Assembly (NCBI GenBank): GCA_911728435.2
Contig: OU452213.1
Span: forward strand, 9,651,834 to 9,715,833
Direction of reading: 5' to 3'
Origin: Apoderus coryli
Taxonomy: Eukaryota; Arthropoda; Insecta; Coleoptera; Attelabidae
Length of the DNA: 64,000 nucleotides
Below are positions 1-64,000 of this stretch, piece after piece. The notes beneath the pieces were generated by a model that was not told where the DNA came from, did not search any database, and was given only the letters and a program-made list of their open reading frames with translations. Position 1 is the first letter of the stretch, and each line of letters starts with the position of its first letter. Position numbers and translations under genes: made by a program.

Positions 1-2239
1 GATTAGTTTTTTTAAGGTTCAAAACCAAATCATTTTGTATACAATAACCTTTCATTTCTTGCAAGCATTTATTACACTCTGTACTCAGATCAATAACATT
101 ACCAGCCGATATTATAGCTGAGGTGTCATCAGCGAAAAGCGTTGTGTGCTTGGCGGATTTTATTTCAGCGGATATGTCGCAAATAAACAATATAAAAATT
201 AATGGTCCCAGTGTACTACCCTGGGGAACGCCAATATTGACCTCAAGTACCGATGATTCGTGTACCGTGCCATTGAAGTTAATACTCACTCTCTGCTTTC
301 GGTCTGCGAGATACGACTCTATCCAATCTAATGGTATTCCTCGAACACCAAAATTGTAAAATTTTGATAAAATTTTCCGATGATTTACCGTTTCAAAGGC
401 TCGTGTATAATCGAAGAACAGACCAGAACACTTCTGTCTCTTCTCCAAGCCCAACAACACACCATTGACAAACTGTATAACCGCATCCTGTGTCGAGCAG
501 CCCCGTCTAAAACCAAACTGATTTTGGCCAAGGAAATTATGCTTATTCACAAATTCCAGAAGTCGACGATGGAAAGCATTCTCAAAAACTTTTGAAAAAA
601 CGGACAACACAGAGATGCCTCTATAATTCTGTATATTCTTCGGATCATCCCGCTTAAAGATTGGCACAACCTTGGCCAGTTTTAGCCTCTGTGGAAATTT
701 TCCCTCGAGAAAAGAACAGTTCACCAGATGCAACAAAATCGGGGCTACCAGGCCAATCACGTGCCTCAAAACAGAGCAGGGGATACCATCAGGTCCACTT
801 GAATCCTTCCCCGATATTTTACGTAAAATATCACACATTTCGCTTTCATGCAAGGGGCGGAGAAAAAAAAACTCTGCATTTAAATCAGGCGCATTATGGT
901 TCAATTGAGAATCATTCGACACAACAATACTCCTGATAGAATCGACAAAGTAGTTGTTAAATAACTCTGCTGCATGTTCGTCACACGGAAACTCCTGTCC
1001 ATTGTTGTCCTCAAATATAGAAGGGTACCGATGACGTGTACTCAAACTCACTTCCTCATTGATAATTTTCCAGGAAATTTTTGATTTATTATTCGATGTA
1101 TTATAGCGTAAGTCGTTGTAAGATCTTTTGGCTGCAGCTACCTGTTTTTTATGTTTTTTGTATAAAACTGTATACAATTCTTTAATATTTTGTTCCTTAA
1201 AAATCTTGTATTGATAATTCAAGTCTCTGAGGAACTCTCCCTGAACAACTATATCCTGGGTTATCCAAGGATGGTGCGTTACTTTATCTTTTATCCTTAC
1301 AGTTTTCATTGGGAAACAAAGATCCAAGATCCGATCAAACCTCACAACAAACTCCGTGAATTTCTCATCGACACCTACAGCATTCAACACACCACTCCAT
1401 GTTTCATGACGAACGTGAAATTGAAACAAGCTAACATTAAACTCGTCATTGAAGTATCTCTTATTAACGTATCGAACCCCATCAACATGTGTCGCCCGCA
1501 AAACATCAAAAGTAGCCAGCTGAAAGAAATGATCAGATAATTCTGTAACTTGCACAAGTGTGGTTAATAGAGTAACATAGATATTGGAGAAAATGTTGTC
1601 GATAACACTCTTGGATTCACCCTGTATACGAGTGTACTCAAAAATACATTGTGACAGATTAAAACAATTAAAAAGATTCAAAACTTCGACAACACCTCTC
1701 TCGCTCCTGTTAGCAAAATTTATATTGAAGTCACCACACACTAAGAGTTTATTATTTCGAAATCGATGATCATTTAAAACCACCTCCAGGTTCAGTATAA
1801 ACTCATTTAAAATCGCCTGAGGTGCTCGATACAAACAAACAATATAGTAGTTTTCACTGCAAATCTGCACCTCCGCACAACACGCCTCAAAAGTGCTCTC
1901 CCAGGCGTCAATCACAATGTTTCTGGAACCGGACACCAAATCAAATCTCACGAATATGCAGGCACCCCCTCCTCTAAAAGGACGCGAAAAATAACTGACT
2001 AATTGATAATTACTAAGCTTCAGTGCTTTTATTTCATCCATCTGGCACCACGTCTCTGTCAGACAAACAACATCCGGAAATTTCTGCTGCATTAGCAACA
2101 TGTCGAGTTCTATAGTTTTAGAGCGTAAACTCCTAACATTGAGGTGAAAAACACGAAATTCACCTAACCCCCCCGAGAGGCACCGAGCAGCAGCAGTTTG
2201 TTTATTTCTAGGCCTAACAAAGAAAAAAATTTCTCCCAT
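1..2239 (-). CDS. Non-LTR retrotransposon ORF2 (endonuclease + reverse transcriptase), 3' part off the window
   Basis: Read on the minus strand, an ATG at 2239-2237 opens a frame still in use at position 1. The N-terminal part is an apurinic-type endonuclease/exonuclease/phosphatase domain (FHLNVRSL, then CLTETW, then a GGGACIFVR segment). The RT catalytic region is in the same frame near the left edge: GVPQGSTLGPL around 218-232 and FADDT at 122-136. I checked the frame at both ends and in the first 50 bases but did not translate every codon between, so an internal stop is not excluded. The ATG overlaps the end of ORF1 by about 26 bases in another frame, a common two-ORF arrangement. The RT thumb and 3' UTR lie outside the window. 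The family is CR1/jockey-like; the exact clade is uncertain. Confidence 0.8.
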   Translation of the reverse strand, partial: MGEIFFFVRPRNKQTAAARCLSGGLGEFRVFHLNVRSLRSKTIELDMLLMQQKFPDVVCLTETWCQMDEIKALKLSNYQLVSYFSRPFRGGGACIFVRFDLVSGSRNIVIDAWESTFEACCAEVQICSENYYIVCLYRAPQAILNEFILNLEVVLNDHRFRNNKLLVCGDFNINFANRSERGVVEVLNLFNCFNLSQCIFEYTRIQGESKSVIDNIFSNIYVTLLTTLVQVTELSDHFFQLATFDVLRATHVDGVRYVNKRYFNDEFNVSLFQFHVRHETWSGVLNAVGVDEKFTEFVVRFDRILDLCFPMKTVRIKDKVTHHPWITQDIVVQGEFLRDLNYQYKIFKEQNIKELYTVLYKKHKKQVAAAKRSYNDLRYNTSNNKSKISWKIINEEVSLSTRHRYPSIFEDNNGQEFPCDEHAAELFNNYFVDSIRSIVVSNDSQLNHNAPDLNAEFFFLRPLHESEMCDILRKISGKDSSGPDGIPCSVLRHVIGLVAPILLHLVNCSFLEGKFPQRLKLAKVVPIFKRDDPKNIQNYRGISVLSVFSKVFENAFHRRLLEFVNKHNFLGQNQFGFRRGCSTQDAVIQFVNGVLLGLEKRQKCSGLFFDYTRAFETVNHRKILSKFYNFGVRGIPLDWIESYLADRKQRVSINFNGTVHESSVLEVNIGVPQGSTLGPLIFILFICDISAEIKSAKHTTLFADDTSAIISAGNVIDLSTECNKCLQEMKGYCIQNDLVLNLKKTN

Positions 2240-3383
2240 CAATCAAAACATTCTTGAGATAATTTGCAACTCTAACTTTTCCAGATTTCTTCAATATAGC
2301 TTGCCTATTATTCACAAAATACCTAGAACTAACAATAGAATTAATGTGAGAAAATACAATACCCTTAGTAACTAACAAATCATTAAAAAAATCACAATTA
2401 CACATATTAAAAGTATCAGTAAGTTTGTTCAAATAAAAATCATTCGAATAAATAGGAGCAGTAAACAAAATGAGGTTTGTTCTGGAGCTGGTCTCACGTA
2501 ACAACTCAAGAGTATTAATATCCAACCTCTTACCAACCAGTACATCCCTAGCACCACCACCAACAATCACGTAGTCCTTAGATCCATAATTTACTGTCAG
2601 TCTGTCAATGTTTTTCACTACACTAAAAAGGTCAGCATTTGGTTTAACAATTGAGGAGATTAAAAACTTATCTCCAGCCAGGCCGCTCAAAATATCAGCA
2701 ACACCGCCCAACATTCCATCTCCCAATATCAAAACACGATCCCTTGAATCCCTCACATTCGTAGGAGTTGATGCAGGTTCTGCCTCAATACCGGAAGGCA
2801 CCGTGGAAGCTGCCTCAGTCAACAATATTTCCCGATGAATAGATATATGGTCATCGGTTTGAGTATCATACGATGTTACCAGGAATCTTTCAGTTTGTGT
2901 CAACGCTACATTGTTTTTAATCAGATCCGTTTGGGTATTTTTTTGGTGTTTTCTGAATTGTGTCTGTGATATTGCATCAGTCATAACTGGTTTTTCAGAT
3001 TCTTTCTTTAATTCGTCCAATCTACGTTCCAAGCATTCAATTGTCTGGTTCAAAGTATCTATCTGGGAAGAATATGATCTCTCGGTGTCTACAATATCAC
3101 TCACAAATAATTGCGATTCTCTCCTCAATCTGCTGATACACGCGTCTCTTTGCTCAATACCATTCTGCAACTCGTCTATCTGGAGCTTCTGACTTTCTAT
3201 AACATCTTCGTAGATTTTAAGCTTGTCCTCTCTAGCACACAATCTAGAACAATGAACTCTACTTCCACTCAAGAGACCCATTTCCTTCCATTTCGTTGAA
3301 CATTCCTTGTGAAAAAAATGTCCACACGTAACACAAACATAAATATTAACAATTTCCCTCCGGCAACATTTAAATCTTTCCAT
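2214..3383 (-). CDS. Non-LTR retrotransposon ORF1: zinc-finger, coiled coil, SGNH/esterase-like domain
   Basis: The ORF has 389 codons. Residues about 6-50 carry Cys/His spacing of a PHD/RING-like finger (FKCCRRE, CVTCGHFFHKEC, VHCSRLC). A charged heptad-rich stretch about 52-130 is a predicted coiled coil. From about 215 a segment begins RVLILGDGMLGG and includes IVGGGARDVL, resembling the SGNH-hydrolase fold of CR1-type ORF1 proteins; the usual GDS is GDG here. ORF1 proteins of this kind bind element RNA in the cytoplasm before target-primed reverse transcription. It lies directly upstream of ORF2 and overlaps its start. The domain assignment is by eye; a RING rather than PHD identity is possible. 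Confidence 0.75.
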   Translation of the reverse strand: MERFKCCRREIVNIYVCVTCGHFFHKECSTKWKEMGLLSGSRVHCSRLCAREDKLKIYEDVIESQKLQIDELQNGIEQRDACISRLRRESQLFVSDIVDTERSYSSQIDTLNQTIECLERRLDELKKESEKPVMTDAISQTQFRKHQKNTQTDLIKNNVALTQTERFLVTSYDTQTDDHISIHREILLTEAASTVPSGIEAEPASTPTNVRDSRDRVLILGDGMLGGVADILSGLAGDKFLISSIVKPNADLFSVVKNIDRLTVNYGSKDYVIVGGGARDVLVGKRLDINTLELLRETSSRTNLILFTAPIYSNDFYLNKLTDTFNMCNCDFFNDLLVTKGIVFSHINSIVSSRYFVNNRQAILKKSGKVRVANYLKNVLIDGRNFFLC

Positions 3384-3766
3384 TCTGCAAGTGTTACCAG
3401 TACAATTTCAATTTTCAAAATTCACAAATCTAAACAAATTTACAATGTATATTGTATATTGGTGCGGGTCGTCTTCGACTATCAGTATTTGGTAAAAACT
3501 ATTGCAATTTGGAAAAAGGATTAACTGATAATATACTCGTACTGAATGAGTTGTCGTAGGTTAGTTGCTTAAAAATTTACAAATATTTAAAATTTTCTCA
3601 AATATCAAATGAAATTCGCATATTTGTTATCTTCTATTGATACCCTATTAGTTACCTTTGCACTTCCGGTATAGTACAATTTGTTGCAACATCCTAATTT
3701 GGTGATTTTTGGTAATTCTGATGGAGTTGAATTAAACACGATTGTTGTTGTTATTATCGGAGGCAT
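3384..3766. other. Probable 5' UTR of the 1-3383 element and unassigned AT-rich DNA
   Basis: No coding frame is supportable. On the minus strand the part next to 3383 would be the 5' UTR of the ORF1/ORF2 element. Its 5' end and target-site duplication were not located. Confidence 0.4.
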
Positions 3767-4960
3767 TTAAAAGCCCAAGGGTTTCTCTCCATTTTGCTTC
3801 CACTCAAATACTTTCTTTAGTGCAAAGTCCTTACGCTGGTCGTCTTGCAGCTTATCTGTTGCCCAGTCATCACAGTGTACTGTTGCTTTCCTCACATTAC
3901 CTTTTTCTTCTGCGCGCGAACAGTGTTTGTTGTTTACTGGGCATTGACTTCTCGATAATGGATCCGCGTTGAGTAAACCATCGACCAACACACTATTCCG
4001 TCGATTGAAGCAACTTGTGCACTATTTTTGGGGGTTTCCTTGATACGGGTTGAGGTTTGTCCCTTTTTACCGACCCCTTTTTGTTTTCGGACGGCAGAGG
4101 GAGATCCTTGCTGCCTTATTTCTTGCAGCGGCTCTCCACAGTTCCAGCATCGAATTGGACGTTTCTTCCTGTCCTTTGTTTGTTTCAGCGCACTCGAAGA
4201 ATCTTCATTTTCTCCGTCCAATAGACATAGTGACCCTGGAGCTCTGTTTGGCAGCTTCTATTTCACGTGCCTTCGTTAGTGTTCTCGGTTTTGCTAAAAG
4301 CAGCGCCTCCTTTATAGTAGGATCACGAAGCCCGTCGCAGAAAGCCTGTACTGCCAATCGGTCCAAAACATTCGCTGGGGTACCGGAATAAGCCAAACGA
4401 ACCAATCGCTCGATGTCAGCTTCATATTCTTCAAGTGATTCCCCCGACTTCTGCAAGCGACTCTTCAGTTGATAATGGTACACGTGTTCCAAATGTCCCT
4501 GACCGTATCTGGCTGCCAACTTCTTCGCTAGCTGGTCGTAATCTTCCTGCTCTGCCTCTGTAAGGGTTTGTAGTACTGCCGTTGCACTACCTCATAACGA
4601 AAGGGTCAATGCAGTGGCTCTGAAATCTACTTCCCAGGGTGTCCTGCCATCGAATCGAGGTGGCTTCATTTTCATCTTTGCTATTTCAGAGCTTGTGGAA
4701 ATATTCGATGCTCTGGATGCATCTGAGAATCGTACATTTGTCATTGAATTCTCGAACATATCGTGTACCTTTAATGATGAACTTTCAGTGGCAGCAAAGC
4801 GTTCTTTAATTTTATTTATTTCCATTTCGAGATCGCCTACCTTGTGATTCAGCTTGTCTTCCAGATTGCTTAGATTTTCTTCAAAGTTTTGTTTCATAAT
4901 TTCGACTGTATCATTTAGATTCCCAAAATGTTCACTTAATTTCTGCCAGCCGAACCGAAC
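3767..4960 (-). pseudogene. Degenerate Ty3/gypsy-type gag-pol remnant with internal deletion
   Basis: Three frames together give a decayed LTR-retrotransposon polyprotein. 4592-4960: N-terminal gag with a coiled-coil stretch and MKPPRFDGRTPWE, ended by an in-frame TGA near 4591. 4205-4590: core gag (ARYGQGHLEHVYHYQL, SLEEYEADIERLV). 3934-4221: a broken zinc knuckle starting CWNCGEP whose last Cys/His positions are lost. 3767-3991: a piece reading NADPLSRSQCP, typical of the linker after RNase H. Protease, RT and most of RNase H are absent, so a large deletion joins gag to that linker. No flanking LTR pair was identified. A TGG next to GGTTC-like repeats near 4951-4990 could mark a primer-binding site, but this is weak. 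Confidence 0.65.
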
Positions 4961-5922
4961 CGAACCAACTCAGTCCAGCCGAACCGACCAACCCACAGAT
5001 ACTGGCGAATTCGTTTCGTTCTTATTATGAGTTCGTCAGAGTATCATAGTCGTTGCACATCTATAATATCGGCCCGCATTTAAGCGCTATGCCACGAAAT
5101 TATTTTTTATTTATATTTTTATGGACACAAATTCATTTTATAATTATGTAAAATGTTCGGTGGTAAGAATTTTTTATACCAAGACTTTCTATATAAGACT
5201 ATATCGAAATTGTTCCATAGATATCTTTAAAAATACAAATTTTCATACCCTACAATAACAAATGGTTCTTTGACTGGACAATATATAGGTCGATGTCGTT
5301 CTATGGACATATATCTTCCTGATGATGCCTGCGTAAAGCGAAACATGTCACGTCTATATAATAAATTCGAGGTTCTAACTGGAAGTCTTTGATTGGTATT
5401 TAATTGTCAACCCTCTTTGAGATAATGGACAAATTTATAGATAAGACTTTCGCCTGGTTTTTCAATTTTATTTTTAACCATATTTTTAGACCACGTTGTA
5501 TCAAAAAATAACAAAAGGTGTGATGAAAATAGTTGAAATAAACCTTTTTCTACAAAAATCTTCATTCAAATTAATTAATTAAATATCTGTATAAGAACAA
5601 GTGACCTTCCAACGAACGTCACGTCATTTTTGACAGCTCTAAATATTTCAAAAACGGTTGAACTTAGGTATAGAATAAATTGTATCTAGAATTTCATGCA
5701 GAATTTCATGCAGAATCTCAAAAATATAATAGTATACAGGGTGTCCCTTTTGAAATAAGCAAGTTTACATCAATATCAAGTGTGATCATCTTGTATATAT
5801 TTTAGCGATGTGTTCCCTATCGAGCTTCATAGTTTTCCCAATTTCTATCGCGATTATATAAGTTTATAAAATTTTGGTGTTTTTTCTATACTTCGTTAAA
5901 TATTAACTTCAAAATGTTTTAG
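4961..5922. other. Intergenic or intronic AT-rich DNA upstream of the first visible Rabex-5 exon
   Basis: No coding frame. It holds a GAACC-rich microrepeat (4951-4990), a hammerhead-like motif (5306-5349), a short direct repeat of ATTTCATGCAGA near 5691-5718, and a TATACAGGGTGTCCC terminus at about 5731. The following 20 bases of that terminus recur near 53800 on the opposite strand. Because earlier Rabex-5 exons must lie to the left, this is probably intron. Confidence 0.5.
5306..5349 (+). ncRNA. Hammerhead-like structured motif, copy B
   Basis: CTGATGA at 5319-5325 is followed by T, a weak hairpin (GCCT...AAGC type) and GAAAC at 5340-5344. Outer arms GACATAT (5306-5312) and ACATGTC (5343-5349) can pair with one A/C mismatch. 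The layout matches the copies at 45508-45556 (minus) and 57224-57268. The hammerhead label rests on the core sequence; no stem I hairpin is visible and an extra T follows CTGATGA. Confidence 0.4.
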
Positions 5923-6253
5923 ATCATGGCAAGCCGGATAGACTGTTCGATTTACGTCAAATGAATCCTGACGCTGACAAATTAAATGCTGAATTTCTTG
6001 CAACTTTCGGTATGTGGAGCGAGCATGTCCGTAAACACTTTTACGATTGTGTGCAGAGATTTTCCGAGAAAATCTTAAAAGAGGTGTATAACGACGTGAA
6101 ACCGATAGAGGATATAGCGGAACTAGTGCAGAAATGTTACAATGTTTACAATCAACTAGTGAGTGGGCATGCGATTTACCAGGAGGTACCTGCAGAAGCT
6201 AAAGAACAACTTAAAGATTTCTTCGAACGATATGGAATGGTTACTTTGTATAG
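5923..6253 (+). CDS. Rabex-5: Rabex-5 exon (helical bundle before the VPS9 core)
   Basis: Acceptor TTTTAG precedes 5923 and donor GTATGT follows 6253. It starts with two bases completing a codon, reads [20 protein letters not shown] and ends ..ERYGMVTLY plus AG. The AG joins the C of the next exon to make Ser. An ATG at 5961 is internal, not a start, because the frame is open and conserved upstream of it. Confidence 0.9.
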
Positions 6254-9200
6254 GTATGTAAATATTCCAATAGGGTCTTGTAATAATTCGTTTTTGTGTG
6301 GGATAAAGTGCACGATGTGGCAACACGGGTGAGTAAAGGTTAAATAGCCCAGGTACGAAGGTTAGTTACCGAAAAATCTCGACTAAAGTAAGGAACCTAG
6401 CAACAATGTAACAGTTCTACTCACACACACCTGAAGTTGTAGCAAACTTGCGGTATTGGATTTTTTCTAGAACATAACGGAACTGTACGTTTGATTTTTT
6501 TTTAATGAAAAGTCAAGTATTATAGGGAATTTTAAATCTGGCAACAATGAACAGCTACAAAGGCTGAGTTTTTAGGTAAATTCCCGTTCTTATTGTAAAA
6601 ACTCCAAATCTCAGGAAGGCTGGCAACATTGGAATGATTCTACACATACCTGAAGTTGCAGACAACATACGTTATTGCCATTTTGTGCACATTTTCTAGA
6701 CCATAAGCGAATTTTAAATCTGGCAACAATGAACAGCTATAAAGGCTGAGTTTTTAGGTAAATCCCCGTTCTTATTGTAAAAACTCCAAATCTAAGGAAG
6801 ACTGGCAATAATGGAACGATTCTACACAGACCTGAAGTTGCAGACAACATACGTTATTGCCAATTTGTGCACATTTTCTAGACCATAATCGAATTGTAAA
6901 TCTGGCAAGAACGAACAGCTACAAAGGCTGAGTTTTTAGGTAAATCCCCGTTCTTATTGTAAAAACTCCAAATCTAAGGAAGACTGGCAATAATGGAACG
7001 ATTCTACACAGACCTGAAGTTGCAGACAACATACCTTATTGCCAATTTGTGCACATTTTCTAGATCATAAGCCAATTTTAAATCTGGCAACAATGAACAG
7101 CTACAAAGCCTGCGTTTTTAGGTAAATCCCCGTTCTTATTATAAAAACTCCAAATCTCAGGAAGGCTGGCAACAGTGGAATGATTCTACACAGACCTGAA
7201 CTTGAATTTTAAATCTGGCAACAATGAACAGATACAAAGGCTGTGTTTTTAGGTAAATCCCCGTTCTTATTGTAAAAACTCCAAATATAAGGAAGGCTGG
7301 CAACAGTGGAATGATTCTACACATTGCTGAAGTTGCAGACAACATACGTTATTGCCAATTTGTGCACATTTTCTAGACCATAATCGAATTGTAAATCTGG
7401 CAAGAACGAACAGCTACAAAGGCTGAGTTTTTAGGTAAATCCCCGTTCTTATTGTAAAAACTCTAAATCTAAGGAAGGCTGGCAACAATGGAACGGTTCT
7501 ACACATACCTGAAGTTGCAGACAACATACGTTATTGCCATTTTGTGCACATTTTCTAGACCATAATCGAATTTTAAATCTGGCAAGAACGAACAGCTACA
7601 AAGGCTGAGTTTTTAGGTAAATCCCCGTTCTTATTGTAAAAACTCTAAATCTAAGGAAGGCTGGCAACAATGGAACGATTCTACACAGACCTGAAGTTGC
7701 AGACAACATACGTTATTGCCATTTTGTGCACATTTTCTAGACCATAATCGAATTTTAAATCTGGCAAGAACGAACAGCTACAAAGGCTGAGTTTTTAGGT
7801 AAATCCCCGTTCTTATTGTAAAAACTCCAAATCTAAGGAAGGCTGGCAACAATGGAACGGTTCTACACATACCTGAAGTTGCAGACAACATACGTTATTG
7901 CCATTTTGTGCACATTTTCTAGACCATAATCGAATTTTAAATCTGGCAAGAACGAACAGCTACAAAGGCTGAGTTTTTAGGTAAATCCCCGTTCTTATTG
8001 TAAAAACTCCAAATCTAAGGAAGACTGGCAATAATGGAACGATTCTACACAGACCTGAAGTTGCAGACAACATACGTTATTGCCATTTTGTGCACATTTT
8101 CTAGACCATAATCGAATTTTAAATCTGGCAAGAACGAACAGCTACAAAGGCTGAGTTTTTAGGTAAATCCCCGTTCTTATTGTAAAAACTCTAAATCTAA
8201 GGAAGGCTGGCAACAATGGAACGATTCTACACAGACCTGAAGTTGCAGACAACATACGTTATTGCCATTTTGTGCACATTTTCTAGACCATAATCGAATT
8301 TTAAATCTGGCAAGAACGAACAGCTACAAAGGCTGAGTTTTTAGGTAAATCCCCGTTCTTATTGTAAAAACTCCAAATCTAAGGAAGACTGGCAATAATG
8401 GAACGATTCTACACATACCTGAAGTTGCAGACAACATACGTTATTGCCATTTTGTGCACATTTTCTAGACCATAATCGAATTTTAAATCTGGCAAGAACG
8501 AACAGCTACAAAGGCTGAGTTTTTAGGTAAATCCCCGTTCTTATTGTAAAAACTCTAAATCTAAGGAAGGCTGGCAACAATGGAACGATTCTACATAGAC
8601 CTGAGGTTGCAGACAACATACCTTATTGCCAATTTGTGCACATTTTCTAGATCATAAGCCAATTTTAAATCTGGCAACAATGAACAGCTACAAAGGCCGA
8701 GTTTTTAGGTAAATCCCCGTTCTTATTATAAAAACTCCAAATCTCAGGAAGGCTGGCAACAGTGGAATGATTCTACACATACCTGAAGTTGCAGACAACA
8801 TACGTTATTGCCATTTTGTGCACATTTTCTAGACCATAAGCTAATTTTAAATCTGGCAACAATGAATAGCTACAAAGGCTGAGTTTATTAGGTAAATCCC
8901 CGTTCTTATTGTAAAAACTCCAAATATAAGGAAGGCTGGCAACAATGGCACGGTTCTACACACACCTGAAGTTGCAGACAACATACGTTATTGCCAATTT
9001 GTGCACATTTTCTAGACCATAAGCGAATTTTAAATCTGGAAAAAATGAACAGCTACAAAGGCCGAGTTTTTAGGTAAATCCCCGTTCTTATTGTAAAAAC
9101 TCCAAATCTAAGGAAGGCTGGCAACAATGGAACGGTTCTACACAGACCTGAAGTTGCAGATAACATACGTTATTGCCAGTTTGTGCACATTTTCTAGACC

Positions 9201-12200
9201 ATAAGCCAATTTTAAATCTGGCAACAATGAACAGCTACAAAGGCTGAGTTTTTAGGTAAATCCCCGTTCTTATTGTAAAAACTCCAAATCTAAGGAAGGC
9301 TGGCAACAATGGAACGGTTCTACACAGATCTGAAGTTGCAGACAACATACGTTATTGCCAAATTGTGCATATTTTCTAGATCATAAGCGAATTTTAAATC
9401 TGGCAACAATGAACAGCTACAAAGGCCGAGTTTTTAGGTAAATCCCCGTTCTTATTGTAAAAACTCCAAATCTAAGGAAGGCTGGCAACAATGGAACGAT
9501 TCTACACAGACCTGAGGTTGCAGACAACATACCTTATTGCCAATTTGTGCACATTTTCTAGATCATAAGCCAATTTTAAATCTGGCAACAATGAACAGCT
9601 ACAAAGGCCGAGTTTTTAGGTAAATCCCCGTTCTTATTATAAAAACTCCAAATCTCAGGAAGGCTGGCAACAGTGGAATGATTCTACACATACCTGAAGT
9701 TGCAGACAACATACGTTATTGCCATTTTGTGCACATTTTCTAGACCATAAGCTAATTTTAAATCTGGCAACAATGAATAGCTACAAAGGCTGAGTTTATT
9801 AGGTAAATCCCCGTTCTTATTGTAAAAACTCCAAATATAAGGAAGGCTGGCAACAATGGCACGGTTCTACACACACCTGAAGTTGCAGACAACATACGTT
9901 ATTGCCAATTTGTGCACATTTTCTAGACCATAAGCGAATTTTAAATCTGGCAAAAATGAACAGCTACAAAGGCCGAGTTTTTAGGTAAATCCCCGTTCTT
10001 ATTGTAAAAACTCCAAATCTAAGGAAGGCTGGCAACAATGGAACGGTTCTACACAGATCTGAAGTTGCAGACAACATACGTTATTGCCAAATTGTGCATA
10101 TTTTCTAGATCATAAGCGAATTTTAAATCTGGCAACAATGAACAGCTACAAAGGCCGAGTTTTTAGGTAAATCCCCGTTCTTATTGTAAAAACTCCAAAT
10201 CTAAGGAAGGCTGGCAACAATGGAACGGTTCTACACAGACCTGAAGTTGCAGACAACATACGTTATTGCCAATTTGTGCACATTTTCTAGACCATAAGCC
10301 AATTTTAAATCTGGCAACAATGAATAGCTACAAACGCTGAGTTTTTAGGTAAATCCCCGTTCTTATAGTAAAAACTCCAAATCTAAGGAAGTCTGGCAAC
10401 AATGGAACGGTTTTACACATACCTGAAGTTGCAGACAACATACGTTATTGCCAATTTGTGCATATTTTCTAGACCATAAGCGAATTTTAAATCTGACAAC
10501 AATGAACAGCTACAATGGCTGTGTTTTTAGGTAAATCCCCGTTCTTATTGCAAAAACTCCAAATATAAGGAAAGCTGGCAACAATGACACGGTTCTACAC
10601 ATACCTAAAGTTGCAGACAACATATGTTATTGCCAATTTGTGCACATCTTCTAGACCATAAGCCAATTTTAAATCTGGCAACAATGAACAGCTACAAAGG
10701 CTGAGTTTTTAGGTAAATCCCCGTTCTTATTGTAAAAACTCCAAATTTAAGGAAAGCTGGCAACAATGGAACGGTTCTACACAGATCTGAAGTTGTAGAC
10801 AACATACGTTATTGCCAATTTGTGCACATTTTCTAGACCATAAGCCAATTTTAAATCTGGCAGCAAGGAGCAGCCACAAAGGCTGAGTTTTTAGGTAAAT
10901 CCCCGTTCTTATTGTAAAAACTTCAAATCTCAAGAGGGCTGGCAACAGTGGAATGATTCTACACAGACCTGAACTTGAATTTTAAATCTGATAACATTGC
11001 TGAAGTTGCAGCCAACCTGCGTTATTGCCAATGTGTGCACATTTTCTAGACCATAAGCGAATTTTAAAATCAGGCAACAATGAACAGATACAAAGGCTGT
11101 GTTTTTAGGTAAATCCCCGTTCTTATTGTAAAAACTCCAAATATAAGGAAGGCTGGCAACAGTGGAATGATTCTACACATTGCTGAAGTTGCAGCCAACC
11201 TGCGTTATTGCCAATTTGTGCACATATTCTTGACCATAAGCGAAATGCTGTAATTTTAATATTTTCTCATCTCATTTGAAGTTTTTTAAGAAGATTTAAG
11301 ATCTCTAAGGATTTTTTCAATGAATAATTTTTTCATTCATTGAGTTCGTAGATAAAATACATTATTAATAATATTCTTGCAGCTCCTTGTTCTGTCCGCA
11401 ATCGACCAACGACGAAGAAAAGGATCTCGCTATACAGGACCGCATCCGCAAATTGACATGGGTAAACGCGCAACATCTCGACTGTTGCATCAGCGAGACC
11501 AGCATTGAGGTTCGAGATCTAGTGTATACGGCTATCAACGATTTACTAGGCATGGATTCCATGAAAGCACCGCAGGAAAAGTTACAGTGTGTGGTGAAAT
11601 GTTGCCGGAGTGTTGTGGAAGTGTTGCAACACTGTCAAGGTTAGACTGAAGCAGTTTGTTTTCAGCAGAATGTGTGGGGCGGTTTAACGGTGTTCTTTTG
11701 TTTGTAGGTGGACCAGTAAGTGCTGACGAGTTTCTTCCCGCGTTGATATTTATTGTTTTGAAAGCGAATCCAGCTAGATTGAAAAGTAATATTTTGTATG
11801 TGACGCGATTTTGTAATGAAACACGGTTGATGCAAGGCGAGGCTGGGTATTACTTTACGAATTTGGTGAGTAAGGCTTTTGAGGGTTATGATCCTATGCA
11901 GAAAGCGCATTTTATTTATTTGCAAGTTCTTAGTTAAACCTCATTTTTTGATCATAAACACCTTTTCAAATTTTGAGTTGTATAACTTGAAAACTTCTTG
12001 AGATAAGGAGTTGCAATTTATTACAAGTTCTGAACTAATAGAAAACAATTTGCCCTATCGAATTTAAAGAGTATAAAATGAAGTTAAACCTCATTTTTTT
12101 GATCAAAAACACCTTTTCAAAATTTGAGTTGTATAACTTGAAAACTTCTTTAGATAAGGAGTTGCAATTTAGTACAAGTTCTGAACTAATACAACAAAGT

Positions 12201-15200
12201 TGCCCTATCGAATCTAAAGCGTACAAGATGAAGTTAAACCCCTTTTTTAAATCAAAAACACCTTTTCAAATTTTGAGTTGTATAACTTGAAAACTTCTTT
12301 AGATAAGGAGTTGCAATTTAGTACAAGTTCTGAACTAATACAACAAAGTTGCCCTATCGAATCTAAAGCGTACAAGATGAAGTTAAACCCCTTTTTTAAA
12401 TCAAAAACACCTTTTCAAATTTTGAGTTGTATAACTTGAAAACTTCTTTAGATAAGGAGTTGCAATTTAGTACAAGTTCTGAACTAATACAACAAAGTTG
12501 CCCTATCGAATCTAAAGCGTACAAGATGAAGTTAAACCCCTTTTTTAAATCAAAAACACCTTTTCAAAATTTGAGTTGTATAACTTGAAAACTTCTTTAG
12601 ATAAGGAGTTGCAATTTAGTACAAGTTCTGAACTAATACAACAAAGTTGCCCTATCGAATCTAAAGCGTACAAGATGAAGTTAAACCCCTTTTTTAAATC
12701 AAAAACACCTTTTCAAATTTTGAGTTGTATAACTTGAAAACTTCTTTAGATAAGGAGTTGCAATTTAGTACAAGTTCTGAACTAATACAACAAAGTTGCC
12801 CTATCGAATCTAAAGCGTACAAGATGAAGTTAAACCCCTTTTTTAAATCAAAAACACCTTTTCAAATTTTGAGTTGTATAACTTGAAAACTTCTTTAGAT
12901 AAGGAGTTGCAATTTAGTACAAGTTCTGAACTAATACAACAAAGTTGCCCTATCGAATCTAAAGCGTACAAGATGAAGTTAAACCCCTTTTTTAAATCAA
13001 AAACACCTTTTCAAATTTTAAGTTGTATAACTTGAAAACTTCTTGAGATAAAAAGTTGCAATTTATTACAAGTTCTGAACTAATAGAAAACAATTTGCCC
13101 TATCGAATTTAAAGAGTATAAAATGAAGTTAAACCTCATTTTTTTGATCAAAAACACCTTTTCAAAATTTGAGTTGTATAACTTGAAAACTTCTTTAGAT
13201 AAGGAGTTGCAATTTAGTACAAGTTCTGAACTAATACAACAAAGTTGCCCTATCGAATCTAAAGCGTACAAGATGAAGTTAAACCCCTTTTTTAAATCAA
13301 AAACACCTTTTCAAAATTTGAGTTGTATAACTTGAGAACTTCTTGAGATAAGGAGTTGCAATTTATTACAAGTTCTGAACTAATAGAAAACAATTTGCCC
13401 TATCGAATTTAAAGAGTATAAAATGAAGTTAAACCTCATTTTTTTGATCAAAAACACCTTTTCAAAATTTGAGTTGTATAACTTGAAAACTTCTTTAGAT
13501 AAGGAGTTGCAATTTAGTACAAGTTCTGAACTAATACAACAAAGTTGCCCTATCGAATCTAAAGCGTACAAGATGAAGTTAAACCCCTTTTTTAAATCAA
13601 AAACACCTTTTCAAATTTTGAGTTGTATAACTTGAAAACTTCTTGAGATAAAAAGTTGCAATTTATTACAAGTTCTGAACTAATAGAACACAATTTGCCC
13701 TATCGAATTTAAAGAGTATAAAATGCAGTTAAACCTCTTTTTTTTTGATCAAAAACACCTTTTCAAAATTTGAGTTGTATAACTTGAAAACTTCTTGAGA
13801 TAAGGAGTTGCAATTTATTACAAGTTCTGAACTAATAGAACACAATTTGCCCTATCGAATTTAAAGAGTATAAAATGCAGTTAAACCTCTTTTTTTTTGA
13901 TCAAAAACACCTTTTCAAAATTTGAGTTGTATAACTTGAAAACTTCTTGAGATAAGGAGTTGCAATTTATTACAAGTTCTGAACTAATAGAAAACAATTT
14001 GCCCTATCGAATTTAAAGAGTATAAAATGAAGTTAAACCTCATTTTTTTGATCAAAAACACCTTTTCAAAATTTGAGTTGTATAACTTGAAAACTTCTTT
14101 AGATAAGGAGTTGCAATTTAGTACAAGTTCTGAACTAATACAACAAAGTTGCCCTATCGAATCTAAAGCGTACAAGATGAAGTTAAACCCCTTTTTTAAA
14201 TCAAAAACACCTTTTCAAATTTTGAGTTGTATAACTTGAAAACTTCTTTAGATAAGGAGTTGCAATTTATTACAAGTTCTGAACTAATACAACAAAGTTG
14301 CCCTATCGAATCTAAAGCGTACAAGATGAAGTTAAACCCCTTTTTTAAATCAAAAACACCTTTTCAAAATTTGAGTTGTATAACTTGAAAACTTCTTTAG
14401 ATAAGGAGTTGCAATTTAGTACAAGTTCTGAACTAATACAACAAAGTTGCCCTATCGAATCTAAAGCGTACAAGATGAAGTTAAACCCCTTTTTTAAATC
14501 AAAAACACCTTTTCAAAATTTGAGTTGTATAACTTGAGAACTTCTTGAGATAAGGAGTTGCAATTTATTACAAGTTCTGAACTAATAGAACACAATTTGC
14601 CCTATCGAATTTAAAGAGTATAAAATGAAGTTAAACCTCATTTTTTTGATCAAAAACACCTTTTCAAAATTTGAGTTGTATAACTTGAAAACTTCTTTAG
14701 ATAAGGAGTTGCAATTTAGTACAAGTTCTGAACTAATACAACAAAGTTGCCCTATCGAATCTAAAGCGTACAAGATGAAGTTAAACCCCTTTTTTAAATC
14801 AAAAACACCTTTTCAAATTTTGAGTTGTATAACTTGAAAACTTCTTTAGATAAGGAGTTGCAATTTAGTACAAGTTCTGAACTAATACAACAAAGTTGCC
14901 CTATCGAATCTAAAGCGTACAAGATGAAGTTAAACCCCTTTTTTAAATCAAAAACACCTTTTCAAAATTTGAGTTGTATAACTTGAAAACTTCTTTAGAT
15001 AAGGAGTTGCAATTTAGTACAAGTTCTGAACTAATACAACAAAGTTGCCCTATCGAATCTAAAGCGTACAAGATGAAGTTAAACCCCTATTTAAATCAAA
15101 AACACCTTTTCAAATTTTGAGTTGTATAACTTGAAAACTTCTTGAGATAAAAAGTTGCAATTTATTACAAGTTCTGAACTAATAGAAATCAATTTGCCCT

Positions 15201-18200
15201 ATCGAATTTAAAGAGTATAAAATGAAGTTAAACCTCATTTTTTTGATCAAAAACACCTTTTCAAAATTTGAGTTGTATAACTTGAAAACTTCTTTAGATA
15301 AGGAGTTGCAATTTAGTACAAGTTCTGAACTAATACAACAAAGTTGCCCTATCGAATCTAAAGCGTACAAGATGAAGTTAAACCCCTTTTTTAAATCAAA
15401 AACACCTTTTCAAAATTTGAGTTGTATAACTTGAGAACTTCTTGAGATAAGGAGTTGCAATTTATTACAAGTTCTGAACTAATAGAAAACAATTTGCCCT
15501 ATCGAATTTAAAGAGTATAAAATGAAGTTAAACCTCATTTTTTTGATCAAAAACACCTTTTCAAAATTTGTGTTGTATAACTTGAAAACTTCTTTAGATA
15601 AGGAGTTGCAATTTAGTACAAGTTCTGAACTAATACAACAAAGTTGCCCTATCGAATCTAAAGCGTACAAGATGAAGTTAAACCCCTTTTTTAAATCAAA
15701 AACACCTTTTCAAAATTTGAGTTGTATAACTTGAAAACTTCTTTAGATAAGGAGTTGCAATTTAGTACAAGTTCTGAACTAATACAACAAAGTTGCCCTA
15801 TCGAATCTAAAGCGTACAAGATGAAGTTAAACCCCTTTTTTAAATCAAAAACACCTTTTCAAATTTTGAGTTGTATAACTTAAAAACTTCTTGAGATAAA
15901 AAGTTGCAATTTAGTACAAGTTCTGAACTAATACAACAAAGTTGCCCTATCGAATCTAAAGCGTACAAGATGAAGTTAAACCCCTTTTTTAAATCAAAAA
16001 CACCTTTTCAAAATTTGAGTTGTATAACTTGAAAACTTCTTTAGATAAGGAGTTGCAATTTAGTACAAGTTCTGAACTAATACAACAAAGTTGCCCTATC
16101 GAATCTAAAGCGTACAAGATGAAGTTAAACCCCTTTTTTAAATCAAAAACACCTTTTCAAAATTTGAGTTGTATAACTTGAGAACTTCTTGAGATAAGGA
16201 GTTGCAATTTATTACAAGTTCTGAACTAATAGAAAACAATTTGCCCTATCGAATTTAAAGAGTATAAAATGAAGTTAAACCTCATTTTTTTGATCAAAAA
16301 CACCTTTTCAAAATTTGAGTTGTATAACTTGAAAACTTCTTTAGATAAGGAGTTGCAATTTAGTACAAGTTCTGAACTAATACAACAAAGTTGCCCTATC
16401 GAATCTAAAGCGTACAAGATGAAGTTAAACCCCTTTTTTAAATCAAAAACACCTTTTCAAAATTTGAGTTGTATAACTTGAGAACTTCTTGAGATAAGGA
16501 GTTGCAATTTATTACAAGTTCTGAACTAATAGAACACAATTTGCCCTATCGAATTTAAAGAGTATAAAATAATAATAATAATAATAATAATAATCTTTAT
16601 TGTCTAACAGGTTAAAAAACCCAATTACAAGACAATCCGACTAAATACATAATATCGTGTAGTAAACAATAATTTAAATACTTAATTGCGAATTCAAAAC
16701 AATTCTGAATCTTAAATCTATACCTAAACTAATTAAACATTATAAACAAAAATAAAAATAAACAAAAATGGCGAACGGAGAAGAACACGATCGACCTCAA
16801 ACGTCCCGACTGCGGAGGTAACCAATGACATTATTTTTAAAAGTAGATATTGGATCCCCAAAATAGTTGACCATAATATGAATGCTTTTGTCATTACACT
16901 GGTGACAGGCCTGATACAACGGAGCCTTGGTTTCATAATTAGTATGTATATGAGGTAGTCTGAATAATCGATGATGCCGAGCATAGTACTGGGGTAGATG
17001 GAAATTCAGTTGCTCAAGAAGAGCAGGACAGTCTATCATGTCATTTAACAACCTAAACACAAACGTTTGACCAACCAGAACTCTGCGCATAGCGAGTGAA
17101 TCAATTTGAAATCTCGCCAATAAATAACGGTGATCAATCCCGCGAGCTGGAAACACACCCTCAGTTTTAAATAATAAAAATTTAAGGAATCTACGCTGGA
17201 CGGACTCCAATTTACGCACATGGATGTCATAAATAGGGGACCAGATAAATGACGCATATTCGAGTTTAGACCGCACCAAGGTGTAATATAAATTTAACAA
17301 ACAGTTCGTGTCACGAAAGTCCCTTCCCATGCGGAGAATAAATCCCAAACTTTTTAAAGCATTCTGAGTTATATGCTGAATATGATAATCAAATGACAAG
17401 TCACTATCAATGAACACTCCGAGATCCTTGATCACATCCCTTTTCTGTAGAGGTGTATTATTAATTCTATAATTAAAATTTAGTGGGCTATAACGCTTCG
17501 AAATTGTTAACTGTCCACATTTGTCAATGTTCACGGGCAGTCCATTCGCGACACACCATTGTTCCAGCTTAAATAGGTCGTTTTGAAGGTCATGACAATG
17601 GTCGTAATCATCAACAATTCCGTAGAGCTTCAAATCGTCCGCAAACAGTAGAGAGCGACTTTGCATGTCACTTATAATATCATTAATGTATATGGAGAAA
17701 ATTAACGGGGCCAATATGCTACCCTGCGGTGCCCCGCTAGTCGCGGAAAATGTATGGGATTGGAATCCATTATATTCCACAAACTGACTTCGTCCCGAAA
17801 AGTAGGAGGCAAAAAACTCTACCAGATCCCAACGGAACCCTATATTTATCATCTTTTGTTTGGCAATTGAATGACTGATCCTATCGAATGCCTTTGACAT
17901 ATCAGTATAAATGACATCTACTTGGGAACCCTCGCCAACTGCCCTGTAGACATCTTGCGCAAAACATGTTAAGTTCGTAACAGTGGATCGCTTTTGATAA
18001 AAACCGTGTTGTTCAGGTATTATACGCAACTTTACTTGACTAAATATTTTTTCATGAAGTATGGTTTCGAAAACTTTAGCAAAATTAGATGATAATGAGA
18101 TGGGTCGATAGTTGACTACCCGGTCAGCTTCAGAGGATTTGTGAATTGGACAAACTCTAGACATCTTCCAGCGATTCGGAAACGTCCGTGATTGAAGGGA

Positions 18201-21200
18201 CTTGTTGAATATTGTCAGTAGTGGTTTTGATAAAACATACGCACAGTCACGAAGGAGAAAAGAAGGAATGTTATCTGGCCCGGAGGTTAATTTGGCTTTA
18301 AGCTTTTTAAGAGCTTTCATAACATCCTCCTCATCCAGCGTTCCAATTGAGATGACGTCATTAAAGCTCGACGAATCAATACAATCAATACTCTCGGAAG
18401 GAACATAAACAGAACTGAAAAAACTAGCAAACGAATTGACAATCATTTGAGGATCCGACACTCGCTCACCAGAGACATCCACCATCGCACCCGGTATTCG
18501 GGATTTACGTTTTTTATTTTGGACAAATTTCCAAAATTCTTTAGGGTCAGTTTTTATTGCATTCTGTACATGTAATAAATAATTACTATATTCAATGTTA
18601 ATGTTATGTTTGATTCTAGCGCGCAGGGTGCAGAACATATCCAGATAATACTGCGATTTAGTTGACTTCCATTTCTGAAAATATTTATACTTTTGTCTGA
18701 CTTCCCTAATTAAATCATGACTAAACCAGCATGGGTAAGCATATGAATTTCTACGTAAGTTGTATTTAGGTACGCACATATCAAAAACAACTTTCAATTT
18801 TCGATAAAATTGATCGATGGCCTCATTTATATCATTAATGCCGTTCAGAAATGACCAGTCACAGAGAAAAATCTGCTCGTATAGCATCGGAAAATTTGCC
18901 TTTTTAAAATTGTATTTTTCGTTTACAGTACCGGAAACGAAGTTACTTTGGCGGTATTCCGCTTTGGCAACTAGAGATATCAACAAAGCTGGGTGATAAT
19001 TGTCCTCCGCCACCAGTGGCTGACCGCATGGGGATACTTCGCAGCACATATTGCAAAAGACGAGATCCAATAAATGATTGAAATGATTAAATACCCTGTT
19101 GTTTTGTGCCAGGCCAAAGAATGACATAAAGTTGTGAGTTAAGTGAAGATAAGGGTTTGTGACATTACCCGTCATTTCTGGTTCGTAATGCACATTAAAG
19201 TCTCCCATTATCAATATTCGTGCAGAAAAAGTGTTTGGCAGATTTTCAAAGAACTCAAATAATCTACCATATTGCTCAACAGTAACATTTGGTGGGACAT
19301 AAACACAGAAACAATAAAAGGAGCAGCCATGTAAGTAAATTCTGCATCCAATAACGTCAATACAGGCCGGAATCATCGAGAAAAACTCAGAATGAAAACA
19401 TCTGGATTGCAAATCAGTTCTTATGGCCAACAGCACTCCTCCGCCTCGAGAAACATTTAAGGTCTCCACATCGCGATCCTTCCTATAAATGACATAGCTA
19501 TCCCCGAACAGTTCCGCATCCAGTACGCCAGGCTGGATCCACGTCTCGGTGACTGCGATGATGTCATAGTGAGCGTCACAAATAGATTTATAGAATACAC
19601 TTGTTTTAGTATTTAAGCCTCTCACGTTTTGGTACACAATACTCAGATACAAGTCTCTCCTGTTAGACGATGAGTTCAGTTTAAAGAATCGTTTCCAGAG
19701 CTCACAATGGTTGGTATTCCCTTGATGTACTTAATTCTGATGTTATTCTCACCACTCTTCAAACGCTCCTCAAGTTGCCTTTTCACGGTTTTGTATTCGT
19801 TCAACTGTCTAGGAGTCTTGTCCGAGCTAATGGTGATATGTTTCAGTTGGGGGAACGTTTTCATTTTCGACGTTTGTCGTAAAACTTGCGAAACACACCT
19901 GGAATCCTTGAAGACAATACGGATTGGTCGTGGTCTAATGGTGGAGTTAGGAATTGACGATGTATGACGACCAATTCTTTGAACTCTTTCTATGTCATTT
20001 GCATTTATATGTGGGCAGATCTTCTGGATGATATTTGCCAATATTAACTGGTCATTCTCATCATTAGCGGGGCAGTTAAACCTCTTTTTTTTTGATCAAA
20101 AACACCTTTTCAAAATTTGAGTTGTATAACTTGAAAACTTCTTGAGATAAGGAGTTGCAATTTATTACAAGTTCTGAACTAATAGAAAACAATTTGCCCT
20201 ATCGAATTTAAAGAGTATAAAATGAAGTTAAACCTCATTTTTTTGATCAAAAACACCTTTTCAAAATTTGAGTTGTATAACTTGAAAACTTCTTTAGATA
20301 AGGAGTTGCAATTTAGTACAAGTTCTGAACTAATACAACAAAGTTGCCCTATCGAATCTAAAGCGTACAAGATGAAGTTAAACCCCTTTTTTAAATCAAA
20401 AACACCTTTTCAAATTTTGAGTTGTATAACTTGAAAACTTCTTTAGATAAGGAGTTGCAATTTAGTACAAGTTCTGAACTAATACAACAAAGTTGCCCTA
20501 TCGAATCTAAAGCGTACAAGATGAAGTTAAACCCCTTTTTTAAATCAAAAACACCTTTTCAAAATTTGAGTTGTATAACTTGAAAACTTCTTTAGATAAG
20601 GAGTTGCAATTTAGTACAAGTTCTGAACTAATACAACAAAGTTGCCCTATCGAATCTAAAGCGTACAAGATGAAGTTAAACCCCTTTTTTAAATCAAAAA
20701 CACCTTTTCAAAATTTGAGTTGTATAACTTGAGAACTTCTTGAGATAAGGAGTTGCAATTTATTACAAGTTCTGAACTAATAGAACACAATTTGCCCTAT
20801 CGAATTTAAAGAGTATAAAATGCAGTTAAACCTCTTTTTTTTTGATCAAAAACACCTTTTCAAAATTTGAGTTGTATAACTTGAAAACTTCTTGAGATAA
20901 GGAGTTGCAATTTATTACAAGTTCTGAACTAATAGAAAACAATTTGCCCTATCGAATTTAAAGAGTATAAAATGAAGTTAAACCTCATTTTTTTGATCAA
21001 AAACACCTTTTCAAAATTTGAGTTGTATAACTTGAAAACTTCTTTAGATAAGGAGTTGCAATTTAGTACAAGTTCTGAACTAATACAACAAAGTTGCCCT
21101 ATCGAATCTAAAGCGTACAAGATGAAGTTAAACCCCTTTTTTAAATCAAAAACACCTTTTCAAATTTTGAGTTGTATAACTTGAAAACTTCTTTAGATAA

Positions 21201-24200
21201 GGAGTTGCAATTTAGTACAAGTTCTGAACTAATACAACAAAGTTGCCCTATCGAATCTAAAGCGTACAAGATGAAGTTAAACCCCTTTTTTAAATCAAAA
21301 ACACCTTTTCAAAATTTGAGTTGTATAACTTGAAAACTTCTTTAGATAAGGAGTTGCAATTTAGTACAAGTTCTGAACTAATACAACAAAGTTGCCCTAT
21401 CGAATCTAAAGCGTACAAGATGAAGTTAAACCCCTTTTTTAAATCAAAAACACCTTTTCAAAATTTGAGTTGTATAACTTGAGAACTTCTTGAGATAAGG
21501 AGTTGCAATTTATTACAAGTTCTGAACTAATAGAACACAATTTGCCCTATCGAATTTAAAGAGTATAAAATGAAGTTAAACCTCATTTTTTTGATCAAAA
21601 ACACCTTTTCAAAATTTGAGTTGTATAACTTGAAAACTTCTTTAGATAAGGAGTTGCAATTTAGTACAAGTTCTGAACTAATACAACAAAGTTGCCCTAT
21701 CGAATCTAAAGCGTACAAGATGAAGTTAAACCCCTTTTTTAAATCAAAAACACCTTTTCAAATTTTGAGTTGTATAACTTGAAAACTTCTTTAGATAAGG
21801 AGTTGCAATTTAGTACAAGTTCTGAACTAATACAACAAAGTTGCCCTATCGAATCTAAAGCGTACAAGATGAAGTTAAACCCCTTTTTTAAATCAAAAAC
21901 ACCTTTTCAAATTTTGAGTTGTATAACTTGAAAACTTCTTTAGATAAGGAGTTGCAATTTAGTACAAGTTCTGAACTAATACAACAAAGTTGCCCTATCG
22001 AATCTAAAGCGTACAAGATGAAGTTAAACCCCTTTTTTAAATCAAAAACACCTTTTCAAAATTTGAGTTGTATAACTTGAAAACTTCTTTAGATAAGGAG
22101 TTGCAATTTAGTACAAGTTCTGAACTAATACAACAAAGTTGCCCTATCGAATCTAAAGCGTACAAGATGAGGTTAAACCCCTTTTTTAAATCAAAAACAC
22201 CTTTTCAAATTTTGAGTTGTATAACTTGAAAACTTCTTGAGATAAGGAGTTGCAATTTATTACAAGTTCTGAACTAATAGAAAACAATTTGCCCTATCGA
22301 ATTTAAAGAGTATTAAATGAAGTTAAACCTCATTTTTTAAATCAAAAACACCTTTTCAAATTTTGAGTTGTATAACTTGAAAACTTCTTGAGATAGGGAG
22401 TTGCAAATTCATCAACATTCTGAACTAATAAACCGAATTTACTGTATCGAATTTCAAGCGGATAAGATAGAAAATATTTTGGCTACCTCTGAAGTTGTAT
22501 AACTTGCAAACTTCTTGAATAAACGGAGTTGCAATTTAGAAGAAGTTCTGGGCCAATAACCCAAAAGAACTCTCATATTTAAAGCATAAATAATTGAAAC
22601 AAAAACTAATTTTCATCAAAAACACTTTGTCAAACTTTGAAGTTGTATAATTTTGAACCTTCACGAGATAAATTAATAGAGGTACTGATATTATAAATTG
22701 TACCTCCAAAACATCTAAACAAAGTGATACCTGATAGCACACCTACATTTCCATCACATGTGGAGTCTGAAACAAACGACTACACAAAGGAAACTTTACC
22801 AACTTTAAATCACCACCCAAAAGTCACCCAGTACGTAACTTGACCGCGTTTCTCGTCATCTAGAAACGGACATTCAAACAAACTCTTATTCATTACAGAC
22901 TTGGCAATATTCTGCGCAGGCATATTCTGCAATAAAAACCCATAATCCCAACCCAATTTGTAACGGTCTGAACGTAAAACTCACTTTAAATCACATCGCG
23001 TTTCCAAATAAAGCGTGTATGATCTGACAACAGCGTTATCCACTATTGCCGTGTAAGTTTTCGACACTACTGCTGGTCCTTCGAGCAGAGAATTACGCCT
23101 CGCCCAACGTCTAATTGGACTAGTGAAAAAGACCGGCGGGTAATTTCTGGAGCAATTTGGCATCGTCACAGAGTAGCGTATGTCTGAGCTCGTTTAAATC
23201 AAGACTGCTGCCGCTGAATTGACTGCTGTCCTGTGCATAATCTTATCCTCATCACTATCTTCATCTTTCCTTCCCCGAAACAATTTACGGACAAAAGTCC
23301 ATTATTACGGCGTACATACAATATACAGGGTGGTCCAGTTTCAAAAGCCATGGCTTGATAAGATCTTCTTGAAGAATCGTCATATAGAGAGTAGAACGTT
23401 AAAGGATTGCGGGCGCCCAGTCTTGACACGTTTAAATTTATTTGAGCCAGGAGAACAGTCGATTCTATTATGTAAAAGATTATATACAAATTCTAGAGAA
23501 AAATATATTCTTCTAAACTCCAAACTCTTGAATTCGAACCTGTTCAGTAAATACGAATATTCAATCCCTCTGTCATGATAAATACCGTCTGCCTTAAATG
23601 AAAGGTATTTCAAAAACTTCCATTGGACACTCTCAACATTCCGCACATGAATCTGATAGATCGGATACCAAATCAAGGAGCAATATTCGAGCTTCGAACG
23701 AACAAAACTTTCAACGGATCAATACTATGAAAACTTCTATAGCTTCTCACGATAAAACCGTAGGATTTCATAGCTTCACAAGTCCTGGCAGGCACATGTG
23801 GCACAAATGGCAGATTAGAGTCGAAAAGCACGCCCAGGTCAGCAGCAGCCAGACACCTAGCCAGTGCCGTCCCACCAACCGTGTAGCGAAAATTTATACT
23901 TTTAGTGAATGTCATACATTTGCATTTATTCTCGTTGAGCGATAGTTTATTAACGTTACACCAATGCTCTACACCCCTCAGATCGTCCTGCAACCGAAGA
24001 CAGTCTGCGTGAGAAGTAATAGGACGAATAACTTAAGATCATCGGCAAAAAAATGCCGCTTTACACACAGACAATCATTTACATCGTTATAAAACTAGAA
24101 AAAAAGCAGTGGGCCCAAATTGGATCCCTGCGGAACACCAGATGAAGCCCAATACCTTTCTGACCTATAGCCGTTATAATATACATATTGGAGTATGTTC

Positions 24201-27200
24201 TGAAGACATGAAGTAATTAACGACTTCAAACAATCATCAAATCCAAATCGATCGAGCTTTTGAACAAGCATTCGGTGATCCAGACGATCTAAAGCTTTAG
24301 CAAAGTCTGTATACAACACATCAAATTGACCACCACCATCAAAAACCTCGTTCACTTCTTGAGTAAAAGTTGCAAGGTTAGTGGCAGTGGACCTCCCGGT
24401 GAAAAACCCATGCTGATTTAGGGAAACTTGCCCATGCACGGAATTACATATTCTGTTATACAGCACGGCTTCAAATAATTTAGAGAAATTGGACAATATA
24501 GAAATGGATCGATAGTTATTCATCTGTCGCCTGCTTTATATACAGGCACAACTCTTGCCTCTCACACCGATCAGGAAATTTGCTTTCGTTGAGAACCCTA
24601 TTAAATATTGTTGCTAGTGGACGCGCCAAGATTCCCACGCAATCCTTTATTAAAAATGATGGCAACCCCTCAAGTCCGGCCGTAAACTTGATTTTCAAGT
24701 TTTTACAAGAATCAATTCAGTTTCAGTAATATTCGATACAGAAATTGTGGAATGAGAGGAGTTATTCATAATACTGACATCAGATTCACTGGGCTTCTGA
24801 AATACGTTATTAAAAAACTCAGCAAAGCACTGCACTATAACCTGTGGCTTGCTGTATTGCTCATCGTTAAATGACATGACGCTAGGTATTCTTGTAGAAT
24901 TATTTTTTGCATGAAAAAATGTCCCAAACAGTCCGGATCACCAGTTCTTCTGTATTTCCTTAATTGCTGTTCTTTCTCCTTTATATTTTTAATTATTGTG
25001 GATGTAAACCAGACCGGGAATTTTGAACTCGATGAACATGCCGATCAATGATATTATAGAGAATTTCATACATTTTGTCTACTACAACGTTAATGTCATC
25101 GTCACTATTGCCGACCTCAGATCAATCCTCAAAGAGAAGTGCGTTACATAAGCTTGGGTAATCCGCTTTCTTGAAATTTTATATTGGATGGAATTTAGAG
25201 AAAATGTTTTCGGCTTTATTACAATTTCCGAAAATTCCATCATAAGTACCGGATGAAACACATCCTCCTCCACAAACGGGTCTTCGTCAACCTCAACAGT
25301 TCATACAATATGAGAAAACACCAAGTCAAGCTGGTCGCTAAAGCAATTGGCAACCAGCTTGACTCATTTTTTGAAAAATTCTCGATTTAATGCGTCGAAG
25401 GGTGAATTTATGTAACGCAGTTGAGGGTCGTCATTTTGAAGCCTTATTATAATTTTTAAAAAAAAAACAAAATCATTCTAGAGCCAAAACGGCTCATTTT
25501 TAACTAGGGGTCTCTATGGAAAAGTTGTTCACCACAATGTCCTCCATAATCTCCTTACGTTTGGCACAACTTTTTTTTTTTTGACACCCTGTAGGTTTAT
25601 AAAAATAATTAGTGAATCCAACTAAGTGTAATTATTTTTGTCTATGTACGTATTTTCTATGCATCTGTTTCAGTGTTGTGCAGTGTCTTTTATTGAAAAC
25701 CTCACAGCGGCTTCCTTAAACATGCAAGAAGCAGAATTTAACGGTTATATGTCAGGTAAGAGAAAATTTTTATGTACCTGAATCTTTGACAACAAATTCT
25801 TAATTGGCGACTTGTTTAGTGCTTTAATTTGGCATCTTTAATTGCTGCTGCTGAAGATTCAGTTGGATCCATGTGTATTATAAAGAATTATACGGTACTA
25901 GAATATAATACCAAATGGAATTGCCGCCTTTTTGCCTTCGCATTTCCAATTCTCTTCAGTAAATAATAATAATAATTTAATTTATATGAAGGTATTTCGA
26001 TAATGACGAAAGTGACCACCCTGTAACTAAAACATCTGGTTATTCTTTCTAATATATGCATTTATATTTTCCACTAACTCATAAACAAACATAATATTTT
26101 CGACTAGAAAAAGGTCCTTTTCTAGGTATCAATTCTTTTATCACATAGCAAAAAGGCACCCGAGATAATATTTATTATTTCCAGATGTTGTATAATATTT
26201 ACAAAAATATTAGACTTCCAGACACTTTACGTATAAAACTAAGAGAAAATATCCTAAACTACCTAAATATATATACAGGGTAAGACAAAAGTATATTCTA
26301 TTGCCAGTCTGTCTTTGTTTTGTTACAATAATATACCCTGTCCCACCGACCGGTAGAATGCAAACTAGCTGTTGAAAAAGTTATTCGGAACATACAGGGT
26401 GTTTCATAATATATGCGCAGGACTTTAGGGTGTGAGGGCTCGTCCAAAATATGAACAAAGTTTCTATTAACTTACTCTCTAAAATGCAGCATTGAAAAAG
26501 AAAATCGGTTTTTGTAAGCATTTTCTACTTATAATAAGCTATGTTTTGTGCAAGATTTTTTTAATTCATAATTGGAAGATTTTGAAGGGGTAGTGGGTGT
26601 TTTTCTCCCTAATTTCTACGCCATTGGAAAAAGTACGGTTTTAAGATACCTATTTGAACCGCCAATGTTTTCTACACCAAAAAAGGTAATCATAAGCTCT
26701 AAAGTTGACCGTTTTCGAAGAAAATCAACTTGTTGAAAAACATGGTCAATTTTTTTGGAATAAATTTAATTTTTTTCTATTAATTAAACGTTAACTTCAT
26801 AATTGCAAAATAAAAAAAAAATTAACAAATGATAAAAAAGTTGTCACACAACATGACGACTATCAAACGAAAGTAAGACTTTTCTGTCTTCAGATGTCCT
26901 TTAATTCAAATCCAACCACCACGAAAGCAGCAAAATATGCTATAGACTGAATATTAATGTGACTGAACCTTTGATTTGCTCTTTGAAGGTCAAGTAACCA
27001 TAGTGAGTGCATGGGAATCGGCCCTGGTAGCTTGCGAGGGTATGCATCAGCTTTGTGAGCATCTATCGCTGTTAAAAGGACTATCAGAACGCAGTGTTCA
27101 TGTACAAGACGACACGCAAAAGCTCCGAGAAGATATGAAGAATTTAAAGGTAGATTTATGATTAAAACAATGTAAATATTTTAGTTTTGTTTTATTTCAT

Positions 27201-30200
27201 TCTCTATCCCAGCCCGAAAGTTAAATCACCGTTAGACGAAGGGTTCTTTGAATTTTATTGATTAGACACCCTGCACAGGGTGATCCAAATTTGGGCGCTT
27301 TTCTTAGGAAACATAATTATAGCCAAATTGTAAGTGAGACGTCATGGATGTCCATAAAAACCTTTGCAACTTTTCATAAGGAATTGGACTACGTAATAGT
27401 TAATTTCACACTCTTTAATGATCTTGATTTATGAATGTCCTTCATATTTTTGGCAAACATGTTGTTGATCTAAGTAAAGTTACTTCACGCCAACTTTAGA
27501 TCTGAAACATCAGATTTATCAAAATTTCCCATTGAAATGTTTGCTAATTTAGACATAAATTTTTCTTTAAAATCCTGCACTCGAATACGTGCTTTAAGAA
27601 ATATTTTTTTTACACTGGAAATGAAAACATTAACAAGTGGAAATATTTTTTTTGGGCAACCCTGTTTAGGTCATGTGCTAAACATGTTACATCATGTATT
27701 AGTTGATTGTAAAATATTTTCAAATTTTGACCCGCCTTTACCATGTAAGGTGCTGCATCTGACAACAAACGTAAGAGACAAGGATCTGTTTACCATCTTT
27801 TATTAGGGTGGGGTTTACCCTGCTATTTCGGTACTCGCTATGGTTTTAAATTTAAAAATTGTGTGTAGAATTAGGAATTTCTATTCTAACAATTATTGAT
27901 GTAAAATGTTTTGGCTGAATATACTTCATTATATGCAGTTGTTTACAAAAATATGTAGAAAAACACTAAAATACAATATGTGCACTTTGCCTAAATGCCT
28001 TTCTTTAGCTATTACAGTAGAACAACTAAAATTGAAGAAAACTTCAAAAAGTTATGAATCAAATAAGTTTTTTCAGAATCTATAAGTCGCCCTGTATATT
28101 TATTAATATACAGGAAGACTCTATTCTTCATAGATTGTACCTAATTTCGCATTAATTCTTCTATGTCTGATTCACATTGGTTTTCTTCGTTTCGCTTTCA
28201 GTTTCGCGTTGCTTGCATTCTACTTTCTCAAATTCTTTCTGAGCCACCCATTGTGCATTTTCAAATGACGCGTTTTCGTTTCTCATGAAGATATTCTTTT
28301 ATTTCTGCTTCTTTCCTAGCCTCATGTCTTATTTTCTTCCATTTGCGTCAAAGTTATGCCGAGTTTTCGCTTTTTTGACTAAGTTACTTTGTTTTCTTCT
28401 GCTTTCTGAACTTTGCGTTCTTTTATCTTTTCCTCTTATTGAGTTCACCTTTGCGTCGCTTTTTTTCTATTTCTTCCCTAACTTCGTGTTGCTTTGTTTC
28501 TTCATAGATTGTACCTAATTGCGCATTAATTCTTCTATGTCTGAATCACGTTGTTTTTCTTCGTTTCGCTTTGCTGACATTCTACTTTCTCAAATTCTTT
28601 CTGAGCCGCGCATTGTTCCTTTTTAAATGACGCGTTTTCGTTTTTCATGAAGATGTTCTTTTATTTCTGCTTCTTTCCTATCCCCATGTCTTATTTTCTT
28701 CCATTTCCGTCAAAGTTATGCCGAGTTTTCGCTTTTTTGACTGCGTCACTTTGTTTTCTTCTGCTTTCTGAACTTTGCGTTCTTTTACCTTTTCTTCTTC
28801 TTTTTGATTTCACCTTCGCGTCGCCTTATTTCTCTTTCTTCCCTTACTTCGTGTTGATTTGTTTCTTCATAGATTGTACCTAATTTCGTATTAATTCTTC
28901 TGTCTGAATCCCGTTTTTTTTCTTCGTTTCGTTTTCAGCTTCGCTTTGCTTGCATTCTACTTTCTCAAATTCTTTCTGAGCCACGCATTGTTCCTTTTCA
29001 AATGACGCGTTTTCGTTTCTTATGAAGATGTTCTTTTATTTCTGCTTCTTTCCTAGCATCATGTCTTATTTTCTTCCATTTTCCTCAAAGTTATGCCGAG
29101 TTTTCGTTTTTTTGACTGCGTCACTTTGTTTTCTTCTGCTTTCTGAACTTTGCGTTCTTTTATCTTTTCTTCTTCTTTTTGAGTTCACCTTCGCCTCGCC
29201 TTATTTCTCTTTCTTCCCTAACTTCGTGTTGAGTTGTTTCTTCATAGATTGTGCCTAATTTCGCATTAACTCTTCTGTCTGAATCCCGTTTTTTTCTTCG
29301 TTTCGTTTTCAGCTTCGCTTTGCTTGCATTCTACTTTCTCAAATTCTTTCTGAGCCAGGCATTGTTCCTTTTCAAATGACGCGTTTTCGTTTCTCATGAA
29401 GATGTTCTTTTATTTCTGCTTCTTTCCTAGCATCATGTCTTATTTTCTTCCATTTTCGTCAAAGTTATGCCGAGTTTTCGTTTTTTTGACTGCGTCACTT
29501 TGTTTTCTTCTGCTTTCTGAACTTTGCGTTCTTTTATCTTTTCTTCTTCTTTTTGAGTTCACCTTCGCCTCGCCTTATTTCTCTTTCTTCCCTAACTTCG
29601 TGTTGAGTTGTTTCTTCATAGATTGTGCCTAATTTCGCATTAACTCTTCTGTCTGAATCCCGTTTTTTTCTTCGTTTCGTTTTCAGCTTCGCTTTGCTTG
29701 CATTCTACTTTCTCAAATTCTTTCTGAGCCAGGCATTGTTCCTTTTCAAATGACGCGTTTTCGTTTCTCATGAAGATGTTCTTTTATTTCTGCTTCTTTC
29801 CTAGCATCATGTCTTATTTTCTTCCATTTTCGTCAAAGTTATGCCGAGTTTTTGCTTTTTTGACTGCGTCACTTTGTTTTCTTCTGCTTTCTGAACTTTG
29901 CATTCTTTTATCTCTTCTTCTTATTAAGTTCACCTTTGCGTCGCTTTTTTTCTATTCTTCCCTAACTTCGTGTTTCTTTGCTTCTTCATAGATTGTACCT
30001 AACTTAGCATTAATTCTTCTATGTCTGAATCACGTTGTTTTTCTTCGTTTCGTGTTGTTGACATTCTACTTTCTCAAATTCTTTCTGAGCCGCGCATTGT
30101 TCCTTTTTAAATGACGCGTTTTCGTTTTTCATGAAGATGTTCTTTTATTTCTGCTTCTTTCCTATCCCCATGTCTTATTTTCTTCCATTTTCGTCAAAGT

Positions 30201-32833
30201 TATGCCGAGTTTTCGCTTTTTTGACTGCGTCACTTTGTTTTCTTCTGCTTTCTGAACTTTGCGTTCTTTTACCTTTTCTTCTTCTTTTTCAGTTCACCTT
30301 CGCGTCGCCTTATTTCTCTTTCTTCCCTTACTTCGTGTTGATTTGTTTCTTCATAGATTGTATCTAATTTCGCATGAATTCTTCTGTCTGAATCACGTTG
30401 TTTTTCTTCGTTTCGCATTCAGCTTCGCTTTGCTTGCATTCTACTTTCTCAAATACTTTCTGAGCCACGCATTGTTCCTTTTCAAATGGCGCGTTTTTGT
30501 TTCTTATGAAGATGTTCTTTTATTTCTGCTTCTTTCCTATCCCCATGTCTTATTTTCTTCCATTTTCGTCAAAGTTATGCCGAGTTTTCGCTTTCTTGAC
30601 TGCGTCACTTTGTTTTCTTCTGCTTTCTGAACTTTGCGTTCTTTTACCTTTTCTTCTTCTTTTTGAGTTCACCTTCGCGTCGCCTTATTTCTCTTTCATC
30701 CCTTACTTCGTGTTGATTTGTTTCTTCATAGATTGTATCTAATTTCGCATTAATTCTTCTATGTCTGAATCACGTTGTTTTTTTTTGCGTTTCGCTTTCA
30801 GCTTTGCTTTGCGTGCATTCTACTTTCTCAAACTGTTTCTGAGCCACCCTTTGTTTCTCATAAAGATGTTCTTTTATTTCTCCTTCTTGAAACACCAGTT
30901 TCATTGACCAGGGTTCTAATAGACACCTTTGGATTAAAATTTACATATAGATTAATAAGATTTTGGTTACATCTTACTGTGCGTTCAATTGCAAGTACCT
31001 CGTTTATTATTTGGAAAATGTCCCGGTCTAAGTGAGCGTTCCAAATTCTTAAATGTTTCTTCATTTGTAATGTTTCGATTTGGAAACCTTTCTTGATATA
31101 ATTATCGAGAAACTCTGTTATTTTTCAAGCATTCTCCATAAATCAGTATCATATCAACGTATTCTTCAGGCGTAAATAAATTACGCATATTGAAATGTTA
31201 TACACAATTACTGGTCTAATAATTTTATTCCAAACGTCAAGAATAATAATTCTTGATCTGACAGGTTAAATCATGGCAACCTGGATTAACATAGTGAGCA
31301 ATTAAAAGCTATTTTCTTAATTGTTTATGAACCGATTTTAATTTTGGATAATTTGTTGAATAGACGATGGAATACTACATACAAACTTATATAAAAATAT
31401 ACAGGGTGCAATTAAAATTTTTAAAGTTAGGGGTTGTTACTAAGGGGTGAATATTTTGGGGATGGATTTTTCTAAGCCATATTAACGTGTATTAAAAATG
31501 GAATGGATCAGTTTTTGTTCCATTCGAATATCTCTATGCGTTTACGAGATATAGCATGGATAAACTAGTCTGGGACACACTGTATATATTTCGACTCGAT
31601 CGGCATAATCTTCAAGGCCAAATTAAAAAGTTTCTTAAAAACGCCTTATATCAAGTAAAAATGGTTCCACACCTAACCTAACCTGGACTAAACTACTGTA
31701 AACTAATATTGCTGACTTTTTAGCTGTCAAAGTCGTTTCCAGGGAACACAGCACAGAGTCAGCCTCAATTGCATTGTTAATTCTTAGTTGCCGAGTACGG
31801 TTGCCATAAGCGATTTCGTACTTCGAAAAAACCGCCCTATTAAGGGCGTCCCCTAATGAAGGTTTCCTGGAGGGTAGCGGAATGAAGGTGACTGCCTTCG
31901 CTCGGTTTTTTGTAGAAATTAGTTCACAGTAGTTCAGTCCAGGTTAGGTTTGGTTAGGTTAGGCAATTGATGAAGGTCATATGGATCAACTCCAAATCAA
32001 AAGTTGAGTTGAATGATTTGTAACCTCTAGCGCTAAAACAAATGTGAGCCTAGCTTTTTCCTATCAAAAGCGTTCAATTTGCAACACCATCTACATAAAT
32101 ATAGTTATTTTTCTTTCTCCAGGATGAAATATGCCTTCAAGTATCAGCTGTAATAGATCGGACACCGCTTATTCTAAAACCAAGGAAATTACCCACATCG
32201 TTACAAAAACAGATTTATCCAGACATTCCTTCAAAAAATCGACTCAGTTTAGATATAACACCGTGTATAACCCTTGAAGAGACAACAGTTCCTGCAAAAT
32301 TAAGCTTTATCGAAGATCTAACACCTGACGATAATAGCGCCTATCTAACTCTATCAAAAATCAATTATGATATCGATTTTTCTGATATAAGCAATGATAA
32401 CAGTATAAGTGAAGCATTAACTCCAGAAAAACGATGTTCACCGACTCCAAGCTTCACACCAGATCCGTTTAGTCCTGTCGGAAGTGCATGTAATATCACC
32501 CAAACTCCTTTGATACCATCGAAAGTGGTTCATGTTCCTGCTGCTAAGAACGACTTTGTTTTACCGTTTTTGGAGAATCTTCCCCAACAGCAAGATAGTG
32601 ATACGTTAGGTACTGAGGGTTTAGAAGAAAAAGCTGAAGAAAATGATGTTGCGTTGTTATTGGATACAAAAGTTGATAGTCCTGTGGAAAAACTCCCATC
32701 GCCTATTAAACCGATGAGGTCAACGGAATATACTGGATTTTCGAAACAAGGTTGGAAGATTCCTAGTATTTCATGCAATACGGGTGATTTGAGCTCATTG
32801 GAGCTTGAGAGTCAAGATAAAGAACTGCAGTAA
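5923..32833 (+). CDS. Rabex-5: Rabex-5 / RABGEF1 orthologue, Rab5 guanine-nucleotide exchange factor (C-terminal six exons)
   Basis: Exons 5923-6253, 11383-11639, 11708-11865, 25674-25755, 26989-27149 and 32123-32833 join in phase with canonical GT-AG introns to give about 566 codons ending at TAA 32831-32833. The protein activates Rab5 on early endosomes. Exons 1-4 carry the helical bundle and VPS9 catalytic domain: [90 protein letters not shown], then [17 protein letters not shown]. The VPS9 acidic residue (SADE) and catalytic-type Tyr (GYYF) are kept. The fifth exon is a helical Rabaptin-binding-type segment; the last exon is an acidic, Ser/Pro-rich tail. The ubiquitin-binding A20 finger expected at the N terminus must lie left of the window. 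Introns of 5.1, 13.8 and 5.0 kb are filled with satellites and transposons, yet no exon is damaged. Confidence 0.93.
6388..11248. repeat. ~182-bp satellite array inside a Rabex-5 intron
   Basis: About 26-27 tandem monomers of roughly 182 bp, marked by recurring AAATCTGGCAACAATGAACA, AGGTAAATCCCCGTTCTTAT and TGAAGTTGCAGACAACATAC blocks. Both edges are degenerate (6388-6530 and 10980-11248), as expected for an old array with a homogenised centre. Some monomers share private variants in a five-monomer order that repeats 911 bp later. Short ORFs in it are chance products. Confidence 0.95.
11383..11639 (+). CDS. Rabex-5: Rabex-5 exon (VPS9 domain, first half)
   Basis: Acceptor TTCTTGCAG ends at 11382 and donor GTTAGA starts at 11640. 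It encodes [19 protein letters not shown] through VVEVLQHCQ, ending with a G that the next exon completes to Gly. Confidence 0.92.
11708..11865 (+). CDS. Rabex-5: Rabex-5 exon (VPS9 catalytic core)
   Basis: A 68-base intron (11640-11707) separates it from the previous exon. Acceptor TTTGTAG and donor GTGAGT. It encodes [20 protein letters not shown] to EAGYYFTNL and ends on a codon boundary. Confidence 0.92.
11930..16567. repeat. ~150-bp satellite array, left segment, inside a Rabex-5 intron
   Basis: Tandem monomers of 149-150 bp, recognised by AAGTTAAACC, CAAAAACACCTTTTCAAA, GAGTTGTATAACTTGA and TTGCCCTATCGAAT. Two main monomer classes (AAACCTCATTTTTTTGATC versus AAACCCCTTTTTTAAATC) alternate in longer patterns. 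About 31 monomers here. The array starts about 65 bases after the donor at 11866. Paired 63- and 70-codon frames on opposite strands repeat with it and are not genes. Confidence 0.95.
16797..19652 (-). CDS. Non-LTR retrotransposon ORF2 protein, apparently intact (endonuclease + RT)
   Basis: The frame has 951 codons. The N-terminal endonuclease shows [36 protein letters not shown] and EDNYHPALL. The RT shows [71 protein letters not shown] and the catalytic [10 protein letters not shown]. The C-terminal part has the [15 protein letters not shown] motif common to jockey/CR1-like elements. No stop or frameshift interrupts it, so it is the best candidate here for a recently active element. It starts 23 bases after the ORF1 stop. 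Confidence 0.9.
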   Translation of the reverse strand: MYLSIVYQNVRGLNTKTSVFYKSICDAHYDIIAVTETWIQPGVLDAELFGDSYVIYRKDRDVETLNVSRGGGVLLAIRTDLQSRCFHSEFFSMIPACIDVIGCRIYLHGCSFYCFCVYVPPNVTVEQYGRLFEFFENLPNTFSARILIMGDFNVHYEPEMTGNVTNPYLHLTHNFMSFFGLAQNNRVFNHFNHLLDLVFCNMCCEVSPCGQPLVAEDNYHPALLISLVAKAEYRQSNFVSGTVNEKYNFKKANFPMLYEQIFLCDWSFLNGINDINEAIDQFYRKLKVVFDMCVPKYNLRRNSYAYPCWFSHDLIREVRQKYKYFQKWKSTKSQYYLDMFCTLRARIKHNINIEYSNYLLHVQNAIKTDPKEFWKFVQNKKRKSRIPGAMVDVSGERVSDPQMIVNSFASFFSSVYVPSESIDCIDSSSFNDVISIGTLDEEDVMKALKKLKAKLTSGPDNIPSFLLRDCAYVLSKPLLTIFNKSLQSRTFPNRWKMSRVCPIHKSSEADRVVNYRPISLSSNFAKVFETILHEKIFSQVKLRIIPEQHGFYQKRSTVTNLTCFAQDVYRAVGEGSQVDVIYTDMSKAFDRISHSIAKQKMINIGFRWDLVEFFASYFSGRSQFVEYNGFQSHTFSATSGAPQGSILAPLIFSIYINDIISDMQSRSLLFADDLKLYGIVDDYDHCHDLQNDLFKLEQWCVANGLPVNIDKCGQLTISKRYSPLNFNYRINNTPLQKRDVIKDLGVFIDSDLSFDYHIQHITQNALKSLGFILRMGRDFRDTNCLLNLYYTLVRSKLEYASFIWSPIYDIHVRKLESVQRRFLKFLLFKTEGVFPARGIDHRYLLARFQIDSLAMRRVLVGQTFVFRLLNDMIDCPALLEQLNFHLPQYYARHHRLFRLPHIHTNYETKAPLYQACHQCNDKSIHIMVNYFGDPISTFKNNVIGYLRSRDV
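19676..20068 (-). CDS. Non-LTR retrotransposon ORF1, C-terminal part (RRM-like nucleic-acid-binding domain)
   Basis: The frame opens from the truncated 5' end near 20068 ([13 protein letters not shown] before the first Met at 20041) and stops at 19676. RVQRIGRH followed by [19 protein letters not shown] resembles the RRM/C-terminal region of L1-type ORF1 (transposase_22-like) proteins. No start codon belongs to it; the N-terminal part was lost on insertion. Confidence 0.65.
   Translation of the reverse strand, partial: ANDENDQLILANIIQKICPHINANDIERVQRIGRHTSSIPNSTIRPRPIRIVFKDSRCVSQVLRQTSKMKTFPQLKHITISSDKTPRQLNEYKTVKRQLEERLKSGENNIRIKYIKGIPTIVSSGNDSLN
20070..22460. repeat. ~150-bp satellite array, right segment
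   Basis: Same 149-150-bp monomer as 11930-16567, about 16 copies. It resumes within the same monomer that the retrotransposon split. From about 22320 the monomers accumulate differences. Confidence 0.93.
22461..23394. other. Decayed satellite edge and unassigned intronic DNA
   Basis: 22461-22680 contains two recognisable but highly diverged monomers (GAAGTTGTATAACTTGC at about 22490). 22700-23320 has no feature I can support. A TACAGGGTGGTCC terminus sits at about 23321, at the 3' edge of the next retroelement fragment. Confidence 0.5.
23395..25352 (-). pseudogene. Broken non-LTR retrotransposon ORF2
   Basis: Minus-strand fragments in several frames: endonuclease end ([16 protein letters not shown] near 25230), linker and RT start (24516-24877), RT fingers/palm (24095-24523: [45 protein letters not shown]), FADDLKLF near 24030 and thumb/C-terminal pieces (23380-23993: [17 protein letters not shown]). 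Frameshifts separate them and the aspartate in the YTDFSKAFD block is followed by AKALD. It is 5' truncated inside the endonuclease. Same family as 35614-38557. Confidence 0.8.
25324..25364. repeat. 12-bp perfect inverted repeat at the 5' junction of the broken retrotransposon
   Basis: AGTCAAGCTGGT (25324-25335) and ACCAGCTTGACT (25353-25364) are exact reverse complements with a 17-base loop. The second arm adjoins the truncation point, consistent with a snap-back joining event during insertion, but chance cannot be excluded. Confidence 0.45.
25674..25755 (+). CDS. Rabex-5: Rabex-5 exon (end of VPS9 domain)
   Basis: Acceptor CTGTTTCAG ends at 25673, donor GTAAGA begins at 25756. Encodes [20 protein letters not shown] to NGYMS plus one base. 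This continues GYYFTNL exactly as in other Rabex-5 proteins, despite the 13.8-kb intron before it. Confidence 0.92.
25756..26988. other. Rabex-5 intron with TACAGGG-type repeat termini
   Basis: No coding frame. Termini of the TACAGGGT/ACCCTGTA class occur near 26020, 26274, 26330 and 26392; the last reads CATACAGGGTGTTTC. They probably mark small non-autonomous elements whose borders I could not fix. Confidence 0.5.
26989..27149 (+). CDS. Rabex-5: Rabex-5 exon (helical segment after VPS9)
   Basis: Acceptor CTTTGAAG and donor GTAGAT. Reads [20 protein letters not shown], then [20 protein letters not shown] to REDMKNLK, a coiled-coil-prone segment matching the post-VPS9 region of the family. 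It ends on a codon boundary. Confidence 0.9.
27150..28129. other. Rabex-5 intron, unassigned
   Basis: AT-rich. TACAGGGT-type termini occur at about 27270-27285 (back to back: ACACCCTGCACAGGGTGATC) and about 28090-28115. The short frame at 27537-27806 has no recognisable domain. Confidence 0.4.
28130..30870. repeat. T-rich ~374-bp tandem array in the last Rabex-5 intron
   Basis: Seven units whose marker GATGTTCTTTTATTTCTGC recurs with spacing 361-375 bp (from 28288 to 30508). Other conserved blocks are TTTTCTTCCATTTTCGTCAA, TATGCCGAGTTTTCG and GATTGTACCTAATTTCGC. Units at 29022, 29396 and 29770 are nearly identical, indicating recent exchange. The minus strand is correspondingly Lys/Arg/Glu-rich in translation but has no long open frame. 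The 78-codon hydrophobic frames on the plus strand are periodic artefacts. Confidence 0.9.
30871..32122. other. Remainder of the last Rabex-5 intron
   Basis: Contains a TATACAGGGTGCAATT terminus at about 31402 and a foldback element at 31671-31964. The polypyrimidine tract and acceptor TTTCTTTCTCCAG at 32110-32122 lead into the last exon. Nothing coding seen. Confidence 0.5.
31671..31964. mobile_element. Short foldback element with TTAGG-like ends
   Basis: Left arm about 31671-31709 (ACCTAACCTAACCTGGACTA then AACTACTGTAAACTAAT) matches the reverse complement of 31917-31962 with about three substitutions and a small extra repeat. Ends resemble the arthropod TTAGG telomere repeat (GGTTAGGTTTGGTTAGGTTA). 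About 290 bp with no ORF, so probably a MITE. No clear target-site duplication. Confidence 0.65.
32123..32833 (+). CDS. Rabex-5: Rabex-5 terminal exon (acidic C-terminal tail)
   Basis: Begins in phase with [19 protein letters not shown] and stays open for 236 codons to TAA. The tail is rich in Ser, Pro, Asp and Glu ([30 protein letters not shown]), with no recognised domain; such tails in this family are poorly conserved. An AATAAA signal at 32882-32887 marks the likely 3' end. Parts of this exon occur as decayed copies at 35060 and 39175. Confidence 0.9.
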   Translation, partial: DEICLQVSAVIDRTPLILKPRKLPTSLQKQIYPDIPSKNRLSLDITPCITLEETTVPAKLSFIEDLTPDDNSAYLTLSKINYDIDFSDISNDNSISEALTPEKRCSPTPSFTPDPFSPVGSACNITQTPLIPSKVVHVPAAKNDFVLPFLENLPQQQDSDTLGTEGLEEKAEENDVALLLDTKVDSPVEKLPSPIKPMRSTEYTGFSKQGWKIPSISCNTGDLSSLELESQDKELQ

Positions 32834-32881
32834 ATTGTAATATTATTATTGGTCTGTTTCTACAAATAATTTAAAATGAGT

Positions 32882-32887
32882 AATAAA
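32882..32887 (+). terminator. Rabex-5 polyadenylation signal
   Basis: AATAAA lies 49 bases after the stop codon, in an AT-rich context. The same signal is retained in both decayed terminal-exon copies (about 35320 and 39403). Confidence 0.75.
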
Positions 32888-33009
32888 GAAGTTTTAAAGA
32901 GTTAATTTTGTATTTTTATTTGTTCAAAAACCATCTTCCTATTAAAACGAACTTATCCAGAAAGGCTCACTAAAGACGACTTTCATTTCCATTTGGCCAA
33001 ATTGGCCCC

Positions 33010-34760
33010 GTATTTTCTTCCATTTTCGTCCAAGTTATGCCGAGTTTTCGCTTTGTTTTCTTCTACTTTTTGAACTTTGCGTTCATTTATCTTTTCTTCT
33101 TTTTGAGTTCACGTTCGCGCCGCCTCATTACTCTTTTTTCCTTAACTTCGTGTTGATTTGTTTCTTCATCGATTGTACCTAACTTCACATTAATTCTTCT
33201 ATGTCTTCTCAAATTCTTTCTGAGCCACGCATTGTTCCTTTTCAAATGTCGCGTTTTCGTTTCTCATGAAGATGTTCTTTTATTTCTGTTTCTTTCCATA
33301 GCATCATGTCTTATTTTCTTCCATTTTCGTCAGTTATAGCGAGTTTTCGCTTTTTTGACAACGTCACTTTGTTTTCTTCTGCTTTCTTTTACCTTTTCTT
33401 CTTCTTTTTGAGTTCACCTTCGCGTCGCCTTATTTCTGTTTCTTCCCTAACTTCGTGTTGATTTGTTTCTTCATTGATTGTACCTAATTTCGCATTAATT
33501 CATCTATGTCTTCGTTTCGCTTTCAGTTTCGCTTTGCTTGCCTTTTACTTTCTCAAATTCTTTTTGAGCCACGCATTGTGCCTTTTCAAATGACGCGTTT
33601 TCGTTTCTCATGAAGATGATCTTTTATTTCTGATTCTTTCCTAGCCTCATGTCTTATTTTCTTCCATTTTCGTGTTATGCTGAGTTTTCGCCTTTTGACT
33701 GCGTCACTTTGTTTTCTTCTGCTTTCTTTTACCTTTTCTTCTTCTTTTTGAGTTCACCTTCGCGTCGCCTTATTTCTGTTTCTTCCCTAACTTCGTGTTG
33801 ATTTGTTTCTTCATTGATTGTACCTAATTTCGCATTAATTCATCTATGTCTTCGTTTCGCTTTCAGTTTCGCTTTGCTTGCCTTTTACTTTCTCAAATTC
33901 TTTTTGAGCCACGCATTGTGCCTTTTCAAATGACGCGTTTTCGTTTCTCATGAAGATGATCTTTTATTTCTGATTCTTTCCTAGCCTCATGTCTTATTTT
34001 CTTCCATTTTCGTGTTATGCTGAGTTTTCGCCTTTTGACTGCGTCACTTTGTTTTCTTCTGTTTTCTGAACTTTGCGTTCTTTTATCTTTTCTTCTTCTT
34101 CTTCTTGAGTTCACATTCTCGTTGCCTTATTTCTCTTTCTTCTCTTACTTCGTGTTGATTTGTTTCTTCATAGATTGTACCTAATTTCGCATTAATTCTT
34201 CAATGTGTGAATCCCGTTGTTTTTCTTCGTTTCGCTTTCAGCTTCGCTTTGCTTGCATTCTACTTTCTCAAATTCCTTCTGAGCCACGCATTGTTCCTTT
34301 TCAAATGACACGTTTTCGTTTCTCATGAAGATGTTCTTTTATTTCTGCTTCTTTCCTAGCATCATGTCTTATTTTCTTCCATTTTCGTCAGTTATGCTGA
34401 GTTTTCGCTTTTTTGACTGCGTCACTTCTTTTTTCTTCTGTTTTCTGAACTTTGCGATCTTTTATCTTTTCTTTTTCTTTTTGAGTTCACCTTCGCGTCG
34501 CTTTATTTCTGTTTCATCCCTAACTTCGTATTGAGGTATGTCTTCATAGGTTCTGTCTAATTTCCCATTAATTCTTCTATGTCTGCATTACGATGTTTTT
34601 CATCTTTTCGCTTTCAGCTTCGCCTTGTTTCCATTCTACTTTGTCAACTTTTTTCTGAGCCACGCATTGTTCCTTTTCAAATGACGCGTTTTCATTCCTC
34701 ATGAAGATGTTCTTTTATTTCTACTTCTTTCCTAGCCTCACGTGGATTTAGATTTTCTTC
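33010..34760. repeat. T-rich ~340-375-bp tandem array downstream of Rabex-5
   Basis: Same family as 28130-30870. Marker positions 33271, 33615, 33955, 34330 and 34706 give spacings of 344, 340, 375 and 376. Two 340-bp units (about 33380-33720 and 33720-34060) are almost identical. The array therefore brackets the terminal exon on both sides. 34760-35058 is related T-rich sequence. Confidence 0.88.
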
Positions 34761-35059
34761 TTCGTTGTTTCCTCTCTTATTCTGTTCGAATCTCTTGTTT
34801 TCGTTCTTCTCTCCTTATTTTCCTGACGCTTGATTTATGCGTTCGTTCAGTTTTTTGTTGATTTTGTTTTACAATTTCATTTCGCTTTTTTTATTTATTT
34901 TCCGCATGAATTGTTCCATGTTGCCATCACGTTTTTCCCCGTCTTCTGTCTGAGCATCACGATCTTATTTCTTCTTCTACCTCATCTTCGTGCCACTTCA
35001 TTTTTGCTTCTTTCTCAGTTTAGCGTTGATTTCTGTGTTCATTGAGCCAAATCTTCAGA

Positions 35060-35340
35060 CCAGATCCGTTTATCCTATCGGATGTCCACCATCACCCAAA
35101 CTACTAGTTTTTAGAGAATCTTCATAAAGGCTGAGTGTTTACAAAAATTTGAGGCTGATGTTGCGTTATTATTGGATACAAAGGTTGATAGTCCTTTGGA
35201 AAAACTTCGATTGCCTATTGAACCTATGAGGTCAAGATCCTTAGTATCTCATGTTATATGGGTGATTTAATCTCGTTGGTTGATTGTTGTGTTTACAAAA
35301 AGTAATTTAGAATGAGGAATAAAGAATTAAAAAGAGAATG
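35060..35340 (+). pseudogene. Decayed duplicate of the Rabex-5 terminal exon, copy 1
   Basis: Starts CAGACCAGATCCGTTTATCC, matching the exon near 32458, then matches with deletions through GATGTTGCGTTATTATTGGA to the 3' UTR (TAATTTAGAATGAGGAATAA). The reading frame is broken by deletions and stops. Downstream flank TTTTATTTGTTCTAAAACCA also matches the flank of the true gene. It is a DNA-level duplication, not a processed copy, because non-transcribed flanks are included. Confidence 0.85.
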
Positions 35341-35613
35341 TTAAGTATTTTTATTTGTTCTAAAACCATCTTTCAATTAAAACGAATTTATCCAAAAAAA
35401 ATCCCACTAAAGAAGACTTTATTTAGACGATCTTTTACTTCAAGTCCCTTCATCAAATTGGGTCTTTATTTTTTAGTCAAAGTTCCAATTAAAACGAATG
35501 TATGCAAAGAAAATCCCACTAAATAAGACTTCATTTAGACGATCTTTCATTTCAAGTTGCATTTGTCCTTCTTTTCTTCCATTTTCGTTAAAGATATGCA
35601 GAGTTTTCGCTTT
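35341..35613. repeat. Duplicated 3' flank of Rabex-5, itself in two tandem copies
   Basis: AAAACGAATTTATCC...ATCCCACTAAA is present twice (about 35378 and 35488) and corresponds to 32944-32975 beside the real gene. It ends in CTTCCATTTTCGT followed by a truncated T-rich unit. Confidence 0.7.
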
Positions 35614-35882
35614 TATAATAATAATAATAGCCTTTATTGCTCAACAGATTTCTCCCTTAACAGAGCAAAATTATAATACAATAGGTAATTCCACAAAAAA
35701 CAAAAACAAAATATTATACATAAAACAATAAGCAATACATTAAAAGTAAAAATTGCAAGGTTAGTGGCAGTGGACCTCCCGGTGAAAAACCCATGCTGAT
35801 TAAGGGAAACTTGCCCATGTACGGAATTACATATTCTGTTATACAGCACAGCTTCAAATAATTTAGAGAAATTGGATAATAT
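35614..35882 (-). pseudogene. Non-LTR retrotransposon fragment, 3' side of a nested insertion
   Basis: Minus strand: (ATT)n tail and CTGTTGAGCAATAAA 3' end at 35614-35650. A jump of about 1.1 kb relative to the 23395-25352 copy leads directly into RT residues [16 protein letters not shown]. The fragment ends at ..GGATAATAT, where a plus-strand element interrupts it. It continues at 37821. Confidence 0.75.
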
Positions 35883-37761
35883 CAGTGTGGGGCGGATTTG
35901 TTTGCTGCGTATTTTGAATCAGTGTATAACGACAGATGTCTTGACTCTCCGGTTGGCTGTGTCGGGGACACCCTAGTGAATGTTTCCGATCATCACATCT
36001 CTCTCTCTCAAATATTTTGGAGGCAATTGTTGGCTTGGAAGTGAGGAAGTCGGCCGGTCCCGACGGAATCCCAGCCTTGCTTCTCAGGAATTGTAGCTTT
36101 TCGCTTGCTAGACCGCTTCAAATTATTTTCAATCATTCGGTCTCCACTGGCACTTTCCCTGTATTATGGAAAACTAGTTTCATTACCCCTATTTTTAAAT
36201 CCGGCAACAGAAATGAAGTAGCAAATTACCGACCGGTCTGTATATTGAATTCAATCCCGAAACTATTCGAAAACCTGATCACTCGTTATCTGACGGCCAC
36301 TCTGGGGCCATTGGTGATCTCCGATCAATTTGGATTTCAGGCAGGTAAGTCTACCGAGCTCAATCTCCTCGAATTCACAAACTACTTGTCCCGGGCTTTG
36401 GAGCACGGATATCAAGTTCATGCCATTTACACCGACTTCTCTAAGGCTTTCGACAGTGTCAACCATCGACTTCTCATTGAGAAGCTTGGGATTGTTGGAG
36501 TCTCTGCGCCTGTGTTGGACTGGTTGGGGAGCTACTTATGTGGTAGAACTCAGGTTGTCCGGATCAATGAGTTTCATTCCAGGCCCATATTAGTTCCTCT
36601 GGTGTTCCTCAGGGGTCTCATTTGGGCCCCTTATTATTTAACTTATTTGTCAATGACATAGCGCAGTGTTTCGTTCATAGTGAGATCAAGTTATTTGCTG
36701 ATGATCTAAAGTGTTATAGGCGTATTGCAGGCCCATCCGATTGCTACCTTTTGCAGGAGGATGTTACTCGGCTTGTGCATTGGTGCGAGGCGAATGGGTT
36801 GGATTTGATTATATCGAAGTGCTTTTGCGTTAATTTTAACCGTACTAGGGATCCACTTTTTCACGAATACTTTATTGACCGGGACGCTTTGGATTATAAG
36901 ACTTTGGTCAAGGATCTGGGTGTCTACTTGGATTCTTCACTGAGCTACACCGACCACATCAGGCGCGCGACATCGCGGTCCATTAAGATGTTGGGCTTCA
37001 TCAGACGTTGTTCGGGGGATTTCAGTCAGATTGGTACATTCAGGGCCCTGTACACGTCCCTTGTGAGGCCGCATTTGGAGTACGCCTCTGCGCTGTGGTC
37101 TCCATCTTATGTTTGTCACACTGCCTGTATCGAGAGGGTTCAGCACCGTTTTCTGAGGTACGTTCATTTTAGACTCGGCCGTGAACGACCCGTTAATTTT
37201 AACTTCAACTACGGCGTATTGCTGAGTGAGCTGGAGTTGGCTACATTGGGCGCCCGCAGGGTTGTCAGGGATCTGACTATACTATATAAAATTTTAAACA
37301 ATACTCTAGTCTTTTATCCCAGATTGGTTTTCGTGTTCCCCCTAGACAAAGCAGAAGTTCAGATCTCTTTCACGTCTCGTTCCACCGCGCGAACTACGCT
37401 ATGAATACCTTTGTCACCAGAGTGGCGCGACTGGCGAATCGTTGTTCTAATCATAACATCGATTTCTTTGCACCATTTGGTGAGTTCGCCGGTCGCTTGA
37501 GGAGGGGGTCTAGAGATGAATGGTTTCCCTAATTCTTGTTTTTAAGATTTAAAATAATTTAGCATTCATTAATTCCTTAACATCAGCGAGCGTTTGAGTC
37601 CTGCGAGCTGTTGTATGTCGCGCAATTGCTCTTTTTTGTTTTTTTTATTAAGTTCAATTGTAATGGATAGTCTAGAGTTATGTAAGTTTTATAATTTCTG
37701 GATTATGTTGTATACTATTGTTTTGTACATGTTGTAATAATGGACTTTGTCCGTAGATTAA

Positions 37762-37815
<54 letters not shown>
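35883..37815 (+). mobile_element. Plus-strand non-LTR retrotransposon nested in the minus-strand copy
   Basis: Begins in the linker before RT (ADLFAAYFESVYN) and ends in an (AAAT)n tail at about 37758-37815. AATAT flanks both sides (35878-35882 and 37816-37820), a likely target duplication, though the tail sequence makes its length ambiguous. The host element reads through across it when it is removed. Truncated at the 5' end. Confidence 0.82.
36017..37404 (+). pseudogene. Reverse transcriptase ORF of the nested element, frameshifted
   Basis: First frame 36017-36661: KSAGPDGIPALLLRNC, NYRPVCILNSIPKLFE, SDQFGFQAGKSTELNL, IYTDFSKAFDSVNH. A frameshift near 36590 moves to the frame 36622-37404, which has GPLLFNLFVNDI, the catalytic LFADDLKCY, DLGVYLDSSLSY and LVRPHLEYASALWSP. 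Another shift lies near 36010. Domain order is complete from fingers to thumb, but no continuous protein can be made. Confidence 0.82.
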
Positions 37816-37816
<1 letters not shown>

Positions 37817-38557
37817 ATATAGAAATCGGTCGATAGTTATTGATGAGCGATCTGTCGTCTGCTTTATAAACAGGCGCAACTCTTGCCTCTCGCCACCGAT
37901 CTGGAAACTTGCCTTCGTTGAGAGCCCTATTAAATATTGTTGCTAGTGGACTCGCCAAGATTCCCACGCAATCCTTTATTAAAAACGATGGCAACCCATC
38001 AGGTCCGGCCGTAAACTTGTTTTTCAATTTTTTACAAGAATCAATTATTTCAGTTTCAGTAATATTCGACACAGAAATCGTGGAATAAGAGAAATTATTT
38101 ACAATACTGACATCAGATTCACTGGGCTTCTGAAATACGCTATTAAAAAACTCAGCAAAGCATTGCACTATAGCCTGTGGCTCGCTGTATTGCTCATCAT
38201 TGAATGACATGACGCTAGGTATTCTTGTGGTATTATTTTTTGCATGAAAAAATGACCAGAAACAAGCAGGATCCCTCATTCAGCCACCCTGCACGCGTTC
38301 CAGATACTCTGAATATAGGCAACATCAATCTCACTTTTCACGGCTCTTCGAAGTCTTTGAAATTTTTCCAAACAGTTCGGATCACCAGTTCTTCTGTATT
38401 TTCTTAACTGCTGTTCTTTCTCCTTTATATTTCTAATTATTGTGGATGTAAACCAGACCGGGAACTTGCGCTTGAAATTCCGAACTCGAGGGACATGCCT
38501 ATCAATGATATTATAGATAATTTCGTACATTTTGTCTACCACAACGTTAACGAAGAA
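37816..38557 (-). pseudogene. Non-LTR retrotransposon fragment, 5' side of the nested insertion
   Basis: Minus-strand continuation of 35614-35882: [51 protein letters not shown], and upstream the endonuclease-RT linker ([20 protein letters not shown]) in another frame. 5' truncated at about 38557. More complete here than the related copy at 23395-25352. Confidence 0.8.
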
Positions 38558-38906
38558 TTTGAAAAAATTATATCAGATTTTTGAAAAATCATATACAGGG
38601 TGAAGTGTTGAATATGAAGCAGTCCCACAAATTTTCTCGAAGACGGACCTGGATTTTTTCAATTCTGAATATGTCAGTTAGTTGCCAGACACCAATACAC
38701 ACTTTTATAAAAAAATGAGATAAATCGACTTAATCATTGAAAAGATATGACGAAACATTGTTTTGGTGAAGATCCATAATTCACCCTGTATATTAATAAT
38801 CAAAACAAGGAGACATCTTTTAATGGTAATTTGATAATCCCCTAACGTGCCTTTACTTATGGTAGAAGTATGTACAGTTCCTCGTGACTCACCCTGTATA
38901 TATTTA
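38558..38906. other. AT-rich spacer with TACAGGGTG-type termini
   Basis: ATATACAGGGTGAAGTG at about 38591 and CACCCTGTATATTAATA at 38783 are in inverted orientation about 200 bp apart and could bound a small MITE. A further CACCCTGTATATATTT is at 38891. No ORF. Confidence 0.45.
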
Positions 38907-39160
38907 AGCTTCTCTAAAAACTAGTATAAACGCATCTGGTCTGAAGATTTAGCTCAATGAACACAGAAATCAACGCAGAGCTGAGATAGAAGCGTAAATG
39001 AAGCGGCACTAAGATGAGATGGAAGAAAAAATAAAATCGTGATGCTCAGACAGAAGACGAGAAGAAACGTGTCGACAAGAACGAAGAGTTAATACGAAAA
39101 AGAAATAAAAAAAGCGAAATGAAATTGTAGAACAAACTGAACGAACTCATAAATAAAGCG
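38907..39160 (-). repeat. Inverted copy of the 34850-35115 T-rich/terminal-exon junction
   Basis: Reverse complement of this segment matches 34850-35115, including CTGAGCATCACGAT, GCGTTGATTTCTGTGTTCAT and CTTCAGACCAGAT. It lies immediately beside a direct-orientation copy (39175 onward), so the locus underwent an inverted duplication. Confidence 0.75.
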
Positions 39161-39174
39161 GTGATGTGTTTGAT

Positions 39175-39430
39175 ACTGGCTGATGTTGCGTTATTATTGG
39201 ATACAAAGATTGATAGTCATTTGGAGAAACTATTGAACCTATGAGGTCAACGGAATTACTGGATTTCCAAAACGAAGTTGGAAGACCCTTAGTATCTTAT
39301 ATAGGGTGATTTAATCTCATTGGAGCTTGAGAGTCAAGATAATGAACTGCAATAAATTTTAATATTGATTGTAGTGTTTACAAAAAGAAAAGTAATTTAG
39401 AATGAGAAATAAATATTTAAATATAGTATG
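39175..39430 (+). pseudogene. Decayed duplicate of the Rabex-5 terminal exon, copy 2
   Basis: GGCTGATGTTGCGTTATTAT through GAGCTTGAGAGTCAAGATAA and the stop region matches 32640-32835 with small deletions that destroy the frame. The 3' UTR and the flank (TTGGCCAAATTGGGTCC) follow as in the real gene. Slightly better preserved at the end than copy 1. Confidence 0.85.
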
Positions 39431-40727
39431 TGGTATTTTTATTTGTTCTAAAACCATCTTCCAATTAAAACGAATTTATCCAATAAATCCCGCTAAAGAA
39501 AACATCATTTAGACGATCTTTCATTCGAGTTGCATTTGGCCAAATTGGGTCCTTATTTTCTTCCATTTTGGTTTTTCACTATATAGAGGTTCGACTGTAT
39601 TTTAGTTCTACAATTTTATCTTCGAGTTGATTTATTTATTTGGTCTTGTTTTCGCATCAAAATTTTTCTGTCAGCCACACGTTTTTCTTTTCTTCTGTAG
39701 AAGCGTCGGTTTTTCATTTATTCTTCTACATCATCTTCGTGCCGCTTTATTTTGGTTTCTTTCTTAGCTTAGCGTTGATTTTTCCACGTTCAGGGTTTCA
39801 TGTTGGCGGCGTGTAATTTCGCATTCATTCCATCACCGTCGCGTTGTTTTTTTTTCTCTTCTACTGCGTTCTACTTTGTGTCGTTTTATTTATCTAATTT
39901 TTAATTATGTCTTGTTCTGTCATAATGTTTCATTGTCACCGTCAACTTGTTTCTTCACTTCATATCTTCTGAAGTTTTCTTTTTTCTTCCGCTTTCTGGT
40001 GTCACTTTAATTGTAAAAAACAGGAATCTTCTATCTCATCTTCACGTTGTTTTGTTCTTTTTCACTTTCGCATTGTTTTATTTCTTCAGATTTATGAGCC
40101 TTCTGTTGATATTGTTCTTTTTTTTCATTTTGCATTAGTTTCTTTCTTATTTCTCCTCAACTTTGTATTGTTTTATTCGTGTTTAATTGTATCGATGTTT
40201 TTTGTTCCTTCTGAATTTCGAGTTTCGCGTTGTTTTCTTCTTTCTCATTTTCACGTTGTTATGTTCTTTTCTTTCTTAAGTTTCATTTCTTCTATTTCTT
40301 AGCCTCCCACTGCTTTGTTCTTGTTTCTCGTCTTATGCTACGAAGTAGAAATAACGCGACGCGAATAAATTTTAGCATTAATTCAACCATGTCTGCATTA
40401 TACTGTTTCTTATCTTCTTCTTTCCCAGTTTCACGTTATAGATCTCATCATCGGGTTCATTTTTCTTTTCTTTCGCAATCTTGTCCCTGTTTCTGTTCTT
40501 TTTTCTCAGATTTGCACTATTTTCTATTTCATCCACCTCGTTCAACGTTTTCTCCTGAGATTCCATACATCATAAGTTTAAACTGATCAACAATCTTGGA
40601 TTTCCCAGTTGTCCAACATAATACGATCGAACGTAGTTAAATTATGTTTCTGCGGTTAATATGAGCGATTCTGTTTTACAGTTTTTGAATAATTGTGAGA
40701 CGTATGATGCTTCTTCTTCTTCGGATG
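39431..40727. repeat. Duplicated 3' flank and diverged T-rich array
   Basis: 39431-39575 matches the Rabex-5 3' flank. 39576-40560 is T-rich sequence with blocks such as CATCTTCGTGCCGCTTTATT shared with 34985, but without a clean period. No gene. 40570-40727 holds nothing I recognise. Confidence 0.6.
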
Positions 40728-42816
40728 CTATCCACTAATGGATGTTTGCGATCACATTTTCCATCTCCTCTCTATCTCTTGCGGTGTGAATTAGGGTCTG
40801 TATGTCATTTATTCCTGTCCACTGTCTTATGTTCCGCAACCATGACAATTTCTTCCTTCCTATCCCTCTACGGCCCTCTATCTTACCCTCGATCAACAAC
40901 TGTAAATACTCATACTTCTTGTTCCTCATGACGTGCCCCAGATATGAAGTCTTTCTCTTTTTTATGGTGGTTAACAGTTCACGTTCTTTGTTGATGTTGG
41001 ACAGAACTTCTACGTTTGTTATTCTTGCAGTCCACGGTATCTTGAGCATTCTGCGGTAAAGCCACATCTCGAACGCTTCCAATTTGTTAATGTTGTTGAC
41101 TTTAAGAGTCCAACCTTCCATCCCGTAGAGAAGTACTGACCACACATAGCACTTTAAGAATCTCAACCTCAGACCAAGATCGAAGTCCGAGCATCTAAAT
41201 ACTCTCCTCAGTCTTAGGAATGCTTGTCGGGCTTGTTCGATGCGACTCTTGACCTCGATATCAGAGGTCCAGTCTTCAGATAACCACATGCCCAAGTATT
41301 TAAATTTGTTCACTCTGTCTATGCGCATTGCGTTGAATGTTAACTGTGAGTCTTCAAACGCATTTAGGTTCCTTGATATTATCATAAACTTCGTCTTTTT
41401 AGTGTTTATGTTTAGACCCATCAATCTGCTATGTTGACCGACTGTGTTTATCAGTCTTTGTAAGTCTTGCATGTTATCAGTGATGAGCACTGTGTCATCA
41501 GCATAACGTATGTTATTAATCCACACTCCGTTGACTTTAATACCGATCTCCGCATCTTTCAATGCTTCCCGGAAGACCCCTTCCGAGTACAGGTTGAACA
41601 AAAGCGGGGACAAGACACATCCCTGTCGCACGCCCCTCTGGATCTCTATATCATCAGACAGCTCATTATTGAGCCTAATCTGTGCAGTCTGGTACCAATA
41701 TAGATTTTCTATACATCTAATGTCTTTTTTATCTATGTCAAGATTCCTGAGGAGCTGCATTAGTTTGGGATGTTCAACTCGGTCAAATGCTTTCTCGTAA
41801 TCAACAAAGCAAAGGCATATGTCTTTTCTCACATCATGGCAGTTCTGTACAAGGACTTGCGTGGCCACTATCGCTTCTCTTGTGCCCATCCCTTGTCTAA
41901 ACCCAAACTGTGAGCTACTGATATCTCTTTCGCATTTTTTATAGATCCTCTGATGAATTATTTTTAGAAATACTTTCAAAGTGTGGCCCATTAGGCTAAT
42001 CGGTCGATGGTCTCCACACTTTCTAGCATTATTTTTCTTAGGTAGAGGAATGAATGTTGAACTTAGCCATTGTTGTGGGTATTGTCCTGTTTCGTATACG
42101 ATGTTAAATATTTTGTGTAGAACTTCAATGCCTCTTTCATCCAATATCTTCAATATTTCCGATGGGATCCCATCCGGTCCAGTTGCTTTATTGTTTTTAG
42201 AGTTATGTACCGCTTTTTCTATCTCCGCTTTTGTGATTGATGGTCCTGTCAAGTGGTCGTTATCTTCGTTCATAATTGTAGGTCTGTCCTGGTAGAAAAG
42301 TTCCTTAATATATCTTTCCCAGATTGCAATTTTTTCCCGGTCATCGGTGATTATCTGATTGTTTTCGTCGGCCAGTACATTTGCTGCTCTGCCTTTATGT
42401 ATTCCGGCAGTCTCTTTTAGTTTTTTTGTGTAAGTTAAAGCCGTCATTCTGTCTTTGCAACTGTTCCATTTCCGCGCATTCTCGTTTCAGCCATTCGTTC
42501 TTTGCCATTCTTATCTTTGACCTGATTATTCTTTGTATGTTATTATATTTGATGTCATCCTTATTTTTGCATGCCCGACGCTTATCCATCAGTCCCAATA
42601 TGTCGTCGTTCATCCAACTCTGTTTTCCAGTCCTGGTCCTATATCCCAGTTTAGTTTCAGTTACCTCCGTCACAATACCCGACATTCTTGTCCATGAAGG
42701 TGTTAGGTTGTTTCCGTTATCCGGTATGATGTTGTGTATTTGACTGTTGGTCTGTTCGCTGATTGCGTCTCTTGTTGCGGGGTCTTTCAGTCTCTCTAGT
42801 GCTATTCTTAGAATGT
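40728..42816 (-). mobile_element. RTE-like non-LTR retrotransposon, 5' truncated
   Basis: Minus-strand element ending in an (AAG)n tail, seen as TGCTTCTTCTTCTTCGGATG at 40708-40727. It is truncated upstream in the endonuclease-RT linker near 42816 (frame 42395-42685 holds that linker: MNDDILGLMDKRRACKNKDD). A frameshift near 42425 separates the linker from the main RT frame. Confidence 0.78.
40735..42447 (-). CDS. Reverse transcriptase ORF of the RTE-like element
   Basis: A 570-codon uninterrupted frame. RT blocks: NKATGPDGIPSEILKIL, DHRPISLMGHTLKVFLKIIH, SSQFGFRQGMGTREAI, LCFVDYEKAFDRVEH, QRGVRQGCVLSPLLFNLYSE and catalytic IRYADDTVLI. The C-terminal part has the LLYGMEGWTL and EGRRGIGRKKLSWLRNIRQW signature of elements often labelled craniofacial-development-protein-2-like or endonuclease-reverse transcriptase. 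The first Met lies just after the frameshift, so it is not a true start. Confidence 0.85.
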   Translation of the reverse strand: MTALTYTKKLKETAGIHKGRAANVLADENNQIITDDREKIAIWERYIKELFYQDRPTIMNEDNDHLTGPSITKAEIEKAVHNSKNNKATGPDGIPSEILKILDERGIEVLHKIFNIVYETGQYPQQWLSSTFIPLPKKNNARKCGDHRPISLMGHTLKVFLKIIHQRIYKKCERDISSSQFGFRQGMGTREAIVATQVLVQNCHDVRKDICLCFVDYEKAFDRVEHPKLMQLLRNLDIDKKDIRCIENLYWYQTAQIRLNNELSDDIEIQRGVRQGCVLSPLLFNLYSEGVFREALKDAEIGIKVNGVWINNIRYADDTVLITDNMQDLQRLINTVGQHSRLMGLNINTKKTKFMIISRNLNAFEDSQLTFNAMRIDRVNKFKYLGMWLSEDWTSDIEVKSRIEQARQAFLRLRRVFRCSDFDLGLRLRFLKCYVWSVLLYGMEGWTLKVNNINKLEAFEMWLYRRMLKIPWTARITNVEVLSNINKERELLTTIKKRKTSYLGHVMRNKKYEYLQLLIEGKIEGRRGIGRKKLSWLRNIRQWTGINDIQTLIHTARDREEMENVIANIH

Positions 42817-42870
42817 AAAAAAGGCTGAAGAAAAATAAAAAAAAACATTTTTATATCATAAACATCTTCC

Positions 42871-42876
42871 TTTATT
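42871..42876 (-). terminator. Sulfotransferase polyadenylation signal
   Basis: Plus-strand TTTATT reads AATAAA on the minus strand, about 48 bases after the stop codon of the sulfotransferase gene. Confidence 0.7.
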
Positions 42877-42923
42877 ACTAAAAATTATAAAAACAAATTA
42901 TTTACAAAAAATAATAACAATAT

Positions 42924-43445
42924 TCAACAATCAAACTTTAGACCTGTTCCACGTGTATTCTCGTCCGTCCATCTATCAAATCTTTGAATCATCTCATCAT
43001 CCATATGGTTCTTATAATCACCAACAATTCCTTTCCGAATAAAATGTACCCCAATCTTCTTATAATAATCCTTTTCACCAGTCTTCGTCTCCACCATAGT
43101 TTCCAAATTACAGCCCTTGTTTTCTCTCATTTTTTCTATACTTAAAAAGTCGCACATACCATCGATATCACTTTCAGTGATAGTTTTCCCCATGAATTTA
43201 GCGATTTGCCGCATAGTTGCTCGTGGATCTTTCTTCATATCTTCATATTTGAGGATTAGAATATTGGGATCGTGTCGTTTATTCCAGAATGGGATGTAGT
43301 GGTGCCAAATCGAACCGAGAGGCAAAGCCCCGTTGAGAAACAACTCGCAGAATTCGTTGAAGGTTGTGTTTAGATTATGAACGAATTTTAAATGGTAATA
43401 GTAGGATACGCAGAGGTCTTTGGGGTTACGCATCGTGTAGATGAT
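42924..43445 (-). CDS. Sulfotransferase exon 4 (3'-phosphate-binding site and C terminus)
   Basis: Acceptor CTGTTTCCAG then IIYTMRNPKDLCVSYYYH, WHHYIPFWNKRHDPNILILK, EDMKKDPRATMRQIAKFMGK and the terminal RKGIVGDYKNHMDDEM. Starts on a codon boundary and ends at TAG/TAA-type stop 42924-42926. Confidence 0.92.
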   Translation of the reverse strand: MIYTMRNPKDLCVSYYYHLKFVHNLNTTFNEFCELFLNGALPLGSIWHHYIPFWNKRHDPNILILKYEDMKKDPRATMRQIAKFMGKTITESDIDGMCDFLSIEKMRENKGCNLETMVETKTGEKDYYKKIGVHFIRKGIVGDYKNHMDDEMIQRFDRWTDENTRGTGLKFDC

Positions 43446-46400
43446 CTGGAAACAGAATAGTCATTTTTGTTACAAGTACCTAAAATGAATTTTCCACACA
43501 ATTTTTAGTCATACGCTACCAAAATTTAAATATGACGAAATTAACAGGCTCATTCGTGCGAAATGCAGACAAGCCAAAGAATCATGGTTGGCGAACAAAT
43601 GCACGGAAATAGAAATACTTCAGAAGAAGCACGATCTCTTTAACTTACACAGGAATATCAAAGAGCTTACAGGCAGGCAGCGGGGAGGTCATAGTGGAAT
43701 ATTAAGGGACTCCAACAATGAAATTCTTATAGGAGTAGATGAGATACTAAAAAGGTGGAAAGAATATACCGAAAATCTCTTTAATGACATGAGACCAGAC
43801 TCACCCCCTGATATATACGAAATCAACGAAAGGGCTCCTGAAATTACAAAAGAAGAGGTCAAACATGCAATTAAACTACAAAAGAACAGAAGAGCAGTTG
43901 GTCCTGACAACGTGCATGCGGAAACATTTAAACTTGCAGCTGCCGAGGACCGAATGTACAGAGTCGGAAAAATACCCACAGACTGGCTGAGATCCACCTT
44001 TGTTACTTTGCCAAAGAAGAACAAGGCATCACAATGTGACGAATACCGCATGATCAGTTTGATGTCCCACGCCTTGAAGATATTCTTGCGGATCATTCAT
44101 AACCGCATATACAAAAAGTGTGAGTCCGTAATTGATCGCTCGCAATTTGGCTTTAGGAATGGAACGGGTACCCGAGAGGCTCTTTTCTCTTTGAATGTGC
44201 TAACTCAGAGATGTAGGGACATGAATGTCGATGTATTCGCGTGCTTTATTGATTATAAAAAAGCTTTTGATTGTGTGTCACATCAAAAAATGATCAACAT
44301 CCTAAAATCAACCGGGATCGATGCTCAAGATCTAAAGATCATTACTGAACTTTATTGGCACCAAACAGCAACAGTCAAAATCGAAGGGTCCACATCAGAA
44401 GAAATAGCAATAAGAAGGGGCGTGCGACAGGGTTGTGTACTGTCCCCACTACTGTTTAATCTCTACTCTGAGGCAATATTCATCGAAGCTCTCGAAAATT
44501 CAACTGCAGGCATAAAGATCAATGGAATCAATATAAGTAACCTTCGATACGCAGATGATACCGTCGTAATAGCCAGCAGTATAACAGAACTTCAATCCCT
44601 TATGAACCTTATTGGGGAGTATAGTGAGAACTTTGGGCTTTATATGAATACATCCAAGATCAAACTGATGGTATTCTCAAAATCACCAAGACCCGTTACT
44701 CTAATGATCAACGGAGAGCACATTACACAAGTGTCATCTATAAAATACTTGGGGGTACTCGTCAGCCAGCAATGCGAAATTAGATCAAGAATTGCGCAAG
44801 CACGGAAAATTCTGAATAACATGAGGACACTTCTGGCAAACCGAGACCTCAGCCTGGACCTCCGGATTAGATTACTTCGCTGCTACATCTTTCCTGTCCT
44901 TCTATACGGATGTGAGAGCTGGACCATTGATGCAACCACAGAAAAGAGAATCGATGCGTTCGAAATGTACGCCTACAGACGAATGCTGCGAGTTTCTTGG
45001 ACGGCACATAAGACAAACATAGAGGTTATGCAGCAAATGGAAAAACACAAAGAACTCCTCATGACAATCAAGGAGAGAAAGCTGCAGTACCTAGGACATA
45101 TCATGAGAGGCGAACGATATGAGATTCTCCGCCTGATAATAGAGGGAAAGATCGAAGGAAAACGGTCAGTCGGCCGTAGACAAAATTCATGGCTGAGGGA
45201 CTTACGTAGATGGTTCGGACAGACGTCCATAGAAATTTTCAGAGCTGCGGATTCCCGCACAACAATAGCCATTTGGATCGCCAACCTTCGTAGGGAGACG
45301 GCATCCTAAGAAGAAGAAGAAGACCAAAATTTAGTTCTACGCTTTTTACTATTCTTCAGAACGCTTAAATTTGCAAATTTCCCATCATTTTTGAAATCAT
45401 AATGAAATCGCAGTTCAAATCGACAAAGTTGGTCATCTCTGATTGAAGCAATAAAATAACTAAAGAAATTCCCACTCGCAACCTCAACAAAATTTGTTTA
45501 AATTGCTTTGCATGTTTCGCCCTCAATTGGGCATCATCAGATCCATCAGAATGCAATGACGTTCAATCTCGATAAATTAGATTGGATCGGATAATATCCA
45601 TGCATTCAGATGGAGGGACGCTAGGGAACAGGTTTTTACCGTCCAAGGATAACAAAATTGAATTCTCAGGTATAGAGATCTCTTTCAACTGGTTCGCAAA
45701 TTCGATGGTATTTTTAATCGAAAAATCCAAATCGTGTTGGATTTATTTACTTTACCCATAGAAATGTTATATTATATAGGGTGTTAGTAAATAAGTGCGA
45801 CAAACTTAAGGAGGTAATTCTGTATGAAAAAATAATGACAGTTTGCTTGTATAAACATATGTCCGCAAATGCTTCGTTTTTCTTAAAAACTGAAGATTTA
45901 TTGATTGCTCTGAAACCGGTGGAGATATGCAAATGAAATTTAGTGGGTTTTAAGAGGTAGTTATTGCGCATTTTTTGACATGCAATTAAGAATTTTATGT
46001 CCATCAGTGGCGCGCATACGGGTACCTAATAATCTCATTTTTTTTAAACAAAAAAGTGATACGCCATTGGAATTTTTCAAATTAAAAATCATTCTGGAAT
46101 TCCTCGTTCAATTTGTGTATCTCAGAAAACGAAGCATTTGCGGACATATGTTTATATAGCTAACTGTCATTATTTTTTCATGCAGAATTATCTCCTGGAG
46201 TTTGTCGCACTTATTTACTAACACCCTGTATATGTACTCTAGAATGCTAATTAAATTCAGCCTAATATGAAAAAGTGTAACGGGTATGCAGAGCTGCCTT
46301 ATTTAAATTTAAAAACTAATAGCGTTAGGTATAAGAATGGCTTTATAAGAATAAAAGCTTATCAATTTTCCTTTTAGTTTTTGATATTATTTACAGGGTT

Positions 46401-49400
46401 TCTCATTTGGAAAATTCGAGTAAAACGTAAATTTGAGTTTGGACTCACCCTGTATACAGGTTTTGCACTATATACTAACAATTATCTTTTTCTAAAAGGT
46501 TGATAACTATCAAAAAGGTATGCCCCTAAGAAGCAGCGTTTAAATTATTTCAGTTCCAGTACAGAAGCCTTAGAATTCGCCATGTTTTGCATATAATACT
46601 AGTGGTAACTTTTGAACCACTCTGTATAATTTTCTAAAATTTTAGTATGATTAATGTCAAGTCTAAACCAATGAAATTGTGGAATAATAAATAAAGCTTT
46701 CCATTTAAAATGACTGCCTACACACTGGCTGCTTAGTTTTGCGTGAAATTTTTGGTCTTTGAGGTAATATCGAACTTCGACGCACTAATAACTCACCCTG
46801 TATAATATTAAGCCGAAATCTGATGTTTGGAAAAGGTCAGTCAGGACGGGATAGTTATTTGGATGAAATTGATAGATCGTATGTGGATTATTTGAAAGAG
46901 ACAGAAACTCAGATTCAGTTAAACCCAAATAAATTTTGGTATTTTTTGAACAACCATAGTATCAAATAAACTGACATACAATAACATTGAACTCGCTGAT
47001 CGTCTAGAAATGATGAATTCTTTTGCCGATTATGGTCAAGGATCATATATGCGGTCTGCTCCACTTTATTGGGATTCCGCAGAAAACTGCGATTTACAGC
47101 AGCTTCAAATTAGAGAGATTGGTGAAGATGATGTTTTCAGAGAACTTAAATCATTTCAAGTTAGACATACTTCCGGTCCGGATCATGTGCCTGCCTTTGG
47201 TGGACGAGACAGTGTTTTTATTTCCAAATTATTGGACGTCCACAGAAATATGGACTACTCCGTTAAAATTATGTAAATTTTAAATTTATGTGATTTTTTT
47301 TGCTTAAAGGAATTTTGGAATAGTCCGTATAGGTTGCCAGGATGAAAAATAACCATTTTTCGGACTTAAATGAGTCCGTAAACTAGCAATTTTTGGGAGT
47401 GTATGACAAAAAGTTATTTTCAATTTAAATTATTGGGTTTCATGAGATTCTTCTTCACTCACTTTTGGTTTTACTGTATCCAGTTGCTTTGGTAGTAGTT
47501 CGTTAGGTAAATGACTCTTGATATACCTTGGAGATTCTAAGCTAGCGACGTAGTCGACTGAATTCGTGAATATATTTTTGAATTGCTCTGTGTATTCATA
47601 CAGTACTGTAGACATTCTGCAAATAATGAAAAATATCATGACAACTTCGTTTTGTTTACTGCTTTATTGCCTTGATATTTTTTTAAAGTTATAATTATCC
47701 AAGGGGTTATGGGACATCCTGTATTTTACTTACTCAATCAAAGGGGCTCTAAGTTGTTGTACAGTTTTTTTTGCACCGTCAAAATCCATGTTATTCCCTA
47801 TCAGCCAGACCATTTCTTGACACCACGTTGAACCTAAAATTATTTAAATATACATAATTAGATGATTATCTTCTATTCTAATGACACATGGAGTAGGTAT
47901 TATATTGTTAACAATATACCGTTGACCTTTACTGTAATAACTAAACTACCTAGTTAAACTTTTAATTATAACCACTTTTTATGTTCTTCGGTAACAGTTT
48001 TTCTATAAAATTTGTTTCCTATCTTGTCTTGCATAATAGTGTTATCTTTGCGGCCGTCAAAAAACAAACATTCTGATCTCTTCCTCTTTCTAGCACGACG
48101 TATTTTACTTCTGTCTATTATTTTTGTCGAATCGTTTGGAGTAATTATTTTAAGATCTTCTAAAACAGCTGAAGCTATTATTGCCGCAGTTCTATCAGAA
48201 ACACCTGTTCTGTCACAGGCTTTTTCTAATTTTGGTAATGAAATTCTCTTTTGTCCCCCTTTCTATTGATTGTGATGTTGACGGAGTTGGATTCTGGAGG
48301 TCTTTTGCATCTGAGTCTTTATCAGAAAGGTCATATTCTAACAATGCAACCTTTTGTATGATACTTTTGGGTTGAGTTTTTCTTTTAATATTTTAAATGC
48401 CTCTTTTGATTTTCTGGCTAGTTTTTTTTTTCAATTTTCTTAATTTCAATTACATCAACTGAAGTAATTGCCATTTTACGTTCAGTTCTCTGGTCTAATA
48501 AAAACGCTTTATCTTTAAGAGGCACTTTGACATTGTTATTGCATAAACTCAAATATTCACATTTACACGAAGTTATATCAAAAAGGGTACCATTGCCATT
48601 TTGTTGGAATTCTTTCACTTTAGTGGAAACAGCATCGGGTTTTTAAAATTTGATATTTCTTGTAATATGTTTTTATCATATCCGTAATTCGCTTGTCTGA
48701 CAAAACGGGTAACAAAGCCTTAATTCAAAGCTCTTTTAAACTTTCCGCCACTAGTTTTGTTACTTCAGTTGCATTCGGTTCTTTTAACTGATATCTAATC
48801 CATAAAATATCTGATTACATCACCGTATAAGTTGGTAATATAGCTATAACACGTACTGACTCGTACTCGTATAAAAGTCAAATGAACGCAGAAAATGTAA
48901 TGACTTATATGCTTATTATTGACAAGTTTCTTAGCCTTTGGGGAACCTCCAAAAGTTGGCCGCGCTTTGAATATGTTTTTTGTTATAATAAATGACAACT
49001 TTTGCGCGCTAGCTAAAATTAAATTTCAAAAGTTTAAATTTTCGCTCCACCCTAACCGTCATCATACAGACCATACAAAAAGAACTCGATGACCGGGAGG
49101 ACCTCTCCCTAAATCAATTTGGCTTTAGAAAGGGGAAGATCTACTCTTGATGCAGTTTCTAAAGTTAAAAAAGGCAAATGGTGTGGATTCATAGCTCTCG
49201 ATATCAAAAATGCCTTTAATTCAGCACCGTGGGGAAAAATTATAGAGGGCCTTGAAAGGAAAAATATCTCCCCTTATTTAATAAATCTGGTCACAGACTA
49301 TCTCAGACATAGGAAAATCAAGCCTAAGCAGGAAGAAGAAGTATACGTTACGTGCGGAATACCACAGGGAACAGTGTTGGGCCACCTCCTATTGAACATT

Positions 49401-50855
49401 TCCTACGATCCAGTCCTCAGTCTCCCATTGAAGGAAGGAGTACAAACAATAGCATTTGCCGATGATCTGGGCATCTTTGTTACAACAGACTGCAAGAACA
49501 ACCTGTATTTACAAAGTGAGGTTGACACTAAATGGACTTGAATTACTAAAGAAAAAACAGAGTCAATAATTCTAGCAGGACCAAGACAGGGACAAGAGGT
49601 GTCGTTCAGTTTTGAATCCTTTGAAATCCTACCTAAAAGAACAATCAAATATCTGAAAGTAACTCTCGATAAAGGTTTAAATTTCGGTCCTCCTATACTG
49701 ACAGCAGTAAAAAAGGCTCTTCTTAGAGTACCAGCGGGTACGGCACAATTTCTGCTGAGCGATTAGAGGAATACCACCGGTGGATCTAATGGTAGAGGAA
49801 AAAAACAGATTGTACACTCAAGGAGAAGCCAGGAACCATACATTAGAAAGAGCTGAAACCCTAGAACGATGCAAATAAGATGGGAAAACTTGACGTAAAA
49901 AGCCCAGTGGATAAAGACTCTGATCCCAAATGTTATTACATAAACAAACTGCAAACACAAAGTTATAGAATACTATATAACTCAATTTTTATCAGGACAC
50001 GGCTGTTTTGGTCAATATCTGAAAAGGTTTGGCAAAGATTTGATCGCCAAAACACACAATTATAGAATGTCATAAGCGGGAAACGATAAGATTTCCAACT
50101 CAGCTAAAAATAAACAACCACTTAAGTGAAGGAAACATCATTGACATTATGCTCGAATCTAAAGATAAATACATAAACTTATCAAAGAAATTATGAAGAA
50201 CAAAGAGCGGGAAGAAAGAGATAGAGAAAGAATCCGAAACCCGAACCTCTAATCATTTTAGAATGGAAGGGGGATGTAGGGAATATCGAAATATATAAAA
50301 ATCCAAGAATAAACGCCACAAAGAACGGCATAAATACAATAAAAGAATAAAGACTGCCTGTGGCATAGGCAGTCCGTGATCCACAATAATAACGCGGTTT
50401 CAGTGAGATCTCAAAAAAACTTCGAAGGATTTTTTTTTTGTTGAAAAAACGCTCGCACATGCTGTTTTTGGTTTTAAGTTGCCCTTTCTTTAATGGCACA
50501 ACGTTCAGTATACAACAAAAAAATTATTAATGTAAAGATTAAACTGAAGATGGAATCTTATGATTCAGAAGCACGCCAACAAGCTCATTCCACATTTAAA
50601 GCTCTCCCTTCCCCGTTCAGAGTAGTTTTTCGCAAAAAGCAGCAACATTATTTAAATCTTCTTACCTGTTCGTGGGAAACTGATTAACCATATGTCATCT
50701 TCACGTACTGGTGCGTCTAGAATTTGTTGAGCAATGTCTTCGAAAAATTGAGGTAGTAAACATTGTCCAAACTCATATAAAGCATCCTTGACACCGACAG
50801 CTTCATCAAGTTTATCTTTGTAAACACCTTGGTACAATTTGCAGGTCAACGTCAT
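42924..50855 (-). CDS. Cytosolic sulfotransferase, complete four-exon gene
   Basis: Coding exons 50855-50666, 47833-47734, 47616-47463 and 43445-42924 join in phase into 321 codons plus stop, the usual family length. The enzyme would transfer sulfate from PAPS to a hydroxyl or amine of a small molecule in the cytosol. Visible signatures are the 5'-phosphosulfate loop FPRTGSTWCQEM (split by intron 1), the catalytic-His segment KSHLP, the 3'-phosphate-binding RNPKDLCVSYYYH, and the C-terminal RKGIVGDYKNH. The substrate cannot be told. Met at 50855 is preferred because an acceptor-like TTCCTTTTCAG lies 18 bases upstream (50874-50884), suggesting a 5' UTR intron; coding could instead extend upstream. 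Introns hold antisense and sense element debris, yet all splice sites are canonical. Confidence 0.9.
43521..45325 (+). mobile_element. RTE-like retrotransposon inside sulfotransferase intron 3, antisense to the gene
   Basis: The 5' end is truncated in the linker (FKYDEINRLIRAKCRQAKES from about 43524); the 3' end is GCATCCTAAGAAGAAGAAGA at 45301-45322. Its (AAG)n tail and GCATCC lead-in match those of the 40728-42816 element, indicating the same or a sister family. Confidence 0.8.
43588..45309 (+). CDS. Reverse transcriptase ORF of the intronic RTE-like element
   Basis: A 573-codon open frame. RT blocks: RRAVGPDNVHAETFKL, EYRMISLMSHALKIFLRIIH, RSQFGFRNGTGTREAL, CFIDYKKAFDCVSH, RRGVRQGCVLSPLLFNLYSE and catalytic LRYADDTVVI. 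C-terminal LLYGCESWTI and GKRSVGRRQNSWLRDLRRWF. Between HAETFKLAAAED and RTGKIP-type residues, about 25 residues usual for the family are missing, an in-frame deletion in the fingers, so activity is doubtful. Confidence 0.85.
   Translation: MANKCTEIEILQKKHDLFNLHRNIKELTGRQRGGHSGILRDSNNEILIGVDEILKRWKEYTENLFNDMRPDSPPDIYEINERAPEITKEEVKHAIKLQKNRRAVGPDNVHAETFKLAAAEDRMYRVGKIPTDWLRSTFVTLPKKNKASQCDEYRMISLMSHALKIFLRIIHNRIYKKCESVIDRSQFGFRNGTGTREALFSLNVLTQRCRDMNVDVFACFIDYKKAFDCVSHQKMINILKSTGIDAQDLKIITELYWHQTATVKIEGSTSEEIAIRRGVRQGCVLSPLLFNLYSEAIFIEALENSTAGIKINGINISNLRYADDTVVIASSITELQSLMNLIGEYSENFGLYMNTSKIKLMVFSKSPRPVTLMINGEHITQVSSIKYLGVLVSQQCEIRSRIAQARKILNNMRTLLANRDLSLDLRIRLLRCYIFPVLLYGCESWTIDATTEKRIDAFEMYAYRRMLRVSWTAHKTNIEVMQQMEKHKELLMTIKERKLQYLGHIMRGERYEILRLIIEGKIEGKRSVGRRQNSWLRDLRRWFGQTSIEIFRAADSRTTIAIWIANLRRETAS
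45326..45772. other. Sulfotransferase intron with hammerhead-like motif
   Basis: No coding frame. Contains structured motif copy C at 45508-45556 on the minus strand. Otherwise nothing recognised. Confidence 0.5.
45508..45556 (-). ncRNA. Hammerhead-like structured motif, copy C
   Basis: On the minus strand: outer arm TTGCAT, 10 bases, CTGATGA, T, hairpin GCCC-AATTGA-GGGC, GAAAC, outer arm ATGCAA. Both stems are perfectly paired. Sequence in both stems differs from copies A and B. An extra T separates CTGATGA from the hairpin in all copies. Confidence 0.45.
45773..46233. mobile_element. ~460-bp MITE with ~100-bp terminal inverted repeats
   Basis: Left end TATATAGGGTGTTAGTAAAT and right end ATTTACTAACACCCTGTATA pair as inverted repeats that continue inward through GTGCGACAAACT, ATAATGACAG and ACATATGTCCGCAAATGCTT. 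Flanking TA suggests a TA target duplication as in Tc1/mariner. No ORF. A related fragment lies at about 62553. Confidence 0.8.
46234..46839. other. Intronic spacer with several TACAGGGT-type termini
   Basis: Termini near 46393, 46446-46460 (CACCCTGTATACAGG) and 46795. No gene recognised. Confidence 0.4.
46840..47280 (+). pseudogene. Short non-LTR retrotransposon fragment (linker before RT)
   Basis: Encodes IDRSYVDYLKETETQIQLNP, then after a frameshift MMNSFADYGQ and RHTSGPDHVPAF, which corresponds to the block just before RT motif 1. It ends abruptly, truncated on both sides. Confidence 0.6.
47463..47616 (-). CDS. Sulfotransferase exon 3 (catalytic His region)
   Basis: Acceptor TTATTTGCAG, donor GTGAGT after AAA. 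Encodes MSTVLYEYTEQFKNIFTN to SPRYIKSHLPNELLPKQ and KPK. First base completes the Glu codon from exon 2. Confidence 0.9.
47734..47833 (-). CDS. Sulfotransferase exon 2 (PAPS-binding loop continuation)
   Basis: Acceptor TTTTAG then GT completing Gly, followed by STWCQEMVWLIGNNMDFDGA and KKTVQQLRAPLI; donor GTAAGT. Only 100 bases and without its own Met, so it is easily missed. Confidence 0.9.
47950..48660 (-). pseudogene. Remnant of a multicopy transposon-associated gene (DGRKD family)
   Basis: Minus-strand pieces: KEFQQNGNGTLFDITSCKCE then KAFLLDQRTERKM (48418-48618), a stop and frameshift, then LEKACDRTGVSDRTAAIIAS, IIDRSKIRRARKRKR and CLFFDGRKDNTI (about 47960-48240). I recall similar sequences as repeated uncharacterised genes in aphid, hydra and other insect genomes, which suggests a DNA transposon or a gene carried by one. 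Function unknown. Lies in sulfotransferase intron 1, same strand. Confidence 0.5.
48661..49029. other. Intronic DNA, unassigned
   Basis: AT-rich; nothing coding recognised on either strand. Confidence 0.4.
49030..50200 (+). pseudogene. R1-like non-LTR retrotransposon remnant
   Basis: Plus strand: ERGRSTLDAV, IALDIKNAFNSAPWGKI, VTCGIPQGTVLG and catalytic AFADDLGIF in 49119-49541. After a stop it continues KYLKVTLDKGLNFGP, GIPPVDLMVEEKNRLYTQGE and, further on, FLSGHGCF and IECHKRETIRFP with frameshifts. Residue style differs clearly from the jockey-like copies here and resembles R1/TRAS-group elements. About 100 bases before GIPPVDL appear deleted. Confidence 0.75.
50201..50665. other. Sulfotransferase intron 1, upstream part
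   Basis: No gene. A tract of nine T residues near 50431 and low-complexity sequence only. Donor GTAAGA for exon 1 reads at 50665-50660 on the minus strand. Confidence 0.4.
50666..50855 (-). CDS. Sulfotransferase exon 1 (N terminus to the PAPS loop)
   Basis: MTLTCKLYQGVYKDKLDEAV to REDDIWLISFPRT plus one base; the Gly of the loop is completed by exon 2. The exon itself may start at 50873 after TTTTCAG, leaving 18 bases of 5' UTR before this Met. Confidence 0.85.
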
Positions 50856-50873
50856 GCTAATTGTTTTTTTAAT

Positions 50874-51234
50874 CTGAAAAGGAAACCAAACAAATCCTAA
50901 TTTCTGTATGGACAGCTTTTGGTGCCTCAATGGTACCAGTTTCTATTCCCATTGAGACCAGAATCAAATTAGGTATTTAAACCAATTACAAGTGAGAAGT
51001 AAAAGTCGAAACCCGAGGAAATAAGTTTAACAAACTACTCTTTGAGTACCAAAAAAATTACAAAAAATGTTTTGAAGATACTAGCTTTATCATCAGTGGT
51101 TAAGCATTTATAGAAAAGGACTTTGCATTGTGTAAATAATCATAACTCTACATAAGTGCCTAAGCATACAGAAAGAAATGCATTGGAGTCTCTTCGGGAA
51201 AAATTAGTATATTAACTTATTGCTCTTTTCTTTT
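50874..51234. other. Upstream region of the sulfotransferase gene
   Basis: Would contain the 5' UTR intron or promoter. No TATA-initiator combination I would defend. No other gene. Confidence 0.35.
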
Positions 51235-51623
51235 TATACAGGGTTATTCACGCTATACGACACGGAATAGTGTGGCTAAACTATTTAATTTTGCTAAAAG
51301 TTTTATTCATGGGTTCAATAAAAATGATTTATGGCTACATTTCAAAAATATTGTGAATCTATACAGGGTGTCCCAAATATAAGAAATGAACCATAGTTGT
51401 GTTTTTTGAAATAGAATGCCCTTCATATATGTGAATATATTTTTAGATTCCCCGTTCAAAATAAACCTAACTGTAATTAAAGTACATCTCATTCTTCCAT
51501 AGTGTTTTTCTTGAATCATCTAGTTATCTTGCGCCGAATGTTCCTGGAAGCTCCAATACTGTCAATATCGGGCAGATTGAGCTGTCAGACATATTTGCAG
51601 CTTCTAAACGCCTTAAAAATAAA

Positions 51624-53267
51624 TTGACCTCTGGATATGATAATATTCCCTCTTTTTTTGTCCGAGATTGCATTTCTGCCTTAGCTCTTCCATTACAGTC
51701 AATTTTCAATCTAATTTTGAAGTCGGGAATGTATCCGGATCTATGGAAGGTATCTAAAGTTGTTCCAGTTTTTAAATCCGGCGAAAAGTCTCATATTAAT
51801 AATTATCGACTAATTTCTCTATTGTGCAATTTTTCTAAATTATTTGAATCAATTTTATATGACCGGATCTATACAGCTGTGAGACGTCAGATTTCACCTA
51901 ACCAGCATGGTTTTATGTGTGGCCGGTCCACTGTCACCAATCTGTCAGTTATTAACCACTGTATCTCTGAAACTCTTGACCACGGCGGTCAACTGGATGT
52001 AATCTATACTGATTTCACCAAAGCCTTTGATAGGCTAGACCATGGCATATTGCTGAGTAAACTGCATACGTATGATGGATTTCCTTCCGGCTTGATATCT
52101 TTATGCAACTCATACTTGCATGAGCGGAAACAATATGTCTTTTACAACGGCTTTAAATCTTGTTTTTACTCGGCCACATCAGGAGTACCCCAGGGTTCTA
52201 ACTTAGGTCCATTGTTGTTCCTTCTTTTCATCAATGACCTGGACCCGTGTTTACTTCAGCGTACTCTATTTTTCGCAGATGACTTAAAAATCTTCGCCTC
52301 CATAGATTCAGTAGCAGATTGCATAAACCTGCAGCATGATCTGTGTGCTCTAGAAAGGTGGTGCGACAGTAACAAATTGTCTCTTAACATTCGTAAATGC
52401 ACATGTCTGAGTTTTACACGTAAAACAACGTTTATTCACTATTGTAGGCTTTTTTGTCGTTGTCTAGGGGTTAAAACACGTGACGTCTCAAAAAATGATT
52501 TAATCGAATACAAAATACAACGTGAAAATATGACAACTCGGTAAGAATAATTTAACTAACTAATGGAACAATAAAATTAAGAAATAGCTAACGCACTTAG
52601 GTATATTGAATTTGAAAAATTGAAATTGTGCCGTTCTTCGTCAAACGTCAAAACCCGAATGACGTCGCATTCCATTATTGTAATGACGTCGCACGTCATA
52701 TGCTCTGTAGGGAGCGGCACAAATTAATTATATACGAAATAAATTAAATAATTAAGTAATTATACTTTTAAGATGAAAAAATTCCTACACTATCCGTATG
52801 CAATCTCCACAAATAAACTTGAACGATGTCGGGTATTCACGGATCTTGGTGTTACCTTCGATCAGAGGTTCCAGTTTTTGTAGCATATGGAGAGAATGGT
52901 TGGTGAAGCATCTCGCATGTATGGCTTTATAATGCGTAACTGCAAAGGCTTCAATAATACCTCTGCCCTTATCACCTTGTTCAATGCCTATGTGAGGTCA
53001 AAATTGGAGTATTCTTCCATCATCTGGTGTCCTCAGTATAATGTTCATAAACTAGAGGTCGAGCAAATTCAACGTATATTTTTGAAATATTTAGTTTTTA
53101 GAACCGATGGTGCTTATCCAGTAAGAGGTTTCGATCATGAATTGTTACTATCACGTTTTGACGTTCAGAGTCTGGAGTACCGAAGAATTCAGAGCTCATT
53201 AACCATCTTATATAAATTGCTTAGAGAAAAAATCGACTGCTCTTTTCTTCTATCTTGCTTGAATTAG
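51624..53267 (+). pseudogene. Reverse transcriptase of that element, interrupted by a MITE
   Basis: 51624-52442: [82 protein letters not shown], catalytic LFFADDLKIF. A 347-bp insert follows, then the frame resumes near 52800 with DLGVTFDQR and, after a TAG, 52887-53267 with YVRSKLEYSSIIWCPQYNVH and YPVRGFDHELLLSRFDVQ. Apart from the insert, one stop and the 5' truncation, it is well preserved. Confidence 0.85.
52443..52789. mobile_element. 347-bp MITE inserted in the RT coding sequence
   Basis: Ends TGTAGGCTTTTTT and, inverted, TGTAGGAATTTTTT. CTAT duplicated at 52439-52442 and 52790-52793. The RT protein alignment continues on both sides. Interior contains two AATGACGTCGCA repeats and no ORF. 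Superfamily not assignable from a 4-bp duplication alone. Confidence 0.8.
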
Positions 53268-54482
53268 TTAGTTCCTAGGAAATACCAGATCCAATTTAAC
53301 ATTTCACTTACACAGAGCTAGGACCAATGTACTGTTAAGATCGCCTGTTCATGTCATGTGTACTAATTTTAATAGAGTTTCTGATAGGTGTGACATTTTT
53401 ACAACTACAGTCAATCACTTGAAAATGGTAGCTGCAGAGACATTTGTGGTTTAGGTGTGTGTATGTGTGCGGAATTAATTAGGATTTATTAATTAGTATT
53501 TTAGTTTATTTAAGCATTTAATTTTTTAGTTTGTAATATTGTCCTTTAAATGGGAAACTGTTGGGCAATAAACGTTTTATTTATTTATTTATCTCACCTA
53601 AACCTGACAGTTTTTTAAATATTTTAATTTTTATAAAAATATAGACATAATTTGAATGAAAAAATTCACACCTATTCGTTTGTTCTTTTTAAGCCAGTCT
53701 GGGCTGATAAATATACCCACTCATCACTTGTTACGCCAAATATAAAAAAACCCCAAACCTAAATAATATAAGTTATATGAACGTAAGGTTTAATTCTAAA
53801 TAACTTGCTTATTTCAAAAGGAACACCCGGTATATGAGGTCAAAATTAGATGCACAAAGTACTTATCTGTCAAATATTATGATACTTTCCTATGGATAAT
53901 TCTTGACGTTTTCGTGGAAAATGCACATATTCATAATATTAGGGGAATTTTTAATTGAATCTCTTAGTTTCATGTAGACCACCCTGCATTTCATGATGCA
54001 AAAATTAAAGATAAAGTAAAGTTTTCCTATAGATATGTATATCTTTAATTTTGCATGGAAGAGGCACACATATTGGTAATAATAGGAAGAATTTTCAAAA
54101 TTATAATATTTATCAAGTCAGCCATGAGAATTTGAGAAGACAGAATGCATTTTTTTAAATTTGATATTTACTGTCAAATAGTCTGTTAAAAATTCTTACC
54201 TAAGAGTTGGGAATTTTTCATAAAGCAGTTTTTTATCTGTGACATTTGATTTAATTCAATTAATCAAAAATGCGAACCTATTCCAAAGGAGAAAGAATAG
54301 ACATGATTTTTATTCTGGGAGAATGGTCCAAAAATTATCTGTTAAATATTATAATAGGTACTTTCCTATGGATAACTCTTGACGTTCTTGTGAAAAATGC
54401 ACATATTCATAATATTAGGCGAATTTTTAATTGGACCTGTTAATTTCGTGTAGACCACCCTGTATTTGATGATGATGAAAGT

Positions 54483-56585
54483 AATTAATAATAATAATAC
54501 GTTTATTTGCAGTTCATTTACATAAAAAAAACTTAGGATACACAAAAAGATATATAAAAAAAAGAAAAAAAAACACATAGTCTTGTAAGTAAAAAATGAT
54601 TAGAAATACCAAAAACTGCAAAAAGGATTAAAAAGGCAGTATAAACTGATATCAAATTTTAATCCTGCTACACCATTACGACTAAACCAACATACCTCCC
54701 TTGAAATAGAAAAATATATTATGCATATACTTATATAATTATTATAGTAGATATAATTCACAGAGAAAGAAAAGAGTACTTAAAACTAACTTTACAAATT
54801 TATAAAAATTAATTAACTTAACGGTAGTGAAATTGAATTGAATTTCATAAAATTAAATTAAATTGAATTGGCACCAATAATCGGGAAATCGAGAAGAGAC
54901 AAGGAAAAATAAAAAAGTTAAGGCTGTAGTGAGGCAAGCAGCAAATGTTTGCGGAACTGAAGCTTAAAAGCTGAGACCTTAAGACATTTAAAAACGGCAG
55001 GAATTTTATTATATGAAAAATACTCTATGTGAAAGACCTTTTGAACAGTACTGTTCTATGTAGTGGTGGGGATAGAAGTCCCCTATACCTGAGATTTAGA
55101 TTATGTACATCGGCTCTGAAAGTTATTCTGTCAAGTAAATAGGGAGGATGTTTGTAAACCAAAACTGAATGATAGAAAACAGCCGCATGCAACAATCTTC
55201 TCTTTTCCATAGATAACCATCCAGCAGAATGCAGTTTATGACTAACAGGTTGATACTTCCTAATACCATAAACATACCTCAAGCACGACTTTTGAACTCT
55301 CTAAACGCGATCCTGGTCAACCTTATAGAGGCAAGGACCATAGATAATGTCACAGTAGTTAAAACTACTAAGAACTAAACAATCCGTTAACTTAAGTTTG
55401 AGCCCCACTGATAAAATATGCATAGGCATATATCATAGAAGGATACAACATTTTAAGAGCGGTGTATGACTTTGTTATACATTTTGAGACATGTTCCGTG
55501 AAACGAAGCTGATCATCCAAATAAAGTCCTAGATTTTTAGCACTTTTAGAGATAGGTATAGCCACATTATCAATTGTAATATTTAGATCATCCTCCACTA
55601 TCTCCCTGTTACTTCCAAATAGCAGAATTTTTGTTTTTGAGGGGTTTATTTTTAACTGGTGAATGCTAGACCAATTCACAAGAGAGTCTAAATCGGCCTT
55701 CATATTGTAGGCTGCATACGCAATTTCTTTATAAAAAAATGAGTATTTGAGCTGGCTGTCATCAGCATACATATAGGAAGTACAATATTGAATACATGAG
55801 GGAAGAGTTGAGGTGTATAGACAGAACAAAAGGAGCCCAAGAATGGAACCTTGAGGGACTTCACAAAAAATATTACTTACAGGGGAAATATCAACTTCTG
55901 TTTCTACGTATTAAGAGCGACCTGCCAAATAACTCTCCAATAGATCCAGAGCACTTGACGAGAATCCAGAAAAATTTAAAATTGATAGAAGGATATCATG
56001 ACTAATTTTGTCAAATGCCTTGGAATAATCTACAAGTATCAAGTCAGATAGCTTTCCCTGGTCTAAATCTCTCAAAATGTTATCAGTAATGTTTAGAAGA
56101 GCTGAAGTACAACTGTAAGCCTTACTAAAACCTGATTGGTTGGACTGCAATATAGAATATTTGTTAATATGATCTTTAATTTGATTGCAAATAACTTTTT
56201 CAAAGATTTTAGATAAAGGAAATAAAATTGAGATCGGGCGTAATTTGCTATACTCAGTAATGTTCCTCGCTTTGGGAATGGGAATAACTTTCGAAATCTT
56301 CCAGGGATCGGGGAAAGTATTAGTAAGAATACAACTATTAACAATATGAGTTACGAACGGCACAATACGAGGACAACACAGCAATAACATTTCAGTATTT
56401 AATTGATCGGGACCTATTGCGTTGGTTTTAAGTGTTAGTAAATGTTCCTTAATAGTATCCTGATCAACCAATGCAAAACCCAAAAATTCGTCAAATCTGC
56501 ATTTTTTTATTATGATTATAACAATTTAAAATATTACAATCGGCAGGCAAAAAACCCGAAAATTTCGAAAAATAATTATTAATTC
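54483..56585 (-). pseudogene. Non-LTR retrotransposon (YADDS variant) in the foldback core
   Basis: Minus strand: linker and RT start upstream of 56483 (FSKFSGFLPADCN), then 55911-56483 with NAIGPDQLNTEMLLLC, KLRPISILFPLSKIFE, LQSNQSGFSKAYSCTSAL and LVDYSKAFDKISHD. After a frameshift near 55850 come catalytic YMYADDSQL, KINPSKTKILLFGS and LYLDDQLRFT (55392-55829). The C-terminal end is in 55025-55282. 3' tail (ATT)n at 54486-54500. Its residues mark it as a different family from the other copies here. Confidence 0.8.
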
Positions 56586-57113
56586 CAGAAGGTATATTAC
56601 GTCAAGAGTTATCCATAGGAAAGTATTATTATATTTGACAGATAATTACTTTGTGCATCTAATTTTGACCTCATATACCGGGTGTTCCATTTGAGATAAA
56701 CAGGTTATTTTGAATTAACCTTTACGTTCATATAACTTATATTATTGGACACCCTGTATTTAGTATTGGGGGTTTTTATATTTGGCGCAACAAGTTTTTT
56801 CATTTAAATTATGTCTATATTTTTATAAAAATTAAAATATTTAAAAAACTGTCAGGTTTAGGTGAGATGTACTTTAATGAACGTTAGGTTTATTTTGAAC
56901 GGGTAATCTAAAAATATATTCATATACAGGACATTCCATTTAAAAAAACACAACTATGGTTCATATCTTATATTTGGGACACTCTGTATAGATTCACAAT
57001 ATTTTTAAAATATAGCCATAATTAATTTTTATCGAACCCACAAATAAAACTTTTAGGAAATGAAATAGTTTAATCAAACTATTCCGTGTCGTTGGCGTGA
57101 ATAACCCTGTATA

Positions 57114-57924
57114 TGATTTAAATATCCCACAATTTCCAGTATAGTATAATGTGAAAAAAAAACATCCAATCTATGTTACAGAAATACCAAAATCTGATGA
57201 TGATTTTGATATTTCATTTCTGTAAATGTTCAACCACTGATGATGAAGCTAGTAGCTTCGAAACATTTTTGGTCGTATCTAATTTTTTGTGATATACTCA
57301 AAGAGGACTTTTATTTGTCACTTTTAACACATTCACTCCTCGCCAGTATGGACTATTTGTTTAAACTTACACGACTAATGATAAAAATGAAGAATACTCA
57401 CATATATCTATCACTAATCATATGATCTTCAATTAATTATTTGTCACAAATCACTTAAGTATTAGTAGGTATAGTAAAATCGACAATGAATCCACTTGAT
57501 CATAAGCTACCTGAATCTAAACGGTTTATCTATTTTTATTCTTTGTATACTGTTATAAACCACTTTCTTTAACACAATTAATCTGTAACACTTGTGGACG
57601 ATGTCGCATACAAACAACAATTTCACTTCTTCGTTGCTCATTGATTATTATTTTTGGGTCTGTAAAAGTAAGTTCTCTGCTGTTTTTGTTTTTAAATCGA
57701 CCACTTTCTAATTTCGTTGTTGGTAATCCGGTATCGAAATTATGTATTTAACACAAATTAAGTGTTATGGAAATGTAGGTACCCGAAAATATAATGTAAG
57801 GTCGATTCACACTAGGCGCTATTCGGTACTGTCTGGAACCTCACGATTCGCTTAGTTAAGAATTTGGGGTCTTCGGGATTCTCGAGTGCTGCTTAAAGGC
57901 TGTTTGAAGTTTATTTTACCGGAA
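57114..57924. other. Spacer with hammerhead-like motif, otherwise unassigned
   Basis: Apart from the motif at 57224-57268 nothing is recognised. Short frames such as 57240-57425 begin inside the motif and show no domain. Confidence 0.45.
57224..57268 (+). ncRNA. Hammerhead-like structured motif, copy A
   Basis: Outer arm AAATGT (57224-57229), CTGATGA (57237-57243), T, perfect hairpin GAAGC-TAGTA-GCTTC (57245-57259), GAAAC (57260-57264), outer arm ACATTT (57263-57268). Outer arms pair over six bases. Only seven bases lie between the first arm and CTGATGA, too few for a normal stem I hairpin. Confidence 0.5.
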
Positions 57925-59262
57925 GATAAATAAATAAGCGTTTATTGCCCAACAGAATAAATCCCATATAATACAACATTATAAAATAATAAAGATAATA
58001 AATCAAATTACACCAAATTAAGTATATTCAAATCAATCAAATCAAACAGACTAAAATCAATCACAATCAAGAAACTAAACGGAATAATATTGAACAAAAT
58101 AACAAATTAATTTCAGATGTAGACATTTAGTTTAATTACATTATATTACTATTACATTAACATCACACCCTAAAAAAACTACGAGCAGTCTCCATTAAGT
58201 CGTGCATCGAACAATTAAATATGTCGCAATCGTTACAGATCATATTAAAATTATTGCACATCACAAAAACTGGCGATTTCGTGTATAGATTAGTAACAGG
58301 ACGTTTGCAGTAAAACATCAATCCGTTACGACTCCCCAGGCGTGGAACATTTATATCAATCTCAGCCAGCAACTCAGAGCAATCGATTTTATCATTTAAA
58401 AGACCGTACAATAATTTCAAAGAAGCAAGGATTCTACGGAACTCCAAGCTACTGACGTTAAATCTATTCCAGAGCATCGAACTATCCACCCCCCTTTCTG
58501 GATAAACGCCATCAGATTTATATATGAGATATTTAAGGAATTTCCTTTGAATTTTTTCAATGGCGTACTTATGGGCTTCATAAATAGGATACCAGATGAT
58601 TGAACAATGCTCTAGTTTCGAACGAACGTAAGAGAAATATAATGTTTTCAATGCGTTAATATTTTTAAAGCTTGTGCAATTTCTAACAATGAAACCATAA
58701 GCCCTAATCGCTTCATTCGCCTTTAAGTTAATATGAGGAACGAAAGACAATCTCGAGTCAAACGTAACACCCAAATCGGTAGAAGTTGCACATCTCGCGA
58801 GAACAGTCTGTCCAAGTCGATACTGAAAATTAAAAGCAGTTTTCCTTCTCGAATAAAACATGCATTTACACTTCTTAGCATTTAGATATAGCTTGTTATT
58901 GTTACACCAACTCTCCATCGCCTCAAGCTCACTCTGAAGACCTATGCAGTCCTCGTACGACACGATAGTGGCGGACAGCTTGACATTGTCAGCGAAAAAC
59001 AACCTGTTAACTTGCAGACACTCGTTAAGATCAAGAAAAGCAGGGGACCCAAGTTTGAACCCTGAGGCACACCAGAGGATGCTTTATATTTTATAGAATT
59101 GTAGCCATTATAAACTACATACTGTAGTCTGTTCCGAAGATATGAAATAAACAACGATTTCAGGTTATTGACAAACCCATAGCTGTCCAGCTTCCGAATT
59201 AGCACCCTATGATCCAACCTGTCGAAAGCCTTGGCAAAGTCGGTATAAATAACATCCAGCTG
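57925..59262 (-). pseudogene. Non-LTR retrotransposon, 3' half, mutated active site
   Basis: Minus strand: [29 protein letters not shown] (58942-59217), a frameshift near 59030, then 58163-59002. The latter reads MFFADNVKLSA where FADD is expected, followed by DLGVTFDSRLSFVPH, YVRSKLEHCSIIWYPIYEAH and YPERGVDSSMLWNRF. Ends CTGTTGGGCAATAAACGC then (TTTA)n on the plus side near 57925. 5' truncated at about 59262. Confidence 0.85.
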
Positions 59263-59519
59263 TCATAATATATTCATTCTTTCAGTAAAACATATACTCG
59301 TATATTATTGTTTTTATGTAATTTTTGTGATTATTTTTTGATGTATATTTCTATTATTATTATTGTGTGTTATGTTATGTTATTTTAGGATTGGAACTGT
59401 GATCTTTTTTAAATTGTTTTTCCAAATCCTTTTGTAGTGTTTTGTACTGCAATAAATTATTATTATTAAGATATGTATTTACAGAGATGGGTATTTCAAG
59501 TGTTGTTATTGTGTTGCTG
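59263..59519. other. AT-rich spacer
   Basis: No gene seen; low-complexity ATT repeats near 59355-59370 and 59455-59470. Confidence 0.35.
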
Positions 59520-59760
59520 TAATGAGAGATGCCTCGATTGCCACTATATTTAAGAAAGGGGATAGATCCGAATGTGGAAACTATCGTGATATCTCTCTGC
59601 TCTCCATCGCCGGAAAGGTTTTTGCATGAATATTGTCCAATCGTCTTCTCCCACTCTCGGAAGGATGCCTGTCGGAAACACAATGTGGTTTTAGACGCAA
59701 CAGGAGTACAGCAGACATGATATTTAGTGCCAGGCAAATACAGAAAACGTCACAGGAACA
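59520..59760 (+). pseudogene. RTE/BovB-like reverse transcriptase fragment
   Basis: Plus strand: [32 protein letters not shown], a stop, then NRLLPLSEGCLSETQCGFRR and STADMIFSARQIQ. This is RT block 1-2a of RTE/BovB-type elements. Truncated on both sides. The + frame 59633-59860 covers only its second half. Confidence 0.7.
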
Positions 59761-60560
59761 AAATCGTCGTAGTGTTGAAACTACACACCAATATAGTTCC
59801 CAATGGCAGTACGCCGTAAAAATTCCCAATAACCTCTCAAAGGACCGTACAATGAATTAAAATAAATTGATTCTAATATTTAGACCAGGGTCGATAATTT
59901 TAAAAATGGTAAAAAGTGAACAAAAATTATAGTAGGATGATACCCATTGGAAAATGTAGAGAATATAACAAAAATGGAAGGAAAAATAAATTACGGGCGA
60001 TCTGAGGTCGGGAAGGGGGTGAGTTTTTAAGGGTAAACAACGGTTAATCTCGATTTCCGGTAAAACTGCAAGTATTATGAAAAAAGGTTAAATAGCAAAG
60101 TTGTAGGTAATAAAAAGATCTACAACTTTTGTGTCGACACTTTTTTCACATAACCTCAAAATCTATGTGAAAAATTCGAATAACCGAGTTTTTGGTTTTT
60201 TATTTTTAACTTTTGCAAAAAATTGATTTTTTCACAAAATTCGGTGAAAGGTAAGTACTGGAGGTAAGTACCTTTGTATGTCCCAAACATACAGTATTTT
60301 TTTTGATTTAAAATATTAATTTTTTCACCTTATTTTGACTTAATATCGAAAAAGCATCCTAATTTTCAATCGAAAATTCTCACGTCAAAATATTTGCTTT
60401 TTTAAAAAAGTTTGTGTGTTTTTTGTTCGTTGAAATCTCTACTTTCTGATGGTATAAAAAAATATACACTACTATGGTAAATGTTCTCAGAAAATGAAAA
60501 AAACTTTCGTCTAAATATATTGCTGAAAAAAAATTGCAGCAGTCACATTTTTTAGACGAA
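59761..60560. other. Unassigned AT-rich DNA
   Basis: No coding frame or repeat boundary that I can support. Confidence 0.35.
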
Positions 60561-60727
60561 ATAATAAATAACGTCATCAGTAAAAAGTATTTAAATTCAA
60601 TGGTACGATTTACATGTATATTTATCTAACTAACTTTATAAAGTTAGAACATCTCATAATAGATAAATATACATGTAAATCGTACCATTGAATTTAAATA
60701 CTTTTTACTGATGACGTTATTTATTAT
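60561..60727. repeat. 167-bp near-perfect hairpin (67-bp arms)
   Basis: 60561-60627 and 60661-60727 are exact reverse complements over 67 bases as read here (ATAATAAATAACGTCATCAG outermost). The 33-base spacer contains an 18-base palindrome, CTAACTTTATAAAGTTAG. Too short for a gene. It is probably a foldback MITE, and its transcript would form a long double-stranded hairpin. No clear target duplication. Confidence 0.85.
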
Positions 60728-60783
60728 AATACTGTCAAATACAATAATCTTCTTATTTATAAATACCTTATCTTGCATTCTAA

Positions 60784-61335
60784 TTACTTCTCCATTAGTT
60801 TTTGTCTCTTTGATGGCATTTCTTCATGGTTAGATTCGACAAACCTTCCCGGTTCTAGTGGATCTTCGAAATCTTCAAGACCATCACCGTCTTCGTCTCC
60901 AAGATTATTTCCGGTCTGCATTGGTTCTTCATCCACAATTTCATCTGAATCATCAACTTCCTCGTAGGTTTTTTCTTCCACATTGGAGCATGTTTCAGAA
61001 CCATGACAATTTGAGCATAAATTTGTGCATTTTAAACCATGTTTTCGGCAGCCACATTTTAAACTTTTACATCCAGTTTCACAGCTGCAGCAAATGGTTT
61101 TAAGCAATATTTCCGGAATTAATTCTTTGTCTGTAAATTTGGGCATAATGCCGCGTTGATGTTGCTTCCAGCCCCAATCTGTTGCTGTCAGTTTGTTACC
61201 CAGACAAGTCTGACGCTGATAATATGCCCTGTAACAATGTTGTTCTGCTGCACCTTCTGTGGGTGGGAGATTAGCCAATATGAAAGAAGATTTAATTCTT
61301 GCCAATTGATATTTTTGAAATCTTAATTGGTTCAT
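60784..61335 (-). CDS. Cysteine-rich C-terminal domain ORF of a multicopy family, unknown function
   Basis: A 183-codon frame. Residues about 23-70 (LPPTEGAAEQHCYRAYYQRQ, TATDWGWKQ) lead to a cysteine cluster (CCSCETGCKSLKCGCRKHGL, CTNLCSNCHGSETC) resembling a metal-binding CXC/TCR-like motif. A highly acidic tail and a basic KRQK end follow. Similar Trp-Gly-Trp plus cysteine-rich segments occur, to my recollection, at the C-termini of repeated uncharacterised arthropod genes, so this may be a terminal exon or gene fragment. The Met is probably not the real start. No splice site assigned. Confidence 0.5.
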   Translation of the reverse strand: MNQLRFQKYQLARIKSSFILANLPPTEGAAEQHCYRAYYQRQTCLGNKLTATDWGWKQHQRGIMPKFTDKELIPEILLKTICCSCETGCKSLKCGCRKHGLKCTNLCSNCHGSETCSNVEEKTYEEVDDSDEIVDEEPMQTGNNLGDEDGDGLEDFEDPLEPGRFVESNHEEMPSKRQKLMEK

Positions 61336-61429
61336 TCATATGGTTTATCTGTTTTACTCGAATTTCTAATTGTGCTTCAAAATTTTGATATAAAGTACAA
61401 CAAATTATTGTATTCTTGTGTATTTGTCT

Positions 61430-61690
61430 ACATTATAAATCAAGTAGCTACCACGCAACAACAGGAGTACTTCAAGGTTCGAATCTAGGTCCACTACTGT
61501 TCAATCTTTTTATTAACGACCTGGGAAAGAATTTAAAATCCAAAATATTGATTTTTGCTGATCAGCTGAAGCTTTACTCGACTGTGGACTCTGTTGACGA
61601 CTGTCACGTTTTGCAAAATAGTCTGAATTTGGTCGGGGATTAGTGCGATGCTAATAATCTTATGCTGAACCCAGTAAAGTGCAAATTTGT
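61430..61690 (+). pseudogene. Non-LTR RT fragment leading into a tandem repeat
   Basis: Encodes [32 protein letters not shown], then LIFADQLKLY where FADD is expected, and CDANNLMLNPVKCKF after a stop. The last 45 bases form the start of the 222-bp tandem repeat. Confidence 0.7.
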
Positions 61691-62310
61691 TGCTGTCAAA
61701 GTTTTTTTTTTGTTGTTGCGACATTAGTTTTCCATGGTAACTTTGATTTTTCATTTGGTTTTCTGTTAAACGATATTTTGATTTAAATCTACCATTAACT
61801 TGCAGTTTATCGGTTTCCATAAAAATGGTAGAAATCACAACATTGATGTAAGTAACTTTTTTTAGTGCGATGTTAATAATCTTATGCTGAACCCGGTAAA
61901 GTGCAAATTTGTTGCTGTCAAAGTTTTTTTTTTGTTGTTGCGACATTAGTTTTCCATGGTAACTTTGATTTTTCATTTGGTTTTCTGTTAAACGATATTT
62001 TTATTTAAATCTACCATTAACTTGTAGTTTATCGGTTTCCATAAAAATGGTAGAAATCACAACATTGATGTAAGTAACTTTTTTTAGTGCGATGTTAATA
62101 ATCTTATGCTGAACCCGGTAAAGTGCAAATTTGTTGCTGTCAAAGTTTTTTTTTTTGTTGTTGCGACATTAGTTTTCCATGGTAACTTTGATTTTTCATT
62201 TGGTTTTCTGTTAAACGATATTTTGATTTAAATCTACCATTAACTTGCAGTTTATCGGTTTCCATAAAAACGGTAGACATCACAACATTGACGTAAGTAA
62301 CTTTTTTGAA
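61641..62310. repeat. Three tandem copies of a 222-bp unit
   Basis: TAGTGCGATG begins units at 61641, 61863 and 62085. Each unit holds the RT-derived stretch (AATCTTATGCTGAACCC...AAAGTGCAAATTTGTTGC) plus non-coding DNA (TTTTCCATGGTAACTTTGAT, CGGTTTCCATAAAAA). The 147-codon minus frame across it is a repeat artefact. Confidence 0.9.
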
Positions 62311-62928
62311 GCTTATAAGTTTCTCTTTTTAAAAAAGTTATAATTTAAAATAATGAAGCTTGTCAAAGCTGTCTTTAATTAATTTATGTGTAAAATTTAC
62401 CCAAATGTCCCCTATATCTACGCCAATGAAATCCAAAATAATGCAGATTATTTTAGGTTATCGGTCCCCAAATGCATGTAAAATTTTGTCAAAATCAGGT
62501 AGCTAGTTTTTGAGAAATGAATAAAAAAGTTTATTTGACCACTAAATTTGGACACCCTGTATCTCGTTAACGAAGCATTTGCGGGCATGTGCTTGAATTA
62601 ATTATTAAATTACTTTCAGGAATCTCCAGTTTCGTTTGGTGCAACCATAATGAATCACCCTGTATATATTTATATTCTTTGTATTGATACTTTTGTGTAA
62701 TTGTTCTGTAAATGGAAATTTTCTGTTGAGCAATAAAGCATTTATTATTATTATATTGACCCTTTCTAAGCTGTTGGGATAAGCCCATGAGGCTGCAGCG
62801 AAACCGGGGACTGTCGAACTGATCTTTTCCAAAGCTGTTGGGATGACTTGTTTAGCGTTTAGATAAACTCTTGTATTAATAAAACTACAACAATACCTAT
62901 GTCACAAAACTATATTACAAAATTAATC
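62311..62928. other. Element fragments between the tandem repeat and the second sulfotransferase
   Basis: 62553-62590 (ACACCCTGTATCTCGTTAAC, GAAGCATTTGCGGGCATGTG) matches the arm of the 45773-46233 MITE. 62657 has another CACCCTGTATATATTT. 62718-62757 is a solitary retrotransposon 3' end (CTGTTGAGCAATAAAGC then ATT repeats). 62785-62812 contains a degenerate hammerhead-like string. Confidence 0.6.
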
Positions 62929-63329
62929 CTAAACAATTCCAGAAAATCTAAAACTAGACCCATCCAAATAACGTTGAATCCATTCGTCAAACTTTTCATT
63001 CATTTCAGGACTCATCACGGTCTTGTACTCTCCAACTTTACCGGATCGCATAAATTCCCCATCGTATTCAGTTAATTTGTACATTTTATTAAATTCTCGC
63101 ACCAATTCATAATTAACAGCCGGATTTGATTTCATATTTTCAAAACTTAAATGTTTTGCTAAAATATCAACGTTATCCTCGGTTAAATCCTTATTTAGGA
63201 ATGCAGCAACTTTTCGAATAACACCTGGTAGATCTTTCTTCATTTCCTCGTATTGCAGGAAGAGTATGTTAGGAGTGTGACGTTTTTCATAGAAACTCAA
63301 CAGGTGGCTCCAATATGGACCAAAACACA
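62929..63329 (-). CDS. Second cytosolic sulfotransferase, terminal exon
   Basis: After acceptor TTTTTTCCAG and two bases completing a codon, it reads CFGPYWSHLLSFYEKRHTPN, ILFLQYEEMKKDLPG, and the C-terminal RSGKVGEYKTVMSPEMNEKF; stop TAG at 62929-62931. It lacks the PAPS loop, which must be in exons right of the window. Its acceptor lies within the segment (W..H..fW/yY) that is uninterrupted in the 42924-43445 exon, so intron positions differ between the paralogues. GEYKT replaces the usual GDWKN. No AATAAA obvious downstream. Confidence 0.88.
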
Positions 63330-63564
63330 CTGGAAAAAATGTTTGTTAATCCATTAGTGCCTAGCAGTACTTTTGTGTAACGATCTAGTGGTGCCATCTA
63401 ATCAGCTGTTTTGTTATCCACAACACTAATTTCCGCTAGATAATCAGTCAGTTTGCTTCAGAAAGCATTGTCCATTAGACCAGTTAAGTTGTGCGATATT
63501 TTTTTAGTGTATTTTTTGAAATTTCGACTAGTAAAAAAGGTTAAAAGAAGAAAACACAAAAAAT
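63330..63564. other. Possible 5' terminal region of a transposon-like gene
   Basis: GTTAATCCATTAGTGCC at about 63345 places a TTAA next to a possible terminal repeat; with the ORF at 63565 this could be a piggyBac-type end. Speculative. Confidence 0.25.
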
Positions 63565-64000
63565 ATGGACTTTGTCGACAAAAAGTAAGTACCTTAGTAC
63601 CCTTTAGTTTGTGAAATAATGTTGAGGTGAGTATAAAAACAGTATGGGCATATCTGAGGACATAACTTTTGTGTATACTCGACTTGCTATATTTATTTAA
63701 AGTAGAGTTTTTAGCTTAGAAATATGTGTGTTACATATATGTAACGCTAGGCTGTAATGTAAGCTTTTATCACGTTTCTTTGTTAAATTTCAGTACATGT
63801 TTTATGTTCACTGTATAACATTTAGAATACTTTTATTTTAAAGTAATGATATACAGGGTGTTATAAATTAAAAAAAAATAGTAAATATTTTTTTTGTATT
63901 TCAGAAGCCTTGCTGCCATTCTAGAGAAGGGACATACTGTTCAAGAAGCAATTGACATAGCTTTTGGCGAAGATGATGAAATAAATGACTGCGTAGAAGC
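63565..64000 (+). CDS. First two exons of an unidentified gene, running off the window
   Basis: ATG at 63565 gives MDFVDK plus AA; donor GTAAGT at 63585. Acceptor TTGTATTTCAG ends at 63904. Joining in phase gives KSLAAILEKGHTVQEAIDIA then FGEDDEINDCVEA, open to the window end. The acidic N terminus resembles the start of piggyBac-derived transposase proteins, but no catalytic domain is within the window. The intron contains a TACAGGGTGTTATAA terminus at 63853. Confidence 0.55.

Follow-up and report, generated by a model that had tools for sequence, protein, structure and literature searches.

Hammerhead motifs in a 64-kb window of the Apoderus coryli genome: damaged members of a minimal type I family probably carried by Penelope-like elements

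What are the short motifs that recur, far apart and with differing letters in their arms, along one stretch of the Apoderus coryli genome (64,000 nucleotides of contig OU452213.1, positions 9,651,834 to 9,715,833, hereafter the window, numbered from its first letter)? The first-pass annotation had described three dispersed copies of CTGATGA-T-hairpin-GAAAC, and all three were found where it had placed them, with cores at 5319-5344 on the plus strand (copy 1), 45514-45540 on the minus strand (copy 2) and 57237-57264 on the plus strand (copy 3, CTGATGA-T-stem II-GAAAC). A fourth, more mutated core, absent from that annotation, lay at 51069-51096 on the minus strand (copy 4). The core pattern, scanned as CTGATGAN{4,30}GAAAC, matched three times in the window, whereas 100 dinucleotide shuffles gave a mean of 0.24 and a maximum of 2 matches and never reached three, which rules out a chance origin of the three motifs. 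A protein-coding region was also rejected, the ATG frame of copies 1 and 2 stopping within a few codons. As a joint explanation, the motifs are very probably what is left, in decayed form, of the 3' ends of Penelope-like elements (PLEs) and of short derivatives of these, each descended from a minimal type I hammerhead.

The same pattern was abundant in the genome. Its 428,062,225 bases (129 contigs) held 20,403 matches, all insertion classes together (10,099 on the plus and 10,304 on the minus strand), against 2,791 (1,455 and 1,336) for the pattern read backwards as a control. Among 100 genome places listed, a hairpin of at least 4 bp fitted better when one T was skipped in 47 and when one A was skipped in one; 19 showed such a hairpin without skipping and 33 had none. 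Forty genome stretches, chosen by eye among the listed places and favouring visible hairpins, yielded 50 usable copies, 42 of which carried the T after CTGATGA that the first-pass annotation had singled out. Deduplication of this T class left 36 sequences, all from outside the window in the same genome, in which C3 to A9 and GAAAC were fixed by the search pattern and the T by selection, all other features being results. Looser pattern scans of viral and bacterial contigs returned, among the matches listed, mostly chance occurrences, except for hammerheads on viral contigs.

The family represented by these 36 copies is a minimal hammerhead of type I, in which stem I is open, at about 4-6 bp, and a real stem III is lacking; its fold is fixed by covariation. 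RNAalifold, run unguided, recovered stems I and II, and for 8 of the 12 pairs predicted both partners had changed in at least one copy; stem III was not predicted, and three other pairs joined core bases that the hammerhead leaves unpaired, a misfit to that structure. When the type I structure was named, 82.5% of the cells were paired (59.7% in shuffled sets) and covariation reached 0.598 (0.186 in shuffled sets), values attained by 0/500 shuffles, a count that overstates independence as the copies are mutually related. One of the five measures, the number of pairs changed on both sides (10), did not rise above the shuffles (163/500). Sliding the stem partners lowered pairing to 45% or less. 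The structured, hammerhead-derived RNA proposed from the window alone was thereby upheld, its covariation extending beyond the three copies to these 36 others.

Stem I abuts the core in the manner of NCCA/TGGN, one strand directly 5' of CUGANGA and the other directly 3' of the cleavage nucleotide. It was paired in 76.1% of the cells, with 5/5 pairs changed on both sides, and took forms such as CCA/TGG, TCA/TGA, CAA/TTG, AGG/CCT, GGA/TCC, TGT/ACA and AAG/CTT. The mean run of pairs in its register was 3.06, compared with 1.43 for re-paired flanks, and at least four pairs were present in 21/36 copies. Stem II is a hairpin with one extra nucleotide in front of it. Stem III consists of AC/GT only, that is, the pairs A15.1-U16.1 (AU in 33/36) and C15.2-G16.2 (CG in 32/36) around a two-base middle, with GT at 16.2-16.1 in 32/36. 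Cleavage position 17 was occupied by A in 15 copies, C in 13, T in 8 and G in none.

The motif could have ceased to be a ribozyme, its fold being retained for the PLE reverse transcriptase (RT) to bind or to initiate on, with cleavage incidental. The position of the extra nucleotide, between A9 and stem II and beside the catalytic A9, would agree with this, as would the account of Poseidon of Anolis carolinensis (PAc) in the relevant parts of PMC11167929, where insertion persists in mutants unable to cleave and a stem-loop deeper in the ORF is the start point of reverse transcription. The U16.1 partner (33/36) and a non-G at position 17 (36/36) were nevertheless kept although the search had fixed neither, and they count against such a reading because a binding hairpin needs neither; we regard it as unlikely and retain a ribozyme-derived, minimal type I hammerhead.

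A custom covariance model (R1), of the kind suggested in the first-pass annotation, was built from the 36 copies with none from the window. It recovered all four window copies at E values from 1.7e-12 to 5.9e-5, the next match standing at E 0.3, and scored most extra-A PLE hammerheads poorly. The window copies are differently damaged members of the family. None of copies 1, 2 and 3 possessed all three stems together with the cleavage triplet, and the window copies are most likely inactive or very weak ribozymes.

Copy 3 was the best preserved by score (R1 match 57229-57278, plus strand, 52.2 bits, E=1.7e-12), with a full stem II (GAAGC/GCTTC) and a kept stem I (ACCA/TGGU) whose 5' strand ACCA at 57233-57236 and 3' strand TGGT at 57270-57273 were placed from the R1 alignment and the relatives. 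The lack of a stem I stated in the first-pass annotation therefore does not describe this copy, nor the family, in which stem I is open and stem III is the one reduced. The reduced stem III and the cleavage-site nucleotide (H17 at 57269) occupied 57263-57269 in the R1 alignment, which, read with the relatives, placed copy 3 without the C15.2-G16.2 pair present in most of them. The repeat stretch that bears this hammerhead (57217-57311, plus strand) was found in at least 45 other genome places, matches to the query 57120-57330 falling mostly at its positions 98-192. Copy 4 (R1 match 51055-51104, minus strand, E=7.7e-6) is a more decayed hammerhead in the same repeat, its repeat at 51032-51116 on the minus strand being 79% identical to that of copy 3.

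Copy 1 (R1 match 5311-5358, E=3.3e-5) belongs to an element at 5319-5442 on the plus strand. Its stem I 5' strand is absent because the 5' end of the element coincides with the first core base: 36/49 non-self matches to the query 5240-5450 started at query positions 80-83, the longer ones ending near 203, and the adjoining 5240-5319 (plus strand) is a different repeat, two matches elsewhere spanning only query 1-80 and 10-80. Two of the eight relatives read (L349 and L350) could form a six-pair stem I with one mismatch, pairing being judged by eye, and by the same judgement the upstream strand was less clear in the other six. Copy 2 (R1 match 45500-45548, E=5.9e-5) lies in an element of hammerhead and 3' tail at 45420-45550 on the minus strand, with 18 genome matches in query 223-361. 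Its relatives mostly had stem I as GGAT/ATCC and a GTA cut site, both of which copy 2 has lost on the 3' side, leaving it without U16.1 and the stem I 3' strand. Stem II paired with other letters in copy 2 (GCCC/GGGC) than in copy 3, so the pairing with differing letters noted earlier is real in these two; copy 1 had GC/GC, then a mismatch.

Of eight stop-free pieces around the copies, one passed the Pfam cut-off, a DUF5601 domain (which we take to be the Rabex-5 domain) 560 bp from copy 1. Besides this DUF5601 exon the window holds a sulfotransferase exon and LINE-type ORFs; the organism-named relatives of a 951-aa LINE ORF, six among 120 listed, were all from beetles. A 149/300-bp satellite array (11932-16564 and 20074-22430) flanks a LINE ORF at 16797-19652 on the minus strand, and a 182-bp tandem repeat array spans 6527-11179. 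Two similar-looking tandem arrays with units of 374 and 340 bp (28124-30855 and 33206-34740) lie in a stretch of strong A/T skew, and a perfect 68-bp inverted repeat with a 31-bp spacer is found at 60561-60727.

Penelope-like elements are, judged from sequence linkage, the carriers of the family. About 25 bases upstream of the copy 2 core and on the same strand, a stop-free 59-aa piece (45566-45742, minus strand) is the remnant of a Penelope-like RT. It was the best of 1,995 window ORF pieces against a profile of 120 PLE proteins (hmmsearch, E=5.4e-11), which had been gathered with a bait sequence and whose precomputed Pfam labels included reverse transcriptase and, in three members, GIY-YIG nuclease. 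Aligned to 14 PLE proteins by hhalign, the remnant reached a probability of 96.4% (E=1.3e-9), and its repeat had 26 genome matches at 83-90% identity. One PLE protein searched against the genome gave at least 68 scored matches. Linkage was taken to mean a core, with any base at N7, whose hairpin had 4 bp or more and which lay no further than 1 kb downstream of an ORF match. On this definition a hammerhead followed on the same strand in 23/30 PLE loci and on the opposite strand in 0/30, the 23 positive loci forming about four near-identical sequence groups; within the same 1 kb, 7/30 loci had no hammerhead motif. An insertion of one nucleotide was present in all 23 linked hammerheads; it was an A in 22 of them and a T in the other. 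The Penelope-like link guessed at in the first-pass annotation thus gained support, both beside copy 2 and across these loci.

Extra-T hammerheads downstream of PLE RT/endonuclease sequence were encountered at L267 and L272 (2/48 loci, mostly with short flanks). A U6 snRNA match (87.9 bits) was also observed at L267, positions 3030-3136 on the plus strand, about 260 bases downstream of the PLE hammerhead. The copy 2 subfamily was represented at L334 by two hammerheads, one at each end of two PLEs arranged head-to-head and each lying 283 bases downstream of its coding piece. The RT remnant and copy 2 belong to two repeat families that adjoin in the window; because L334 has both repeats in the same order, about 1.4 kb apart, copy 2 seems to be a PLE copy that has lost internal sequence. 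No PLE coding sequence turned up among the relatives of copy 3 (L317-L328).

A second class of hammerheads, without the insertion, coexists in this genome (3,891 matches against 7 for its control), consisting among 100 places listed mostly of CTGATGAGTCGTGGATCGACGAAAC and near variants. Some of them form retrozyme-like elements with tandem units of 332-339 bp joined head-to-head (L253 418-1464, C1:443050-444774; L273). The window motifs might accordingly be repeats of the retrozyme type, which are small elements with circular RNA, and not derive from PLEs. This is very unlikely: the window copies share the one-nucleotide insertion with every one of the 23 PLE-linked hammerheads, whereas the retrozyme-like class does not; the copy 2 subfamily sits in a PLE at L334; and no tandem second hammerhead copy was found in the 64-kb window. 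Derivation from PLEs is the reading that we keep.

Hardly credible is the model of the first-pass annotation, a stem-I-less, type III-like hammerhead closed by its outer arms. Copies 1, 2, 3 and 4 do offer outer helices at a similar offset, with 5, 6, 4 and 4 Watson-Crick pairs respectively, where the background for these registers is 0.017 at four or more pairs and 0.005 at five or more. Among the other copies, however, at least four pairs occurred in 0/36, the mean run being 0.92 and that of re-paired flanks 0.96, and the same flanks are explained by the type I stem I register. A type III hammerhead with an open stem III and a looped stem I is refuted for the family by the same 0/36. Of the inactive, minimal or unusual class envisaged earlier, the minimal hammerhead stands, as type I, while the single stem-I-less class gives way to three differently damaged members.

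Intact relatives of this minimal type I hammerhead would be expected to yield RNA that cleaves after the H of GTH. The hexamer ACNNGT was self-complementary in 30/36 copies; among the 32 with GT kept, the middle dinucleotide was self-complementary in 30, against a background of 0.41. The same property was seen in ACGU of the extra-A PLE families and in ACGGCCGU of the no-insert class. Since the strand of stem III (ACAUGU, ACGU) can pair with its own like, a pair of hammerheads within a multimeric transcript probably forms stem III jointly and cleaves as a dimer, which would cut long PLE transcripts into unit-length RNAs. It is the self-complementary stem III alone that points to dimer self-cleavage; cleavage itself, dimer action and a part in PLE RNA processing are all predicted from sequence. 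The title of a 2017 article by Lunse, Weinberg and Breaker states that PLE hammerheads cleave as dimers. A double-hammerhead arrangement for PLEs is mentioned in a passage of PMC6466107. According to the parts of PMC11167929 that treat the PAc hammerhead, it cleaved only with protein, its cleavage mutants were not impaired in insertion in vitro, and RNA ends were not seen at the cut site. A role in PLE mobility is unproven, since by that account cleavage is dispensable for insertion in vitro.

The extra T also occurs outside PLEs. In the viral collection it is carried by hammerheads whose stem III is complete, so the hammerhead core tolerates an extra T in nature. Five IMG/VR contigs (L010, L019, L046, L095 and L106) held hammerheads both with and without the extra T, each contig having at least two of type I about 210-1820 bases apart; a script rule called these viral hammerheads, requiring 4 or more pairs in stem I, 3 or more in stem II, 2 or more in stem III and no fewer than 11 overall. 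Strict PLE-like patterns and PLE proteins searched against the viral contigs found nothing. Core insertions of other kinds were tested by Perreault et al. 2011 (PMC3088659), whose text on core insertions makes no mention of one between A9 and stem II. In the literature searched, with the originals of Cervera and de la Pena 2014 and Lunse et al. 2017 outside it, the insertion was not seen described as a rule of PLE hammerheads.

The Rfam search proposed in the first-pass annotation stayed silent on the window, with no hammerhead at gathering and none at E<=10 around copies 1-3. In 16 loci, 14 of them containing extra-nucleotide copies, Rfam RF00163 (Hammerhead_1) reported none of these at E<=1, and it gave five no-insert copies of the genome 30.0-33.8 bits, below the gathering score of 34. 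This silence is weak evidence because Rfam at gathering also reported no hammerhead from 12 viral loci, although 11 of them contain one by the script rule.

Neighbouring elements showed a preferred orientation. In the no-insert class, neighbours within 3 kb among 100 places listed were -/+ in 12 cases, +/- in 0, ++ in 5 and -- in 4, and 7/9 same-strand spacings fell at 332-339 bases. For the core pattern of all classes, the 100 places listed, with reverse-strand places covered to about 1.4 Mb, gave 7 -/+ against 2 +/-, a comparison that is usable only in part. PLE ORF matches (68 listed) had 8 -/+, 1 -- and 0 +/- neighbours within 10 kb. Inverted PLEs are described as mostly head-to-head in a section of PMC3846280, and PLEs are proposed as the movers of animal retrozymes in one of PMC7229834. 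A layout common to PLEs and retrozyme-like repeats, in this small sample, would back that proposal; it was not seen reported in the literature searched, again with the Cervera and Lunse originals outside. We advance tentatively, with rather more doubt than belief, that the one-nucleotide insertion may define PLE hammerheads, separate them from insertion-free retrozyme-like ones and hide them from Rfam, and that the shared head-to-head layout may reflect integration of retrozymes by the PLE machinery. If that integration is true, which enzyme moves animal retrozymes becomes testable from genome sequence.

A pattern of three copies has thus become a defined family of many thousands of PLE-type hammerheads with a covariation-fixed fold, one not reported by the standard RNA family model in the loci tested. 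Its insertion beside a catalytic residue offers a concrete test of what PLE hammerheads do, and the layout shared by PLEs and retrozyme-like repeats one of what mobilises animal retrozymes.

Among known systems, the family shares the core and type I topology of Rfam Hammerhead_1, which differs in not reporting the extra-nucleotide copies at E<=1. PAc, as treated in PMC11167929, is alike in being a PLE with its hammerhead near the pLTR-ORF junction. Its ORF starts at stem II, whereas here, across 35 copies, the frame opened by the ATG of A9-T-G never exceeded 33 codons, which also excludes the extra T as part of a start codon. Metazoan retrozymes, in the account of PMC7229834, likewise carry a type I hammerhead, and a no-insert class coexists in this genome, but the window copies are non-tandem and have the PLE-type insertion. 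The nearest relatives are the minimal type I hammerheads of PLEs (Cervera and de la Pena 2014; Lunse, Weinberg and Breaker 2017), described in passages of PMC6155905 and PMC7761336 as type I, with almost no stem III, at PLE ends and in thousands of dispersed copies in animal genomes, as here; in all 23 linked copies found here, A9 and stem II are separated by a single extra nucleotide. The PLE hammerhead class is already published, and the family described here is another member of it, for which no priority is claimed.
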